The notes under the pieces: model-generated
Told to the model about the DNA's origin: nothing
Database searches by the model: none
Seen by the model: only the letters and a program-made list of their open reading frames with translations
Origin: Phorcus lineatus
Taxonomy: Eukaryota > Mollusca > Gastropoda > Trochida > Trochidae
Assembly (NCBI GenBank): GCA_921293015.1
Contig: OV121088.1
Coordinates: 37,386,836 to 37,450,835 of the forward strand
DNA: 64,000 bases
Reading direction: 5' to 3'
In this document: piece after piece, positions 1 to 64,000 of the stretch
Layout: every line of letters begins with the position of its first letter
Numbering within the stretch: the first letter of the stretch is position 1
Made by a program: the position numbers and the translations under genes

Positions 1-184
1 TGAGTGCAGTGCCCTCTTCAGCAAAAAATGCCAATTCTAATATGATTTCACAAATGAAATCTGTCTCAGCAGCTTGGATGAGAAGCACAAATCAATTTGG
101 CAAATGATGCAAGGTTTATTTTAGTGAGTCGTTAGGGCTGGCATAAGAATAAGCAATGAGTAAGAAGATGGATGACAGACTTAC

Positions 185-3100
185 CTCACACTCCTTAAAT
201 ATCCACTCTTTGACTCCTTCCTTCTTTAGCATGTTAATATACTGGTAGATTAGTGTTACGATGTCATCAGTATGATCTGTGGAATCAACCAATCAAAATG
301 TACATTACATAAAACCATCTCTTTGGGGGCATCATTTAGAATATTAACATATATCCATTGATAGTGAAACACAAATTTACAGTGGCAAACATGCAGTCCT
401 AACTATAAATACAATTTGAAAGCTGAGATAACTAAATCTGTATAATTTTACTTTTACTGGTAGATTATTTTATAAGGTTTCTTTTTCTTTTATAACTACA
501 ATGCAAAAAGAAATGATTAGAGCAACTCTGTAAAGTTGGAAGGCAAAAAATGAAACCTCATAATCATTGCATTTGCTGGGACTCAAATGCTCAAATGATT
601 CATGACTAATGTTTTTTAGCCTCAACTAAAAGCATTAAAAACACCTTTTTCAAATCAGTTACCATGGAGACCAACTTCTCAAATAAAATACTTCCACCTG
701 AATAACAAGGTTTCATTTCCAATATTTCTTATTGCTACATTCACAGTGACTATTTTAGTGATCCAATCAAAAAATCTATAAAAAATGTAATTGATCTTTT
801 ACTTTCCAGTAAACTTTGACCACAGAAAATGTTTAATGGCGCGCAAGAGTTGGCTCATGATGTGTGCAACTAGACATACCCATTCCTTCCTCCGTGAGAT
901 CCACGTTAACGATGAAGAAGCCGAACCCTTTAGCGCCTGGCTGGTCTCCCCCGACGAGAGTGTTCACCCAACCTGCAGATACACAACATATTTTCAAGCC
1001 AATAACTTTACACTCATTTCAGTATCCATCACTGATTCAAGCCTTGATGCTTTGTGTCAAAATTTGTGTTTCAAATACAGTGCTCTCATCAGCATGTGGT
1101 AACCTTTGATAAATTCATGTTCGGACTTTCAAGATCAGGTGCAGTACGATGAAGAATAAGCACAGGAAAGTTGATGAAAAGCAGCAAGGATTAGACTGTG
1201 ACTTAAACAACCCATGCCTAAGAGGGGCGTTGCAATTTGACCTAGGTTTCTTCTGAAATGACTGCAATTAGATCAGTTCATGTACATATATATCTTTAGT
1301 AATTTTGCTTTGCTCTTAGTAATTGAGACTTTGAAAAGGTTCCTCTTCCTAGTAGAAGCAAAATGAGAGAGATCAAGAACTTATAAGAATATTGACTAGT
1401 AAAACTGATGAGAAATCTTATGTCACCTCTTGTTTTGAGTTCTGACAGTAAACTGCCAGGTCCTTCATGTCCGATCAGGTGACCTAAGTAGTGGCCTGGC
1501 TGAAAAAGGATCAAAGGTCAAGGTTAATTTCAAAACATCTCTGCGAGTAAAAAAGATTACCTTTCACTTTAAATATCAAACCACTGAATGGGTCATAACA
1601 TAAAGTGAATACTTTAATATTGAAAATATGATGGTCGTTCACATTTGTGCTTAGTAAATATCTACTGTGCTGTAATATAAAACAACTATGAATAGGCTTA
1701 GAATCAGTAGGAATGTGACAGAGACATGTGTTATTCTGTAAAAGCAGAAAGCCTTTACCTAATGCATGCAAAGGACAGCATTTTTCAGGGCATAAAACCT
1801 AACAAAGGAGAGTTTCTTGGAAAGTTTAAATCTTCAGTGTCCTTTCAGAGTCCATTCACTGAAATATGGCCAACACAAGCTTGATAACTTACATATAAAA
1901 CTTACCCAAAATGGCTGTGAAACTCAAGAAAGCTGCAACAGCAGAGTTACCTACCTTAGATCCGTAGTATGGATGTAAATCAGGCAGCGACCATGACACG
2001 TTCATTTGTCGGAGATCCTTCACTGGCACTACAGCCACAGTGTTCTGTTATAAAAACAAGAACATCATTAAAATAAAATAAAACTCTTCCTGGAATTCTT
2101 CAAGAGACACCTTTAGATAGTAACCCCCAAATAAAGCTCTTGGCTTCCTTTCACAAAGCCTTAAGGTGATCGTAAGTCCTTAAGGTAACCTAAGTGCAAT
2201 GTTAAACATGGGAGTTAAGGTTAACCTTAGTAAAGTTTGCTTTGCGAAAGGAGTCCCTGTTGAATAGACATCCGCTTTAATATGCCAATGATCAAGTACT
2301 ACTCATTAGTTCCAAGGAAATTATTCTAACACGCCTGGCCAACAGTTTTACATTTACATCAATCCGACCAAAAATTTCCAGATTTTTAGCTTGCATTCTA
2401 GAAGTTCAAACTGAATTATGCAAAAGTAACTTTGAATTCAAACTGATGTCATTCAATGAAAGAGTAGCAGAGACATGCAGCTAGCAACTGACATTTGTAA
2501 TGAGAGTCGGCATGACTTGACTATATCTAACACCCCGTTTACATCCTGGTCTTTCAAAGAAAATACCCCTCAAAAGGAAATTTCCAAAAACTTGTTTGAC
2601 ATCTCATTTAAACATATTATAAATATTTCCCAAACTTTTAACTATTTCATTAAGAAGAAGCTGCTTCTGACCAGCACCAAACTTTACCTTGAAAAGATGA
2701 GACAATGTCTTAAGTTAATTCATAAAGAATGAAGCTTATCAGACAAACCTGAAGCTGGTTTGGACCAAATGGATGATCGTTCCATTCAGGCACTTTCACG
2801 GACTTGTTCTCTACATTGGCAAAAAGTGGTACCACCATCTCGGCTAACTCATCCAGGGATTCTGGAATAGCAACAGGAATAACATTTGCAAACTCCTTTT
2901 GGCTTTTCTGAACACAAATATCAATTAAGGAGAATTTTTAGATTTTCATTTGTACAATAACAATGAAGTTATACTCTGTTTTGACCTGCATCACTTTCTA
3001 ACACCTTTCTCATTTTGAATTTTGGATATTTCTGGGTTTTAAGTGACGACCAAAAAGAGGATAATTTGCAGAAGTAGATACCTTCTTTATTGCTTGTGTT

Positions 3101-6100
3101 TACACATATTGCAACTTTTTGCAATTTTTAAACATTGTTTGTGTATAAAAACAATAGAGTTATGCTCTGCTTTTGCGATAACAATCTTTAACCCCTTTTT
3201 GAAAACATATACACTAGTTTTCTGGGTTTTTTTACTGAGGACCGAAAGAAGGGAAATAAACAGAACTACTTACCCTCTTTTTGCTCATGTTTACACATAT
3301 TGCAACTTGTATTTGTACAACAACTACGAAGTTAGGCTTTCTATTTACCATAACAGTTTTAAAATCCTTTCTCACTTTCTATACTGGCTATTTTTCCTGT
3401 AATTGCAGTTTAAATTTAACTGTTACTGTTTCAATTAATCATTTTGGAATTTTATAAATTGGAAAAACATTGAAAGCAGCCTTGAATTTTAAATGTGTTA
3501 TTAGAATAAGATTACCTCCATGTCAAATATGATACAAGACTTGGCAAAGTTTTGTGACATCAACGTCTTATTTCTCTATGGTTTTTTTTATCACTTTATT
3601 TCTTTTTGAACAGGGTACAGCATATACATAAACTTAAAGTTATACAACAAACCAGATACATTCAACTTAAATAAACAAGTTGATGCAAGATGACCAAATT
3701 GGGAGGAATTGAATAAAAATCATACTTGCATTTTGATGAAGTATTTAATTTGTGTAATTGATAATCATAGTCAAAATTTGTTCAAATTTACTTAATTTTC
3801 ACAACAGGTCTTGTACTAATGATTTTGATGAAAGCACAAATTAATCAAACATGACAGTTACATGTTTGTAAAATCATTATTTATTACAGCATTCAGGAAT
3901 TGAATAATCAACATTCTGACAAAGAAAACATCAATAAATATGGCAAAAGTTATTTATTTTGGGATATGTTTTTTTAGATTCCTTCCCTTTAAACACATCA
4001 CACAACACTGTCCTTAAAAGTTACTCCCTTACCATGGACTGTGGCTCAACTTCTGACTTAACTTAAGAGTTTCCTTCGATTATCATAACAATATCAATGA
4101 CTATATTTTAACTAATATTTCCTCAATCATTCTTCAGATGTTATTTTAATGCATCATTCAAGAAATTTTACCTTTGCCAAGAACACAAAGCCCCATCAAA
4201 TTTGCTGAGTAATACTTGGAGTGGAATTTCAGAAGTTCGTCTCTCGTGTTCTGCCCTTTGCTTTTCGGTATAGTTTCAAGGGTTTCCTTGTTGCCTGGCA
4301 ACAAAATTTCATAGATACATATATATAATGATATTTAAAATCATGTTAGCATGATATGTCATGATAGCAGTAAAACTGCATTGACAACTTCTCATAGTGG
4401 AAACTTTTATAGTCTGTATGCAAAAGCATCTGTTTTTGTCCAGCTTTCTAAGCAAAAATCCTTTTTGCATCAGCTGCTCCCTGTCCTTGGAAAAGCTTAA
4501 TGGTGCAACAACATTAAAGTTTTCATTCAATCAAACATTCAACAAAATTTGTGATACAATAACAAATCTTAACCTTAATGGTCTGTGGTAGACTTTTTTC
4601 TGGGTTACTTATGAATGAATACAACAAAGGCTTGTGATATGAACTCTTATGTTTACATTTCTGACATGATAACATGCATTTCAATCATGTATGTTGATTA
4701 TAATGTAGGACTTAAACTTTGTTCAGACAAATGAATATCAAGAGCGCATGTATCCTGATTTTACTCATATGCTAATGAAACAAGCAATCCTAACGAGTAT
4801 ATGATAAACTGATAATCACAATTATATTCCCGCCCTTTACTTCTGCTTAAGCATCTCGGACATGGGAAATAGTGAGATCACATGAATTTGCAATTATAAT
4901 ATCTTTCAAAGCGTTGTACTACCTGAACCAAACTTGCTGTAATCATGGTTGGGATCAGCAAGACTTTTCTCTAACTGCATCAAGCGCCATTGGTCATTTT
5001 GGAGATTCTTGTCATTTTCTGAATTGACAGCATTGACTTCTCTGTCTGTTGCTGACGAGGTGAACAGCGGACACAAGAAAAACTGTGCAAATCTGAAAGA
5101 TGATTAAGCTCTATAGTATTCAATGCAAGAGCCATTTTTTGGGGATTTGCATTTTTCAGTTGATTTCAATGGCAACTTTGATAAAGTTGAAAACTCCAAA
5201 AGCCGAAAATACATATGATGATTTTTCCATTTACAAAGTTTTGGTAGGTCTTGTGTTCTTTTAGCTCTTCTCCCAAAAAGAATATTCAAGTTGCATTTCC
5301 ATGGATACCAACACAATTAAAATTTCCAGAAAGTTGACAACTCCAAAAGGCAAAAGTTCTCAAAGGTCTCACCTGTCAAGAGCTCCTGACAAGTTACCTG
5401 GCGTAACATCAAAGAAGTAATTAGTGTTCTCTGATGACGTGTAGGCGTTGCTGCTTCCCCCGTGTTCATTCAGAAACTGTAATACAGGCATATCATTTAA
5501 GTAATGTATTCTGATTCAGGTGAAATGTTTCATAGACAGATACTTAGCATGTTTCATGAACGATGTACAAACCAACAAACAAGGGCAGAAAAAATTAAAC
5601 TTAGCCCTGACTAAAACCTTGAAGCTTAGGTAAAGCCATATAATACACAGATGGTATAGGCATTTCTGTATCACATCATGTTACATCCCTGGACCAACGT
5701 CAACCCTGAACCTCAGGCTGAAAACACCCATATCATTCTATCTGTGCATCAAATAATATCAAATGTCAAACCAGTGTCATCTGTGAAAATAGTAATATAA
5801 TAATGTCAGTTTTGATTTACAAAATGGCCACACTTATGCATGCTAATTGCGTTTCAAAGAAATGGTAAAAGTAGCCATGCATTTTTTTTCTTTCTATTCT
5901 TGACCTTTTATGATTTAAATTAAAAGATGTTGTATCATAAATTTCAAAGTTCAATATAACATTAAGAAATTAAAATAAATACCAATATGCTTTTATCTGT
6001 TCTATACCTTATCATATAAAAACACACCATTCAAAAATAGTAATGAGTTAACTTACCTTACTGTACTCATTTTCATCTTGATACTGCAAAATATTTGAAG

Positions 6101-8642
6101 TTGGTTAAAAGGTTTTGTTCAATGTTGACGAGATCTTTAATTTGATAAACAAAAAATGAACATTAAAGAAAGGAATATGTTTGTGAAAATAATTCAATGT
6201 GTTGACAAATAGTGTGAATAAAATAACTTCTTAAATCATAGATCATTTTTTTATATTCAGAATATGTCAGAAACATAATTGACAACTTCTCACAAGTGGC
6301 CTGTATTGTTGTACAATTAACTGTTGTCTATTTGCCATTTAGTTACTTTTTTCAACACTGACTTCGTATCAAGGTACAGACACTATATTAGTACACATAG
6401 CCATGGATATTGCTAATCAAAGAGGCTTAAGTTATATGTTCTCTTCTTTGATAACCCCATGTGTTCATGAAACTATCCCTTTTCGCATTTTTCTGTTGAC
6501 ATGTGGTTTATGATTATTTTAGATTGAAAGTATTGTTGCTGTCAGAAATTTTGGCACCAAGACATTATACCCACCTGTATAAGCTATTTATATAATCTGT
6601 ATATAATGTTTACACACCTTTTCTGTTCCAAGAAACAGCATGTGTTCACAGAAATGGGCCAGGCCAGGAAAATCTTTTGGATCACTCATGTGGCCTAAAA
6701 GAAACATCAGCATCTCTTTACAGCCAAAATGTTTTCATATTTTAATGGAATACATGCAGGAGAATCCTGCCTTTATTTGTGAGTTGATATACCGTAAATG
6801 AAGGTATAAAGCCCATCTAAAATAGGGGGCACCTACTAAAAACATTATCAAAAAGTGAAGTTTTCCCCCTTGTTACAATTTGAAAAAAAAAAATCAGCCC
6901 GGTACATTCAAGAGGAATACCTGAATAATGAAATAAAGGGCGTGATTCATATGTTGTCGATTTAACTGCAAGGGTTTATCAAGCAGTGTTATGAGAAGGG
7001 TACTAATTTTTAAGCGAGTTAAATCAGGCTTAGGGGGCGGAGAGGGTGCTTATTGTGTTGAATATGGTAAGAAATTTTTCAATAACTTATAAGCTTTGAC
7101 AACAAATAGAGCATTACGGTCAGGAAAATGCCATAAAATATTCATGACACTTGTGCACATACATTACAAATTATTATCATTTTTGCTTGATTTAACATAT
7201 GACGATGGCAGATTGAATAGGGTCAATGCAGCAAATAACTTACAAACATGAAGTACATCATTCACTGTTTGTGTATAAGGAGTATACAAAGGAAAGTCAT
7301 CAACTTCAGTTGAAGTTTAAATGCACGCTTAATAAATACCGAATAAGAATTTCAATAATGTTTCTACGTTACTTTATTTCAGACGCTTTCAAATATTGAA
7401 CCAACACTTCTATTAAAACTGTAAACTTACCAATGTTGACATTCATAGCAGCTGATGACTTGTCTGTTTCTGGGTCGCTAACTAACAGTATCTTCATCCC
7501 ATTGGTCAGCTCAAGACCACGGTAAAGACGCTTGTCCTGGGCTGACCGCACAATGACATCATTCTCCCATGTGTGTTTGATGTGTGTACTTGCCGACATG
7601 ATCAACCTTTTTGAAAATCTGAAAGACCATTGTGCAAATTAATAAATAGTTAGTGTTAAATCTTCATTCTCTTCAGAATGTTCTTCATTTCATTATTCAT
7701 AAATTATTTTTATATCTTCATAAGCGATTGGATCAGCAGTTGAAATAGTGTATGTATGCATGCTTTATTGCCTAAGCTTAAGAGCTTACAAATTAATAAT
7801 AACATGATTGGAATATTTACCAAACATGCAGTTATAATCTGCTTGTAGTACTTAACAAGAGGTACTAAAAAAAATAATAAAACATTCCCGTAATAAACAA
7901 AATAAAATCTAACATGCTAATAGTAACATCATCTCTGCTCACAGATTATGCTCAATGAACAACAAAATTTCTTCTCTCCTCCCCTCGCCTCAGCAACAAA
8001 TCTTTGGTCATTGACAGCTGCGCTCTTAGAGAACAATACATTGCATACATATAGACCATGCCCTGCTTCTTGCAATATACTATGGCTAGCCTGTGAGGCC
8101 AGTCTACAGGAAAATGAAAACAAGTCTAAGGAGTTTTTTTTAAAAAGCTGATTGTCATGCCAATACGACTTACTTGACATTTAATCACATCCTTATGGGG
8201 GTGTTTTAAGTTGTACCTTTACCATATCCATATTTTAGGGTCTATGTCAATGGAAAATACAAATTTCAGTTTCTTTTAACTACAACTATCATTCTAAATT
8301 ATAAAGGACACTGTCCATCACGTCAATCTTTCAATGGGGACGTTGATCCAATGGCTACAAAATTAGGGATTCCTGATAAAAGTAGTCCTAGAGAAGCAGT
8401 CATAAATAAATAAATAAATGTGACCGAACAACTATCCATCTGACCTTAAAAGTATGATCTCCTTTTTATAATGAAAGAACTTAATCGTCTGGTAAGTGAA
8501 CTTCTGTGTCTTTATCAAGTAATTACCTCTGATAAAGCAGATTACCGGCTGAACGTTGTTGATATCCTGAACCAATTTGTGTCACCAAATGTTGACTTAT
8601 GAATTGAGAAAAACACTTCTGAAACAAATTTCTCTGTAGCAT
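185..8642 (-). CDS. IDE: insulin-degrading enzyme (M16 zinc metallopeptidase), N-terminal part, 12 exons, continues past window start
   Basis: Exons in transcript order: 8527-8642, 7431-7618, 6618-6694, 6057-6083, 5373-5476, 4923-5092, 4172-4294, 2749-2861, 1955-2044, 1427-1499, 880-972, 185-276. All have AG/GT borders on the minus strand and every phase matches; together they give 422 codons, about the first 40% of the usual ~1000-residue enzyme. Exon 3 carries the inverted zinc-binding motif HFCEH; exon 6 carries EVNAVNSE, whose Glu region supplies the third zinc ligand in M16A enzymes; exon 10 reads [20 protein letters not shown], a strongly conserved IDE stretch. IDE degrades insulin, amyloid beta and similar peptides in cytosol and mitochondria. 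Exon 4 is only 27 bp (nine codons). No stop or frameshift is seen, so the gene looks intact as far as it goes. The 3' half lies beyond position 1. Confidence 0.95.
2142..2258. mobile_element. small MITE in an IDE intron
   Basis: About 117 bp with related inverted ends: left CTTTCACAAAGCC near 2147, right GCTTTGCGAAAGGAG near 2240. The middle is rich in CCTTAAGG and GTTAACC palindromes. This looks like a short non-autonomous DNA transposon. No clear target duplication was found, so exact ends are uncertain. Confidence 0.55.
2935..3400. repeat. degenerate ~180-bp tandem repeat, about 2.5 copies, in an IDE intron
   Basis: Three related blocks carry a similar AGTTATRCTCTG-type core (near 2966, 3160 and 3330) and repeated TGTTTACACATATTGCAACTT and TTTCTGGGTTTT motifs. 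Spacing is roughly 170-190 bp. The copies are strongly diverged, so this is an old duplication. Nothing coding is visible in it. Confidence 0.5.
7619..8043. other. IDE intron 1, unique part left of the duplication
   Basis: AT-rich intron between IDE exon 2 and the start of the duplicated unit. The 67- and 83-codon ORFs on either strand here have no recognisable domain and lie in intron sequence. Nothing else supported. Confidence 0.6.
8527..8642 (-). CDS. IDE: IDE exon 1: start codon and mitochondrial presequence (proximal copy)
   Basis: Starts with ATG at 8642 and ends with donor GT at 8526-8525 after an incomplete AG codon, which joins in phase to the acceptor at 7619. The 38 residues hold Arg, Lys, Gln and Ser and no Asp or Glu, beginning [14 protein letters not shown], as expected of a mitochondrial targeting peptide. 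Vertebrate IDE likewise has an upstream start for a mitochondrial form and an internal Met for the cytosolic form; the internal Met here is at 7599 ([14 protein letters not shown]). Exon 1 was inferred from phase, splice sites and composition, without transcript data. It lies inside the tandemly duplicated segment, so a second copy exists at 12980-13095. Confidence 0.72.
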
Positions 8643-9520
8643 TTAATCAAATAAACGTCGATATTAAGTTGTACAGTTGAAGCGAGTTATGTTATGTCTC
8701 AAGTAAACCTGTCATTTTCAACAGATGGACTGACGAGTTGTGAATAAAATGCGACGACCCGGAAGTGAGGAACTCTCTAATTTCGGAAACGAGTTTTGTC
8801 CCCTACTTCCGGATATAGTCTTTTTCTAGATTAATCTAGAAAATGCTATAAGGTGTTAAATCCTGAGTTATAATGTAAAACATGACCAATATTATTTTGA
8901 ATAAAATGAGTATTAAGTTTTCGGATAAGACTGTCGCTTATCCTTTCCCGTTACGTTGTAAATCGGTAAAGGAGTATTATTTGGTAGATTAAGTGGAAAG
9001 ACTATAAATTGATTCGAACACTTACAGTTACTTCCCTTGATCATGTACCCAGCGTGTACAAAATGCGGAAATAACGTTTCGTCATAGTTATAGCTGGAAA
9101 CTTCGAGCTGTAGTTTGAATAAGAGTTTGTCATATGTAAAATAAATAAATCTTTTGAAACCAGAAACAGAGTGATCTTACTCTTGTAAGTTGGTTAAGTA
9201 GTCTTAGGCTACATCTTATCAAACTAACTAAAAGAATTTTGATTATTTTAGCCTGTATGATAAGTAATATTTTTTACTTTCACCTTTTCTCAACATTTGC
9301 AAATGATGTGCATGAACTACTTCATTGTTGTGAAGCTATTTAGTTTATCATATGTTGTACCATCACCAACTACAGAGATTCAATACTCCAAATGTAGGGC
9401 AAATCACCATTAGGGTAATGGTTTTACGGTTTTTAGAATTAATACAATAATTTTTCTATTTGCAATGTAAATTAAAATAGTATCAAACTGCAGTATATTT
9501 TTTTGTCTTGATTTAGCAAA
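8643..9520. promoter_or_regulatory. divergent promoter region between IDE exon 1 and the C19orf12-like gene
   Basis: The two start codons lie 878 bp apart on opposite strands. Two ETS-type cores in opposite orientation, CCGGAAGT at 8759 and ACTTCCGG at 8805, sit in the most GC-rich part, and no TATA box is obvious. Opposed ETS cores are common at bidirectional housekeeping promoters. The plus-strand ATG at 9521 directly follows a pyrimidine-rich tract and TTTAG, so a non-coding first exon of that gene probably lies upstream. The same region is repeated at 13096-13973. Confidence 0.5.
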
Positions 9521-11705
9521 ATGGCCGCAAGTGTTCTTGGGATGGCGTTCATCCCCTACTACAATCACATGGTCCAGTTACTGGAGACAAACCAGGAGTT
9601 AAAAAAAACTGCAACAGGTACATATCGTGTAAAAATAAGTGTTTTTCTTTTGAAAAACGATTGTAAATATGAATGTGTAACTGTTTCTCATTTGATGACA
9701 TGTCTTATCCTTCTGAAAATAGGAAGAATTTTTGTGCATAAATGAATTTATGTACAATATCAAATACGAATCGTGAATATGAAAAACTTCAAATTTTTTA
9801 AGAGCATTTAGAAGTGATGTACACAAGTTTTCTGGATAACAATAAAAAAAGTTGTTATCCATTATGGAATGGCGGTATTATCAGTATATCGGTATATTGC
9901 AATACAAAAACCTCACAATACGTATGGTACAGTCTTCTGAAAATATATGAAAAATGTCACTGTTATTAAAGTGTACATTAAAATATTAATAATTAATTCA
10001 TATAGTTTGAATGTCATACATTTACTTCTTGTATGTACATCATTATATTCCTATATTCATGAATCACAGGAATCTTCAAACAGATGGCCTGGGGTGCAGG
10101 TGGAACTCTGGCAGGAGGAGTTGTCGGGGGACCAGTTGGTGCTATGGTTGGAGGACTTGCAGGTGAACATCTAAACATTTAATCTTGTTCATCATCGGTG
10201 GATCCAGGAATTTTGGAAGGGGGAGTTCAGCTACTGAAAATGTGTGGGTTCTGCCTCTGGGGTCACTAATTTTACAGTCAGTTTTTTGAAAGAAATGTTA
10301 ATAGGTGAAACCACTGCTGTAACATCAGGATCTATTTATCTATGGTGCTCCGATAATCCCACAATATTTCTCTGCATGGCCCTCAGACGAACAGCTGATG
10401 AAAAAATTTTGAAATGAAACAGAAATTGAGCAATATTAGCATAAGCTTAATGAGAACGTTACAGGGGATAGTGCTATAACCCAGCAGGCATCTGACGTCA
10501 TTTCGACGTCGAAATTTGGTTGATTTCAGGTCAGGACGTCGATTGACCATTTTTCGACGTCGGAACAACGTTAGTTTCCTGACGTTGAAATTTGGTTGGG
10601 TTTTGACGTTGTTTCAACGTCATCAGAACAACTTAAAACTGACAACTAATTACTTTTATGACATTTCATTATCATTGATAACATCAAATAAGTTAAGAAA
10701 TGTTTTAAAGAATGAAATGAAGAATGCAAAAACGAACAGCTATCATTGACATTTAAAAAGTGTTATTAATATTGGGATTTGATAAAAAAAAAAGTTAATT
10801 TCTTTCATTTTCACAATAAAGGGAGGTAATTCTGTTCTTATAACTAATTAGAATTAACAAGGTATGTTGTATTTTTCAACAGTTTTTATTTTTTCATTAA
10901 AGTTCAAAAATGACAACATAAATTTTCAATTTGAATAAAGTTAGTAGTTCTTAAAAAACGGTAATTGCCCATTTGTAACAAACGTTTATTTGCTGACACT
11001 TTGATCTAAGTCGTTGCACTGTCATATAAACACAACCACCCTCGTCATTTAGTTAATTTCCATTATTAGGATAATATCAATCATCCGACTCTTACCTCAA
11101 GGTCAACGAAAGAGCTGTTGATTAGAGTAAAGCCTCACAAATGATGCATGGATATAAATATAAGAACGAAACAAAACTAACACAATTTGAATGATCATCA
11201 AGTCATGGCTTCAACGTTGAAGCGACGTGGAAATGACGTCAGATTTCGACGTCGCCGCAAATTTCAAATCCAATCAAATTTCAACGTTATTTCAACGTTA
11301 TTTCAACGTTGATAAACGACGTCGTTTCAATGTTGATACAATGGCAGATTGCCTGCTGGGAAATGGCTATGAGATATAAGGGAATTCCAGTGAAGGAATT
11401 CAATAAATAAAATCTAATAATTCTGAATATTCATTTCAGTCTATATGAACCCTTGACTTTGTTTCTTGATCTTTTTTGTAACAGGCTCTGTGATTGGCTA
11501 CTGCATGAGTGATGAGTACCAATCACTGGTGAAGACAATTAAAGGACTTTCTGAAGAGGACAAGAAGAGACTCGTGGACGAGGTCCAAAAACTTGTTGGA
11601 TCAAGTGGAATCGAAGCTCTCACAAAGTTCATCGGCACTCAGGCACAGCGGGAAATATTTCTGAATGTTCTCAACAAATTTACACAAGATATGAAAGGAG
11701 GCTAA
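9521..11705 (+). CDS. C19orf12-like membrane protein, copy 1
   Basis: Three coding exons: 9521-9617, 10070-10162 and 11485-11705, all with AG/GT borders and phase 1 junctions, giving 136 residues. Exon 2 encodes a glycine-zipper hairpin (AGGTLAGGVVGGPVGAMVGG), and exon 3 a soluble C-terminal helix region beginning SVIGYCMSDEYQSL. Length and layout match the human C19orf12 family (about 141-152 residues), a small mitochondrial/ER membrane protein linked to lipid metabolism. Human mutations cause neurodegeneration with brain iron accumulation; the molecular role is unsettled. Intron 2 holds an 881-bp MITE. Divergently arranged with IDE. No break is visible. The family call rests on recognising the glycine hairpin plus the C-terminal pattern, without alignment. 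Confidence 0.82.
10480..11360. mobile_element. MITE with CCCAGCAGGCA terminal inverted repeats, in intron 2 of C19orf12-like copy 1
   Basis: Perfect 11-bp inverted ends CCCAGCAGGCA (10480-10490) and TGCCTGCTGGG (11350-11360). Both subterminal regions are crowded with GACGTC, AACGTT and CAACGT motifs, which could pair end to end, while the middle is plain AT-rich sequence. No coding capacity. No convincing target duplication was seen, so the superfamily is not assigned. Confidence 0.8.
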
Positions 11706-11868
11706 TTGCAAATATATGTGCTCATTAATTAATCAATGGTTTTCCTGCTGTTTGCCACATATTTCTTGATAGTTGAAGAATCTTGTCCATCTAACAATGT
11801 GTTACTTCATACACTTCTTTCACACAGTTACTTGTATAGATCATAATACTAACCTGTCATCTGTCATT

Positions 11869-12311
11869 CAGTCTGATTAAAATCGACCCTGTTCCGAGGA
11901 ATAAAAGTTTCAAAATATTGACTCTATCGAGATTCGAACTCTATCTGTCTAGGCCATCCTCTCCACTAGGTCTGAACACACCCTACTGTAGCGCACGTGC
12001 CGACACCAGTTTAGCGCAGAAAAAACCTAGTCAATAGCGAACCAATCACATCATGGCGTTTAAAATAAAGATAGCGGCGATCAAGGTTAACGAATGGTAA
12101 CTGGGAGTTACTTGCCCCTAGCTACTGATACCGAATGCTTTTGCCGCACGCATTGTGATTGGTTAGATGAGATAAGCAAGAACGTGCGCTACAGTAGGGT
12201 GCGTTCAGACCTAGTGGAGAGGATGGCCTAGACAGATAGAGTTCGAATCTCGATAGAGTCAATATTTTGAAACTGTTATTCCTTGGAACAGGGTCGATTT
12301 TAATCAGACTG
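11869..12311. mobile_element. 443-bp MITE with ~130-bp inverted repeats and 10-bp target duplication
   Basis: Starts CAGTCTGATTAAAATCGACC and ends with its inverse. The arms pair over about 130 bp, so a transcript would fold into a long hairpin. It is flanked by a perfect direct repeat ATCTGTCATT at 11859-11868 and 12312-12321. Long arms plus a 10-bp duplication fit Mutator-type elements (9-11 bp). A larger relative with the same ends lies at 29332-33850. The right arm contains GAGTTCGAATCTC, resembling a tRNA B box. Confidence 0.85.
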
Positions 12312-12343
12312 ATCTGTCATTGTACTGGTAGAAAATGTTGGGG

Positions 12344-12496
12344 TTTTTTATTATTTTTTTTTTTTATTAGTTCCCATAGGTTACAGAGTTTGAGCATAAT
12401 ATATGGACATAATATATGGACATTCATAGTGAAAATATCTATCTAAATATATTGATTGTTGTACATTATTCCATGAATACTGGTATCAGTGGTTTC
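12344..12496 (-). mobile_element. LINE 3' end fragment in tandem unit 1
   Basis: Holds only the poly(A) tail (plus-strand T-run near 12344-12363), the 3' UTR and the last few codons of the LINE ORF2, and is cut at the duplication junction. The same sequence continues into full ORF2 in unit 2. Confidence 0.8.
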
Positions 12497-12979
12497 CATA
12501 CATATAGACCATGCCCTGCTTCTTGCAATATACTATGGCTAGCCTGTGAGGCCAGTCTACAGGAAAATGAAAACAAGTCTAAGGAGTTTTTTTTAAAAAG
12601 CTGATTGTCATGCCAATACGACTTACTTGACATTTAATCACATCCTTATGGGGGTGTTTTAAGTTGTACCTTTACCATATCCATATTTTAGGGTCTATGT
12701 CAATGGAAAATACAAATTTCAGTTTCTTTTAACTACAACTATCATTCTAAATTATAAAGGACACTGTCCATCACGTCAATCTTTCAATGGGGACGTTGAT
12801 CCAATGGCTACAAAATTAGGGATTCCTGATAAAAGTAGTCCTAGAGAAGCAGTCATAAATAAATAAATAAATGTGACCGAACAACTATCCATCTGACCTT
12901 AAAAGTATGATCTCCTTTTTATAATGAAAGAACTTAATCGTCTGGTAAGTGAACTTCTGTGTCTTTATCAAGTAATTAC

Positions 12980-13095
12980 CTCTGATAAAGCAGATTACCG
13001 GCTGAACGTTGTTGATATCCTGAACCAATTTGTGTCACCAAATGTTGACTTATGAATTGAGAAAAACACTTCTGAAACAAATTTCTCTGTAGCAT
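12980..13095 (-). CDS. second copy of IDE exon 1 (distal alternative first exon)
   Basis: Exact counterpart of 8527-8642 shifted by 4453 bp, with the same ATG, open frame and GTAATT donor. It lies upstream of the whole proximal unit relative to IDE, so a transcript from here would cross the first C19orf12-like gene in antisense and could splice to exon 2 at 7618. It could therefore act as an alternative promoter/first exon, or be an orphan. Function of this copy is inference. Confidence 0.55.
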
Positions 13096-13973
13096 TTAAT
13101 CAAATAAACGTCGATATTAAGTTGTACAGTTGAAGCGAGTTATGTTATGTCTCAAGTAAACCTGTCATTTTCAACAGATGGACTGACGAGTTGTGAATAA
13201 AATGCGACGACCCGGAAGTGAGGAACTCTCTAATTTCGGAAACGAGTTTTGTCCCCTACTTCCGGATATAGTCTTTTTCTAGATTAATCTAGAAAATGCT
13301 ATAAGGTGTTAAATCCTGAGTTATAATGTAAAACATGACCAATATTATTTTGAATAAAATGAGTATTAAGTTTTCGGATAAGACTGTCGCTTATCCTTTC
13401 CCGTTACGTTGTAAATCGGTAAAGGAGTATTATTTGGTAGATTAAGTGGAAAGACTATAAATTGATTCGAACACTTACAGTTACTTCCCTTGATCATGTA
13501 CCCAGCGTGTACAAAATGCGGAAATAACGTTTCGTCATAGTTATAGCTGGAAACTTCGAGCTGTAGTTTGAATAAGAGTTTGTCATATGTAAAATAAATA
13601 AATCTTTTGAAACCAGAAACAGAGTGATCTTACTCTTGTAAGTTGGTTAAGTAGTCTTAGGCTACATCTTATCAAACTAACTAAAAGAATTTTGATTATT
13701 TTAGCCTGTATGATAAGTAATATTTTTTACTTTCACCTTTTCTCAACATTTGCAAATGATGTGCATGAACTACTTCATTGTTGTGAAGCTATTTAGTTTA
13801 TCATATGTTGTACCATCACCAACTACAGAGATTCAATACTCCAAATGTAGGGCAAATCACCATTAGGGTAATGGTTTTACGGTTTTTAGAATTAATACAA
13901 TAATTTTTCTATTTGCAATGTAAATTAAAATAGTATCAAACTGCAGTATATTTTTTTGTCTTGATTTAGCAAA

Positions 13974-16158
13974 ATGGCCGCAAGTGTTCTTGGGATGGCG
14001 TTCATCCCCTACTACAATCACATGGTCCAGTTACTGGAGACAAACCAGGAGTTAAAAAAAACTGCAACAGGTACATATCGTTTAAAAATAAGTGTTTTTC
14101 TTTTGAAAAACGATTGTAAATATGAATGTGTAACTGTTTCTCATTTGATGACATGTCTTATCCTTCTGAAAATAGGAAGAATTTTTGTGCATAAATGAAT
14201 TTATGTACAATATCAAATACGAATCGTGAATATGAAAAACTTCAAATTTTTTAAGAGCATTTAGAAGTGATGTACACAAGTTTTCTGGATAACAATAAAA
14301 AAAGTTGTTATCCATTATGGAATGGCGGTATTATCAGTATATCGGTATATTGCAATACAAAAACCTCACAATACGTATGGTACAGTCTTCTGAAAATATA
14401 TGAAAAATGTCACTGTTATTAAAGTGTACATTAAAATATTAATAATTAATTCATATAGTTTGAATGTCATACATTTACTTCTTGTATGTACATCATTATA
14501 TTCCTATATTCATGAATCACAGGAATCTTCAAACAGATGGCCTGGGGTGCAGGTGGAACTCTGGCAGGAGGAGTTGTCGGGGGACCAGTTGGTGCTATGG
14601 TTGGAGGACTTGCAGGTGAACATCTAAACATTTAATCTTGTTCATCATCGGTGGATCCAGGAATTTTGGAAGGGGGAGTTCAGCTACTGAAAATGTGTGG
14701 GTTCTGCCTCTGGGGTCACTAATTTTACAGTCAGTTTTTTGAAAGAAATGTTAATAGGTGAAACCACTGCTGTAACATCAGGATCTATTTATCTATGGTG
14801 CTCCGATAATCCCACAATATTTCTCTGCATGGCCCTCAGACGAACAGCTGATGAAAAAATTTTGAAATGAAACAGAAATTGAGCAATATTAGCATAAGCT
14901 TAATGAGAACGTTACAGGGGATAGTGCTATAACCCAGCAGGCATCTGACGTCATTTCGACGTCGAAATTTGGTTGATTTCAGGTCAGGACGTCGATTGAC
15001 CATTTTTCGACGTCGGAACAACGTTAGTTTCCTGACGTTGAAATTTGGTTGGGTTTTGACGTTGTTTCAACGTCATCAGAACAACTTAAAACTGACAACT
15101 AATTACTTTTATGACATTTCATTATCATTGATAACATCAAATAAGTTAAGAAATGTTTTAAAGAATGAAATGAAGAATGCAAAAACGAACAGCTATCATT
15201 GACATTTAAAAAGTGTTATTAATATTGGGATTTGATAAAAAAAAAAGTTAATTTCTTTCATTTTCACAATAAAGGGAGGTAATTCTGTTCTTATAACTAA
15301 TTAGAATTAACAAGGTATGTTGTATTTTTCAACAGTTTTTATTTTTTCATTAAAGTTCAAAAATGACAACATAAATTTTCAATTTGAATAAAGTTAGTAG
15401 TTCTTAAAAAACGGTAATTGCCCATTTGTAACAAACGTTTATTTGCTGACACTTTGATCTAAGTCGTTGCACTGTCATATAAACACAACCACCCTCGTCA
15501 TTTAGTTAATTTCCATTATTAGGATAATATCAATCATCCGACTCTTACCTCAAGGTCAACGAAAGAGCTGTTGATTAGAGTAAAGCCTCACAAATGATGC
15601 ATGGATATAAATATAAGAACGAAACAAAACTAACACAATTTGAATGATCATCAAGTCATGGCTTCAACGTTGAAGCGACGTGGAAATGACGTCAGATTTC
15701 GACGTCGCCGCAAATTTCAAATCCAATCAAATTTCAACGTTATTTCAACGTTATTTCAACGTTGATAAACGACGTCGTTTCAATGTTGATACAATGGCAG
15801 ATTGCCTGCTGGGAAATGGCTATGAGATATAAGGGAATTCCAGTGAAGGAATTCAATAAATAAAATCTAATAATTCTGAATATTCATTTCAGTCTATATG
15901 AACCCTTGACTTTGTTTCTTGATCTTTTTTGTAACAGGCTCTGTGATTGGCTACTGCATGAGTGATGAGTACCAATCACTGGTGAAGACAATTAAAGGAC
16001 TTTCTGAAGAGGACAAGAAGAGACTCGTGGACGAGGTCCAAAAACTTGTTGGATCAAGTGGAATCGAAGCTCTCACAAAGTTCATCGGCACTCAGGCACA
16101 GCGGGAAATATTTCTGAATGTTCTCAACAAATTTACACAAGATATGAAAGGAGGCTAA
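13974..16158 (+). CDS. C19orf12-like membrane protein, copy 2
   Basis: Exons 13974-14070, 14523-14615 and 15938-16158, each offset by 4453 bp from copy 1, with identical coding sequence in every exon read. The promoter region is duplicated as well, so both copies could be expressed at equal level. The only substitution noticed nearby (T at 14082) is in intron 1. This copy is followed by the MITE at 16322 and then the LINE. Confidence 0.82.
14933..15813. mobile_element. second copy of the CCCAGCAGGCA MITE
   Basis: Duplicate of 10480-11360 carried along in tandem unit 2; same ends and same subterminal ACGTC/ACGTT motifs. Confidence 0.8.
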
Positions 16159-16321
16159 TTGCAAATATATGTGCTCATTAATTAATCAATGGTTTTCCTG
16201 CTGTTTGCCACATATTTCTTGATAGTTGAAGAATCTTGTCCATCTAACAATGTGTTACTTCATACACTTCTTTCACACAGTTACTTGTATAGATCATAAT
16301 ACTAACCTGTCATCTGTCATT

Positions 16322-16764
16322 CAGTCTGATTAAAATCGACCCTGTTCCGAGGAATAAAAGTTTCAAAATATTGACTCTATCGAGATTCGAACTCTATCTG
16401 TCTAGGCCATCCTCTCCACTAGGTCTGAACACACCCTACTGTAGCGCACGTGCCGACACCAGTTTAGCGCAGAAAAAACCTAGTCAATAGCGAACCAATC
16501 ACATCATGGCGTTTAAAATAAAGATAGCGGCGATCAAGGTTAACGAATGGTAACTGGGAGTTACTTGCCCCTAGCTACTGATACCGAATGCTTTTGCCGC
16601 ACGCATTGTGATTGGTTAGATGAGATAAGCAAGAACGTGCGCTACAGTAGGGTGCGTTCAGACCTAGTGGAGAGGATGGCCTAGACAGATAGAGTTCGAA
16701 TCTCGATAGAGTCAATATTTTGAAACTGTTATTCCTTGGAACAGGGTCGATTTTAATCAGACTG
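16322..16764. mobile_element. duplicate of the 443-bp Mutator-like MITE
   Basis: Offset copy of 11869-12311 inside tandem unit 2, with the same flanking 10-bp duplication. It was copied by the segmental duplication and is not an independent insertion. Confidence 0.85.
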
Positions 16765-16796
16765 ATCTGTCATTGTACTGGTAGAAAATGTTGGGG

Positions 16797-18410
16797 TTTT
16801 TTATTATTTTTTTTTTTTATTAGTTCCCATAGGTTACAGAGTTTGAGCATAATATATGGACATAATATATGGACATTCATAGTGAAAATATCTATCTAAA
16901 TATATTGATTGTTGTACATTATTCCATGAATACTGGTATCAGTGGTTTCCATTTGTTGTTAAAATTTTCCAATTTGTTATTTCTTTTGAAATCTTCTTCA
17001 ACAAGAAAGATTTCCTTCAAAGTCTTCAGATAATTTTTTAATTTCGGTAACATCCTTTTTATATTACATAGATTGACATATTTCTTTGCAGAGATAATGA
17101 TTTGATTTATTAGAGTATTGTTGTATAGTGTTACAAACCAAATCAAGTATTTTGAAATCATTATTTTTTTTTCTAAAAAGTTATTCATCCAAAGTTTAAG
17201 TTCAATCCAAAATTTTGAGGTTTCATAGCAGTCCCAGTATACATGGTCAATGTTCTCAGAAACATCATTACTAAAACTACATAAGTCATTGTCGACAAGA
17301 TTCATTTTTAACAATTCTTTTTTCGTGTAAATAACTCTTTGCAAAAACCTGTATTGAAAAAAAATCAGTTTAACATCCTTCAATCCATATCTATAAGAGC
17401 TAAAAATACTATTCCAGTCAAACTCACAATCTTTAAAAATGGTTTCCCACTTTTCACTCACATCAAGTTTTGTATTCTTGTAAATCAGCTTATCATAAAA
17501 AATTCTTGATCCTTTGGTAGATTTAAGGATATTTCTTTGGTAAATATTGATGTACAAATCATTCATGGGAATATTTCTTGTATTTTTTATATGATATTTC
17601 CAACAGCTGGGTAAAATGTATAGTAAATAATTATAGTCAAGTATTGTACCCCTTATCTTGTATTTTAATTGTAATTCATCGAATGGCATAAATCCATGTT
17701 CATCACATAGGTTTTTAACTGTCATTAAACCTTTTTTGGCCCAGTTCCTGATAATATAGTTGCAGTTTTTATAGTTATGGTTAAGCCATAGTGGTTCTGT
17801 TAGAAATTCATCAACATTATTCCCTTCAACAGTTAGTTTCTTACAATAATTATTCCATGCACTTAGAACATCTTTCCAAAAAGGGTTTTTTATACTTAAA
17901 ATTTTGTCTATATTTGCCCCATATTTTAAAATATCGTCAAATGGAATATTACATGGCTTATTATCAAATGATTTTTTACAATAAAATCTGAGGGTAGATA
18001 GTTTTAGGGCCTCAATAAATAGTTTTATATCAACTATGCCCAAACCCCCTTCTGTCTTTAGTCTTTTTAAAGTGCTTCTTTTTATCTTATCTCTCTTATC
18101 ATTCCATATGAATCTAAAAAAGTCTGTTCAAGAGAATGTATAAAGTCGTCAGGAGGGTTTAGCAATGAAGTGAAAATATGCACAAGTTTTGAGAGGGGTA
18201 ATGTTTTAATGACAGTGATTTTTCCTGGTAGTGTTAGAATTCTCTTTCTCCATATGGCAAGTATTGGTAGAAAATGTTGTCTGATCAAAACACAATTAGT
18301 TTTTTTCAGGGTGAACATTTGAAAGACAATTTGTTTCTTATCACTGTTTACCTCTGCACCAATCCAAAGGTGTTTCATTCCGATATTATTTTGGGTTTTG
18401 GTTTTTAATT
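16797..18410 (-). mobile_element. 5'-truncated L1/Tx1-type LINE (ORF2 C-terminal part)
   Basis: Minus-strand ORFs at 18082-18378 and 16919-18043 read as the post-RT part of a LINE ORF2. The first holds the typical IWRKRILTLPGKITVIKTLP stretch; the second ends with a Cys/His knuckle (CSFSNDVSENIDHVYWDC) before the stop at 16919. An A-rich tail (plus-strand T-run 16797-16818) follows the stop by about 100 bp. The two frames do not join, so there is a frameshift between about 18045 and 18120. Endonuclease and RT palm are absent: dead copy by 5' truncation. The duplication breakpoint 16949/16950 lies within its last codons. Confidence 0.85.
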
Positions 18411-19394
18411 GAGTGATTCATTATCTAGATATGAAGACTCAGAAGCTACCTGCTTTTATCAAAATGGCATCATGAATCATAGGCGCCAGACTCTAATATA
18501 CATGCAAGTATATATACATGTAGCTATAAAACATTTTAACAAATTACTACACTGGGGGTCTGCAAGGGGGCCACAAATGATTAAACTGGTTTCTTGACTC
18601 TGTTACTTTTTTTTTATTAACTTCGTAGACTATTATCATATACATTTCCTATCCCTAGGAGAGCTATATATATGTTGAACCATATATATATTTTATATAT
18701 AATAATTTATAATAAACATATAGAGTCTGGTGACTCTGTGATGAATAAAGCATGGAGTTTTTAATTATGCCTTGTGGATCCATACTTAGTAAATAAAAGA
18801 ATGGCGTACATTGGAATAATTATATTTCATTGCTAAACATTTTATGAAGAATTAGTTTTGAAAGAAACTGAAACCTATGAGACTTACAGGAAGAAAACCA
18901 TTGATGAACAATAATCTCTAGAATTTTTGTTTTTTAGTTTCTCATTATCATTAGATCATTTATAATTGTTTGTATGATTGTAAGTAATCATTATTGGTTC
19001 TCTTTTCCTAAATGCTTTGTTAGATACTATTTCTTGATAATAAAAAATTACAATTTTCAAGAATGTAATGAAATGTTTATCAAAATGAAATTTTCCGTGT
19101 TTATTGTTTTTTACTTTCCCAATGTTTTGTTGTGCAATGAAAAGCTTATGTTTATGATTGTATAAATTTGTACGAACATGATCTTTTTTATTGAAAGAAA
19201 GTGCACTTACCTCTGGAATTGTGCAAGTTATATTTGAATGTAGTTTCAAGTTTACGTACTTTTGTACTGTTGGACTATCGTAGTTGTTATGTATATCCAC
19301 AGAATTGTGTACCTTTGTATATGTAAAATGTTTATACAAGATTGTTTAGTAAATATTTTTTTTTATCAAATTTGTCATGTTTTGATCTCTCAAG
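18411..19394. other. AT-rich intergenic stretch
   Basis: Only short ORFs without recognisable domains, including a 127-codon minus-strand ORF at 18956-19339 that looks like chance in AT-rich sequence. No terminal repeats or splice-bounded exons recognised. Confidence 0.5.
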
Positions 19395-19568
19395 CTATCT
19401 ACAAAGGATGACATACAGTCTGGCTATCTACAAACGATGACATACAGTCTGGCTATCTACAAAGGATGACATACAGTCTGGCTATCTACAAAGGATGACA
19501 TACAGTCTGGCTATCTACAAAGGATGACATACAGTCTGGCTATCTACAAAGGATGACATACAGTCTGG
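19395..19568. repeat. 29-bp minisatellite, 6 copies
   Basis: Exactly six head-to-tail copies of a 29-bp unit beginning CTATCTACAAAGGATGACAT. Copy 2 has C for G at one position; the others appear identical. It directly precedes the inverted-repeat end at 19587. Confidence 0.95.
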
Positions 19569-19586
19569 CCATACCATGATTCATAC

Positions 19587-19796
19587 TAGTGGTGTAACGA
19601 TTCATCAATAGTATCGATGTTTGCATCGTCTACTAAGCGATACCAGTGCATTGATACAAAACACATTTAGACAGTACATCAGGATATTTATATCGCGAGG
19701 GTCCATGATACATCGATGTATCGCCATAAGAGACAATACATCCTGATAGTGTTAATATGCTATGATTCAAACAAATAACCATCTATTTCAGAGATT
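19587..19796 (+). mobile_element. left ~200-bp terminal inverted repeat of a hAT-like element
   Basis: Begins TAGTGGTGTAACGATTCATC and is rich in ATCGATGTATCG palindromes. It is the diverged reverse complement of 27414-27620. The TAGTGGTG end resembles hAT termini. Together they may bound an ~8-kb composite element, but flanks ATTCATAC and ATTAAATG do not give a matching 8-bp duplication. Confidence 0.6.
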
Positions 19797-19967
19797 ACAG
19801 TGATCACTCAAACAGAACATATATGATATTTGTGATATTTTATCTGCAATTTCTCAACCCTTCTAATTTTTTTTATTTCCCTTCATGTCATATTATGACA
19901 ATTTGGTAGCTAAGAAATAACATTTCTTTTTTATGACTCATGCATTCTTCTTTCATGCACTTTAGAG

Positions 19968-20126
19968 CATCGGGATACATATTGTATCGCAAACACTGTA
20001 TCGTAACAATAATCTCGCAGGTCTCTTTGCAATACTTCAATGATATATATTATTGTCTAGCCCATTAAAACCGGAATCGGGATATATAGTCTCGCCATTA
20101 AGGCCACGATACACAGGTCTAATTCA
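19968..20126 (+). repeat. inner inverted repeat, left arm
   Basis: A ~155-bp block ending CCACGATACACAGGTCT that pairs in reverse complement with 21826-21976. Both arms contain GCGATACAATACG-like and GGGATATAT motifs related to the outer 19587/27620 ends, so this is probably a second, nested member of the same family. Confidence 0.6.
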
Positions 20127-20456
20127 CACCCAGGATGAAACAAACAATCAGTCTGATAATCTTATCACCTCCCTTTTCTATGTCAACTTTCTCAAACTTA
20201 GCAATCAAGTAAAAGCCTTTCACGTCTTTGACGCATCAAGTTAATGATTGAAAGTGCATTCGGTGTATGTCTGATGTTACTGGTGATGAATTTCATCATT
20301 ATCCACTGCCAAAAAAAAATTTTTCAGGGAATATGGACATGACCTCTGTGTACCTGTGCAAATTGTTCTTTTCTGGACCAGACCTCAGAATGACAAAATC
20401 AATAAGTTCTACCTCAATGAAAGTTTGTATATATATGCAAGAAGCAACATGTGAAG

Positions 20457-20556
20457 TGGTGCCTTTAAGGTTTTCAACTTGTTATTAACTTTATTTTGAC
20501 CATTTCATTGAAGCACAATATGTACAGTGGTGCCTTTAAGGTTTTCAACTTGTTAT
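20457..20556. repeat. isolated copy of a 71-bp tandem repeat unit
   Basis: Matches the array at 21223-21429 (CATTTCATTGAAGCACAATA core at 20501). It is separated from the array by a ~665-bp stretch (20557-21222) whose ends carry inverted-repeat-like segments, as if a small element had been inserted in the array. Confidence 0.7.
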
Positions 20557-21222
20557 AATTTCGCACTTTGAAGTTCACACATAATCCTGAACGCTGATTG
20601 GTTGAGAGCACGATCATGTGATCTAAATTCCAGAGGTTCATTTCCCATGAAGTCTCCGATAAAACGTTCATACTTGTGTGAACAGTTTCTAGCCGATCTA
20701 GGTCATGTGAACATTCACCGGAACTACTTTACTTGCTGGGTTTACCACCTCGAATTTAAAATCTTACTTACCATATTCGTTTTTCTTTATTAAAAAAAAA
20801 TTAATAGAGGAAATTGAATATATAATCATTTGTTAAATTTAATATTTTCTATGATTCTTGACTAGGCATTGCTACAGGTGTTTCTGCCTTTTAAACTGAA
20901 GCGTACAAAACGAGAAGCCTTTACTGGCTTTAGACGATCGCAAGACAAATCTCACATTACGATCATTTTAGTGAACCATGACGTATAGACCTACTTGATA
21001 AGTGGCGAATGCACTGTATTGTAATCACAACCTTGCTTAAACGACTGTCGTTTACATATTTTGGTGAAGAGACGCTAACAAAGTTAATGTCGGCTCGTAG
21101 CGGGCGCCATGACATGGTAATTATTTACAAGGCAAGCTCGCTTGGTTCACACGAGTTTGAATGTAGGTTTGACATCGTTCATTTTCCATTGCAAACACAC
21201 AAACTGACATTCAATTCTTAAA
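20557..21222. mobile_element. probable small inserted element interrupting the 71-bp array
   Basis: Lies between one repeat unit and the main array. Near its two ends, TTCATACTTGTGTGAACAG (20668) and GGTTCACACGAGTTTGAA (21144) are imperfect inverse matches. No ORF with a recognisable domain. Exact borders were not determined. Confidence 0.35.
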
Positions 21223-21429
21223 TTAACTTTATTGTGACCATTTCATTGAAGCACAATATGTACAGTGGTGCCTTTAAGGTTTTCAACTTGTTATTAACTT
21301 TATTGTGACCATTTCATTGAAGCACAATATGTACACTGGTACCTTTAGGGTTTTCAACTTGTTATTAACTTTATTGTGACCATTTCATTGATGCACAATA
21401 TGTACACTGGTACCTTTAGGGTTTTCTTT
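21223..21429. repeat. 71-bp tandem repeat, 3 copies
   Basis: Anchors GACCATTTCATTGA at 21236, 21307 and 21378 give an exact 71-bp period. Copies differ by a few substitutions (GTGCC versus GTACC). Confidence 0.92.
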
Positions 21430-21825
21430 TCAGGTCTGATGAGTTTGAAATTCACGATATCACTTTTGCACTGCATCCCTCCTAAAGGGATTGAAGATGT
21501 GCAAATTTTTAAAACAATCAGATGAATAGTTTTTCTGTTTCGGACAAATTCTTACATTAGGAAATAGCTAAGTAAAAAAAATAGAAATTTGTCAAATGTC
21601 ATAGTATTCATGAAATTTCTTGACATTTGGCCCTGAACCCCTCCTAATAGATACAATACATGTAATAAATTTGAAAAGAATCAGATGAATTCTTTTTCTG
21701 TAATCAGTTGGCAACAAATGTAGACTGATGAAGGATAGTTGAAATTGTTGTTAAAACTATACACTTGACTGTTAGTCAGAGGTATATGAAATGTGCCCAG
21801 CTGTTAATACTCAAGTTAGTAGACC

Positions 21826-21976
21826 TGTGTATCATGGCCTTAGTGGCGAGACGATATATCCCGATTCTAGTTTTATTAGGCGAGATGATATATCATGGAA
21901 TTATTGCCAAGGACCTTGCGAGACGATTATCATCACTATACAATGGTTGCGATACAATACGTATCACGATTCTCTA
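21826..21976 (-). repeat. inner inverted repeat, right arm
   Basis: Begins AGACCTGTGTATCATGGCC; reverse-complement partner of 19968-20126. Between the arms lie the 71-bp tandem repeats. Confidence 0.6.
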
Positions 21977-22223
21977 CAGTTTATGAAAGAACTATAGATG
22001 AGTCATAGAACAGTAATGTTAAACATTCGATACCAAATTGTCATAGATATTATATGAAGGGAAATCACTGAATTAGATTGACTGTGAAATTACACATGAT
22101 ATACCGGAAATTAATATCATATAATTTCTCTTTCTGTTTCTGTTCTAATCACTGTTATCTCTGAAATTGAAGAAAAACCTTTTTAGATTTTATATTATGT
22201 TTATAATAATAATATAATTCAGG

Positions 22224-22330
22224 GCTAGTAACTAACCAAAATCTACCACAAGCCCTTCGGGCTAGTAACTTCAAAATGTCACAAGCCCACAAAAAATTCA
22301 ACTAGCCCAAGAAATAGAATATTATTTAAA
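22224..22330 (+). mobile_element. left inverted-repeat end of a second nested element (AGGGCTAGTAAC type)
   Basis: Starts CAGGGCTAGTAACTAACC and contains CACAAGCCC and ACTAGCCC. A related inverse sequence sits at 27335-27425 (GGGCTTGTGAAATTTTGTC, CACTAGCCTCGGGCTAACG). CAGGGCTAG ends are typical of one hAT-like group. The right end is diverged and no target duplication is seen. Confidence 0.45.
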
Positions 22331-22701
22331 CCATCAACAGTCAATTGCATTGTTTTCAGCCTAGTCTTACGTTCTTGACATGACCAGAGATAATTCTTCA
22401 TAAACCTGTTTGCTTGAAAAATAAAATAGTGATGACAAGTTTATGATAAGGTTAATCATAAACAAAATTATAGTGTTTCTATGAAAATAAATTGAATAAT
22501 CCTAATAAAAAGAATTTCAACGTAACTTTTCTTTTAGATTTATCAAGGGTTGTTTTGATTTGAACTGTTGATCTGACATATATTGTATACCACATGAACT
22601 TCAGGGACTACATTGATTTACAATGTAGTCATTCTCCCTGAAGAGTAAATCGAAACATGTAGGAGAAAATGTTGTGTGCTGTTGTTTTTTATCAACGCTT
22701 T

Positions 22702-22860
<159 letters not shown>

Positions 22861-23711
22861 AGTTTGGGTAAATATTGGCACATTCTTTTACCTGTTAATA
22901 CAAAGTGCAGACATATATACATTTTTATATTTTCATTATCAATTTCAAAGTACACACACTGCTATTTTGATCTATTATGATTTTAGATTGTATTAAAATA
23001 ACATTAATTATGTAACTAAATGTGAGGCAGTTACCAAGTTGTATCCACTTCGACAGGAAATGCCTTGAGCTTATTCCATGAAAACCGTGCTAGAAGAACC
23101 TATTACAGAATATGGGTTGACAATTAATTAATGTTTTAAATGACTCAATGTCTTGAATTTATTTTAGAATATTTGATTATGTGCATGATATTCTTTATCG
23201 ACATTAGTTCAGATCTATAAGTTACCTGGATTTGAATAAATGTACAAATATTTTGAGCAGAAGTTATTACTCCTGTCTCCCCTTTAAAAAAGTTGATGTT
23301 CCCATCAGTAGATTGTCACAGTTGATTTGCCGATTTTGTCATGGCCTAACTGAATTCTTTTAACAGTAATGTACTCATGGTTAAATTTTATGGAAGTATG
23401 AAGATATTCATCATCTTGAGCATATTTCTTTAACATTCATAGCAATATTTAATTATGATTTTGCAGTTGATATTGAAATGAATTCAATTGATTTTCTTGT
23501 TTGGTACATCAATCTATAAATAGACTGGTAATTCCCACTCCTGATTCCTCAAAAGATCGATGTTAGTCCTTTAAAAATAATATTTCATTTGGGAGACATT
23601 CCTGGAGTTTCCTCCCCTTGCCCCCCAGGGGGCGATCGCGTAGTTACGGTCCAAGCAGATTCAGCGCTCCGTTCCAGTGATTGATTGACTTGTTTGAAGT
23701 TTTGGGAATTC

Positions 23712-23817
23712 ATGAATGACAATATGAATTACGGAAGTTGGAGAATACCGAAACTTAAAGCTGAGCTGAAAACGGAGAAGTCAGGATTTCTGGACGAAAA
23801 ATAAACTTGGTAGAAAG
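23712..23817 (+). pseudogene. SAP-domain first-exon relic
   Basis: ATG at 23712, then WRIPKLKAELKTEK; the frame then hits a stop, but one base over it reads VRISGRKINLVER up to a GTAAGT donor at 23818. The joined pattern (KLKAEL ... GRKxxLVER) is that of a SAP DNA-binding helix pair. A SAP exon followed by a donor is typical of the N-terminus of the animal SAP/SWIM/YqaJ protein family seen in mobile-element-like genes. The frameshift within the SAP helix marks it as broken. Identification is by motif only. Confidence 0.45.
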
Positions 23818-24811
23818 GTAAGTTCGATATTGTAAATGATGTGATGCGATGATATAATTTAAATAGTCTGATAACCTAGTTTTTCCCGTCACGACTCACA
23901 AGTTTGATTTCTGTGCGCTTATCTATTCGGCAGCACATTCAAATGCTTTGTTTTAAAAGAGCACAAAAATGATTACAACAACGCATGCAAAAAAAAAATT
24001 CAGAAGAAATAATCTGATTTGATATTGAGATTATAGACTTCTATCCCGTGTTCCTTTTTTCCGTGATAAGCCTAATAGGACCAAGAAATACACTTCGACT
24101 AGCTGATACTGACCCATGTCACTACTACAATTTTTACCGTGTTTTTAAACACAGATTGATAGTGTAGAAAGGAGTTTAATTGATGTTGACAATCTTGACT
24201 CGTGTTTGAAATATTCATATGGTCAACTTGGTCATTAATAATTATGAAGGAGGTCACTTATTATTGTGGGTCTTATTTTGCATACATGTATATTTTCATA
24301 AACATTAGTACACATTGTAGATTCTAAAATAACTGCACAATTATAATGTCAATCTATTGTCTATGCAATGTATTTCAACTGAGGTTTCCCTATTCTTGGG
24401 GTTATTAGAATTAAATTGATAAATTAACATCTGTGAAAGAAATCAACAAAGTAATATTATCTTAAAGAAATTAAAATGTAGTTTTGGTTGATATTAAGAA
24501 TTGATAAAAGCATTTGCAACAGTAAAATAATAATATTCTCTTGTCGTTAAACAATCATGTTAGATGTTGAATCAGTCATTTCATTGTGTTGTGTTACCGT
24601 TTCAGACTGGAGAGTTAATGACAGGAACAGCAACTTTTGAAAGAAACCGAAATGATGCAGGTAGAATTTGAGATGGACATCCCACCTATCTCGACCTTCA
24701 TTGATGTGAATAGAGGAAGTAAAATCCATTTGGTGCTTTACACTGCTAGCAGCTACTACCTCGATACTTTGCACCATAATATTTCATCTAGTGCTAAACA
24801 TCTTGACATAA

Positions 24812-24967
24812 GTTGATTTTCAAAATATTCATGTTTCTCCCTGCAAGATGAGTTGTGCTGAAATGAAAAACAATGTGTCCTATATAATCGATGTTTCTAT
24901 TGGTAAAGACTGCACTATTGTTGAATGTGAATGTGCTGCAAGGCAGGGAACAACTGGACAAAGATAA
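24812..24967 (+). pseudogene. possible SWIM-finger exon relic
   Basis: A 51-codon open frame preceded by AG, with SYIIDVSIGKDCTIVECECA then a G-rich turn before the stop. The Val-x-Ile ... CxC arrangement resembles the first half of a SWIM finger; the CxH half is not readable. It is about 1 kb downstream of the SAP relic in the same orientation, consistent with one decayed gene. Weak evidence. Confidence 0.3.
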
Positions 24968-26262
24968 GGCTAATGATATGACATTCGGCACTAGTGACTT
25001 CAATGTCATTTTCGAGCCAAGACCTTAAAATTATGACGTGAAGCATGTATACCTATTTATTTGCCATGATGTAAAATCTCCACACTGTAACAATTCAATG
25101 TGCCACACATCCAGTCATCATTAAACAAGTTAAAATGATACCTACAGCAAGGGTCGTCTGAAGTATTTTATTTTCTCTTTTACTCTTGAAGTCAACAGGA
25201 CAGAAATAACACACAAATTCTCTTTCTCGCTAAGTCATTTATTCATTCAATTCAATGTTCTTCACATTAAGTTTACCCAGGTAATCCAAATGTTATGGAC
25301 TGGGACCCAAACTTACAAATACAAAACTCTAGTCAGAATAATTCACTAAGCCTGAATAAAACAGAATTGCTGGAGCATGAAACAGGATGCTCTCAATGGA
25401 AAGTGATGAGTGAGTAGTAGAATATGTTGTTACTGTAGTGATAATTTATTCTGAGTCAGATGGACAAAATTATGTGACAAATCTATTTCCTCCCTTGCTA
25501 CATTATCAACATCCATGTCACATTTACTCTCAGACAGTTCTGATATCTTTATTTCTCTCCCTTCCTTCCTTTGTTTCCGCTTCAGTTTCAATTCAGTCCC
25601 ATCAGAGTTTGTCCAGGGAAATTTGGAGGTACAGTATGTTGATTTTTCTGTCTTCTTTTTGGTGTGCCACCTATAAAAAGACATATCAGGGGTTATTTTT
25701 CAAGGTATTTACAATGGGAATAACAGCTTTGTAAAATTTAATGTAAAATTTATCATCATTAAGCTGGGGAAATAGTATGAGGAAGGAATCAGGAGTATAG
25801 CACATTTCAGCATCGAAAGCTTTTTCCTTTAATCTAGTACAAATAAAGGTACAGAAATAGAAGCTAATAAACAACCTTCCATTGTGACTTTATGACTTCA
25901 CAATGACACACTGTTGTGACATCATACACACAGCGGTATTACAGCTGCAACTTTAATACTGCCTTAAAATATTACACTGCAGTAGCATACACGGATGACT
26001 CTGTACACAAAATATCAGATCTCAAATAAACCTTTCATATTTACACATTTCAGATTGATAACTCTATAACTGTTCACAAAATGAATGACATATTTGAAAA
26101 ATAATTTTTGCAAAGAGGCAAACATGGAAAACTTTCAAAATTGAAAATAAAGGCTTACACACAGAAAATGTAAAGTAGTATAATTTAATACGAAATAATA
26201 GATGGATATGAATATTATTGATTTTGTACCAGATACTAAAATTGTCTTGCGAGGATGAAAGG

Positions 26263-26980
26263 TCACTGACCAAACATGCCATGATGATTTTGAAAGTCCT
26301 TGATGTCTTGCGATGAGAAAATGACCCCCTCCATGTAACTCGAGTCAGTCAGAACCATATCTCGATCATGCTAAAACAAACCAAAATTTTTTTTTAAATA
26401 TATTAATTTAATTTAATGAATACAACAACAAACAAAAATATATATATAAATCAATGCTAAATTTGAATTATTTTTTCTTAATTAGGGCCTATTAAGATAC
26501 AACTTCGAATTTTAAAAGGGTAAATAGAGAAGTAGAAATATAGCTGCGCCACTATAAAAATTAATATCCTCTAGTAACATTGGTCGTCTGAATATTGAAT
26601 TGAATGTACTTCACAATGAGATGATTTCAAATAAATCCGGAAAGTTTGACAAAGATATAAAAAATAATTCATCTCATTATAATATTATTCATGCTGCACG
26701 AAAATAACATGTATATCTGTAAGGTAATATCAAATAGACATACTATTACTAATCTACTCACTACGTCACAGTACGTGTACTTCCAGGTTGCCAACATTGT
26801 TTACATTTTTTAAAACTTTAATTGGTTTACAACCTATCGCAACAATGATTCGAACAATAAAAAATCAAATAATGCGATTTTCATGACTTATGTTCCCTCA
26901 CCATAACTTGTAACTGAAGTGAAATCCGATGATTTGAAACGAGTCGACGGCTGCCATACCTTGCTCGGATTTATCGTCAT
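26263..26980 (-). CDS. putative 42-residue two-exon protein, unknown
   Basis: Exon 1 26960-26980 encodes MTINPSK and ends in a GTATGG donor. Exon 2 26263-26370 follows a TTTTAG acceptor in the same phase and encodes HDRDMVLTDSSYMEGVIFSS and 15 more residues ending GMFGQ. Phase agreement and a plain stop support it; length and lack of a recognised family argue against it. It may be a very small conserved protein or chance. It sits within the inverted-repeat composite region. Confidence 0.3.
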
Positions 26981-27334
26981 CGTTCCGTCAAATAGCGATC
27001 ATTCACTTTTTTCTTGAGAGGAGGGTCACTGAGGAATGTCAATCGTCCACGGTTAGAGCCCAGACACGCAACAACAATATGTCAGCATGTTTTTAAAATG
27101 TGTCTAGAAAATTGATGTAGAAATCACCATTAGCGATTCAAGTACTTCCGGTTTGTTGGTCCCTAGTGCGTGTCGCCCCCTAGCGGGCTAGTAATAAGGG
27201 ACGTAAGTGAAGAATGTTTCTCATTCAACCTACCTTCAAAAATCCCATTGTGAATTTAAAATATGATTATTGTTTGTAAAACCTTATTTGAAGCAATAAT
27301 CGTCTTCTCAAGAAAAAATTGAAAAAAGTTAGTA

Positions 27335-27425
27335 GTCTAGTGCGACGGGCTTGTGAAATTTTGTCTCTACTGGCCCGACTTTATATTTTTCACTAGCCTC
27401 GGGCTAACGGGCAAGCGTAGCGTTA
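27335..27425 (-). mobile_element. right inverted-repeat end of the nested AGGGCTAG-type element
   Basis: Diverged reverse-complement partner of 22224-22330, lying just inside the outer hAT-like right end. Together the two pairs suggest an element inserted inside another. Confidence 0.4.
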
Positions 27426-27620
27426 TGGTTATTTGTTTGAAACAAATTATGTTATCAGTATCGGGATATATTGTCTCTTATGGCAATACATCGATGTATT
27501 GTGGACCCTAACGATATAAATATCCTGATATATTGTCTAAACATGTTTTGTATCGATGCACTCGTATCGCGTAGTAGACGATGCAAACATCGATACTATC
27601 GATGAATCGTTACACCACTA
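27414..27620 (-). mobile_element. right ~200-bp terminal inverted repeat of the hAT-like element
   Basis: Ends GAATCGTTACACCACTA; pairs with 19587-19796 over about 200 bp, including the inner GGTTATTTGTTTGAA segment. Divergence between the arms is clearly visible, so this is an old insertion or two independent copies in opposite orientation. Confidence 0.6.
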
Positions 27621-27628
27621 ATTAAATG

Positions 27629-29321
27629 TGGCTTAACTCTTAGAGTTAGGCTCAAACTGGATAATCCCTAAACTTGAATCTTCATATCTAAAATGCCTAC
27701 ATTATGATATTTTATTATTTTCAATGAAAATTTAAAAACGGCCCTAAATGTTTAAACCTCAAAATTCTGCATCCCAATTACATGGTTATTAGTTAAATGG
27801 CCTACTTGAATCATACTTCTAAACAATATTTATCATTGTGTCTGCTGTACAAAGTTTGCAAGCTAATGTTTGGGTCGGGGTTGGGACTGTGCCAAAAATA
27901 AAGTTCTAACATGTTGTTCTCAACCATGCACTTCTCGAAAAGACAAGTCCAAGTCTGCAAACCTTACATTTCATTCCTGTAAAACTCAACTTTCTGTTCT
28001 CAACTTTACAAAGTTTAAATGTAATTTTAGAAATGTTAAAGTCAAAACTCATTTTTGTATTTCAAATACGAGGGATATACACATTTAGCAATGCTACAAA
28101 TTACGTTTTACAATTGGTGAATGAAAATTGAAGAGTTGTAAAATCACCCTTTGAAAACAGACTTTTGCATCTGGAGTTTTACATGAGTTGCATGGTTGTG
28201 ATTGCAATGTTCCGAAATACATCTGTACACGATTTCGCATTGACCATATTTGGAAGTTTAACGAAGTCTGCCGATGATTTCCGAAGATGATCGGTATTTG
28301 ACAACAACGAGACCTCCCTGATCCAAGCTCCATGCAACGCTTTGCAAGCTTTCCGGATAGTGTTGAGTTGAGTCCACCTCAATGCGCGGAGCTTGGGCAT
28401 GCGTCCTTCACCTTTTGTCAAATTTTTTTTATTTCCTCAAAGCTGATGAGACATATATAAGAGGTACCCGTTAACAATTGCAAGAGCTTGTGTAAAGTCA
28501 TACATAATTGTCTTAAGAACATGTAAAAATAGTAGTATACTAAAATTAAAATTATACTAGGCTAAGAGTGAATAATAATTCATTTGGAATATCTACCATA
28601 TCCAATAAAATTCGTGACAATACAAATGTCAGAGACTTCCCAAACCAAGTGCCAAGAATGTCCATGGAGTACTTGTTTGAGTTGTTCATCTTTTAAGTCA
28701 AATTCCATATCATACTTAATTTTGACTTCTCCAAACAGAAATAATAGTTTAACCTTGCCCATTCTATCTGCAATTTAAGATGGTTTAAAATTCCTTTAAA
28801 TTTGTAATAAGAATGACTAAACAACTCACTAATGTTGTGATGTTTGACTTAAACATAAATATTATTTATCATAAAAAAAATAATAAAAAAAGCTTGTTTG
28901 CCAGACTTTCTTTGCTATCAATGAGTGATAGATTTTTTTCAAGTTTTGCTATTACCTTCTGCTTTCAGGCATTAAGAATGATGTTGTATTTGTCAAAATA
29001 ATTAGTATCAGTGACATCTTTCCCCCCCAAAAATTGTAATTTTTATTTTGAGAAGGCAATACAATTCTAAAATTCATAGGCAATTTCATTATAAACAGTT
29101 AGCAGTTCTAAATGCTATGTGTTGGGTTAATTGAAAGTTGGTGTTTGAAATTCACTCAAACCTAATGGTTCCTGAACACAACAATTTAAATTTTCTTGTG
29201 AAGGTGAAATAAAATGATTGTTGACATAAATCTCGTTAACTTATCAACCTGATCAATTATGTTTAAAATTTACAATCTATAATTACTATTTACAGAAACG
29301 GTAAAAGGACACATACAGTAA
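27629..29321. other. mostly unannotated AT-rich stretch
   Basis: Apart from the helicase-like relic at 28583-28765 and an 80-codon minus-strand ORF at 28179-28421 (MTKGEGRMPKLRALRWTQ..., no known domain), nothing recognisable is seen. Confidence 0.4.
28583..28765 (-). pseudogene. possible RecQ-like helicase motif I relic
   Basis: Minus-strand frame reads EFDLKDEQLKQVLHGHSW and then DICIVTNFIGYGR, after which a shifted frame reads FQMNYY. This is similar to the helicase pattern LKxEQxxxL...PTGYGKSxxFQ, with the Walker A Lys lost and a frameshift. Preceded by an AG acceptor-like site. Very degraded; could be coincidence. Confidence 0.25.
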
Positions 29322-30022
29322 TCTATTACATCAGTCTGATTAAAATCGACCCTGTTCCGAGGAATAAAAGTTTCAAAATATTGACTCTATCGAGATTCGA
29401 ACTCTATCTGTCTAGGCCATCCTCTCCACTAGGTCTGAACACACCCTACTGTAGCGCACGTGCCGACACCAGTTTAGCGCAGAAAAAACCTAGTCAATAG
29501 CGAACCAATCACGTCATGGCGTTTAAAACAAGAAAAGCCTTTAAAAAGGCAAACTTGGCGGGCACAAGTGCATAATTATTGGATTGGAGAGGAGTATATT
29601 AGTAATAGTAATTTGAAACATAGCTATGTGAAGGCGCCAATATTGTGTTTGTTATTCAGGCTACTGTATTTGCCAAACCTCACTCGACAAGTGACTAAAC
29701 AGTTAATACAAATGGAAAATTAAAATAGGTGTGCAGATATGGCATTTACTGTGTTTTTATTGGTAAAGAGAACCTAAACTATATCAATAGTTTCAAAATC
29801 ACAATCAGCCTTCTAGAAGAAAAAAATTCATCCTTTCAATCATTTTCTCGTGGCAAGTGAATATTTTCAAATAAAACAATTTATGAATTTAAATTCTTAT
29901 TTTCTATATAATTTGAATGAATGTTTTGCAAGTATTTGCACTTATGTTTGTATATAAATCCCCTAGTAAATTAAAAGCTGTCGTTTGGAAAGTTGATATT
30001 CATAAAGATTTGAAGAACTTAA

Positions 30023-32480
30023 AGGGGAACTGCAACCCTAGCCTTTCAGACCTAATTGACCAGCAGTTACGTAATTACCATAGCCGGGAAAGAGGTCACG
30101 TGACACGGACTTGGCGCTGGCCAAGCGAGGTACGGTCATTGTGTCAGGGGAATCCCCTTTATGACATGCGATCGTTGATTGGCTGATTCATTTTTGTTCT
30201 TCTGTTTATAAACAACGTCATGTGACACGATGCCTGTTTTCATTTTATATTGATTTATTTTATTTATCTTATTTATATTTTTCTATATCCCCAACCCCCT
30301 CATTTTTCTATTGTAAATTCTTACCTATTTTTTACCATTTATAACTTTACCTCCCCTTGCTATGTAACTTAATTCTAAATTCATCCCTCGCTTCCCCCAT
30401 TTTATTAATAAGTAACATAGCCAGGTCGGCACAATCACCTTCAGGTTGAAGCAAACGTTAAACCCCTAAACAACAACAACACGATGCCTGCAGTCCAAAA
30501 TGGCTAGCTTTTCTACTATCACATGTCGCTGTAAGAACACCTGCAGTCGGTCGACTAAAACAGCCATATATTGCCTTTTGCAGATAATTATTGAAAATAA
30601 GTAAATATCATAATTTTGGCATTTAGGTGATGAAAATGCAATTATTTCGACATGACTTGAACTTTTCGCAGGACACATGGTATATTGGTTACTAATTATG
30701 CGACATAAACAATTTCGAAACATACTCTGTGTCACTTTAAATTGTCTCACTAGTTATGGATAAATATTTCAATTCTTGTATTTCAGTAAGGTGCCTTTCG
30801 CCCACATACAATCATATACAAATAAAACAGAATTAGAGAGGAAGTGAATTGACAATGTTTATTCAAGCTCGCCAACTGAAAATATTGGAGTAGAGCGAGA
30901 TTACAGTGACTGTTTAGATCAGACTTTCCAAGTACTATATAACTTCCTTGAAGTGTTATAAACAACGTATGTAATCGATCTCTTACATAATATCCATATT
31001 ATCATTTCCTGTTCCGAGGACAGCTGTGCTTTATTGCTCTATGCCTGGCTGGCTGCTTGATTAATTATATAACTTCATTGTTGATTTAAGCTTTACCGTT
31101 CATGCATTGTAAAATGTCTGAGAAAGTACGTGGAATAAGATATATCTATAACGAAATGGAAATTATGCGGTTTTGAATATGTTCAAGATAAATCCAACTC
31201 TATATTATATTTTTCACTATCTTTCAAATGTCAAAAGCCTGTGTTCATTTACTGTGAATTGGCGAAAAAATCAAAACAGAGTAACTATTTGTCAATCCGG
31301 GATTTATCATTAGGACGAGATAATTTTTATTGTCATTTACTAAAGAGTATCTATCATTAATTATGGCTCAGATTGTTGGTATCCTTTTCTCTATAAGACT
31401 GGTAAATACATGTACGTTAACAATCACTGCCAGGTTGTATACATCATTTTCCAAGTCATTCTTATTCTTATTCATTCGTAATCAGAAATCCGACATCGCA
31501 ACTATCGGGACGCCTGGCGTACGAGGTGAACCCCTTGTTGATGACTATGAAATAATGAAAATATTAAATCAATTTCGATTGTTTTCATCATGAGATTATG
31601 CCTTAAAATTTTTCTGATGAATAGTCAACTCAAATGGAATTTTTTACACAGTGTTATAAGACATACTAAACCGGACCTTACATAACAGTTTAAAACACCC
31701 TATCATCAAGGTAACCATTTTAGTTAAACTATATACATGTTAACATTACACATTGTTTCTTAGCTTTTGAAGTCTCCCATTTTATTGTGTTTGTTTCAGC
31801 CTAATGTATTATGTAAAAGAGCGGAAACTTTTTAACCAGTGACCAGTATATCCTTCCTATATTCATTTTTTATAACCATCAGTGATATTGTCAAATTATG
31901 GAAACGTGTCTTAAATTTCTGAAAAATTATTGTATCATTGTCAAATGTCAACTTGGTGTTCAATTATACTTTTAAATGGTTGGATAATTATATGAGAATT
32001 GTATCAATATTAAAGGTGCATTGATTTTTAAAAAAACCCTCAAACTCCTATATCTGTCATAGATAAGAAATTTCAAATAGTAAGTGAAATTTCTTTTATC
32101 ATAGGAATTGAGTAATAGTGACGAAAATCCAAAATCTTTCCACACAAGTCAGAACCTAACTTTTAAAAATATCGAAAGAAATATTGCGAAGTTGGTAGTG
32201 TCCAAGCTTAAAAGTAAAATGTATAATATTTCAATTTACAATGATTTATAATGTTTATCTTGTATCTCATATGGCAGTTCAGTTGTAGAACGATTTGTTT
32301 ACAACGACATTCTCACACACGTATCCGGTCGGGTAATTCGCGCGTAAGGGTAACCGCGAGTAGGTAAGCTGCGCAGAAAAAACACCGCTGAGTAGAGAGA
32401 GCGCTGATTGAGATTTACGACTCTCGCGGGGCCTCGCTAATAAAACACTGGAAGTTAAAAATTAGAGTTGCAGTCCACCT
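30023..32480. mobile_element. 2.46-kb piggyBac-like non-autonomous element (TTAA target)
   Basis: Left end AGGGGAACTGCAACCC and right end (inverse) AGGTGGACTGCAACTC are flanked by TTAA at 30019-30022 and 32481-32484. TTAA duplication with AGG... ends fits piggyBac-type (or another TTAA) transposons. No transposase frame is recognisable, only short ORFs. Nested in the 29332-33850 element. Confidence 0.7.
30237..30478 (+). mobile_element. retroposon 3' fragment with 12-bp target duplication
   Basis: A 242-bp insertion ending GTTAAACCCCTAAACAACAACAA, flanked by the direct repeat ACACGATGCCTG at 30225-30236 and 30479-30490. A short simple-repeat (CAA)n tail plus a 12-bp duplication indicates target-primed insertion of a LINE or SINE 3' end. 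The family is not identified. Confidence 0.75.
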
Positions 32481-33860
32481 TTAAGTTGAAATGTCAAACC
32501 TTTTAGCATAGAGAATCATATGTCTTTGAATATAAAGATTTTTTCTAAATTTTATCATGAAACCGTTTTAAATTCATATTTGTTATGAATGATAATTTTA
32601 ATTGCAACCAACAAGTTTAAAACCAAATATTGGAGAAAAAAACCCTGCAAATTATATTTAAGAAAAGGTAGAATCATTTCGTGATTTGTTATCAAAGTAA
32701 TTCAAGAAATGATATATAGGACAAGTGAGATTAAAAAACAATGGCCGTCTGTCATCTTCGAAGAATGCGTGGTCTCGCATTCGATATCTAGGTCACCATG
32801 CACAAAGTTGCTTTAATGAATCCTGGCTTATAGCGATACTAAGGATACAACGTTTGACGAGATGTTAACATGATTTCAACCACAACTAGTAAACCAAAAT
32901 TAATCTTATATCTTTTGCGTTTGATATCGAGTGAGTGTGTTAATGTTTACCGCCGCTTGGGCCATATTTCAGCCATTAGCGGCGAGGTTTGGTAACGAAG
33001 TGAGAGAGAGACGGGAGGCGAGGAGAGGTGGGGGCATGTTCAGTAGCGTCAAAAACGGTCCTCCGTTATGAGCCATGGATGGCACGCACAGTGATAGAAG
33101 AGAGTGTGTGACCCGTGTGCTAAGCGCTCACATTACTGAACATGTCTATTTGACGATTCTTTGAAAACTGTCAGCTGTTTGTTGAAAAAGCGTGGGTTGT
33201 TACAAAAATAGAATGATGACTCCGATTCTCGAATGCGAAATAATAGACCAAACTTGAAAATATATAGCTTCTTATTTGTGTGACATTATTTACAAACGAG
33301 TATTTACACTTGTATCAACATATATGAACGAAAATATAATTCTTCTCTCAATATGACATTTGTAGGAAAATCAAATTCCACATTAAAGCATGCCAAATAT
33401 TTTGTGGTACCCACAAGGTCACATGGTTAATTTTTTGCTACATCGCTTTTCATTGGTCATTGGATACGCCGTGATACAAATAGAACACCTAGCATTGGCT
33501 AAAACTTCTCTTTGAAATTTCCAACTGTATTATAGAGTGAAATATCGGCAATAAGTGTCATTTATCAAACGTATAATTACTTGGCGGCTTTGGCCTCCAA
33601 GCAATAAAGATAGCGGCGATCAAGGTTAACGAATGGTAACTAGGAGTTACTTGCCCCAGGCTACTGATACCGAATGCTTTTGCAGCACGCATTGTGATTG
33701 GTTAGATGAGATAAGCAAGAACGTGCGCTACAGTAGGGTGCGTTCAGACCTAGTGGAGAGGATGGCCTAGACAGATAGAGTTCGAATCTCGATAGAGTCA
33801 ATATTTTGAAACTTTTATTCCTCGGAACAGGGTCGATTTTAATCAGACTGTCTATTACAT

Positions 33861-34509
33861 AAAACTGACCTGGAGAGCATTGAAAACTCGCCAGTAGATC
33901 TATTTTGGGGAGGGAATCCCCGATGTGTCATTGGTCACGTGATTCAAAATGGCGACCGATCGCGAGAGATCGACTGAGTTGTTTGACTGCTTATAAATAC
34001 TTATCTCTGATTTTTTTTTAATTTTAAAAAGGTGCGAACATATAGATATAAGTATAAAGGAAGCATTCATGTAGTTTTTTCGTGCGTGAAAGTCGTAACA
34101 GATGCGCGAAAGTGCGACAAAGGATTTCCTCCACTGTCGTCTATGGAGGTGATTCATAGCCCCGCTGCTAGCGGGGCTATGTATCTTAGCTATCCTCAAC
34201 TCGGACACAGATTCAATCATATAATTATTATATATAACACAGGGGCGTGTATCGCTTAGATCTTTTTGATTCACAAATAAATCGGGGTGAAATTGAGAAA
34301 ATCTCTCCTTAACTGTCATCGCTTCGAATTTTCCCGTTTTAACGTCCTTTTGCACTGCGTGACACAGTCCTATCCTAAGATGACACACGTTTGAATGTTA
34401 ACCGTGGTATTTACCGGGTAGACAGTATTGACTAAAACTCACGAACACTTTTCGTGTTTGAATTACTTATGGTAACCGCGTATGCAGCGGAAATCAAACA
34501 AGGAAGTAA
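33861..34509. other. region between elements, with a perfect hairpin
   Basis: A 162-codon minus-strand ORF (33900-34388) has no recognisable domain. Position 34155-34181 is a perfect 12-bp stem (CATAGCCCCGCT) with a GCT loop. The sequence GGAGGAAATCCTTTGT (minus strand near 34135) recurs at 61940. Confidence 0.4.
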
Positions 34510-34681
34510 GTTATATTTTATTTGTTAAAATATATTTTGACATGTAAGTCATGAGTGGTCTCCCTTTGTACTTCATGCTTTCTCTAGTACTAGTATATAC
34601 GGAGTTACCTCCCTTTCACGTTGTCATACGTTGCATTCAGAATCACGCCCGCATGGCGTCTTGTGTTCAAGCAATATATAT
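34510..34681 (+). repeat. split direct repeat A1
   Basis: 172 bp starting GTTATATTTTATTTG, repeated as A2 at 38299-38470. Confidence 0.92.
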
Positions 34682-34790
34682 ATTGTATATATTTACAATA
34701 GTTTTCGTATACCAAGAAAATTTTGGTGATGGCGGATGTTAAGCCAAAACGAAAAAATGCAGGACTTAAAATGATGGAAGTACTCGTGAT

Positions 34791-35675
34791 TTGGAACTTG
34801 AATGCGAATCCCTTGAGTCTGAGATGAAGAGACTACACCTCGAGAGCAAGCGAGTGAGACTAGCAAGGGAGGTGGAGCGTCTGAGACGGGAATTAACGGC
34901 TGATCAAAACTTAGGATGTGAATCTCTTCAAAATGGCGGTTCAGTGTCTGGAAGTGTGCCTAATGCAACCAGTGATGAGGTTAAGAAGGGAAAGCTTAGG
35001 AAACTTTCTAATTATATGTGGGAAGACTCATTTGATTTCGTTGACAGTGAGTCAAAAACAATAAACATTGGTGAGGGCATTACTTTGGACATTGGGAACG
35101 TTAAAGCTAAAGGGAGTTTAGGAAAAATGACTCAAGAAATGTGGACATATGCCAGTGTTGGTGTGTTGAGGGATATGATTCAAAAGAAGGAGGTTGGCCT
35201 TTCCGGTGTGTTAGAATACCTGAAATACATGCAAGATGTTGCGCGGTTATCCTCTAGATATCTCTGGGGCAGCGTGGTTTTGTATGACAATGAATACCGC
35301 CAGAGGCAGCATGAGGAAGGATTCCCATGGGGGAAAGCCTACCAGGAAATTAGAGACTTTCAACTTATTCCAAAGCCACAGTCTAACACAGCGAAAGCAC
35401 TTCGTCACATTGAACAAGGCGTTAACGCTAAGCGTCAGAGGTCACGTGGTCCGTTCACGGGTGACGGGAGAGAGATCTGTCGCCGCTACAACTACGGCAG
35501 CTGCAGCCAGTCGGCATTCTGTAGACTTGCTCACGTTTGTCTTGTGTGTCGTCAGGATGGGCACCCGGCCCATCAACATACTCCCCAGTTTCCAGTGCTC
35601 AAGAATTCTGGAGGTGGCAATCAGCCCGAGCCCAGGACGGTTGACCACGAGGCAAAAAACTTTCGACATCACTAA
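34791..35675 (+). CDS. gag-like ORF of the YR retrotransposon
   Basis: 294 codons, ATG at 34791. Begins with a charged coiled-coil region (repeated RLHLESKRVRLAREVERLRR) and ends with a Cys/His-rich knuckle, CRRYNYGSCSQSAFCRLAH then CLVCRQDGHPAH, typical of DIRS/Ngaro gag proteins, which bind the RNA and form the particle. The frame is uninterrupted. It is followed after 56 bp by the RT ORF in another frame. Confidence 0.8.
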   Translation: MELECESLESEMKRLHLESKRVRLAREVERLRRELTADQNLGCESLQNGGSVSGSVPNATSDEVKKGKLRKLSNYMWEDSFDFVDSESKTINIGEGITLDIGNVKAKGSLGKMTQEMWTYASVGVLRDMIQKKEVGLSGVLEYLKYMQDVARLSSRYLWGSVVLYDNEYRQRQHEEGFPWGKAYQEIRDFQLIPKPQSNTAKALRHIEQGVNAKRQRSRGPFTGDGREICRRYNYGSCSQSAFCRLAHVCLVCRQDGHPAHQHTPQFPVLKNSGGGNQPEPRTVDHEAKNFRHH

Positions 35676-35731
35676 ACTACAAGGCTTGGGATAAATATTT
35701 ACCGCAGGGGGACCCAGAAAGAGATTACATT

Positions 35732-37240
35732 TTGACTGGAATAAAGCACGGATTCAAACTTGTGGACTTAAAGGATGTTAATTTATTGAGTGTGTTTACA
35801 AAAAATCACAAGTCTAGCTTAGAAAATAATACTGAAACTGAGATGCAAATTTTTGAAGAAATAGAATTAGGTAATTATGTCATAACCAATTCAAAACCTG
35901 CAGTTGTGAGCCCTCTGGGGTCAATTCCCAAAGACAATGGTAAAGTACGTTTAATTCATGACGGCAGTCTACCAAACAATGCAGGTATGAACTCATACAT
36001 GGTGGACTGTGAGTGTGAATACATGGACCTCAGGCACGCGCTTAGATATATCAAATCTGGCAGTTATTTAGCTAAGGTTGACCTTAAAAGTGCTTACAGG
36101 TCGGTTGGAATTCATCCTAGCAAGTACAATTTGTCAGGCTTATATTGGCGCTTCAGTGGAAATGCAGACATAACTTATATGTATGATAGAAAGCTGCCTT
36201 TTGGTGCATCTAAGAGCTGTCGTATATTTCAGACATTAAGTGCCTCTGTGTGTCGCATGATGAAGATGAAATATGGTGTTGACGTTATCGCGTACATAGA
36301 CGATTTTCTCATCATATGCGATTCTTTTGAAGAATGTTCACTAACTCTGACCCGCCTCATTAGCCTATTGCGTGAGTTAGGCTTCATGATAAACTGGAAT
36401 AAAGTTGATGGTCCTTCTCGACAGATTGTGTTCCTTGGAATAGCTATTGATACATTGAGAGGTACATTATCACTTCCTGAGACTAAATTGGCTGCCTTCT
36501 ATGAAGAAACAAAATCTTTTTCTACCAAGTGTAGGGCCAGTAGACGGCAGCTTGAACGCTTAATAGGGCAATTGAGTTGGGCAAGCATGGTAGTTCAAGG
36601 GGGGCGTACCTTTTTACGCCGAGTGATTGACTTAAAAAATGTTATCAAATCGCCACAGGGACGATGTAAACTTGATGACAGTTTTCATGCTGATATCCAG
36701 TGGTGGCTGTGTTTTATCAAACGTTATAACGGATCCAGCCCGTTCATTGACACACGCCGTGTATCTATTGTGTGTACTGACGCGTGTGATGAGGGAGCAG
36801 GGGGTCACTACAATGGTGATTTCTTTTACATGAATTGGAAAACTGACCTCCCTGAACTAAGGGATAAGCACATAAATATTAAAGAGACGGTAGCCATTAT
36901 ACTTGCCGCAATTAAGTAGGTGGGGTCATGTGTGGAAAAACCAAAGAATTGTTGTAAAAACTGACAACCAGGTAGCAATGGCATTTGTTAACAAAGGTTC
37001 ATGTAAGATTCCATTTGTAATGGATTGGTTGAGATATCTGTGGTGGTTGAAAGCTTCCTATAACTTTGTTCTCAGAGCTGAATATATTCCTGGGAATGAG
37101 AATAGACTTGCTGACTGTATTTCTAGATTGCATGAACCTGAAAAGTTATCCAATATGTATGATATGCTTCCCCATTACAGTTTTTTTACTTTCAACTTAG
37201 ATTTTCTGTGTTCTCATATGTCACTCGCTTTCGTAAATTA
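35732..37240 (+). pseudogene. reverse transcriptase / RNase H of the YR retrotransposon, frameshifted
   Basis: ORF 35732-36919 contains RT motifs AKVDLKSAYRSV (first Asp) and the active-site AYIDDFLIIC, then the start of RNase H with VCTDACDEGAGG. It stops at 36919; RNase H continues in another frame from 36903 with VVKTDNQVAMAFV and ENRLADCISR. A frameshift near 36905-36920 splits the RNase H domain, so the copy cannot make full enzyme unless a programmed shift exists there. Confidence 0.85.
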
Positions 37241-37244
37241 CAGG

Positions 37245-38128
37245 TGGAAACAATATCCAGTCACGCCTGCAACAAACTGTAGCCAGACTTGTGTCCCAGG
37301 GGTGGTCGGAGTCGACGAAGCGGACATATAAGTCCCAGGTGAAATGCCTTATGGATTTCTGTGACTTAACTGGAGAGAAAATGGTGCCTATGTCTTCTGG
37401 TACAATTTCTCTATACGTAGCATATCTCGTCGACTTTAGGAAGATGAAATACTCAACAATCCGCCAATATCTTAGTGTTGTTAGTCATCTACACAAGTCT
37501 AATGGTTTTGTTGATCCCATAAAGGACGATTGGCAGCTTAAACAGCTGTTAAAGGGAGTTAAACGTGAACTGGGCGACTCACAGTCTTGTGCAACTCCGA
37601 TCACCCCTGACCATGTTTCTCTTAAAGGGGAACCTAGACTGCAATTCTTTGTTTAGCTCATCTGTATTGGTGGCATGTTACCTAGGATTCTATGGAATGC
37701 TGCGTCCGGGTAACATCTTATGCGGTCCGCAATTCGACCCGAACAAGCATCTGACTGTATTCGATGTAAGTGTTATGCGCACTGGTTTCCGTGTTTCCTT
37801 AAAATGGACAAAGACTTTGCAATTCCGAGAGACATTGTTCGACGTTTTCCTGCCGGACACTGGCAGACACCCTCTTAACCCCGCCGCGGCCATGAGACTT
37901 CATCTGGAGCATCATAGGGACACATCTGCTACACAACCGCTGTTGTGCAATAATGACAAGAGTCCTCTGTCATACTCTGTATTTCTTAAGACAGTTAGTG
38001 AAATTCTGCAGTCACGTGGTGTAACTGTTAACATAACTGGACACTCTTTTAGACGTGGTGGTGCCAGTTGGGCATTCAATGTTGGAATGCCAGGAGAACT
38101 AATTCAAGAAATATGTCCTTCTTTCTAA
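37245..38128 (+). pseudogene. tyrosine recombinase of the YR retrotransposon, missing catalytic Tyr
   Basis: N-terminal SAM-like DNA-binding part (STKRTYKSQVKCLMDFCDL) is in the ORF from 37291, and the catalytic part is in another frame from about 37610, starting near the catalytic Arg in GMLRPGN. The HxxR motif is present as GHSFRRGGASWAF. After PGELIQE the frame diverges and stops at 38128, so the usual GDW...Y segment with the nucleophilic Tyr is absent. Together with the internal frameshift this marks a dead integrase. Confidence 0.82.
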
Positions 38129-38150
38129 CTTTAATACACTGGAGTTGGGA

Positions 38151-38298
38151 AATCAATTAAGTGTCCTTTCAACGCTCCGCATGTTGGCATTTTCAAGGCA
38201 CTTATTTGTTTGCTTAATCCTTTTTGTATTAAAGTTTCCAATTCTCTTGACAAATATGACTTTTGTTATTTTAACGAGTTGATGTTCAGACTGTTAAA
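38151..38298 (+). repeat. split direct repeat B1
   Basis: 148 bp starting AATCAATTAAGTGTCC, repeated as B2 at 38528-38676 with a 1-bp length difference. Confidence 0.9.
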
Positions 38299-38470
38299 GT
38301 TATATTTTATTTGTTAAAATATATTTTGACATGTAAGTCATGAGTGGTCTCCCTTTGTACTTCATGCTTTCTCTAGTACTAGTATATACGGAGTTACCTC
38401 CCTTTCACGTTGTCATACGTTGCATTCAGAATCACGCCCGCATGGCGTCTTGTGTTCAAGCAATATATAT
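38299..38470 (+). repeat. split direct repeat A2
   Basis: Second copy of A1, directly abutting B1; essentially identical over 172 bp. Confidence 0.92.
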
Positions 38471-38527
38471 TTTCACCCATCCCTACCCTCCCAGTAGTAT
38501 TATTGGTTAGAGGTCAAGATTAGGGGG

Positions 38528-38676
38528 AATCAATTAAGTGTCCTTTCAACGCTCCGCATGTTGGCATTTTCAAGGCACTTATTTGTTTGCTTAATCCTTT
38601 TTGTATTAAAGTTTCCAATTCTCTTGACAGATATGACTTTTGTTATTTTTAACGAGTTGATGTTCAGACTGTTAAA
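38528..38676 (+). repeat. split direct repeat B2
   Basis: Second copy of B1, marking the right end of the element. The short spacer 38471-38527 contains TTTCACCCATCCCTACCC and belongs to neither repeat. Confidence 0.9.
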
Positions 38677-38775
38677 ATCACGTTTTGTTGTTTGTCGGAC
38701 ATAATGGCGTCTGCAGTGATGCGCTTAACGGGGTGAATGGACGACGCTCTGTGATTGGTCGGAAAATATATTTGA

Positions 38776-39709
38776 TTGACAGGTGGCGATAGGTTAATTA
38801 TGCGATTGTTGGATGTTTTTAAATTATCTGAAGACAAAGAAGAGCTATCTCGATTTCTAAGAAGAAAGGAATTGTTTGGAAATTGGGACGGAAAAATTTG
38901 TAGAAAGTGTGGGGTAGGGAAATTTTATTTATGTCGGGATTCAAGCTACAGTAAGGATGGTTATTGCTGGAAATGCAACAGACGTGACTGTAGTAAAAAG
39001 TTTTCCATTCGCCATAACTCGTGGTTTGAAAACAGCAAGCTTGATGCCGGCAAAATACTACTGTTGACTTATTGTTGGGTTTGGAAACTCCCTCAAGACT
39101 TTATACGACGGGAACTTGGAATTTCATCGTGCAACACCAGTGTTGACTGGTTCCATTTTTGCCGAGAAGTGTGCGTGTGTGTGGTAGATGAAGATTCGGA
39201 AAAGATTGGTGGTTTTGGACGAATCGTCGAGATAGACGAATCGAAATTTGGAAAAAGAAAATTCATTAAAGGAAAACGTGTAGAAGGACAATGGGTGTTT
39301 GGAGGGATTGACAGCTAGAGACTCAAAAGAGTGCTTTTTCGCATGCGTAGACAAGAGAGACTCAAGTACTCTTATTCCCATAATTCTGAAACACGTAAAG
39401 CCGGATACAACAATCATAAGCGATTGTTGGAAGGCATGCGATTGTTTAAAGGAGGAAGACTTCACTCATCTTAAAGTTAACCACTCGTTGCACTTTAAAG
39501 ATCCCGAGACTGGCGCCCACACAAATACGATCGAATCATCGTGGGGTGCCCTCAAGCGTTCACTGCCACGAACAGGCACGTATAAAACTTTATATTCTTC
39601 CTATTTCGAAGAATTTTGTGTGAGGAGGAAGTATCTGTTTGATACTGAAAACAAGTTTTCACAGTTCTTGGATTCAATAAAACGAGTGTACAACCCTCAC
39701 GGCCTTTAA
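38776..39709 (+). pseudogene. Merlin (IS1016/ISXO2-like) transposase, one frameshift
   Basis: ORF 38776-39318 has an N-terminal zinc ribbon (CRKCGVGKFYLC ... CWKCNRRDC) and the first catalytic Asp in VEIDESKFGKRKF, then EGQWVFGGI. The second ORF (39299-39709) continues with the second Asp in TIISDCWKACDC and the Glu in HTNTIESSWGALKRS. These are the DDE signature and spacing of Merlin/IS1595-type transposases. The frame breaks near 39310-39320. Inverted ends could not be identified with confidence. If the shift is real it is a dead copy. Confidence 0.85.
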
Positions 39710-40015
39710 AAGGGACGATGAACTTGTGACTGTGCGGCGACCGCTCGCACTAATTCAAGCGACTGTTACCGCTCAAGCTAACGACAGCTTTGATGATTAC
39801 GTTATCTAAAGGTAAGAGAAACTGCTCCTATAACTTTAAAAAGTAGGCTTACATAAACTAAAAATGTTTAAATATGAATAGGCCTAGTAGAATCTTCAGT
39901 TCTTTCGCTCAAGCGATGCTTTCGACGATTTTGCTACATAAAGGAAAGTTTTTCGCACTCAAACCCTTGAAATTAAAGCTAACCCTAAAAATATTGTATA
40001 ATGTGCCCAAGGGTT
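39710..40015. other. non-coding stretch between Merlin transposase and LTR element
   Basis: No ORF or repeat recognised; probably the 3' part of the Merlin copy, later split from its distal flank (47128 onward) by the LTR element. Confidence 0.4.
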
Positions 40016-40020
40016 AAAGG

Positions 40021-40211
40021 TGTAGGGTTAGGTGCTCTACCACCAAACAACTGATACCATATTATATTGTTACGGTAACGGGAGTTACCTCCCTTGGGTT
40101 ATGCTGGCCGGATGTTCCGTGCGCTTGTACACACTCGGATCCACTGAGAAACGGAATAAACCTTGAACCCCCACAACTAATATGTTGTCACTTAGAAGAT
40201 ATAACTCCACA
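40021..40211 (+). repeat. 5' LTR
   Basis: 191 bp, TGTAGGGTTAGG...CTCCACA, includes GGGAGTTACCTCCC palindrome and a GAATAAA-type polyadenylation signal (GGAATAAACC near 40153). Confidence 0.95.
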
Positions 40212-40229
40212 TGGTGTCAGAAGTCGGGA
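40212..40229 (+). other. primer-binding site
   Basis: TGGTGTCAGAAGTCGGGA directly follows the 5' LTR; it resembles the complement of a tRNA-Leu 3' end, a known primer type in animal Gypsy elements. Confidence 0.75.
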
Positions 40230-40353
40230 TAGAGTTTTTCAGTGTTCTGACAGTAAGTGACATTCACGAACGTCTGTACTAGGGCGATGTACAAGGTGCA
40301 CGAAAACTGAAGGACTTATCGCAGAAAAACGCACGTGGTTTTAAAAATTCAAA

Positions 40354-42026
40354 ATGAGTGAATCTGAAGGGGATGAAAGGATTGTAGCTTCGGGTTCATC
40401 AGGACAAAACACTGTACAACCTAATGTGAACACTCCAATTGCCACTTATAGAGTGAATCCACCCGAACAGTTTAACTTCACAAAACCAGAATCATGGCCA
40501 AAATGGTCACGTCGTTTTGAGCGTTTCCGGCAGTCATCTGCGCTAGCCAAAGAGCCAGATGAGATGCAGATTAACTCACTTATATACCACATGGGAGATG
40601 AAGCAGAGGACATACTATCATCTTTAAAATTGACAACTGAACAATCAAAGTCATATAGAACTGTCACAGAAAAGTTTGATGGTCATTTTGTAATCTCTCG
40701 AAATGTGATATATGAACGTGCAGTATTCAATAGAAGAGGACAAGAGGAAAGTGAATCAGTGGACTCCTTCATTAACTCTCTTCACATTCTAGCTCGTTAC
40801 TGTGAATATGGTGTCCTCCATGACGACTTTATTCGGGACCGTATAGTAGTAGGGATTCGAGATTGTACCTTGAGTGCCAAAATGCAAGGTGATAGTAAAC
40901 TTACACTAGCCTCAGCAGTTCAGATGGCAAGACAGAAGGAAATGATTGCTCAACAGCAATCACAGCTGCGAAAACCAGAGATGAGTGCGTCTGTGGATGC
41001 AGTGAAATTTCGCAAACCTCCCAGAAATAGTTCTACAAAGAAATATTCAGGGAAATCGGGAAAGAAAGAACACTCTAATTCTACAAAGACAAAGAGAAAC
41101 TTTTGTCAACGTTGTGGCAGTAAACCCGCACACAAATGGGCTAAGTGTCCAGCGCGAGAAGCAACTTGCTATAAATGCAAAAAGAAAGGACATTTTAGTT
41201 CAGCTTGTTTAAACAGCAAGAACATCGACGAGTGTGTACTCGAAGATGAGACTGAAGTTGCCGAAGAATTCTTCCTTTATGAACTTGGGGACGGAAGTGA
41301 AGGTGAGAATGGTCCATGGGTCACAAATGTGCATGTGAATAGCACTGTCTTGAGATTCAAGATAGACTGTGGGGCAGATGTCACTGCAATACCTGAGGAA
41401 TCCTTTGACAAGTTGAAAGGCTGTACTCTCAGACAGACTAATAAACGTCTTCTAGGTCCAGCTAGAATAAGATTGGAAGTGCTTGGTGTCTTCACTCCTG
41501 AAATCAGAAAAGGAAACAAGGTTGTGAAACAGGACATTTATTTTGTGAAAAATCTGGACAAGTGCTTACTTGGCAGACCAGCAATTCAAGCAATGAATCT
41601 CTTGAAGTTCATCGACTCTGTTTCCGTCGATGAGGTAGAGGACGAATTTTCAATGCTATTCAAAGGGCTTGGTGAAATTCCAGGTGAATATGACATTGAA
41701 CTGAAGGATAATGCAGTACCCTATTCACTAAACACTCCAAGACGTGTTCCTATTCCTTTGTTGGATAAAGTAAAAAATGAGCTACAGAGGATGCAAGACG
41801 AGGGTGTGATTGAGACGGTCACTGAACCAACAGATTGGTGTTCTGGGATCGTAGTGGTTCCTAAGGGGAACGATCGTGTGAGACTAAGTGTTGATCTGAC
41901 TCAGTTAAACAACAACGTCAACCGTGAAATCTATACTATGCCATCAGTTGAGCATGTACTAGGTCAAGTCCGAGGAGCTAAGTTCTTCTCTCGCTTGGAT
42001 GCAAACTCTGGTTTCTATCAGTTGAA
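40354..42026 (+). pseudogene. gag-protease-RT (N-terminal part) of the Gypsy element
   Basis: ATG at 40354. Gag is followed by two CCHC knuckles (CQRCGSKPAHKWAKCP and CYKCKKKGHFSSAC). The aspartic protease motif is DCGADVTAIP, with Cys where Ser/Thr is usual. RT begins around PRRVPIPLLDKVKNEL and reaches the first catalytic Asp motif FFSRLDANSGFYQ, where the DNA transposon interrupts it at 42027. The ORF then runs on through transposon sequence to a stop at 42076, without meaning. Confidence 0.9.
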
Positions 42027-42217
42027 CACTCATTCTCAGCTAAAGGGCAAATTTCCAAATGTAGTTGTCAAAAAATAAACTTTGCAGATATGTCAAGAAA
42101 TGTTAAATTTAAAAAACTACATCATCTGTAGTTACCATATCTATCCTTGGGGGACCCAAATCGTACGTGATAATTGATCACTTGTGTCATCAATACAAAG
42201 GGTATAAATCAACCAAG

Positions 42218-43856
42218 TCAGATACGTTACGCGCACGGACCTGTTTCATTGCAAAATAAACATATATTTTTAGTAACTATTAATTTTGAATTGGTCTGTT
42301 GTCAGAAGAAGAGTTTGATCTATGGATAGGATGTAAATTTTGTTTAAGAAAATATCTAATCATTGAGACCTGTGGGCCATTACAAAGCCATATTTCAAAA
42401 CACATTTGTAAAACGTTTTAAAACAATAACTACAAAAACTACATTATTGCTGCAAATCCTTTTAGTGAAAAACCAACATTGTTATCTTTATGCAAAAGGC
42501 AATATCTATGAACACCCAATATATTTCTGGGTTTCTAAGGAACACAAACCTAAAACAATGAAACTCTTTATTGGTCAAAATGTAACGTAATTGATGTGAA
42601 CTATTGATAACCAAAGTTGTTAGTTGGTTAGTCTCCTATGTCAACCTCAAGAACTCTTCCAACATGCAATGTTCCATCATACATGGAAGCCAGACAACTT
42701 CAACAACTGGTATGCACGGCACAGGAAATGGCGAAAGAGCAGGTTCAGGAGCTTGTCCGGCGGCAGGTTCAGGAGCTTGTCCGGCGGCAGGTTCAGGAGC
42801 TTGTTAATTTTCTGGAAGAAAGTCAGGCAAATGCCTTAATTTCAGCTGAAAGTACTTGTAGTTCAAGTTAAAGAATTCAAAGAAGAAACTAAAACAATTA
42901 AATACGCCATACAAAAGTTTCATCAATTATGTGACGTAATTCATCAAATACGTTACGTAATTATCAAATACGTTATGTGATCATTCAAGTTTAACATTGT
43001 TTCTGTCAAAATAATTTACGTCTTAGCATGTAATCTGAAGCAACTCAAAATAAGATAAATATCTGAAAATAAGATAACTGCTTTAGAGTTCTTTTCAGCT
43101 AATTTCATAGCTTTCTCAATTACGTTAGGTATTCATCAAATACGTTATGCTTATAAATCGTCTAGTGTGGTCAAAATTGGTGACCCAATATACTCCATTT
43201 TGTCTTTTAGAAATCAATGAATATCATACATATAATTTGACATAATACAGATAGAAATTAAGATGAGAAAGAATCTGTCAGATGACACTTCCTACTTACC
43301 AATTTTGAGTGTTTTTTTCCGAACATCAAAGTCAGTGCAATGGTCCCCTTGGATGAATTCCGGAAGTAGATGATCAAATTGATAGGTAGAGTCTAATTTC
43401 TAACCCCACCGCAATCGGACTATGAAAGATGTTGTTAATCGCCAATGCATTACTGAATGTTATTAAAATAGTGTAACGTATTTGACGATAACGTATCTGA
43501 CAATGATTTCACAATTTTCATTCTGATGTCAAGCATTATATATTTCTAAGTTTAAGACTGGTCTTCCTAGATGAGTAACATGTTTTTCTATGCTTGAAGA
43601 GGCCAGAATGAAATGAACTTTGCTCAACCTGTGTTCCTCAACCATTAATGTGCGTAACGTATCTGACGAAAATCAGCGTGCCCACTGGCATTTCTGTTGG
43701 AACTTATCGTATAACATTTTTTCTGGTCTCCAGTTAATAATGTTTGGACAAGTTATTGATTCCTCATATGTAACACAATTGTTAAGGTTATTTTGTTTGC
43801 GCCATTGGTTTGATTCTGTAGATTCTTAAGTATATGAAAATCCATAACGTATCTGA
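42218..43856. promoter_or_regulatory. array of TCARATACGTTA motifs, direct in left half and inverted in right half
   Basis: Direct: 42218-42229, 42944-42955, 42964-42975, 43116-43127 (variant TCAATTACGTTA), 43136-43147. Inverted: 43474-43485, 43489-43500, 43655-43666, 43845-43856. Such mirrored arrays in CACTA-type elements bind the transposase-accessory protein; that role here is inference. Confidence 0.6.
42638..42871 (+). CDS. short repeat-containing ORF inside the CMC-like element
   Basis: 77 codons. Contains three copies of a 24-bp repeat (42740, 42764, 42788) encoding QVQELVRR, an amphipathic coiled-coil repeat with surrounding helix-favouring sequence. Not recognised as a transposase. 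It could be a captured exon or the tail of the lost transposase; equally it may not be expressed. Confidence 0.35.
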   Translation: MSTSRTLPTCNVPSYMEARQLQQLVCTAQEMAKEQVQELVRRQVQELVRRQVQELVNFLEESQANALISAESTCSSS

Positions 43857-44247
43857 TGTGAAATTTGGGGACAAGTGAACTTTTGAATATCAAATATTTT
43901 TTACTGGGCTATTGTCTTACGAACTGCCGAATTTTATTACACATGGTTGTTATGTACCATAAAACACTGAAATATTTCGACTATCATTCCAAATTAGAGT
44001 ACTATCCTTGTATCAAACAACACACCATGCAGAGGGACATGTCTTTTCGTGATTTTTCGTGACCCATTAATCGTTTTTAGTGAAACAAACTATATAAACT
44101 TACCTATAAGTGATAAATATTTCCTTTACCCCATCAAGGGGCATAACATAAGCAAGGATTAACATATCAAAATAGAATATTAACGATGTTATAATAATGG
44201 GACAGTGATTCAAGTGGTTTTGCCTTTTATGTGAGAATGAGTGTGAA

Positions 44248-46556
44248 GCTGTCAGAGAAGTCATCTAAACTCACAACATTTATAACCCCTTTCGGAAGGT
44301 TTTATTTCCGAAGACTTCCTTTTGGGATCTCAAGTGCTCCGGAGGTTTTCCAGAGAAAGATGTCTCAGATTCTCGAAGGCTTACCAGGTGTTATCTGTCT
44401 CATGGATGATATCCTGATCTACGGATTAACTCAGGAAGAGCATGACGCCCGTCTTGTGAAAGTTCTCAGAAGACTCGCTGACAGCAAGGTCACTTTGAAC
44501 AGCGAAAAGTGTGAATTCAGCAAAACCAAACTGAAGTTTGTTGGACATGTGATTAGTGCTAGTGGCGTTGAACCGGATCCTGAAAAGGTTGCGGCTATTC
44601 AAAACATGAAAGCTCCCACAGACAAAACTGAGCTGAGACGATTCCTCGGTATGGTGAACCAAATGTCCAAGTTTTCAGATCAGCTTGCAGAGAACACAAA
44701 ACCTTTGAGAGAACTTTTACAGAAAGATTGTGCCTTCTACTGGGGCGACAAGCAACAGTCTGCTTTTGATGAGATCAAGCAAGGCATTTGCACTGCGCCA
44801 ACGTTAGCTCTCTACGATCCGGGGAAGGATACTATGGTATCCACTGATGCATCATCATACGGCATTGGAGCTGAGCTCAAACAGAAACAAGAAGATGGAA
44901 CATGGAGACCAGTCATGTTCGCTTCCCGATCGTTGACTGAAACCGAGCAGAAATACGCTCAAATCGAAAAGTAAGCATTGGCGATAACCTGGGGAACAGA
45001 ACGTTTCAATAACTTCCTACTTGGAAAACACTTTCAAGTAGAGACTGATCATAAGCCATTGATCCCAATTCTTGGATCTAAAAGTTTTAATGACTTGTCG
45101 CCGAGACTTCAGCGTTTCAGAATGCGCCTGATGCGATACAGCTATACCGTTTTCTACACTCCAGGCAAAAACTTGGCTGTCGCCGACACCTTGTCAAGAT
45201 CACCTGTGGACAGTGGTCCTTTCCTGGATGTATTGAACTTTGAGCGAGAGACTCAACTCCATGTTGATTCAATTGTGAACCAATTGCCAACATCTGACTC
45301 GAAACTGTCGGAAATAGCCAGTGAGCAGAAGAAAGTGTATGGCAAAATCATCAGCTATGTACAAGATGGATGGCCATCTTACCATTTACTGCACTCGGAA
45401 GAAAAACATTTGCATAAAGTTAGACATGAACTCTCAGTAGCAAATGGGTTGCTATTGAAGGGCAGCAGGCTGGTGATCCCTCCAGTTCTCCGCACAGAGA
45501 TATTATCAAAGATTCACGCAGGTCACCAAGGTGTTCGGAAATGTAGAGAGTGTGCATACAATGCAGTGTGGTGGCCAGGCTTGAGTGCTGAAATCAAATC
45601 TACAGTGGAAAACTGTAAAGCGTGTTCTAAGTACAGAACAAATCCGATAGAGCCTTTGTTACCAACTCCATTACCAGAGAGACCGTGGCAGAGGTTGGGG
45701 ACTGATTTGTTTGAACTTAACAAGTCCATGTACTTGTTGGTGATTGACTATTATTCACGATATATTGAATTGGTGAAGTTGTCATCGACAACCTCAGCAA
45801 ACATTATCAAGGCCTTGAAGAGTATCTTTTCCAGACACGGGATACCAGAGACCATGATATCAGATAATGGGCCACAGTACTCCAGTGCTGAGTTCAGAGA
45901 CTTTGCCCATGCATACAACTTTGTGCATACTACCTCTAGCCCATTGTATCCAAAGAGTAATGGTGAAGCGGAGCGAGCTGTTCGCACTTGCAAAAACCTT
46001 TTGCAGAAAACAGACTGCCCACACCTTGCCATGCTTGAATACAGAGCAACTCCAGTATCGTGTGGCTTATCACCCGCAGAGCTACTTATGGGTAGAAAGC
46101 TGAGAGCAAGTTTGCCCAACCATCCATTAAAATTGGAGCCTACACCACGGAGAGATCAGGAATTCCAGATTCATGAATCTCAGAGAAAGGCCGAAATGAA
46201 AGCAAACCATGACCGCCGTCACGGTGCGTGAAATCTACCAGACTTAAAGCCAGGCGATCCAGTGTGGGTAAACAAATGTGAGTCAAAAGTGGTGAAGAAG
46301 GCGGGAACACCGAGATCATACATTGTTTCTACTCCTTCCGGAGAGGTCAGACGGAACAGGTCAGACTTAAAAGTAATCCCGTCGACTCCAGTGAAATCTA
46401 TGATCTCAACCCCTGAGGTCGAACCATGTCCTCCAAGTGTTGTAAATAATAACACTAACATTCCATCCACACTCATAGCTCCAAATACACCTAGTCCGAA
46501 CTGTGTTAAAACCAAGAGTGGAAGAGTGACAAAACCACCAAAGAGACTGGATCTTT
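44248..46556 (+). pseudogene. RT (C-terminal)-RNase H-integrase of the Gypsy element, two nonsense codons
   Basis: RT resumes after the insertion with ITPFGRFYFRRLPFG and the active-site CLMDDILIYG. RNase H has VSTDASSYGIGAE and ETDHKPLI. The integrase has an HHCC finger (HAGHQGV ... CKACSKY), then DDE residues in LGTDLFEL, ISDNGPQYS and NGEAERAV, and a C-terminal GPY/F-like PGDPVWVNK. The frame is continuous apart from a TAA at 44972-44974 after QIEK and a TGA at 46229-46231 after RRHGA, both single-base type changes. Final stop near 46556. Confidence 0.92.
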
Positions 46557-46926
46557 GAAATGCCTTTATTGCACAATATGTTTACGTGCAATTTTGGTTG
46601 AACTAGTTTTGTTGTAGTTATTACTAGTTAACTGTTTGAATTCGAAAGAGTGTTTATATTGTTTACGTAAACAGTTGTATAAGTCTACAACACTACCAAT
46701 GAGGGTTTAAAAGTTTTATTGTTAAAAGCTTTTAGATTTGTAATGATATTACCATCTATTTTGTTTTGGTTATGTCTTTATAAAATATTTGAAGGATAGT
46801 TCTTGAAAATATTTTCATGACAACTGTTTAGAATATTTTGAAGATGTTATATTTTAGTTTCAGTAAAAAGGTAAAGAAATAACCTTTTGAAATGTTAATG
46901 ATCAAGTTAAACTTTTGATCTACCTC

Positions 46927-46936
46927 GAAAGGGGGA
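46927..46936 (+). other. polypurine tract
   Basis: GAAAGGGGGA immediately before the 3' LTR; primes plus-strand DNA synthesis in LTR elements. Confidence 0.8.
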
Positions 46937-47122
46937 TGTAGGGTTAGGTGCTCTACCACCAAACCACTGATACCATATTATATTGTTACGGTAACGGGAG
47001 TTACCTCCCTTGGGTTATGCTGGCCGGATGTTCCGTGCGCTTGTACACACTCCACTGAGAAACGGAATAAACCTTGAACCCCCACAACTAATATGTTGTC
47101 ACTTAGAAGATATAACTCCACA
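46937..47122 (+). repeat. 3' LTR
   Basis: 186 bp; lacks a 5-bp stretch present in the 5' LTR near CACACTC, otherwise near-identical. Confidence 0.95.
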
Positions 47123-47127
47123 AAAGG

Positions 47128-47341
47128 GAAAGTGCCTTAGGGCTAAAAGAAAAGATGAAATACAGATCAAGCGAGAACGTAAACAAAAATCAGCTGACCC
47201 CTGCCGTTGCTAGGGGCATGAACTGCGCAAACTTTTCGCGCAGTTCTAATAATGGCGGCGTTCTAAAAATGTATCCGGTATTCTGTAGTCTTTCCGTATG
47301 TAATTGCACTGATTAAGATAAAAATAGAGCCATGGGCTCTG
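47128..47341. other. short stretch with hairpins, right flank of LTR element
   Basis: Contains a perfect 9-bp stem, GAACTGCGC ... GCGCAGTTC, at 47220-47246, and AGAGCCATGGGCTCT at 47327-47341. A basic open frame runs to a stop near 47212 with no recognised domain. Confidence 0.4.
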
Positions 47342-48385
47342 TAGCTCATCAGACTTTTGATAGAAATAGGTGGTGTGGTTTAGACCATGGGGTCATGGGC
47401 AGTGTAGGAAAGATAGCCTGTCCCAACGTCCGAGTTATTCACAATCAAAAAAAAAGGCCCATTGCCCATTTGGGGTCAAGAGGTCACCAAACCTTCAATT
47501 CAGAATCCCCATTGTCCAAGGAGTCTACACACAACTATTAAGTTATGAAGACCTTTTGGAACTGGAGAAGAAGATGAAAGTAGGATTTTAAGGTTTTGAC
47601 CCCTGTGACCCCATTTGGGGTCAAGTGGTCACCAAACCTACAATTTAGAATCCCCAGTGTCCAAGGAGTCTTCACACAAGTTTTCAGCTCTCTAGACCTT
47701 TTGGAACTAGGTAAAAAGATTAAATTAGGTTTTTTACATTTTGACCCCTGTGACCCCATCTAATGACATGGGGTCACCAAACCTACAATTTAGAATCCCC
47801 GTTGGCCAAGGAGTCTACACACACCTTTTCAGCTCTCTAGACCTATAGGAACTGGAGATGAAGATGAAATTAGGTTTTTCAGGTTTTGACCCCTGTGACC
47901 CCATTTGGGGTCACCAAACCTACAATTTAGAATCTCCAGTGCCCAAGGAGTCTACACACAACTATTTAGCTCTCTGGACCTTTTGGAACTGGAGAAGAAG
48001 ATGAAAATAGGTTTTTCATGTTTTGACCCCTGTGACCTCATTTGGGGTCATGGGGTCACAAAATCTACAATTAAGAATCTCCAGTGCCCAAGGAGTCTAC
48101 ACACAACGTTTCAGCTCTCTGGACCTTTTGGAACTGGAGAAGAAGATTAAAATAGATTTTTAAGTTTTTGACCCTTGTGACCCCATTTGGAGTCATGGGG
48201 TCACGAAATCTACAATTTAGAATCCCCATTTGCCAAGGAGTATGCACATAAAATTTCAGCTCTCTAGAGTCATTGGTTCTGGAGAAGAAGTCGAAAAAGT
48301 GAAAAGTTTACGGATGGTTGGACGGACGGATGGACGGACGCCGGACGCCTTGCCATGCCATAAGCCCATCGGACCTGATGAGCTA
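47342..48385. mobile_element. inverted-repeat element with a ~145-bp tandem-repeat core
   Basis: Bounded by TAGCTCATCAG (47342) and CTGATGAGCTA (48375-48385). The core, about 47455-48300, has near six monomers; anchors TTTTGACCC at 47594, 47739, 47884, 48021 and 48166 give a 145-bp period, one monomer being 137 bp. Past the array is a short GGACGGACGGATGGACGG minisatellite. Non-autonomous elements with a satellite-like core are known in bivalves (pearl elements, BIV160 satellite); whether this belongs to them is not established. Confidence 0.75.
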
Positions 48386-48773
48386 AAAATGAGAACTTAC
48401 CCCAATGTTTTGATGATTTCATTATAAAATGGATGAAGGTGAAGTGGAGGACTTGTATTGAGTTTATTACAAATGTGTATGTCATGGATAAAAAACAAGT
48501 GACATTCATAAGTATAACATTCCTGTTTGAAAACATACAGCCATATGCATTATGACATTGATGACAGAATACTCAATAAATATTTTCATATTACTCAGTT
48601 CTTTGTTATTTATGTGCATATAGTGCAGGTCATAAACACCATTCTTTCCAAGTTCTAATCACAAGTCACAAGGGTTGAAAAAGTACTAGTCACTTAAAGT
48701 GGTTGATGTCTGCAAACACACATTCAATTTCCATCCCTTTACAAATGCATGATCATCTGGCCTTTTAACATGA
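48386..48773. other. AT-rich spacer
   Basis: No recognisable coding or repeat structure. Confidence 0.5.
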
Positions 48774-49862
48774 TTAAGAAAATAGGGGTTTTCCTCTTTT
48801 AACCCTTTCACTCAAAATGTCTGGAATAACAGCAGACTTGTAGAACATTGTCAGCTTAAGAAGTACAGATTTCCATAATTTCTCATCAAAGAAAATTCTT
48901 TCCACAGAGTAACCCTTTAGTGTCCAGACAAAAAAGTCACACCACTTTCTTCTCGATATTGCCATTTGCCCCTGAACTTGGTAATAATATGGATGATTTC
49001 TTTTGAGATGTACACTGTCATTTTCAACTGTTCAAAAAAATCCTTTCTGTTGAGCTGCTTCTTTTGAGGTTAGTAACCTTGAAGCGTATGGGCATTTGAT
49101 TTCCAGTACACCACTATGTTCACTACAGTGAGGACAGTTAAGCAATGCATCGGGACGACTTCCAAGGTATGGCAGGTCTGGTCTGACAAGTAATCCACAT
49201 GAATGCACTTTCATTCCTGGGTGACTCTTTTGAATTATCTTCCTGTACACACGGCAAGCAGCAGGTTCATGCTGACGACCCCAACGTAACTCTTTACTGT
49301 CAAACTCTTTGTATCCCATGATGCGTTTAAGTGTGCAATCAGGTGGAGTTGTATCTTTCAACGTCCAAATAGGACCAAAATTTGAGCTAGTTAGTCTTCC
49401 ATATCTTGCATACTTCCAGTTTTCATTTTTATTTTGCCCCCTAGTTTTCTCCTCAATAACACGACACTGGTCTTCAGTAACTGTTAGCGAATTGAAGTAT
49501 CTATCAAAGGTACCTCTGCAGGTTTCACTTTCCAAATCTGAATTGTCCGTGTATGTGAAGTCCACTTTATGAAGTGGCTCCAACCTGTCAGTTTCATCAG
49601 GGATATTGTGTGAGCCATCTACAGCCAGCAACAAAGCAGCATGTGGTGCTGTGTCTTTTAATTTGGAAGCAAAATTTTTAATATCAATTGGCTTGACTTT
49701 GTCTAAGTTTCCAATTCTTTTTGACATCGTTTCACGGTCATCTACTTTGTGAGGGAGGTCACTCTCAGTTTCAACTTCAAGAGACTTGTACTTCTTAAAG
49801 ATTAGATTTTGAGACTTTTTTGGGCTTAACTGTCTTTTTCGTGGCTTGTTCCACGTGTTTGA
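48774..49862 (-). pseudogene. YqaJ-type (lambda-exonuclease fold) nuclease, C-terminal exon with one nonsense codon
   Basis: Open minus-strand frame from an AG acceptor (49864-49863) through SNTWNKPRKRQLSPKK to MSKRIGN (49727) and on to an in-frame TGA at 49034-49032; the same frame continues to a stop at 48774. Nuclease motifs: RLTSSNFG, WGRQHEPAA, the metal-binding Asp in LGSRPDAL, the ExK in GVLEIKCPY, and, past the stop, YYYQVQGQMA. These match the YqaJ viral-recombinase family, which in animals is found with SAP and SWIM domains in mobile-element-like genes. The N-terminal SAP/SWIM exons expected to the right are not seen. A single stop between ExK and the Gln motif breaks the enzyme. 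Confidence 0.85.
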
Positions 49863-49891
49863 CTCGCGGGAAATTTAAAGTTGAGTTAGAA

Positions 49892-50347
49892 ATGGCGATG
49901 ATCAAACCAACTTGGGGTAGGCTTTTCACAGAAAAAGAAAATAATTATCATGGCGCAGTTACATCTTTGGCAGCAGCAGAAGCGCTCATAAAAGACTACG
50001 AGCTTGCTATGCAATCACACTATGTTGTTGTGAGAGAAACGAGGAATTTTGGTCATTTTGGTATGTTTTCGAAAGCATTGAAATATTTTACACTCAACAA
50101 TGTCTTCTATAATATCCTCGTCATTCAAATTACTATTGTATGTATATATTTATGTATTTGTTTATTACATGTAGGTGAAAATGTTCCAGATTTATCAGGT
50201 GAACACACTGTGAAACTTGTAGATGACGGAAAAATAAGAAAAGGTACCAAAATCAAGAACAACGGTGTTCCTTTCATGTCAACAGGACTGAAGTTTATGG
50301 AGTGTCACCAGGGGTCCAGACGAAAACGATCAAAATTATTTGAAGAA
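49892..50347 (+). pseudogene. N-terminal exons of the Mutator-type transposase gene
   Basis: Exon 49892-50060 (ATG, GTATG donor) and exon 50175-50347 (TGTAG acceptor, GTATGT donor) join in phase and encode MAMIKPTWGRLFTEKEN... then NNGVPFMSTGLKFMECHQGS followed by a KRSK basic run. The GVPF...G.K..xCxxG pattern is the N-terminal region of animal MULE/SWIM proteins. Start is the first Met after the divergent YqaJ exon, 30 bp away. The exons that should follow, up to the first catalytic Asp, are not recognisable in the next 3 kb. Confidence 0.5.
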
Positions 50348-53300
50348 GTATGTTTTCCTAACAAAGCCACATAATTAAAGCATCACTTAATAGAAAAGTC
50401 CAGGTCAAGTTTTCACACATGATTACTCTAAATCTTCAATGCAGATATTAAGAATAAATGTATAAGAAAGTAAACCATATTCTAGCAGCCATAGTATTTA
50501 GACATACCTATTATCATTATTTCGTGCGAGTTCTTCATTGATATAGTTGAACATTCAGAGAAAAATGGAGAAAAACCATTTGTTTTTAAAACAAAATTTA
50601 TTCAAAGACATTTGAAGTCACAAAGGAAACACAAACTATCTTTTGAGACAGATAAAATAATTTTTATGAAAGTTAACATAACAGAACACACTTACACAAG
50701 GAAAGTTGCCCACGAATCTGAGAAAATTTATTAACAATACCATTGGCTTTTTAAATTATGTTAGTTCAATAAAAGGTACTCCAGGTGAAATAGATCATAC
50801 ATATTCTTAAGTTTCAGATGATGATGTTAAAGAAAGAAAACGGATAGAATCAAGTTATATAAAAAAATCAATCCATAACAGATGGTTGTTACGATGATAA
50901 ACAATGCTCACATTACAATCTACTTGATAGCTAGGTGATATGGGATTTAACGCTGCTTTCAACATTTTTTCACTTAAATCGCGGCTGCTTGTATTATTGC
51001 AGGGAGAACCACCATTCTTGATCCAAAGACAAACTCGCTAACCACTGCGCTATCCCAACTCAATTGATAGTGAGGGAAGCGTACACAAAATTGGTGATGG
51101 GTTAAAGTACTAAATAATAACAAGAGGAAGTAATCATAACATATCCTGCAAAATTGGTTGTCATTTTTCACAACATTTTCCTAGAAACAAAACAGAACAA
51201 GGGCAGTAACTGAAAAAATAACAATTTGGAATTAATGTTATCTAAAACTCTGTCTAGATATTAAAAGAGAATATTAACGACGTTCCGTTTAATAACATAT
51301 TTATGAAACGAGTGTGTGGTTTGGTATTTAACAAGCGAGTTCGATACCGATACCATTCACGAGATTCATTAATATGTAATTATACGGGACTGAGTTTAGT
51401 ACTTTATTTATTACTGGCTGAATTATATCAAACAAAAATCATGAAAATCGCCGGGATAGCCATTGTCGCTGCACCGCTAACATTGTGACGTCATGTGACG
51501 TCAATCAACACGCGATGTTAAATGTGTAATAACTTTGAAGATTTATTAAACGGCGGTATGTTCAACGAGAGAGTAATAAATAGAGGATATTATATGAGTG
51601 GCCATGACATACTATGTTTACGAAACTAGTGCCGAATATTAGTATTTCCCGAGCAAGAGCGAGGGATATACTGATATTAAGGCACGAGTGTCGTAAACAT
51701 AGTATGTCATGGACAGAAATATGATATTCTGTTTATTACCGAAGTCGAGAAATCAAAGAAACTAATCAGAATCAGCATCCAAGCATAGGCATAGGCGCAT
51801 TTGAAACACAACGTCATAGGCGAACTGTGACATCAAAGCATTGTTTTTTACGTGACGTCACAATGAAAAAGTGATATGTTGCCCTAGGGCATCGTATGAA
51901 AAATATGAACCCCGATATGATTGACCTCGTAGGTAATAAATACTCTTAGACCACATTAAAAAATTTATAATTCCATATAAAATATTTCAGAGAAAAAGGG
52001 CGATATAGTTGAATAACTACTGGAATAACTTTTAAAGTAATCCTATTTTTTATCCATGCAATATTTTTTTATGTCTTAGAATTAACGATTCCTAAATATT
52101 AATATGCTGAATTGTGCCATTTCACTCATGTTTGTGATCACCATCATATCCCCATTAATATTAATAATATTTCAAAATGTTATTTTCAAAAATCAACTTG
52201 CACGTTTTTCTGTATATCTATGATGAACTTGAAATTTAACAAGCCAAAAAATTTGAAATTCAACAAGCCCAAAAAAACAAACTATCTTTAATCAATGACT
52301 TATTACGATTTGTTTTCCCAAACACCTTTTTTTTAAAAAAGAATCGATATAACTTCTTGGAATCAGCATGTCATACCAATTTTGATCAAAATCAAATGAT
52401 CAGTTGAAAGTTCTTAACCAGCATGACTTGTGAAAACTTTGTAAAAGATAAACCAAAGAAATATTTCAAAAGTTGACAAAATGCAAAATTTACAAAAAAT
52501 ATTTTTACAGAAATTGGTGAACATGACACTGTTTTGACCAAAAATAGATTATTTTAGAAGTTGTGCGTCAGACAAGATTTTTCGCAACAGTTTTCTAAGA
52601 GATTATCCTTTTGTCAAATAATTTTTTTTTTTTACAGAAATATTTTAAAAATTGTTATTAATGTACATGACTGGCAAAACTATCAAAATTAGGTTAGTTC
52701 AAAAGTTACTCCATAAATCTTTTACAAAAGTCATAAGTTCAAATCAAACAAAAAATTCATAAATACTTAGAAGATATTATCAAAATAGCTAAGAAATACA
52801 CATCAGTAGATTTATCTGAATTTCCATGACAAATTTGGATTGAAATAAATCATTAGTGCACACTATATCATTTACAGACGTCCGTGAAAATCACCTTATG
52901 TAATACAGAGATACAGTTCAAAATATCGTAACAATTGTTCAAGTAAGAGTTAAACTTTGCCCAAGAACAGACTTGACATAGGATATATTAATTTCACAAG
53001 TAAATGGCATTGAAAAAAGATGGCATCATTCAAATTTTCTAAATTCCCACTTCTCACAAACGTAAAAATACACTTGTTATCGAATCTGCAAATGCCGAGG
53101 AGTGTACATACATGTTATGAATATATTGTTGAAAATTACAAATATTCCAACATGGTTTAAAAAGTTAGCCAGTAAAATATGCTAACATAAAAAAAAATTC
53201 GTTATATTCTTTGTATAAAACTGAACTGGATATCAATTTATGAATTTACCAATATACATACTAGTTGTGCTGGTGATGTATAATTTGATTACTGTTCTAC

Positions 53301-53409
53301 AAAAAAAGTGAATGAATGAGTTATTCTACGATGCCTTTTGGGCAATATTTCAGCCATTGGCGACATTTACAATAAAAAGGAAAGACATTAACTTTAATTT
53401 AATTTCCAG
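50348..53409. other. AT-rich intron/deleted region with one fold-back MITE
   Basis: No exon was recognised. 51602-51712 is a fold-back element: CCATGACATACTATGTTTAC pairs perfectly over 22 bp with 51691-51712, then imperfectly toward the centre. The surrounding 51470-51900 has several TGACGTCA palindromes. The region should hold the first two catalytic residues of the transposase if the gene were whole. Confidence 0.5.
51602..51712. repeat. fold-back hairpin repeat
   Basis: Two ~54-bp arms with a 22-bp perfect outer stem; likely a small fold-back MITE or the centre of a larger one. Confidence 0.7.
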
Positions 53410-54316
53410 ATGCCAAAATATACCTGTGTGACTTTCACCGAAAACAATCCTGGCAACCATAAGAATCAAGTGTTCAATGATGAAGAAGAAATCATGAAGA
53501 TCCTGAATGTACGCAAAAAAATCCATACTTTTATATCTTTAAGAAAGGTTTTCCAAATTATCCAATACATTATACAAAAAAGCATATTATCACTTTTGAT
53601 TACACTTCAAATTCATTCTAGTGATTTAGTCATTTTGTTAATATTGAATTGGACATTGATAGTAAGTAGCAAAAGTAAAATTTCACTTAAAGGATTGTTT
53701 TACATTTTTTCAGCCAGTTCATCTTAACTCCTGTCCGCATTTTTTAAATAACCGTCATTAGCATATCACATGACATATTTTCAAAGTGCCATGGCCCCTA
53801 CTTCTCAATTAGTAAATATTGTTTTAATTTTTTTGTCATCTTTTATGATATACTCATAATATTAAGTATTCTTCATCAGAGAGTAGCTGCTTCAATAACT
53901 GAGGAGGAATTTGAAAGAAAGATCTTAAGAACTCAAGAATCTGGACAGATCATCCACAGCTCAGAAAGTACCTTGATACCCATTGGCTTTGCAATGAAAA
54001 ATACAAGGTATTTTCTTTTTTCATCTAAAGACATTTACAATTAAATAAACCCTAGCTGTTTATCCCTGTTAAATTTATAGCGAAAACATCTCACTTGTAG
54101 CAATTACAGGTTAATGTTTTTATTCATTGCATACATATTTATGTTTCAGAAATGGGTGTGTGCTTTCCGGGTCGATGGCATGACTGTCAATACGACAAAC
54201 GGCACAGAGGCCATGAACAAGATATTCAAGTACGACTACGTAAAGCCACAGAAGTCAACTACACTGACAGAATTAGTTCTAATTCTAATTCAATTTCTGA
54301 AAGATCAGAAGCGCAA
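53410..54316 (+). pseudogene. Mutator-like transposase (MULE) core exons, frameshifted
   Basis: Exon 53410-53508 reads AKIYLCDFHRKQSWQP, the C-x2-H helix motif of MULE transposases, then needs a frame change to HKNQVFNDEEEIMKIL. Exon 53880-54007 reads RVAASITEEEFER, then in a shifted frame RIWTDHPQLRKYLDTHWL. Exon 54150-54316 reads KWVCAFRVDGMTVNTTNGTE, with the third catalytic residue as Glu in GTEAMNKIFK. Borders are AG/GT. Two frameshifts and the lack of the first catalytic Asp residues make a functional transposase unlikely. Confidence 0.78.
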
Positions 54317-54543
54317 GTAAGTTTTAGTACCTCTTTGCATTCATTTTATCCTACTTACTGATGTATAAGGTACAATTTAGATGTTTTAATAATTCAAACC
54401 CAACAACTGTATAACCACCAAAAATTAAACACTTCTGCAAACACTAAATGCTAACTGTTATGCCATTCAATGCCTCAATACTGAAAACCCTTTTCTGCAA
54501 CAGTTATACTTACTTCATACTTACAAAAGTTTATCTCAAACAG

Positions 54544-55250
54544 ATACATTGATGCAAACGTCAAGTCATCTGTGGGTTGGCGAAAGCAAGGACCAGGAGT
54601 GCCGGATATGGCTGCACACAAGCCACACCATCTCAAACATCTGTTTAGGGATATTGATACTGCAGCTACATCTATCACCAAGGATGCCCTCCAACAAGTA
54701 GGGGAGCAGCAGTTTATTGTGAGGTCCTCTTCATTTGGAAACGCTACTTATGAGGTGGACCTCACTGTTCCCAAATGCTCCTGCAGGCATTTTGCTAGGA
54801 CGAGATCCCTATGTAAACACTTTGGAGCAGTGTTTAAATACAAGGCATTTTCCTGGAACAGCTTGCCAGACTTGTACAAAAATCACCCCATATTTACCAT
54901 CGACTATGGGTGTGTTGAGGGGATCAGCTGTGCTGATGAACCAGTAACGTCAGATATCAGTGTCCAAAGCTGGCCAAAGGGTACCTGCAAACGGATTGAA
55001 AAGAAAAGTAAAGGGAAGTCATTTTCAACTTGTCAACAACAATTCAGAGAAAAATTGACAATTTTGCTTAATTTGAGCTATCTCTGCAAAGACAATGAAA
55101 CTCTTGAGAAATCTACAAAGACTCTAAGCGACTTGATCGGCAACATTGAACTTTGTTGTAAAAGGAATGTTCTAATCCTTGAAAACGATGAGGGAAAATC
55201 TCAAGGAAAAAAAGAATGTCTTCGAAAAAGAAAAAAATTCAAGAGTCGAA
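54544..55250 (+). CDS. SWIM zinc-finger exon of the MULE/OTU gene
   Basis: Joins in phase to the preceding exon (K/YIDANVKSS) and is open for 235 codons to a GTAAGA donor. It contains FIVRSSSFGNATYEVDL then the SWIM finger CSCRHFARTRSLCKHFGAVF (CxCx8CxH), which follows the catalytic core in Mutator transposases and binds DNA or protein. The C-terminal third is Lys/Ser-rich and ends KKFKSR, a possible nuclear localisation stretch. No break within this exon. Confidence 0.82.
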
Positions 55251-55461
55251 GTAAGACCTGTAACACACCAGCAAAACGTTTCTTTTCCTAAATTTTATGA
55301 GATTTTCTTTTCCAGTTTTATATAATCTAAACTTAAGACAAAGAAACATGTGTAACTAGTTGGTAAACGTTTAAAAACCAGAAAAATAAAAACTTGATGT
55401 ATCAAATAATCGAAGGCAACGAGTGCACATTTCTAAAACTTTTTTTCTTTTCACTTTTTAG

Positions 55462-56465
55462 GAAGAAGCCAAAACACCCTGGAAAAAGGTAAATTAATAA
55501 ACCACAAGTAACGCTTAAAAGAATCTTCACCTTTGCACATCTGTATCATCATCCAACATGAAAGAAACTTTAATGAGAAAGAAATACAATTTCTCGTATG
55601 AATATTCTTATTCCATAAATAAATACATACGAAGGTAAGACTTGTGAAACCAAACTTCAGTTAAGAAAAACATCGATGGCATTAATTTTTTTATCATTCA
55701 CTTTCCAGAAGTAGTTGAAGAAGAATGCATTGACATGCAGATTACAATTTCGGATGAAGACGAAAGTAGGTTATATCAAAATTTGATGTCATGTTTTTGA
55801 AACATCATAAAACTGTAATATTGTTTACTATTACCAAGTACTTATAAACCTTTTAGCATCTAATGAACAGATCAAATTATTTAAGCTTCAAGCGCCTTAA
55901 TTAACGAGATTTATAACAGGTGAGCAAAGCCACGAATATCTAAGGCTTAATTTCAGTTGAAATGTTACAATGCTCACATGGGCAAAATCGAAAGTAAGCC
56001 CTGGGCGTAAATACGAGCATTCCTGGTAGCGGGATGTCATATCATTGTACTGAACTTTTTATTTCACATCTTCAGACCTTCATGACGAGACGGATTCATG
56101 CGCAAAAAACACAACAATGGAAGATGGTGGTAATTTCTTTTTGAAACCTGTATCAATGTTTAAATAAGCAAATTCTGTACAGAGGACTTGATATTGACAT
56201 TCAAACCACAGATCAATGGAATCTGAACTAAACTTCTCAATAGAAAAAATTACAAATAAAGAGTTATATAAAAATGGGAGCTTTCTGCTTTCAGATGATT
56301 GTGGAGAAGAAAGGCCCTGGTAGGATATTTTTGAATTTCGTCAGTCAATATCAAATAATAAAAACTTATCTTCAGAACTATGACTATCCTAATTCGATAA
56401 TATTTTTCAACTTTCAGATCATCATACTGAAACAGATAGTCTTGAAACATCAATAGAAGAAAATG
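55462..56465 (+). CDS. acidic micro-exons linking SWIM and OTU parts
   Basis: Small exons 55462-55488, 55709-55765, 56076-56129 and 56418-56465 all have AG/GT borders and matching phase. They encode an acidic linker (EVVEEECIDMQI, NLHDETDSCAKN, DHHTETDSLETS). The last two exons and the starts of their following introns (GTAATTTC) resemble one another, pointing to tandem duplication of an exon. A fifth candidate at 56295-56319 would create a stop when joined and is left out. Confidence 0.55.
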
Positions 56466-57145
56466 GTAATTTCTTGTCAAAATGCTGTGTCTAAATGAAA
56501 TTATGTGCAAATGATGCAATGGGATGTTAACTTTTAATGTAACCTAATCATCTTACCTGCATTTGCCAAGTTCAATTAGGGTAAACATTTAAGCTAACTT
56601 ATTTATTTTATTTAGTAACTTAAAATTCATGAAATCTATGTTGAATTTGATTGATTTCATATATGTCCAACCCATAATGTAGATGACATTAAATCATGTT
56701 AGTTATGCAACAGGTGTTTATTTAAGATAATTTTTCCTCGTTAGAGAGTATAAACAAAACTATTTCAAAAAATCATTTTTTATGTGTTAAGCTACTGAAA
56801 GGTATAAATTTAGATTCTAATGATTCATGTTGACAATTTTTTACCATCACATTTTAACTATAGAGTGCAGAAGATGTGAATGGCACAGTAAACAAAATTT
56901 CAAAATCTATTTTAAAATCCTTGCTCTGGTTAAAAATCTGTAACAATCAGGACATTTTTCAAAACCTTTAATTACTTAATCATCAATTAAAAGGTAAATC
57001 AGTACATTTAAGCCTGCATTTTAATATTTTTTAATATTCTGGAGGTTGCTTATTTATTTTGATGTAAAGTTAACCATTTCTGAGGAGTTTGATTCACACC
57101 TTTTAGCAAAAAGCATAAACTGACCTTTATTTCCCTTTGTACCAG

Positions 57146-57870
57146 ACATACGAGTTGCTGTCTTGGAGTCCTTGACAGCTGCTTCAGGGATTCATCATCA
57201 ACAACAAAGACTTGCAATGGTTGTTCAGGCAGCTGGGATGAGATTCAGAGATGAAACACCAGGCGATGGCAATTGTTTTTTTCATGCAATCATTGATCAG
57301 ATGGAACGGCTAGGTAAACAACTGCCTGGTGATCATCACAAACTGCGCAAGGACGTGTGCTCTTTCCTGAAAGAACACCCATACAATGTATGATTTTCTT
57401 GTCAATGATCCCCACCATACCATCATTATGTTGTTTAATATAATCGATAAGACAATTAGTACTTGATAATAACACCAGTTTATGGTAAAATGAGAAAATG
57501 AAGTTAACAAAAACACAACTAATCACTAACAAAAAAATTGTTTATTAATGATGAAGTATATTTATATTAAAGGAGAAAGGAGAACTACTTGCAAATTTTG
57601 TCTCGGAACCATGGGAAGAATACTTGAAGAAAATGTCATCTCCAGGCACTTATGTTGACGAATTGGTAGTGAGGACATCAGCCAAGGTCTTGAATGTGCC
57701 CTTAACCATATTCACAAGCTCCCAGGATGGAATGGATTCGGACACTCCACCCATCATCATTCCTGGAGAAGGTCCTCCATTGTTACTTGGACACTACCAC
57801 GAATACCACTACCAGTCCCTTGAAGCAAAGTCGAGAAGGAAAACTGTCTCCTGTAAACATCACAGTAAAA
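57146..57870 (+). pseudogene. OTU-type cysteine protease exons (left copy), splice donor lost
   Basis: Exon 57146-57387 contains the nucleophile motif PGDGNCFFHAIIDQM (Asp-x2-Cys of OTU deubiquitinases). Exon 57573-57870 joins in phase 0 and ends with the catalytic His region LLLGHYHEYHYQSLE. The two exons span a whole small OTU domain. At the end of exon 2 this copy reads CAGTAAAATTTAATTC, while the inverted copy has CAGTAAAAGGTAATTC, so the donor GT is lost here. OTU enzymes remove ubiquitin; a fusion to a transposase could protect it or act on host proteins (inference). Confidence 0.85.
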
Positions 57871-59356
57871 TTTAATTCAATAACTAGTATTAAGCAAAAA
57901 TCTTATCTAAATTGTGAAAGATATGATAAATTCCTCATATAAGATTTTTGCCTTAACAGGATGGAGAGGACAATTTACAATGACAAATTTATCCTACTTA
58001 TCTTAATCATACAATGAACTATATTCTTACAATGATACTTATAAACGCATGTTTATTTTTTCAGAACAGGGGTAATGGCCATTGAATCCAGGCAGCAGCA
58101 AACAGGTAAAGGCAGAATCTGTATTTGAAATGACATTAACAAATCTATTTTAACTAACTAATGACACTTGTTTAAGTTCCTTTACAAATATCAAGGAATG
58201 TTAGAGTGTGTAATTGTTTTCATACTATAGTGTAACAATTCTCATGTAATGTTATTCATTTGAACATGATTTTCTTTAAGTAAACAAAGACACATTGCCA
58301 ACCAAATACAAAAGGAATTTGGGGAAACACCTGCAAAAATTCAAAATGGTGAAAGAGAAATTGTGATACCCCAAAATCAACTACGTCAAGCAGTAAGTTT
58401 CTAAATGCTACCTGAAGCTTACTTTTGTAAACAATATGACATTATTTCATTATCATCATGTTTTATAATTGTTTGGTTGTTCTTAATAATAAATTCTCTT
58501 AATTGATAATTTTCTTATTTCACTACTGAAAAGATAATACAATGAACACCCATGCAAATAAAGTAGGTATAGAAACATGTTATGTTTTTAAATAAACAGT
58601 TTTGTTAACAAGGGTAAGCATCATTTTCCAAGAGTGATTTGAAATTGAACCACAGCATATCATCATTTTAACAACCATTTAGCTAGATAAAAATAATTTC
58701 TTTAGATATAAAGAAGTTGAAGGTTTCATGATTCACTTTAAAAACAAAAAAATTTAAACAATCTTGAATTTTTTCAACAAACTCCATTTCACTATGGTTT
58801 TAAAAATTTCATGATGTATGATAAAGGAACAATGAAAATTTCAATGTCAGAATTATTTTCAGATATCATCAGTTATTGAACACGACCTGAATGCCCTTCT
58901 AGCATTTCCAAGAGAAACAGAACCAGAAAATTGCCCTGATGAATTCAAACGACATTTGGATTTTTGTAAAGGCAAGAAAATAGATCATGACGAAAAGCTG
59001 TTCTACTTTGATGAAGTGGTAAGTATACTTTTATCCATGAAAGCTTAATTCTTAATCTTAATTTAACAGTTAAATTAGCAAATGAAAAAAAATGTGCTGG
59101 ATAACCAATGCTTTTAAGAAAGTTTTACTTATTTCACAAAGGTTTTATGTTATCTGTGTTAAGAAAAAAAGTAATTACGTTTCGAAGTTTCTCATAGTTT
59201 CTTACAACTATGAAGTTTGAGTGATCATTTAAAACTAGGCTTTCCAATACTAGGCAAACAGCAAAATTCCTTCACAAATCTACCCATTCAATTTCAATTC
59301 ATAAATCATTGAACATAAATCTAGTATGACCCATCTGCTTTGTATGTACTAGATTT
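57337..59356 (+). repeat. large inverted duplication, left arm
   Basis: 2020 bp that pair with 61980-64000 in reverse complement at well above 99% identity. Visible differences are a GG/TT pair at 57871, one deleted A at about 58284, and single substitutions near 58556 and 58892. The boundary at 59356/59357 is abrupt, inside the intron after exon 58863-59018. Confidence 0.97.
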
Positions 59357-60210
59357 ATCTCCTTAATCAGAAACAAACTCTGTAATCTGAAAATTTAAAT
59401 TTTTCCATTTCCTTCTTTTGTGTAGAAAAGGCAATCTTAGTAATATTCAAGCAATTCCTATCCTTATCTAATGCTTCACCTATCAATGATACACTTATTT
59501 CAATATACTCAAAGGGATACGCAATCCTCATGGATGAAGTTGAAGACAAACTGGTTGAGACCACTAAAGATAACAGGTAAGTAACTGCATTTCATTCAAG
59601 AGTCTATCACAGGATGAAGGTATGCGAGTGATCATGATCTATGAATACATGACAAAATTTTAACTTTTCAAATAATATTTTGCTTCTTTAACCAAATTTC
59701 CATTTCTTCCTTTTATACAAAATACAAAAATGGCTTGTTTTCCAATTTACAAAATGCATTCATAATGCGACAGCTTATGAACTATATTTTGATTAATAAT
59801 AATTCTATAAAATTACTCAATTCTCAGTTTTTCACTTTTCAGGATTTACAGCATACCAACTTCAAAAATGAAGTTGCCGTCATACATCAAAGATACGTAA
59901 GTCAGGATTGCTTACTCTGAAAATAGTAAACACACACATGATGTACAGTGTTGTTAATGTGGACCTGATTTATCATCACGTGATTGCATGAGGAGGTAAA
60001 AGTTAATAATTTATTTAGTAATACAAAATTTCAGCGTCAAGTTAACTTGCTATATTAACATAAAACCAACTAAATGTTTTATAAAAAAATATTTTTCCTT
60101 TCAGGTCAAAGTACTGTCAGAAAGTACTGGAGTACTACATAATGCACAAAGTCATGATGAAACTATTGGAGGAGTTATATATGCTATTAAGTAAAAAGTG
60201 TATTCCTTAA
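58065..60210 (+). pseudogene. C-terminal exons of the MULE/SWIM/OTU gene
   Basis: Exons 58065-58105, 58281-58392, 58863-59018, 59431-59576, 59843-59896 and 60105-60210, ending in TAA. Readable parts include KQRHIANQIQKEFGETPAKI, SSVIEHDLNALLAFPRE, ILVIFKQFLSLSNASP and SKYCQKVLEYYIMHKVMMK. No domain recognised. Exon 58281 lacks one A that the inverted copy has, which throws this copy out of frame; all other joins are in phase. The last three exons lie in the spacer of the inverted duplication and exist only once. Confidence 0.6.
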
Positions 60211-61979
60211 TACTGTGTTCCCTTTACATTATATCTAGATTACCAAAATAGTTATTTCTTATTCATTACTGTAGTTAATGATTTAATACAGACACTCAAT
60301 CAGGGTATGGAGACTCTTGAAAATATCTACTGGTATTTATTTTCATTGATTTAAACCTTCCATGAAAGAAGACTGATCACAGGATCATCATTTCACATTT
60401 GTTATGCTAGAGAGCAAAGGGAATGCTTGAGTTCCAGGAACTTTGTCATTTTAATTTAATTCAAATATCACACTTGTCTAGTTGCTTAATATTTTAACAG
60501 TTAACAACTTGATAATATCTTCCAAATGTTATTCAATATGCATTGACTTGGTTAACATTTGTGCCAGTACCTATAATCAACAATGAAGTATCAATGCTAC
60601 TGTAGAAAGTGTTAATTATTTTGTTGCATTCCTCTATTATAAAATACATGTTTTCATGTTGTAAATAAGGACAATCAATATCTGACTTTATGTTATATTC
60701 TGGTCTACTTATTACTCGTACATTCTAAGATATAAAGCATGGATTAAATGTTCTCAAACTTAAATTACACATTACAAATATGTAACAACTGATATAATAT
60801 TTGCCGTAAAATCAATATATTGCAATGTATGTTAACGTGTGTTGTAACATGGATTCATTTCAGCCAATATTTTCTTAGTGAACCAACTGCACAGGAGCAT
60901 ATAAAAAGGCATTTAATATTCATGTTAAAAAATGTACATGTTTACCACAACCGGCTATACCAAGAGCAAGAATACCTTGTAAATAATGTTAATTAGTAAT
61001 TAAAAACAAATAATTCATATATACCTATTCAGACACATGAATTGTTGAAACTTATGAAGTTGTTTGTTTTCATTTTCTGCTGTTCCAAGGACGTGTCTTT
61101 TATCTCATATACTGTATTTTTCAGACAAGGATTTCTCTCTTGACGCGTAGCACTGTATATATCTCTTCTGTTTATAAATCGTTATCACATGGATTTAATT
61201 AACGCCAAAAGACTGAAAACAAACATGACAACTACACTGAAATAATGTGTGTTCACAAAATACTAACATATGAGTGTCAACATTAAGACGTTTGTTAAAT
61301 TTCTAATATAGACCGTCGACACCGTTTCAATCAAAAGCCGTCTGGTGTTGAACTTCTTCAGAAGCACGCTTCATCATGTCAACAACTCGTATTTCATTTA
61401 TAATACATTGTCACATACACTTTTCTATATAAAAGATCATATAATAATAATCTAGATAGTATTTCTACGAATATAAATCAAAGGGCTGTTGATAAAGTGT
61501 ACAAAAGGCTAAAACAATTACCTCTATTTGAAACGCACGCTATACAAATTGGCGCCTGCTGAGAAAGGAAGCTTCAGTTACCTGGTCATGTGACCTTAAT
61601 GTCACGTGGTCTCATCAATATTCATGAGTATACGCGCGAGTTATAACGGCGAACTGAATTCTGGGAAATCACCCACGACCTGTTAGACTCTTCCTTCAAC
61701 CATAGACCAACACATTATTTTGTTGATAAGCAAACCGAAGAACTACTTGACAACAGACTTCTTACGCACAAAGATGTAACACTCCCCTTAATTACAATTT
61801 CTTTAATATATCAGCCCAAAATATCACTTTAATCTATTTAATCTTTAATAACATTCATTGCCGATAAGAATTTCAACAAGATATCGTTACACCTTTCCTT
61901 TAACACATCCTCAAAAGTATCTGCTAAATTTTAGCAGGCGGAGGAAATCCTTTGTGGCAGGTGCACAAAGGATTTCCTA
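60211..61979. other. spacer of the inverted duplication, non-coding, with junction hairpins
   Basis: No coding sequence recognised after the gene end at 60210. Around 61560-61680 it is more GC-rich, with TCATGTGACC and TCACGTGG E-box-like sites. Next to the right arm lie two perfect hairpins, 61921-61937 (CTGCTAAA/TTTAGCAG) and 61942-61978 (AGGAAATCCTTTGTG with a 7-nt loop). Confidence 0.6.
61942..61978. repeat. perfect 15-bp hairpin at the edge of the inverted duplication
   Basis: AGGAAATCCTTTGTG at 61942-61956, loop GCAGGTG, inverse at 61964-61978, ending two bases before the right arm begins. Confidence 0.9.
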
Positions 61980-64000
61980 AAATCTAGTACATACAAAGCA
62001 GATGGGTCATACTAGATTTATGTTCAATGATTTATGAATTGAAATTGAATGGGTAGATTTGTGAAGGAATTTTGCTGTTTGCCTAGTATTGGAAAGCCTA
62101 GTTTTAAATGATCACTCAAACTTCATAGTTGTAAGAAACTATGAGAAACTTCGAAACGTAATTACTTTTTTTCTTAACACAGATAACATAAAACCTTTGT
62201 GAAATAAGTAAAACTTTCTTAAAAGCATTGGTTATCCAGCACATTTTTTTTCATTTGCTAATTTAACTGTTAAATTAAGATTAAGAATTAAGCTTTCATG
62301 GATAAAAGTATACTTACCACTTCATCAAAGTAGAACAGCTTTTCGTCATGATCTATTTTCTTGCCTTTACAAAAATCCAAATGTCGTTTGAATTCATCAG
62401 GGCAATTTTCTGGTTCTGTTTCTCTTGGAAATGCTATAAGGGCATTCAGGTCGTGTTCAATAACTGATGATATCTGAAAATAATTCTGACATTGAAATTT
62501 TCATTGTTCCTTTATCATACATCATGAAATTTTTAAAACCATAGTGAAATGGAGTTTGTTGAAAAAATTCAAGATTGTTTAAATTTTTTTGTTTTTAAAG
62601 TGAATCATGAAACCTTCAACTTCTTTATATCTAAAGAAATTATTTTTATCTAGCTAAATGGTTGTTAAAATGATGATATGCTGTGGTTCAATTTCAAACC
62701 ACTCTTGGAAAATGATGCTTACCCTTGTTAACAAAACTGTTTATTTAAAAACATAACATGTTTCTATACCTATTTTATTTGCATGGGTGTTCATTGTATT
62801 ATCTTTTCAGTAGTGAAATAAGAAAATTATCAATTAAGAGAATTTATTATTAAGAACAACCAAACAATTATAAAACATGATGATAATGAAATAATGTCAT
62901 ATTGTTTACAAAAGTAAGCTTCATGTAGCATTTAGAAACTTACTGCTTGACGTATTTGATTTTGGGGTATCACAATTTCTCTTTCACCATTTTGAATTTT
63001 TGCAGGTGTTTCCCCAAATTCCTTTTGTATTTGGTTGGCAATGTGTCTTTGTTTTACTTAAAGAAAATCATGTTCAAATGAATAACATTACATGAGAATT
63101 GTTACACTATAGTATGAAAACAATTACACACCCTAACATTCCTTGATATTTGTAAAGGAACTTAAACAAGTGTCATTAGTTAGTTAAAATAGATTTGTTA
63201 ATGTCATTTCAAATACAGATTCTGCCTTTACCTGTTTGCTGCTGCCTGGATTCAATGGCCATTACCCCTGTTCTGAAAAAATAAACATGCGTTTATAAGT
63301 ATCATTGTAAGAATATAGTTCATTGTATGATTAAGATAAGTAGGATAAATTTGTCATTGTAAATTGTCCTCTCCATCCTGTTAAGGCAAAAATCTTATAT
63401 GAGGAATTTATCATATCTTTCACAATTTAGATAAGATTTTTGCTTAATACTAGTTATTGAATTACCTTTTACTGTGATGTTTACAGGAGACAGTTTTCCT
63501 TCTCGACTTTGCTTCAAGGGACTGGTAGTGGTATTCGTGGTAGTGTCCAAGTAACAATGGAGGACCTTCTCCAGGAATGATGATGGGTGGAGTGTCCGAA
63601 TCCATTCCATCCTGGGAGCTTGTGAATATGGTTAAGGGCACATTCAAGACCTTTGCTGATGTCCTCACTACCAATTCGTCAACATAAGTGCCTGGAGATG
63701 ACATTTTCTTCAAGTATTCTTCCCATGGTTCCGAGACAAAATTTGCAAGTAGTTCTCCTTTCTCCTTTAATATAAATATACTTCATCATTAATAAACAAT
63801 TTTTTTGTTAGTGATTAGTTGTGTTTTTGTTAACTTCATTTTCTCATTTTACCATAAACTGGTGTTATTATCAAGTACTAATTGTCTTATCGATTATATT
63901 AAACAACATAATGATGGTATGGTGGGGATCATTGACAAGAAAATCATACATTGTATGGGTGTTCTTTCAGGAAAGAGCACACGTCCTTGCGCAGTTTGTG
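61980..64000 (-). repeat. large inverted duplication, right arm (runs off the window)
   Basis: Reverse complement of the left arm. It continues to the last base, so the true arm is longer than 2021 bp. The spacer between arms is 2623 bp. A near-perfect palindrome this size may be a recent rearrangement or an assembly artefact. Confidence 0.97.
62318..64000 (-). CDS. second copy of the OTU exons, intact where the left copy is broken
   Basis: Minus-strand exons: 63950-64000 (cut by the window end, end of the OTU nucleophile exon), 63466-63764 (OTU His exon with intact GT donor at 63465-63464), 63232-63272, 62944-63056 (with the extra A that keeps the frame) and 62318-62474. This copy has the OTU His region LLLGHYHEYHYQSLE. 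It lacks the three last exons found once at 59431-60210, because the arm ends first, so its 3' end is either new sequence in the spacer or missing. The 5' part lies beyond 64000. Confidence 0.7.

What the first reader, a model, noticed from the sequence alone, without database searches (positions are those of the whole stretch)
53410..60210. Candidate new system: transposase, SWIM finger, acidic linker and OTU protease in one spliced gene
Exons with matched phase link a Mutator-type core (YLCDFH, GTEAMNK), a SWIM finger, acidic micro-exons, an OTU cysteine protease (PGDGNCFF, HYHEYHYQSL) and a C-terminal part without known domain. Plant Mutator-type elements are known to carry Ulp1-type proteases; an OTU fusion with a unique C-terminus in an animal is less familiar to me. 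A transposase able to remove ubiquitin could protect itself or alter host control.
Basis: partly seen in the sequence, partly recalled or inferred. Interest (0 to 1): 0.74.

Follow-up and report, generated by a model that had tools for sequence, protein, structure and literature searches.

The report
Decayed Mutator-type transposase–OTU protease gene
In this transposon-rich, probably animal DNA, pieces of a Mutator-type jumping-gene enzyme, a SWIM zinc finger and a ubiquitin-removing (OTU) protease do look like one spliced gene, but this copy is broken, and jumping genes that carry such proteases have been reported before.

Summary
The observation mostly holds. From the NGTEAMNK exon through the SWIM exon, four micro-exons and two OTU exons, AG/GT sites join into one chain of 524 codons without a stop; the other two frames hold 27 and 35 stops. 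SWIM and OTU pass Pfam's cut-offs. Between SWIM and OTU lie exactly four phase-matched micro-exons; 0 of 500 shuffles reach four. So SWIM and OTU very probably lie in one gene.

But the copy is decayed: the CDFH exon and the next change frame inside, the OTU exon lacks a donor, exon 13 differs by one base in length. An inverted copy (61980-64000, 99.5% identical) splices this part cleanly. Upstream exons (49892-50347) match ALS2CR8 below cut-off. The first half of the DDE core and terminal repeats were not found.

An animal Mutator element listed with an 'Ovarian Tumour Gene' is in print (MuDR-6_HM, PMC6446971); Ginger1 and Helitron transposons also carry OTU. Verdict: real, a new member of a known kind. 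Copy number is untested; the genome search did not complete.

The parts
49892..50060 (+). candidate first coding exon N1, starts with ATG
   Evidence: open with N2 after splicing, GT donor
50175..50347 (+). candidate exon N2, start of an ALS2CR8-like domain
   Evidence: N1+N2 match PF15299 at E 0.0015, 18.9 bits, below the cut-off of 28.9; link to the rest of the gene is inferred from strand and order
53410..53508 (+). E1, transposase core with YLCDFH; reading frame broken
53880..54007 (+). E2, core; entry frame and exit frame differ
54150..54316 (+). E3, core with NGTEAMNK
54544..55250 (+). E4, SWIM zinc finger exon
   Evidence: PF04434 E 4.8e-05
55462..55488 (+). E5, micro-exon 27 nt, phase 1-1
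55709..55765 (+). E6, acidic micro-exon 57 nt
56076..56129 (+). E7, acidic micro-exon 54 nt; its end lies in a 36-nt repeat, 78% alike, shared with the end of E9
56295..56319 (+). E8, possible exon of 25 nt that breaks the frame; left out of the chain
   Evidence: 12 stops in the chain if included
56418..56465 (+). E9, acidic micro-exon 48 nt
57146..57387 (+). E10, first OTU exon with PGDGNC
   Evidence: PF02338 E 3.9e-12 over E10+E11
57573..57872 (+). E11, second OTU exon with HYHEYHYQSL; runs to a stop in this copy, no GT donor where the inverted copy has one
58065..58105 (+). E12, not joined in frame with both neighbours in this copy
58281..58392 (+). E13, one base shorter than in the inverted copy
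58863..59018 (+). E14
   Evidence: no Pfam family for E14-E17
59431..59576 (+). E15; of three nearby AG sites tried only 59431 keeps the frame
59843..59896 (+). E16
60105..60210 (+). E17, last exon, stop TAA 60208-60210
57337..59356 (+). left arm of an inverted duplication
   Evidence: 2021 alignment columns, 99.5% identical, 9 mismatches and 1 gap
61980..64000 (-). right arm: second copy of the end of E10 to E14 and part of the next intron, runs off the window; E11-E14 splice in one open frame

Best explanation
It is a decaying copy of a many-exon gene derived from a Mutator-type (MULE) transposase whose single protein carried, in order, perhaps an ALS2CR8-like DNA-binding start, a DDE core, a SWIM zinc finger, an acidic linker, an OTU cysteine protease and an end of no known family. 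In its intact form the start and the SWIM finger would hold DNA, the core would cut and join element ends, and the OTU part would remove ubiquitin from the transposase or from repair and chromatin proteins at the site. Shown: SWIM, OTU with Cys and His motifs, one open spliced chain between them, frame breaks in the core, an inverted sister copy. Inferred: membership in MULE, the start exons' link to the rest, DNA binding, deubiquitination and every step of function.
For: 524-codon open chain E3-E11, other frames 27 and 35 stops. Four phase-matched micro-exons, 0 of 500 shuffles reach four. Pfam SWIM and OTU above cut-off; OTUD3 and OTUD5 in PDB. CDFH and NGTEAMN motifs in the right order before SWIM (that these are MULE motifs is recalled). 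Frame breaks in E1 and E2, lost donor in E11 and length change in E13, with a sister copy that splices. A Mutator element listed with OTU, and other transposons with OTU, in print.
Against: No Pfam MULE match, even with the core read through with X at the two breaks. The first catalytic Asp was not found between 50348 and 53409. No terminal inverted repeats above shuffle level in three comparisons of 30 shuffles each. No transcript data, and no relatives outside the window: 0 of 4 scans gave a confirmed one; they cover viral and prokaryote DNA only.
Confidence: 0.72

Rival explanations
1. A host gene family domesticated from a MULE long ago: a DNA-binding deubiquitinase with no transposition, of which this is one broken paralogue beside another.
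For: 18 candidate exons, with AG/GT at the internal edges except the donor of E11 in this copy; no terminal repeats found; duplication at DNA level with introns kept; SWIM and OTU domains open while the core is broken. FHY3/MULE-derived genes are reported in Aplysia, Octopus, a sponge and a brachiopod (PMC10027918, passages).
Against: The copy lies among several transposons and is decayed; with two copies, selection cannot be measured.
Confidence: 0.2
2. Two neighbouring genes, a SWIM-type MULE fragment and an OTU gene, that only look joined.
For: The window is rich in transposons, and no transcript is at hand.
Against: Coherent phase through four micro-exons between the two parts; four are not reached in 500 shuffles.
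Confidence: 0.06
3. Part of the pattern is an assembly fault: allelic or chimeric sequence joined in inverted order, and frame breaks that are read errors. (Can hold together with the best explanation.)
For: Inverted arms 99.5% alike and a 4459-nt tandem duplication with 2 mismatches elsewhere in the window.
Against: 2623 nt without a repeat listed separate the arms; the arm differences are mostly substitutions, 9 of 10.
Confidence: 0.15

Closest known systems
MuDR-6_HM (Cnidaria, row 14 of the table in PMC6446971; HM stands for Hydra magnipapillata in PMC2836005)
   Same: Mutator-family element in an animal, listed with an 'Ovarian Tumour Gene' and, as I read the row, without TIRs (row seen as passages)
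   Different: its row gives one ORF and, as I read the columns, no zinc finger; here SWIM is present and there are many exons. The row does not itself say that OTU is fused to the transposase. Sequences were not compared: none was at hand
Ginger1 transposons (PMC2836005)
   Same: transposase with a C-terminal OTU domain in one protein
   Different: Gypsy-integrase type core; no SWIM named in the passages seen
Mutator elements with Ulp1 (plants, hydra, lancelet)
   Same: Mutator transposons that encode a ubiquitin-like-protein protease domain (PMC2836005, passages)
   Different: Ulp1 in place of OTU
Animal Helitrons/Helentrons with OTU
   Same: OTU carried by a transposon protein (passages)
   Different: Rep-helicase, rolling-circle elements

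Membership tests
Mutator/MULE transposase | [C/D]xxH and catalytic Glu motif (NGxEAxN) in order before the SWIM finger | tested here: met
   motif identity recalled, not from a call; the two motifs lie in exons with frame breaks between them
Mutator/MULE transposase | match to a MULE profile (Pfam) | tested here: inconclusive
   no match for E1-E4 read through with X; the piece may lie outside what the profile covers (recalled)
Mutator/MULE transposase | first catalytic Asp and N-terminal half of the DDE core | tested here: inconclusive
   not seen in 3 forward frames of 50348-53409; only one D.T[YFHW] match, followed by a stop; 7 ORFs there without a Pfam match
Mutator/MULE transposase | terminal inverted repeats | tested here: inconclusive
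   three flank comparisons at shuffle level, so none found; but the element's ends are unknown and several animal MULE groups are listed without TIRs
Mutator/MULE transposase | 8-11 bp target site duplication | not tested
   element ends unknown
SWIM zinc finger | CxCx(n)CxH and profile match | tested here: met
   PF04434, 23.2 bits, cut-off 19.6
OTU cysteine protease | profile match and catalytic Asp-Cys and His motifs | tested here: met
   PF02338, 47.2 bits, cut-off 23.3; DGNC aligned to OTUD3, HYQS aligned to OTUD5 HYNS; that these residues are catalytic is recalled
OTU cysteine protease | deubiquitinase activity | not testable with these tools
   needs protein
ALS2CR8 (CARF) domain | profile match above cut-off | tested here: not met
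   18.9 bits against 28.9, E 0.0015, profile positions 15-46 of 235 only

The most novel reading that the evidence does not exclude
A lineage of animal genes in which a transposase-derived DNA-binding body and a working deubiquitinase have been kept together by the host, with the OTU and SWIM parts under selection and the cutting core let go: a chromatin-bound deubiquitinase made from a transposon.
Probability: 0.15. Interest if true: 0.6.

Novelty: new member of a known kind. Interest (0 to 1): 0.3.

Why it matters
Transposons of at least three types (Mutator, Ginger1, Helitron) are reported with OTU or Ulp1 proteases, so the ubiquitin pathway may matter for transposition. An animal MULE-type gene with SWIM and OTU in one spliced reading frame adds a case with clear exon anatomy and gives a defined protein to test once an intact natural copy is found. 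By itself it does not open a new kind of system.

Tried and rejected
Homologues: 2 scans of viral contigs (12 and 4 pattern matches) and 2 of genome contigs (67 and 128 pattern matches) gave no confirmed relative; these collections hold viruses and prokaryotes, so this says little about an animal gene. NCBIfam had no match for 2 of 2 proteins; PHROGs gave only matches of E 0.16 or worse. PDB search of core+SWIM gave only weak matches, best E 0.04. Upstream core exons: 7 ORFs between 50534 and 53157 scanned with Pfam, 0 matches. TIRs as the meaning of the inverted arms: rejected as unlikely, since the arms hold OTU-to-E14 exons and the gene's last exons lie in the spacer. Literature: 10 of 10 searches used; none of the listings led me to a paper that describes SWIM plus OTU in one MULE transposase, but searches list only 20 of 27 and 20 of 567 papers, and most listed papers were seen as listing lines only. 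Passages alone were read of PMC6446971, PMC2836005, PMC6431247 and PMC10027918. A 2006 paper on WRKY-GCM1 zinc fingers and transposons (recalled) was asked for by DOI and is not held.

Full report
What is there. The window is 64 kb without N, rich in transposons. Pfam recognises a SWIM finger in the 54544-55250 exon (E 4.8e-05) and an OTU protease over two joined exons at 57148-57842 (E 3.9e-12), both above the curated cut-off. The nearest solved structure by sequence is OTU domain-containing protein 3 (E 3.8e-06); other matches among 17 are RNA-directed RNA polymerase L entries, a ubiquitin thioesterase, OTUD5 (E 0.00088 over residues 37-163) and EschOTU. The last OTU residues HYQSL align with HYNSV of OTUD5 when the second exon is searched alone, a weak hit by itself (E 0.69).

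Is it one gene. Exons at 54150-54316, 54544-55250, 55462-55488, 55709-55765, 56076-56129, 56418-56465, 57146-57387 and 57573-57842 have AG before and GT after them, save the right edge of the last, which was cut at 57842 for this test. Joined, they give 524 codons with 0 stops; the other two frames of the same letters have 27 and 35. I asked how many symmetric phase-1 micro-exons of 18-75 nt, open and with positive splice scores on both sides, lie between the SWIM exon and the OTU exon: four, all of them in the chain; the mean in 500 Markov shuffles is 0.28, and 0 of 500 reach four. The splice matrices are recalled and the limits were set after the exons had been seen, so this is strong but not blind. 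The three later micro-exons hold 21 Asp/Glu and 1 Lys/Arg in 54 residues, and the ends of two of them, with the start of the following intron, share a 36-nt repeat, 78% alike. The SWIM-to-OTU link is therefore well supported, short of a transcript.

In the first exon (53410-53508) the frame that reads YLCDFHRKQSWQ soon meets a stop and the frame that leads on is another; in the next (53880-54007) the frame that enters does not match the phase of 54150, while another frame does. A 25-nt piece at 56295-56319 has AG/GT edges but breaks the frame (12 stops in the chain if used). After the OTU exon, the plus copy runs into a stop, and the splice chain through 58065-59018 that works in the inverted copy has stops here. 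Exons 58863-60210 are again in phase with each other, if of three nearby AG sites 59431 is used, which is not the one with the better pyrimidine tract by eye. No Pfam family matches this end.

The inverted copy. 57337-59356 recurs in inverse order at 61980-64000, 2021 columns, 9 mismatches and 1 gap, with 2623 nt between the arms, and it reaches the window's end, so its true length is unknown. In that copy, exons equal to E11-E14 splice into one open frame of 203 residues. Two of the ten differences lie side by side at the end of the OTU exon and one is the gap in exon 13. The arms contain coding exons and the gene's last three exons lie in the spacer, so they are not plausible terminal repeats; a segmental inverted duplication or an assembly fault remain.

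The start. An ATG exon at 49892-50060 and an exon at 50175-50347 join in frame and match the start of the ALS2CR8 domain weakly, below the cut-off. They fit the place of a DNA-binding start but their link to the rest is inferred. Between them and 53410 I found no first half of the DDE core. A YqaJ exonuclease frame on the minus strand, 49032-49874, lies next to the ATG exon.

What it most likely is and does. The best reading is a decaying copy of a MULE-derived gene that once made one protein with core, SWIM, acidic linker and OTU. Cutting, DNA binding and removal of ubiquitin are inferred from the families. The MULE label rests on two recalled motifs and on the SWIM finger; no MULE profile matched. 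Whether it was an active transposon or a domesticated gene cannot be told without copy number and intact relatives; the search of the window's genome did not complete in nine tries.

Known ground. PMC6446971 lists, in a table seen as passages, MuDR-6_HM of Cnidaria with no TIR, one ORF, no zinc finger and an 'Ovarian Tumour Gene' (the column heads were seen in part, so the reading of the columns is mine). PMC2836005 reports OTU or Ulp1 at the end of Ginger1 transposases (all but Ginger1-1_BF have extra C-terminal domains), Ulp1 in Mutator elements of hydra, lancelet and plants, OTU in some animal Helitrons, and suggests a part for the ubiquitin pathway in transposition (passages). [quoted passage not shown] OTU with an animal Mutator-type element is thus known in kind; SWIM and OTU together, with this exon anatomy, I did not find in this library, which lacks most subscription papers.

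Noticed in passing
8041-12499 and 12494-16952: Tandem duplication of 4459 nt with 2 mismatches: a very young duplication or an assembly fault.
   Followed up: partly
34508-38676: A tyrosine-recombinase retrotransposon with split direct repeats (34508-34681 = 38297-38470, 100%; 38147-38298 ~ 38524-38676, 98%), with RVT_1 and integrase SAM matches above cut-off and a Phage_integrase match just below it (26.9 against 27.1 bits).
   Followed up: partly
38776-39709: Two ORFs overlapping in different frames; the second matches an ISXO2-like transposase domain (DDE_Tnp_IS1595, E 2.9e-17), the first has no Pfam match.
   Followed up: no
40021-47122: Gypsy-type element (integrase and RNase H matches above cut-off, gag just below it) with repeats of about 190 nt at its ends, 96.9% alike, whose polymerase region seems split by about 2.1 kb of other DNA (about 42075-44195); no clear ends of that insert found.
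   Followed up: partly
49032-49874, minus strand: YqaJ-like exonuclease frame (E 5e-11; stop to stop), divergent from candidate exon N1, whose ATG starts 18 nt beyond its edge; possibly part of another mobile element.
   Followed up: no
56295-56319: A 25-nt piece with AG/GT edges and acidic residues that breaks the frame; perhaps a decayed further acidic exon.
   Followed up: partly
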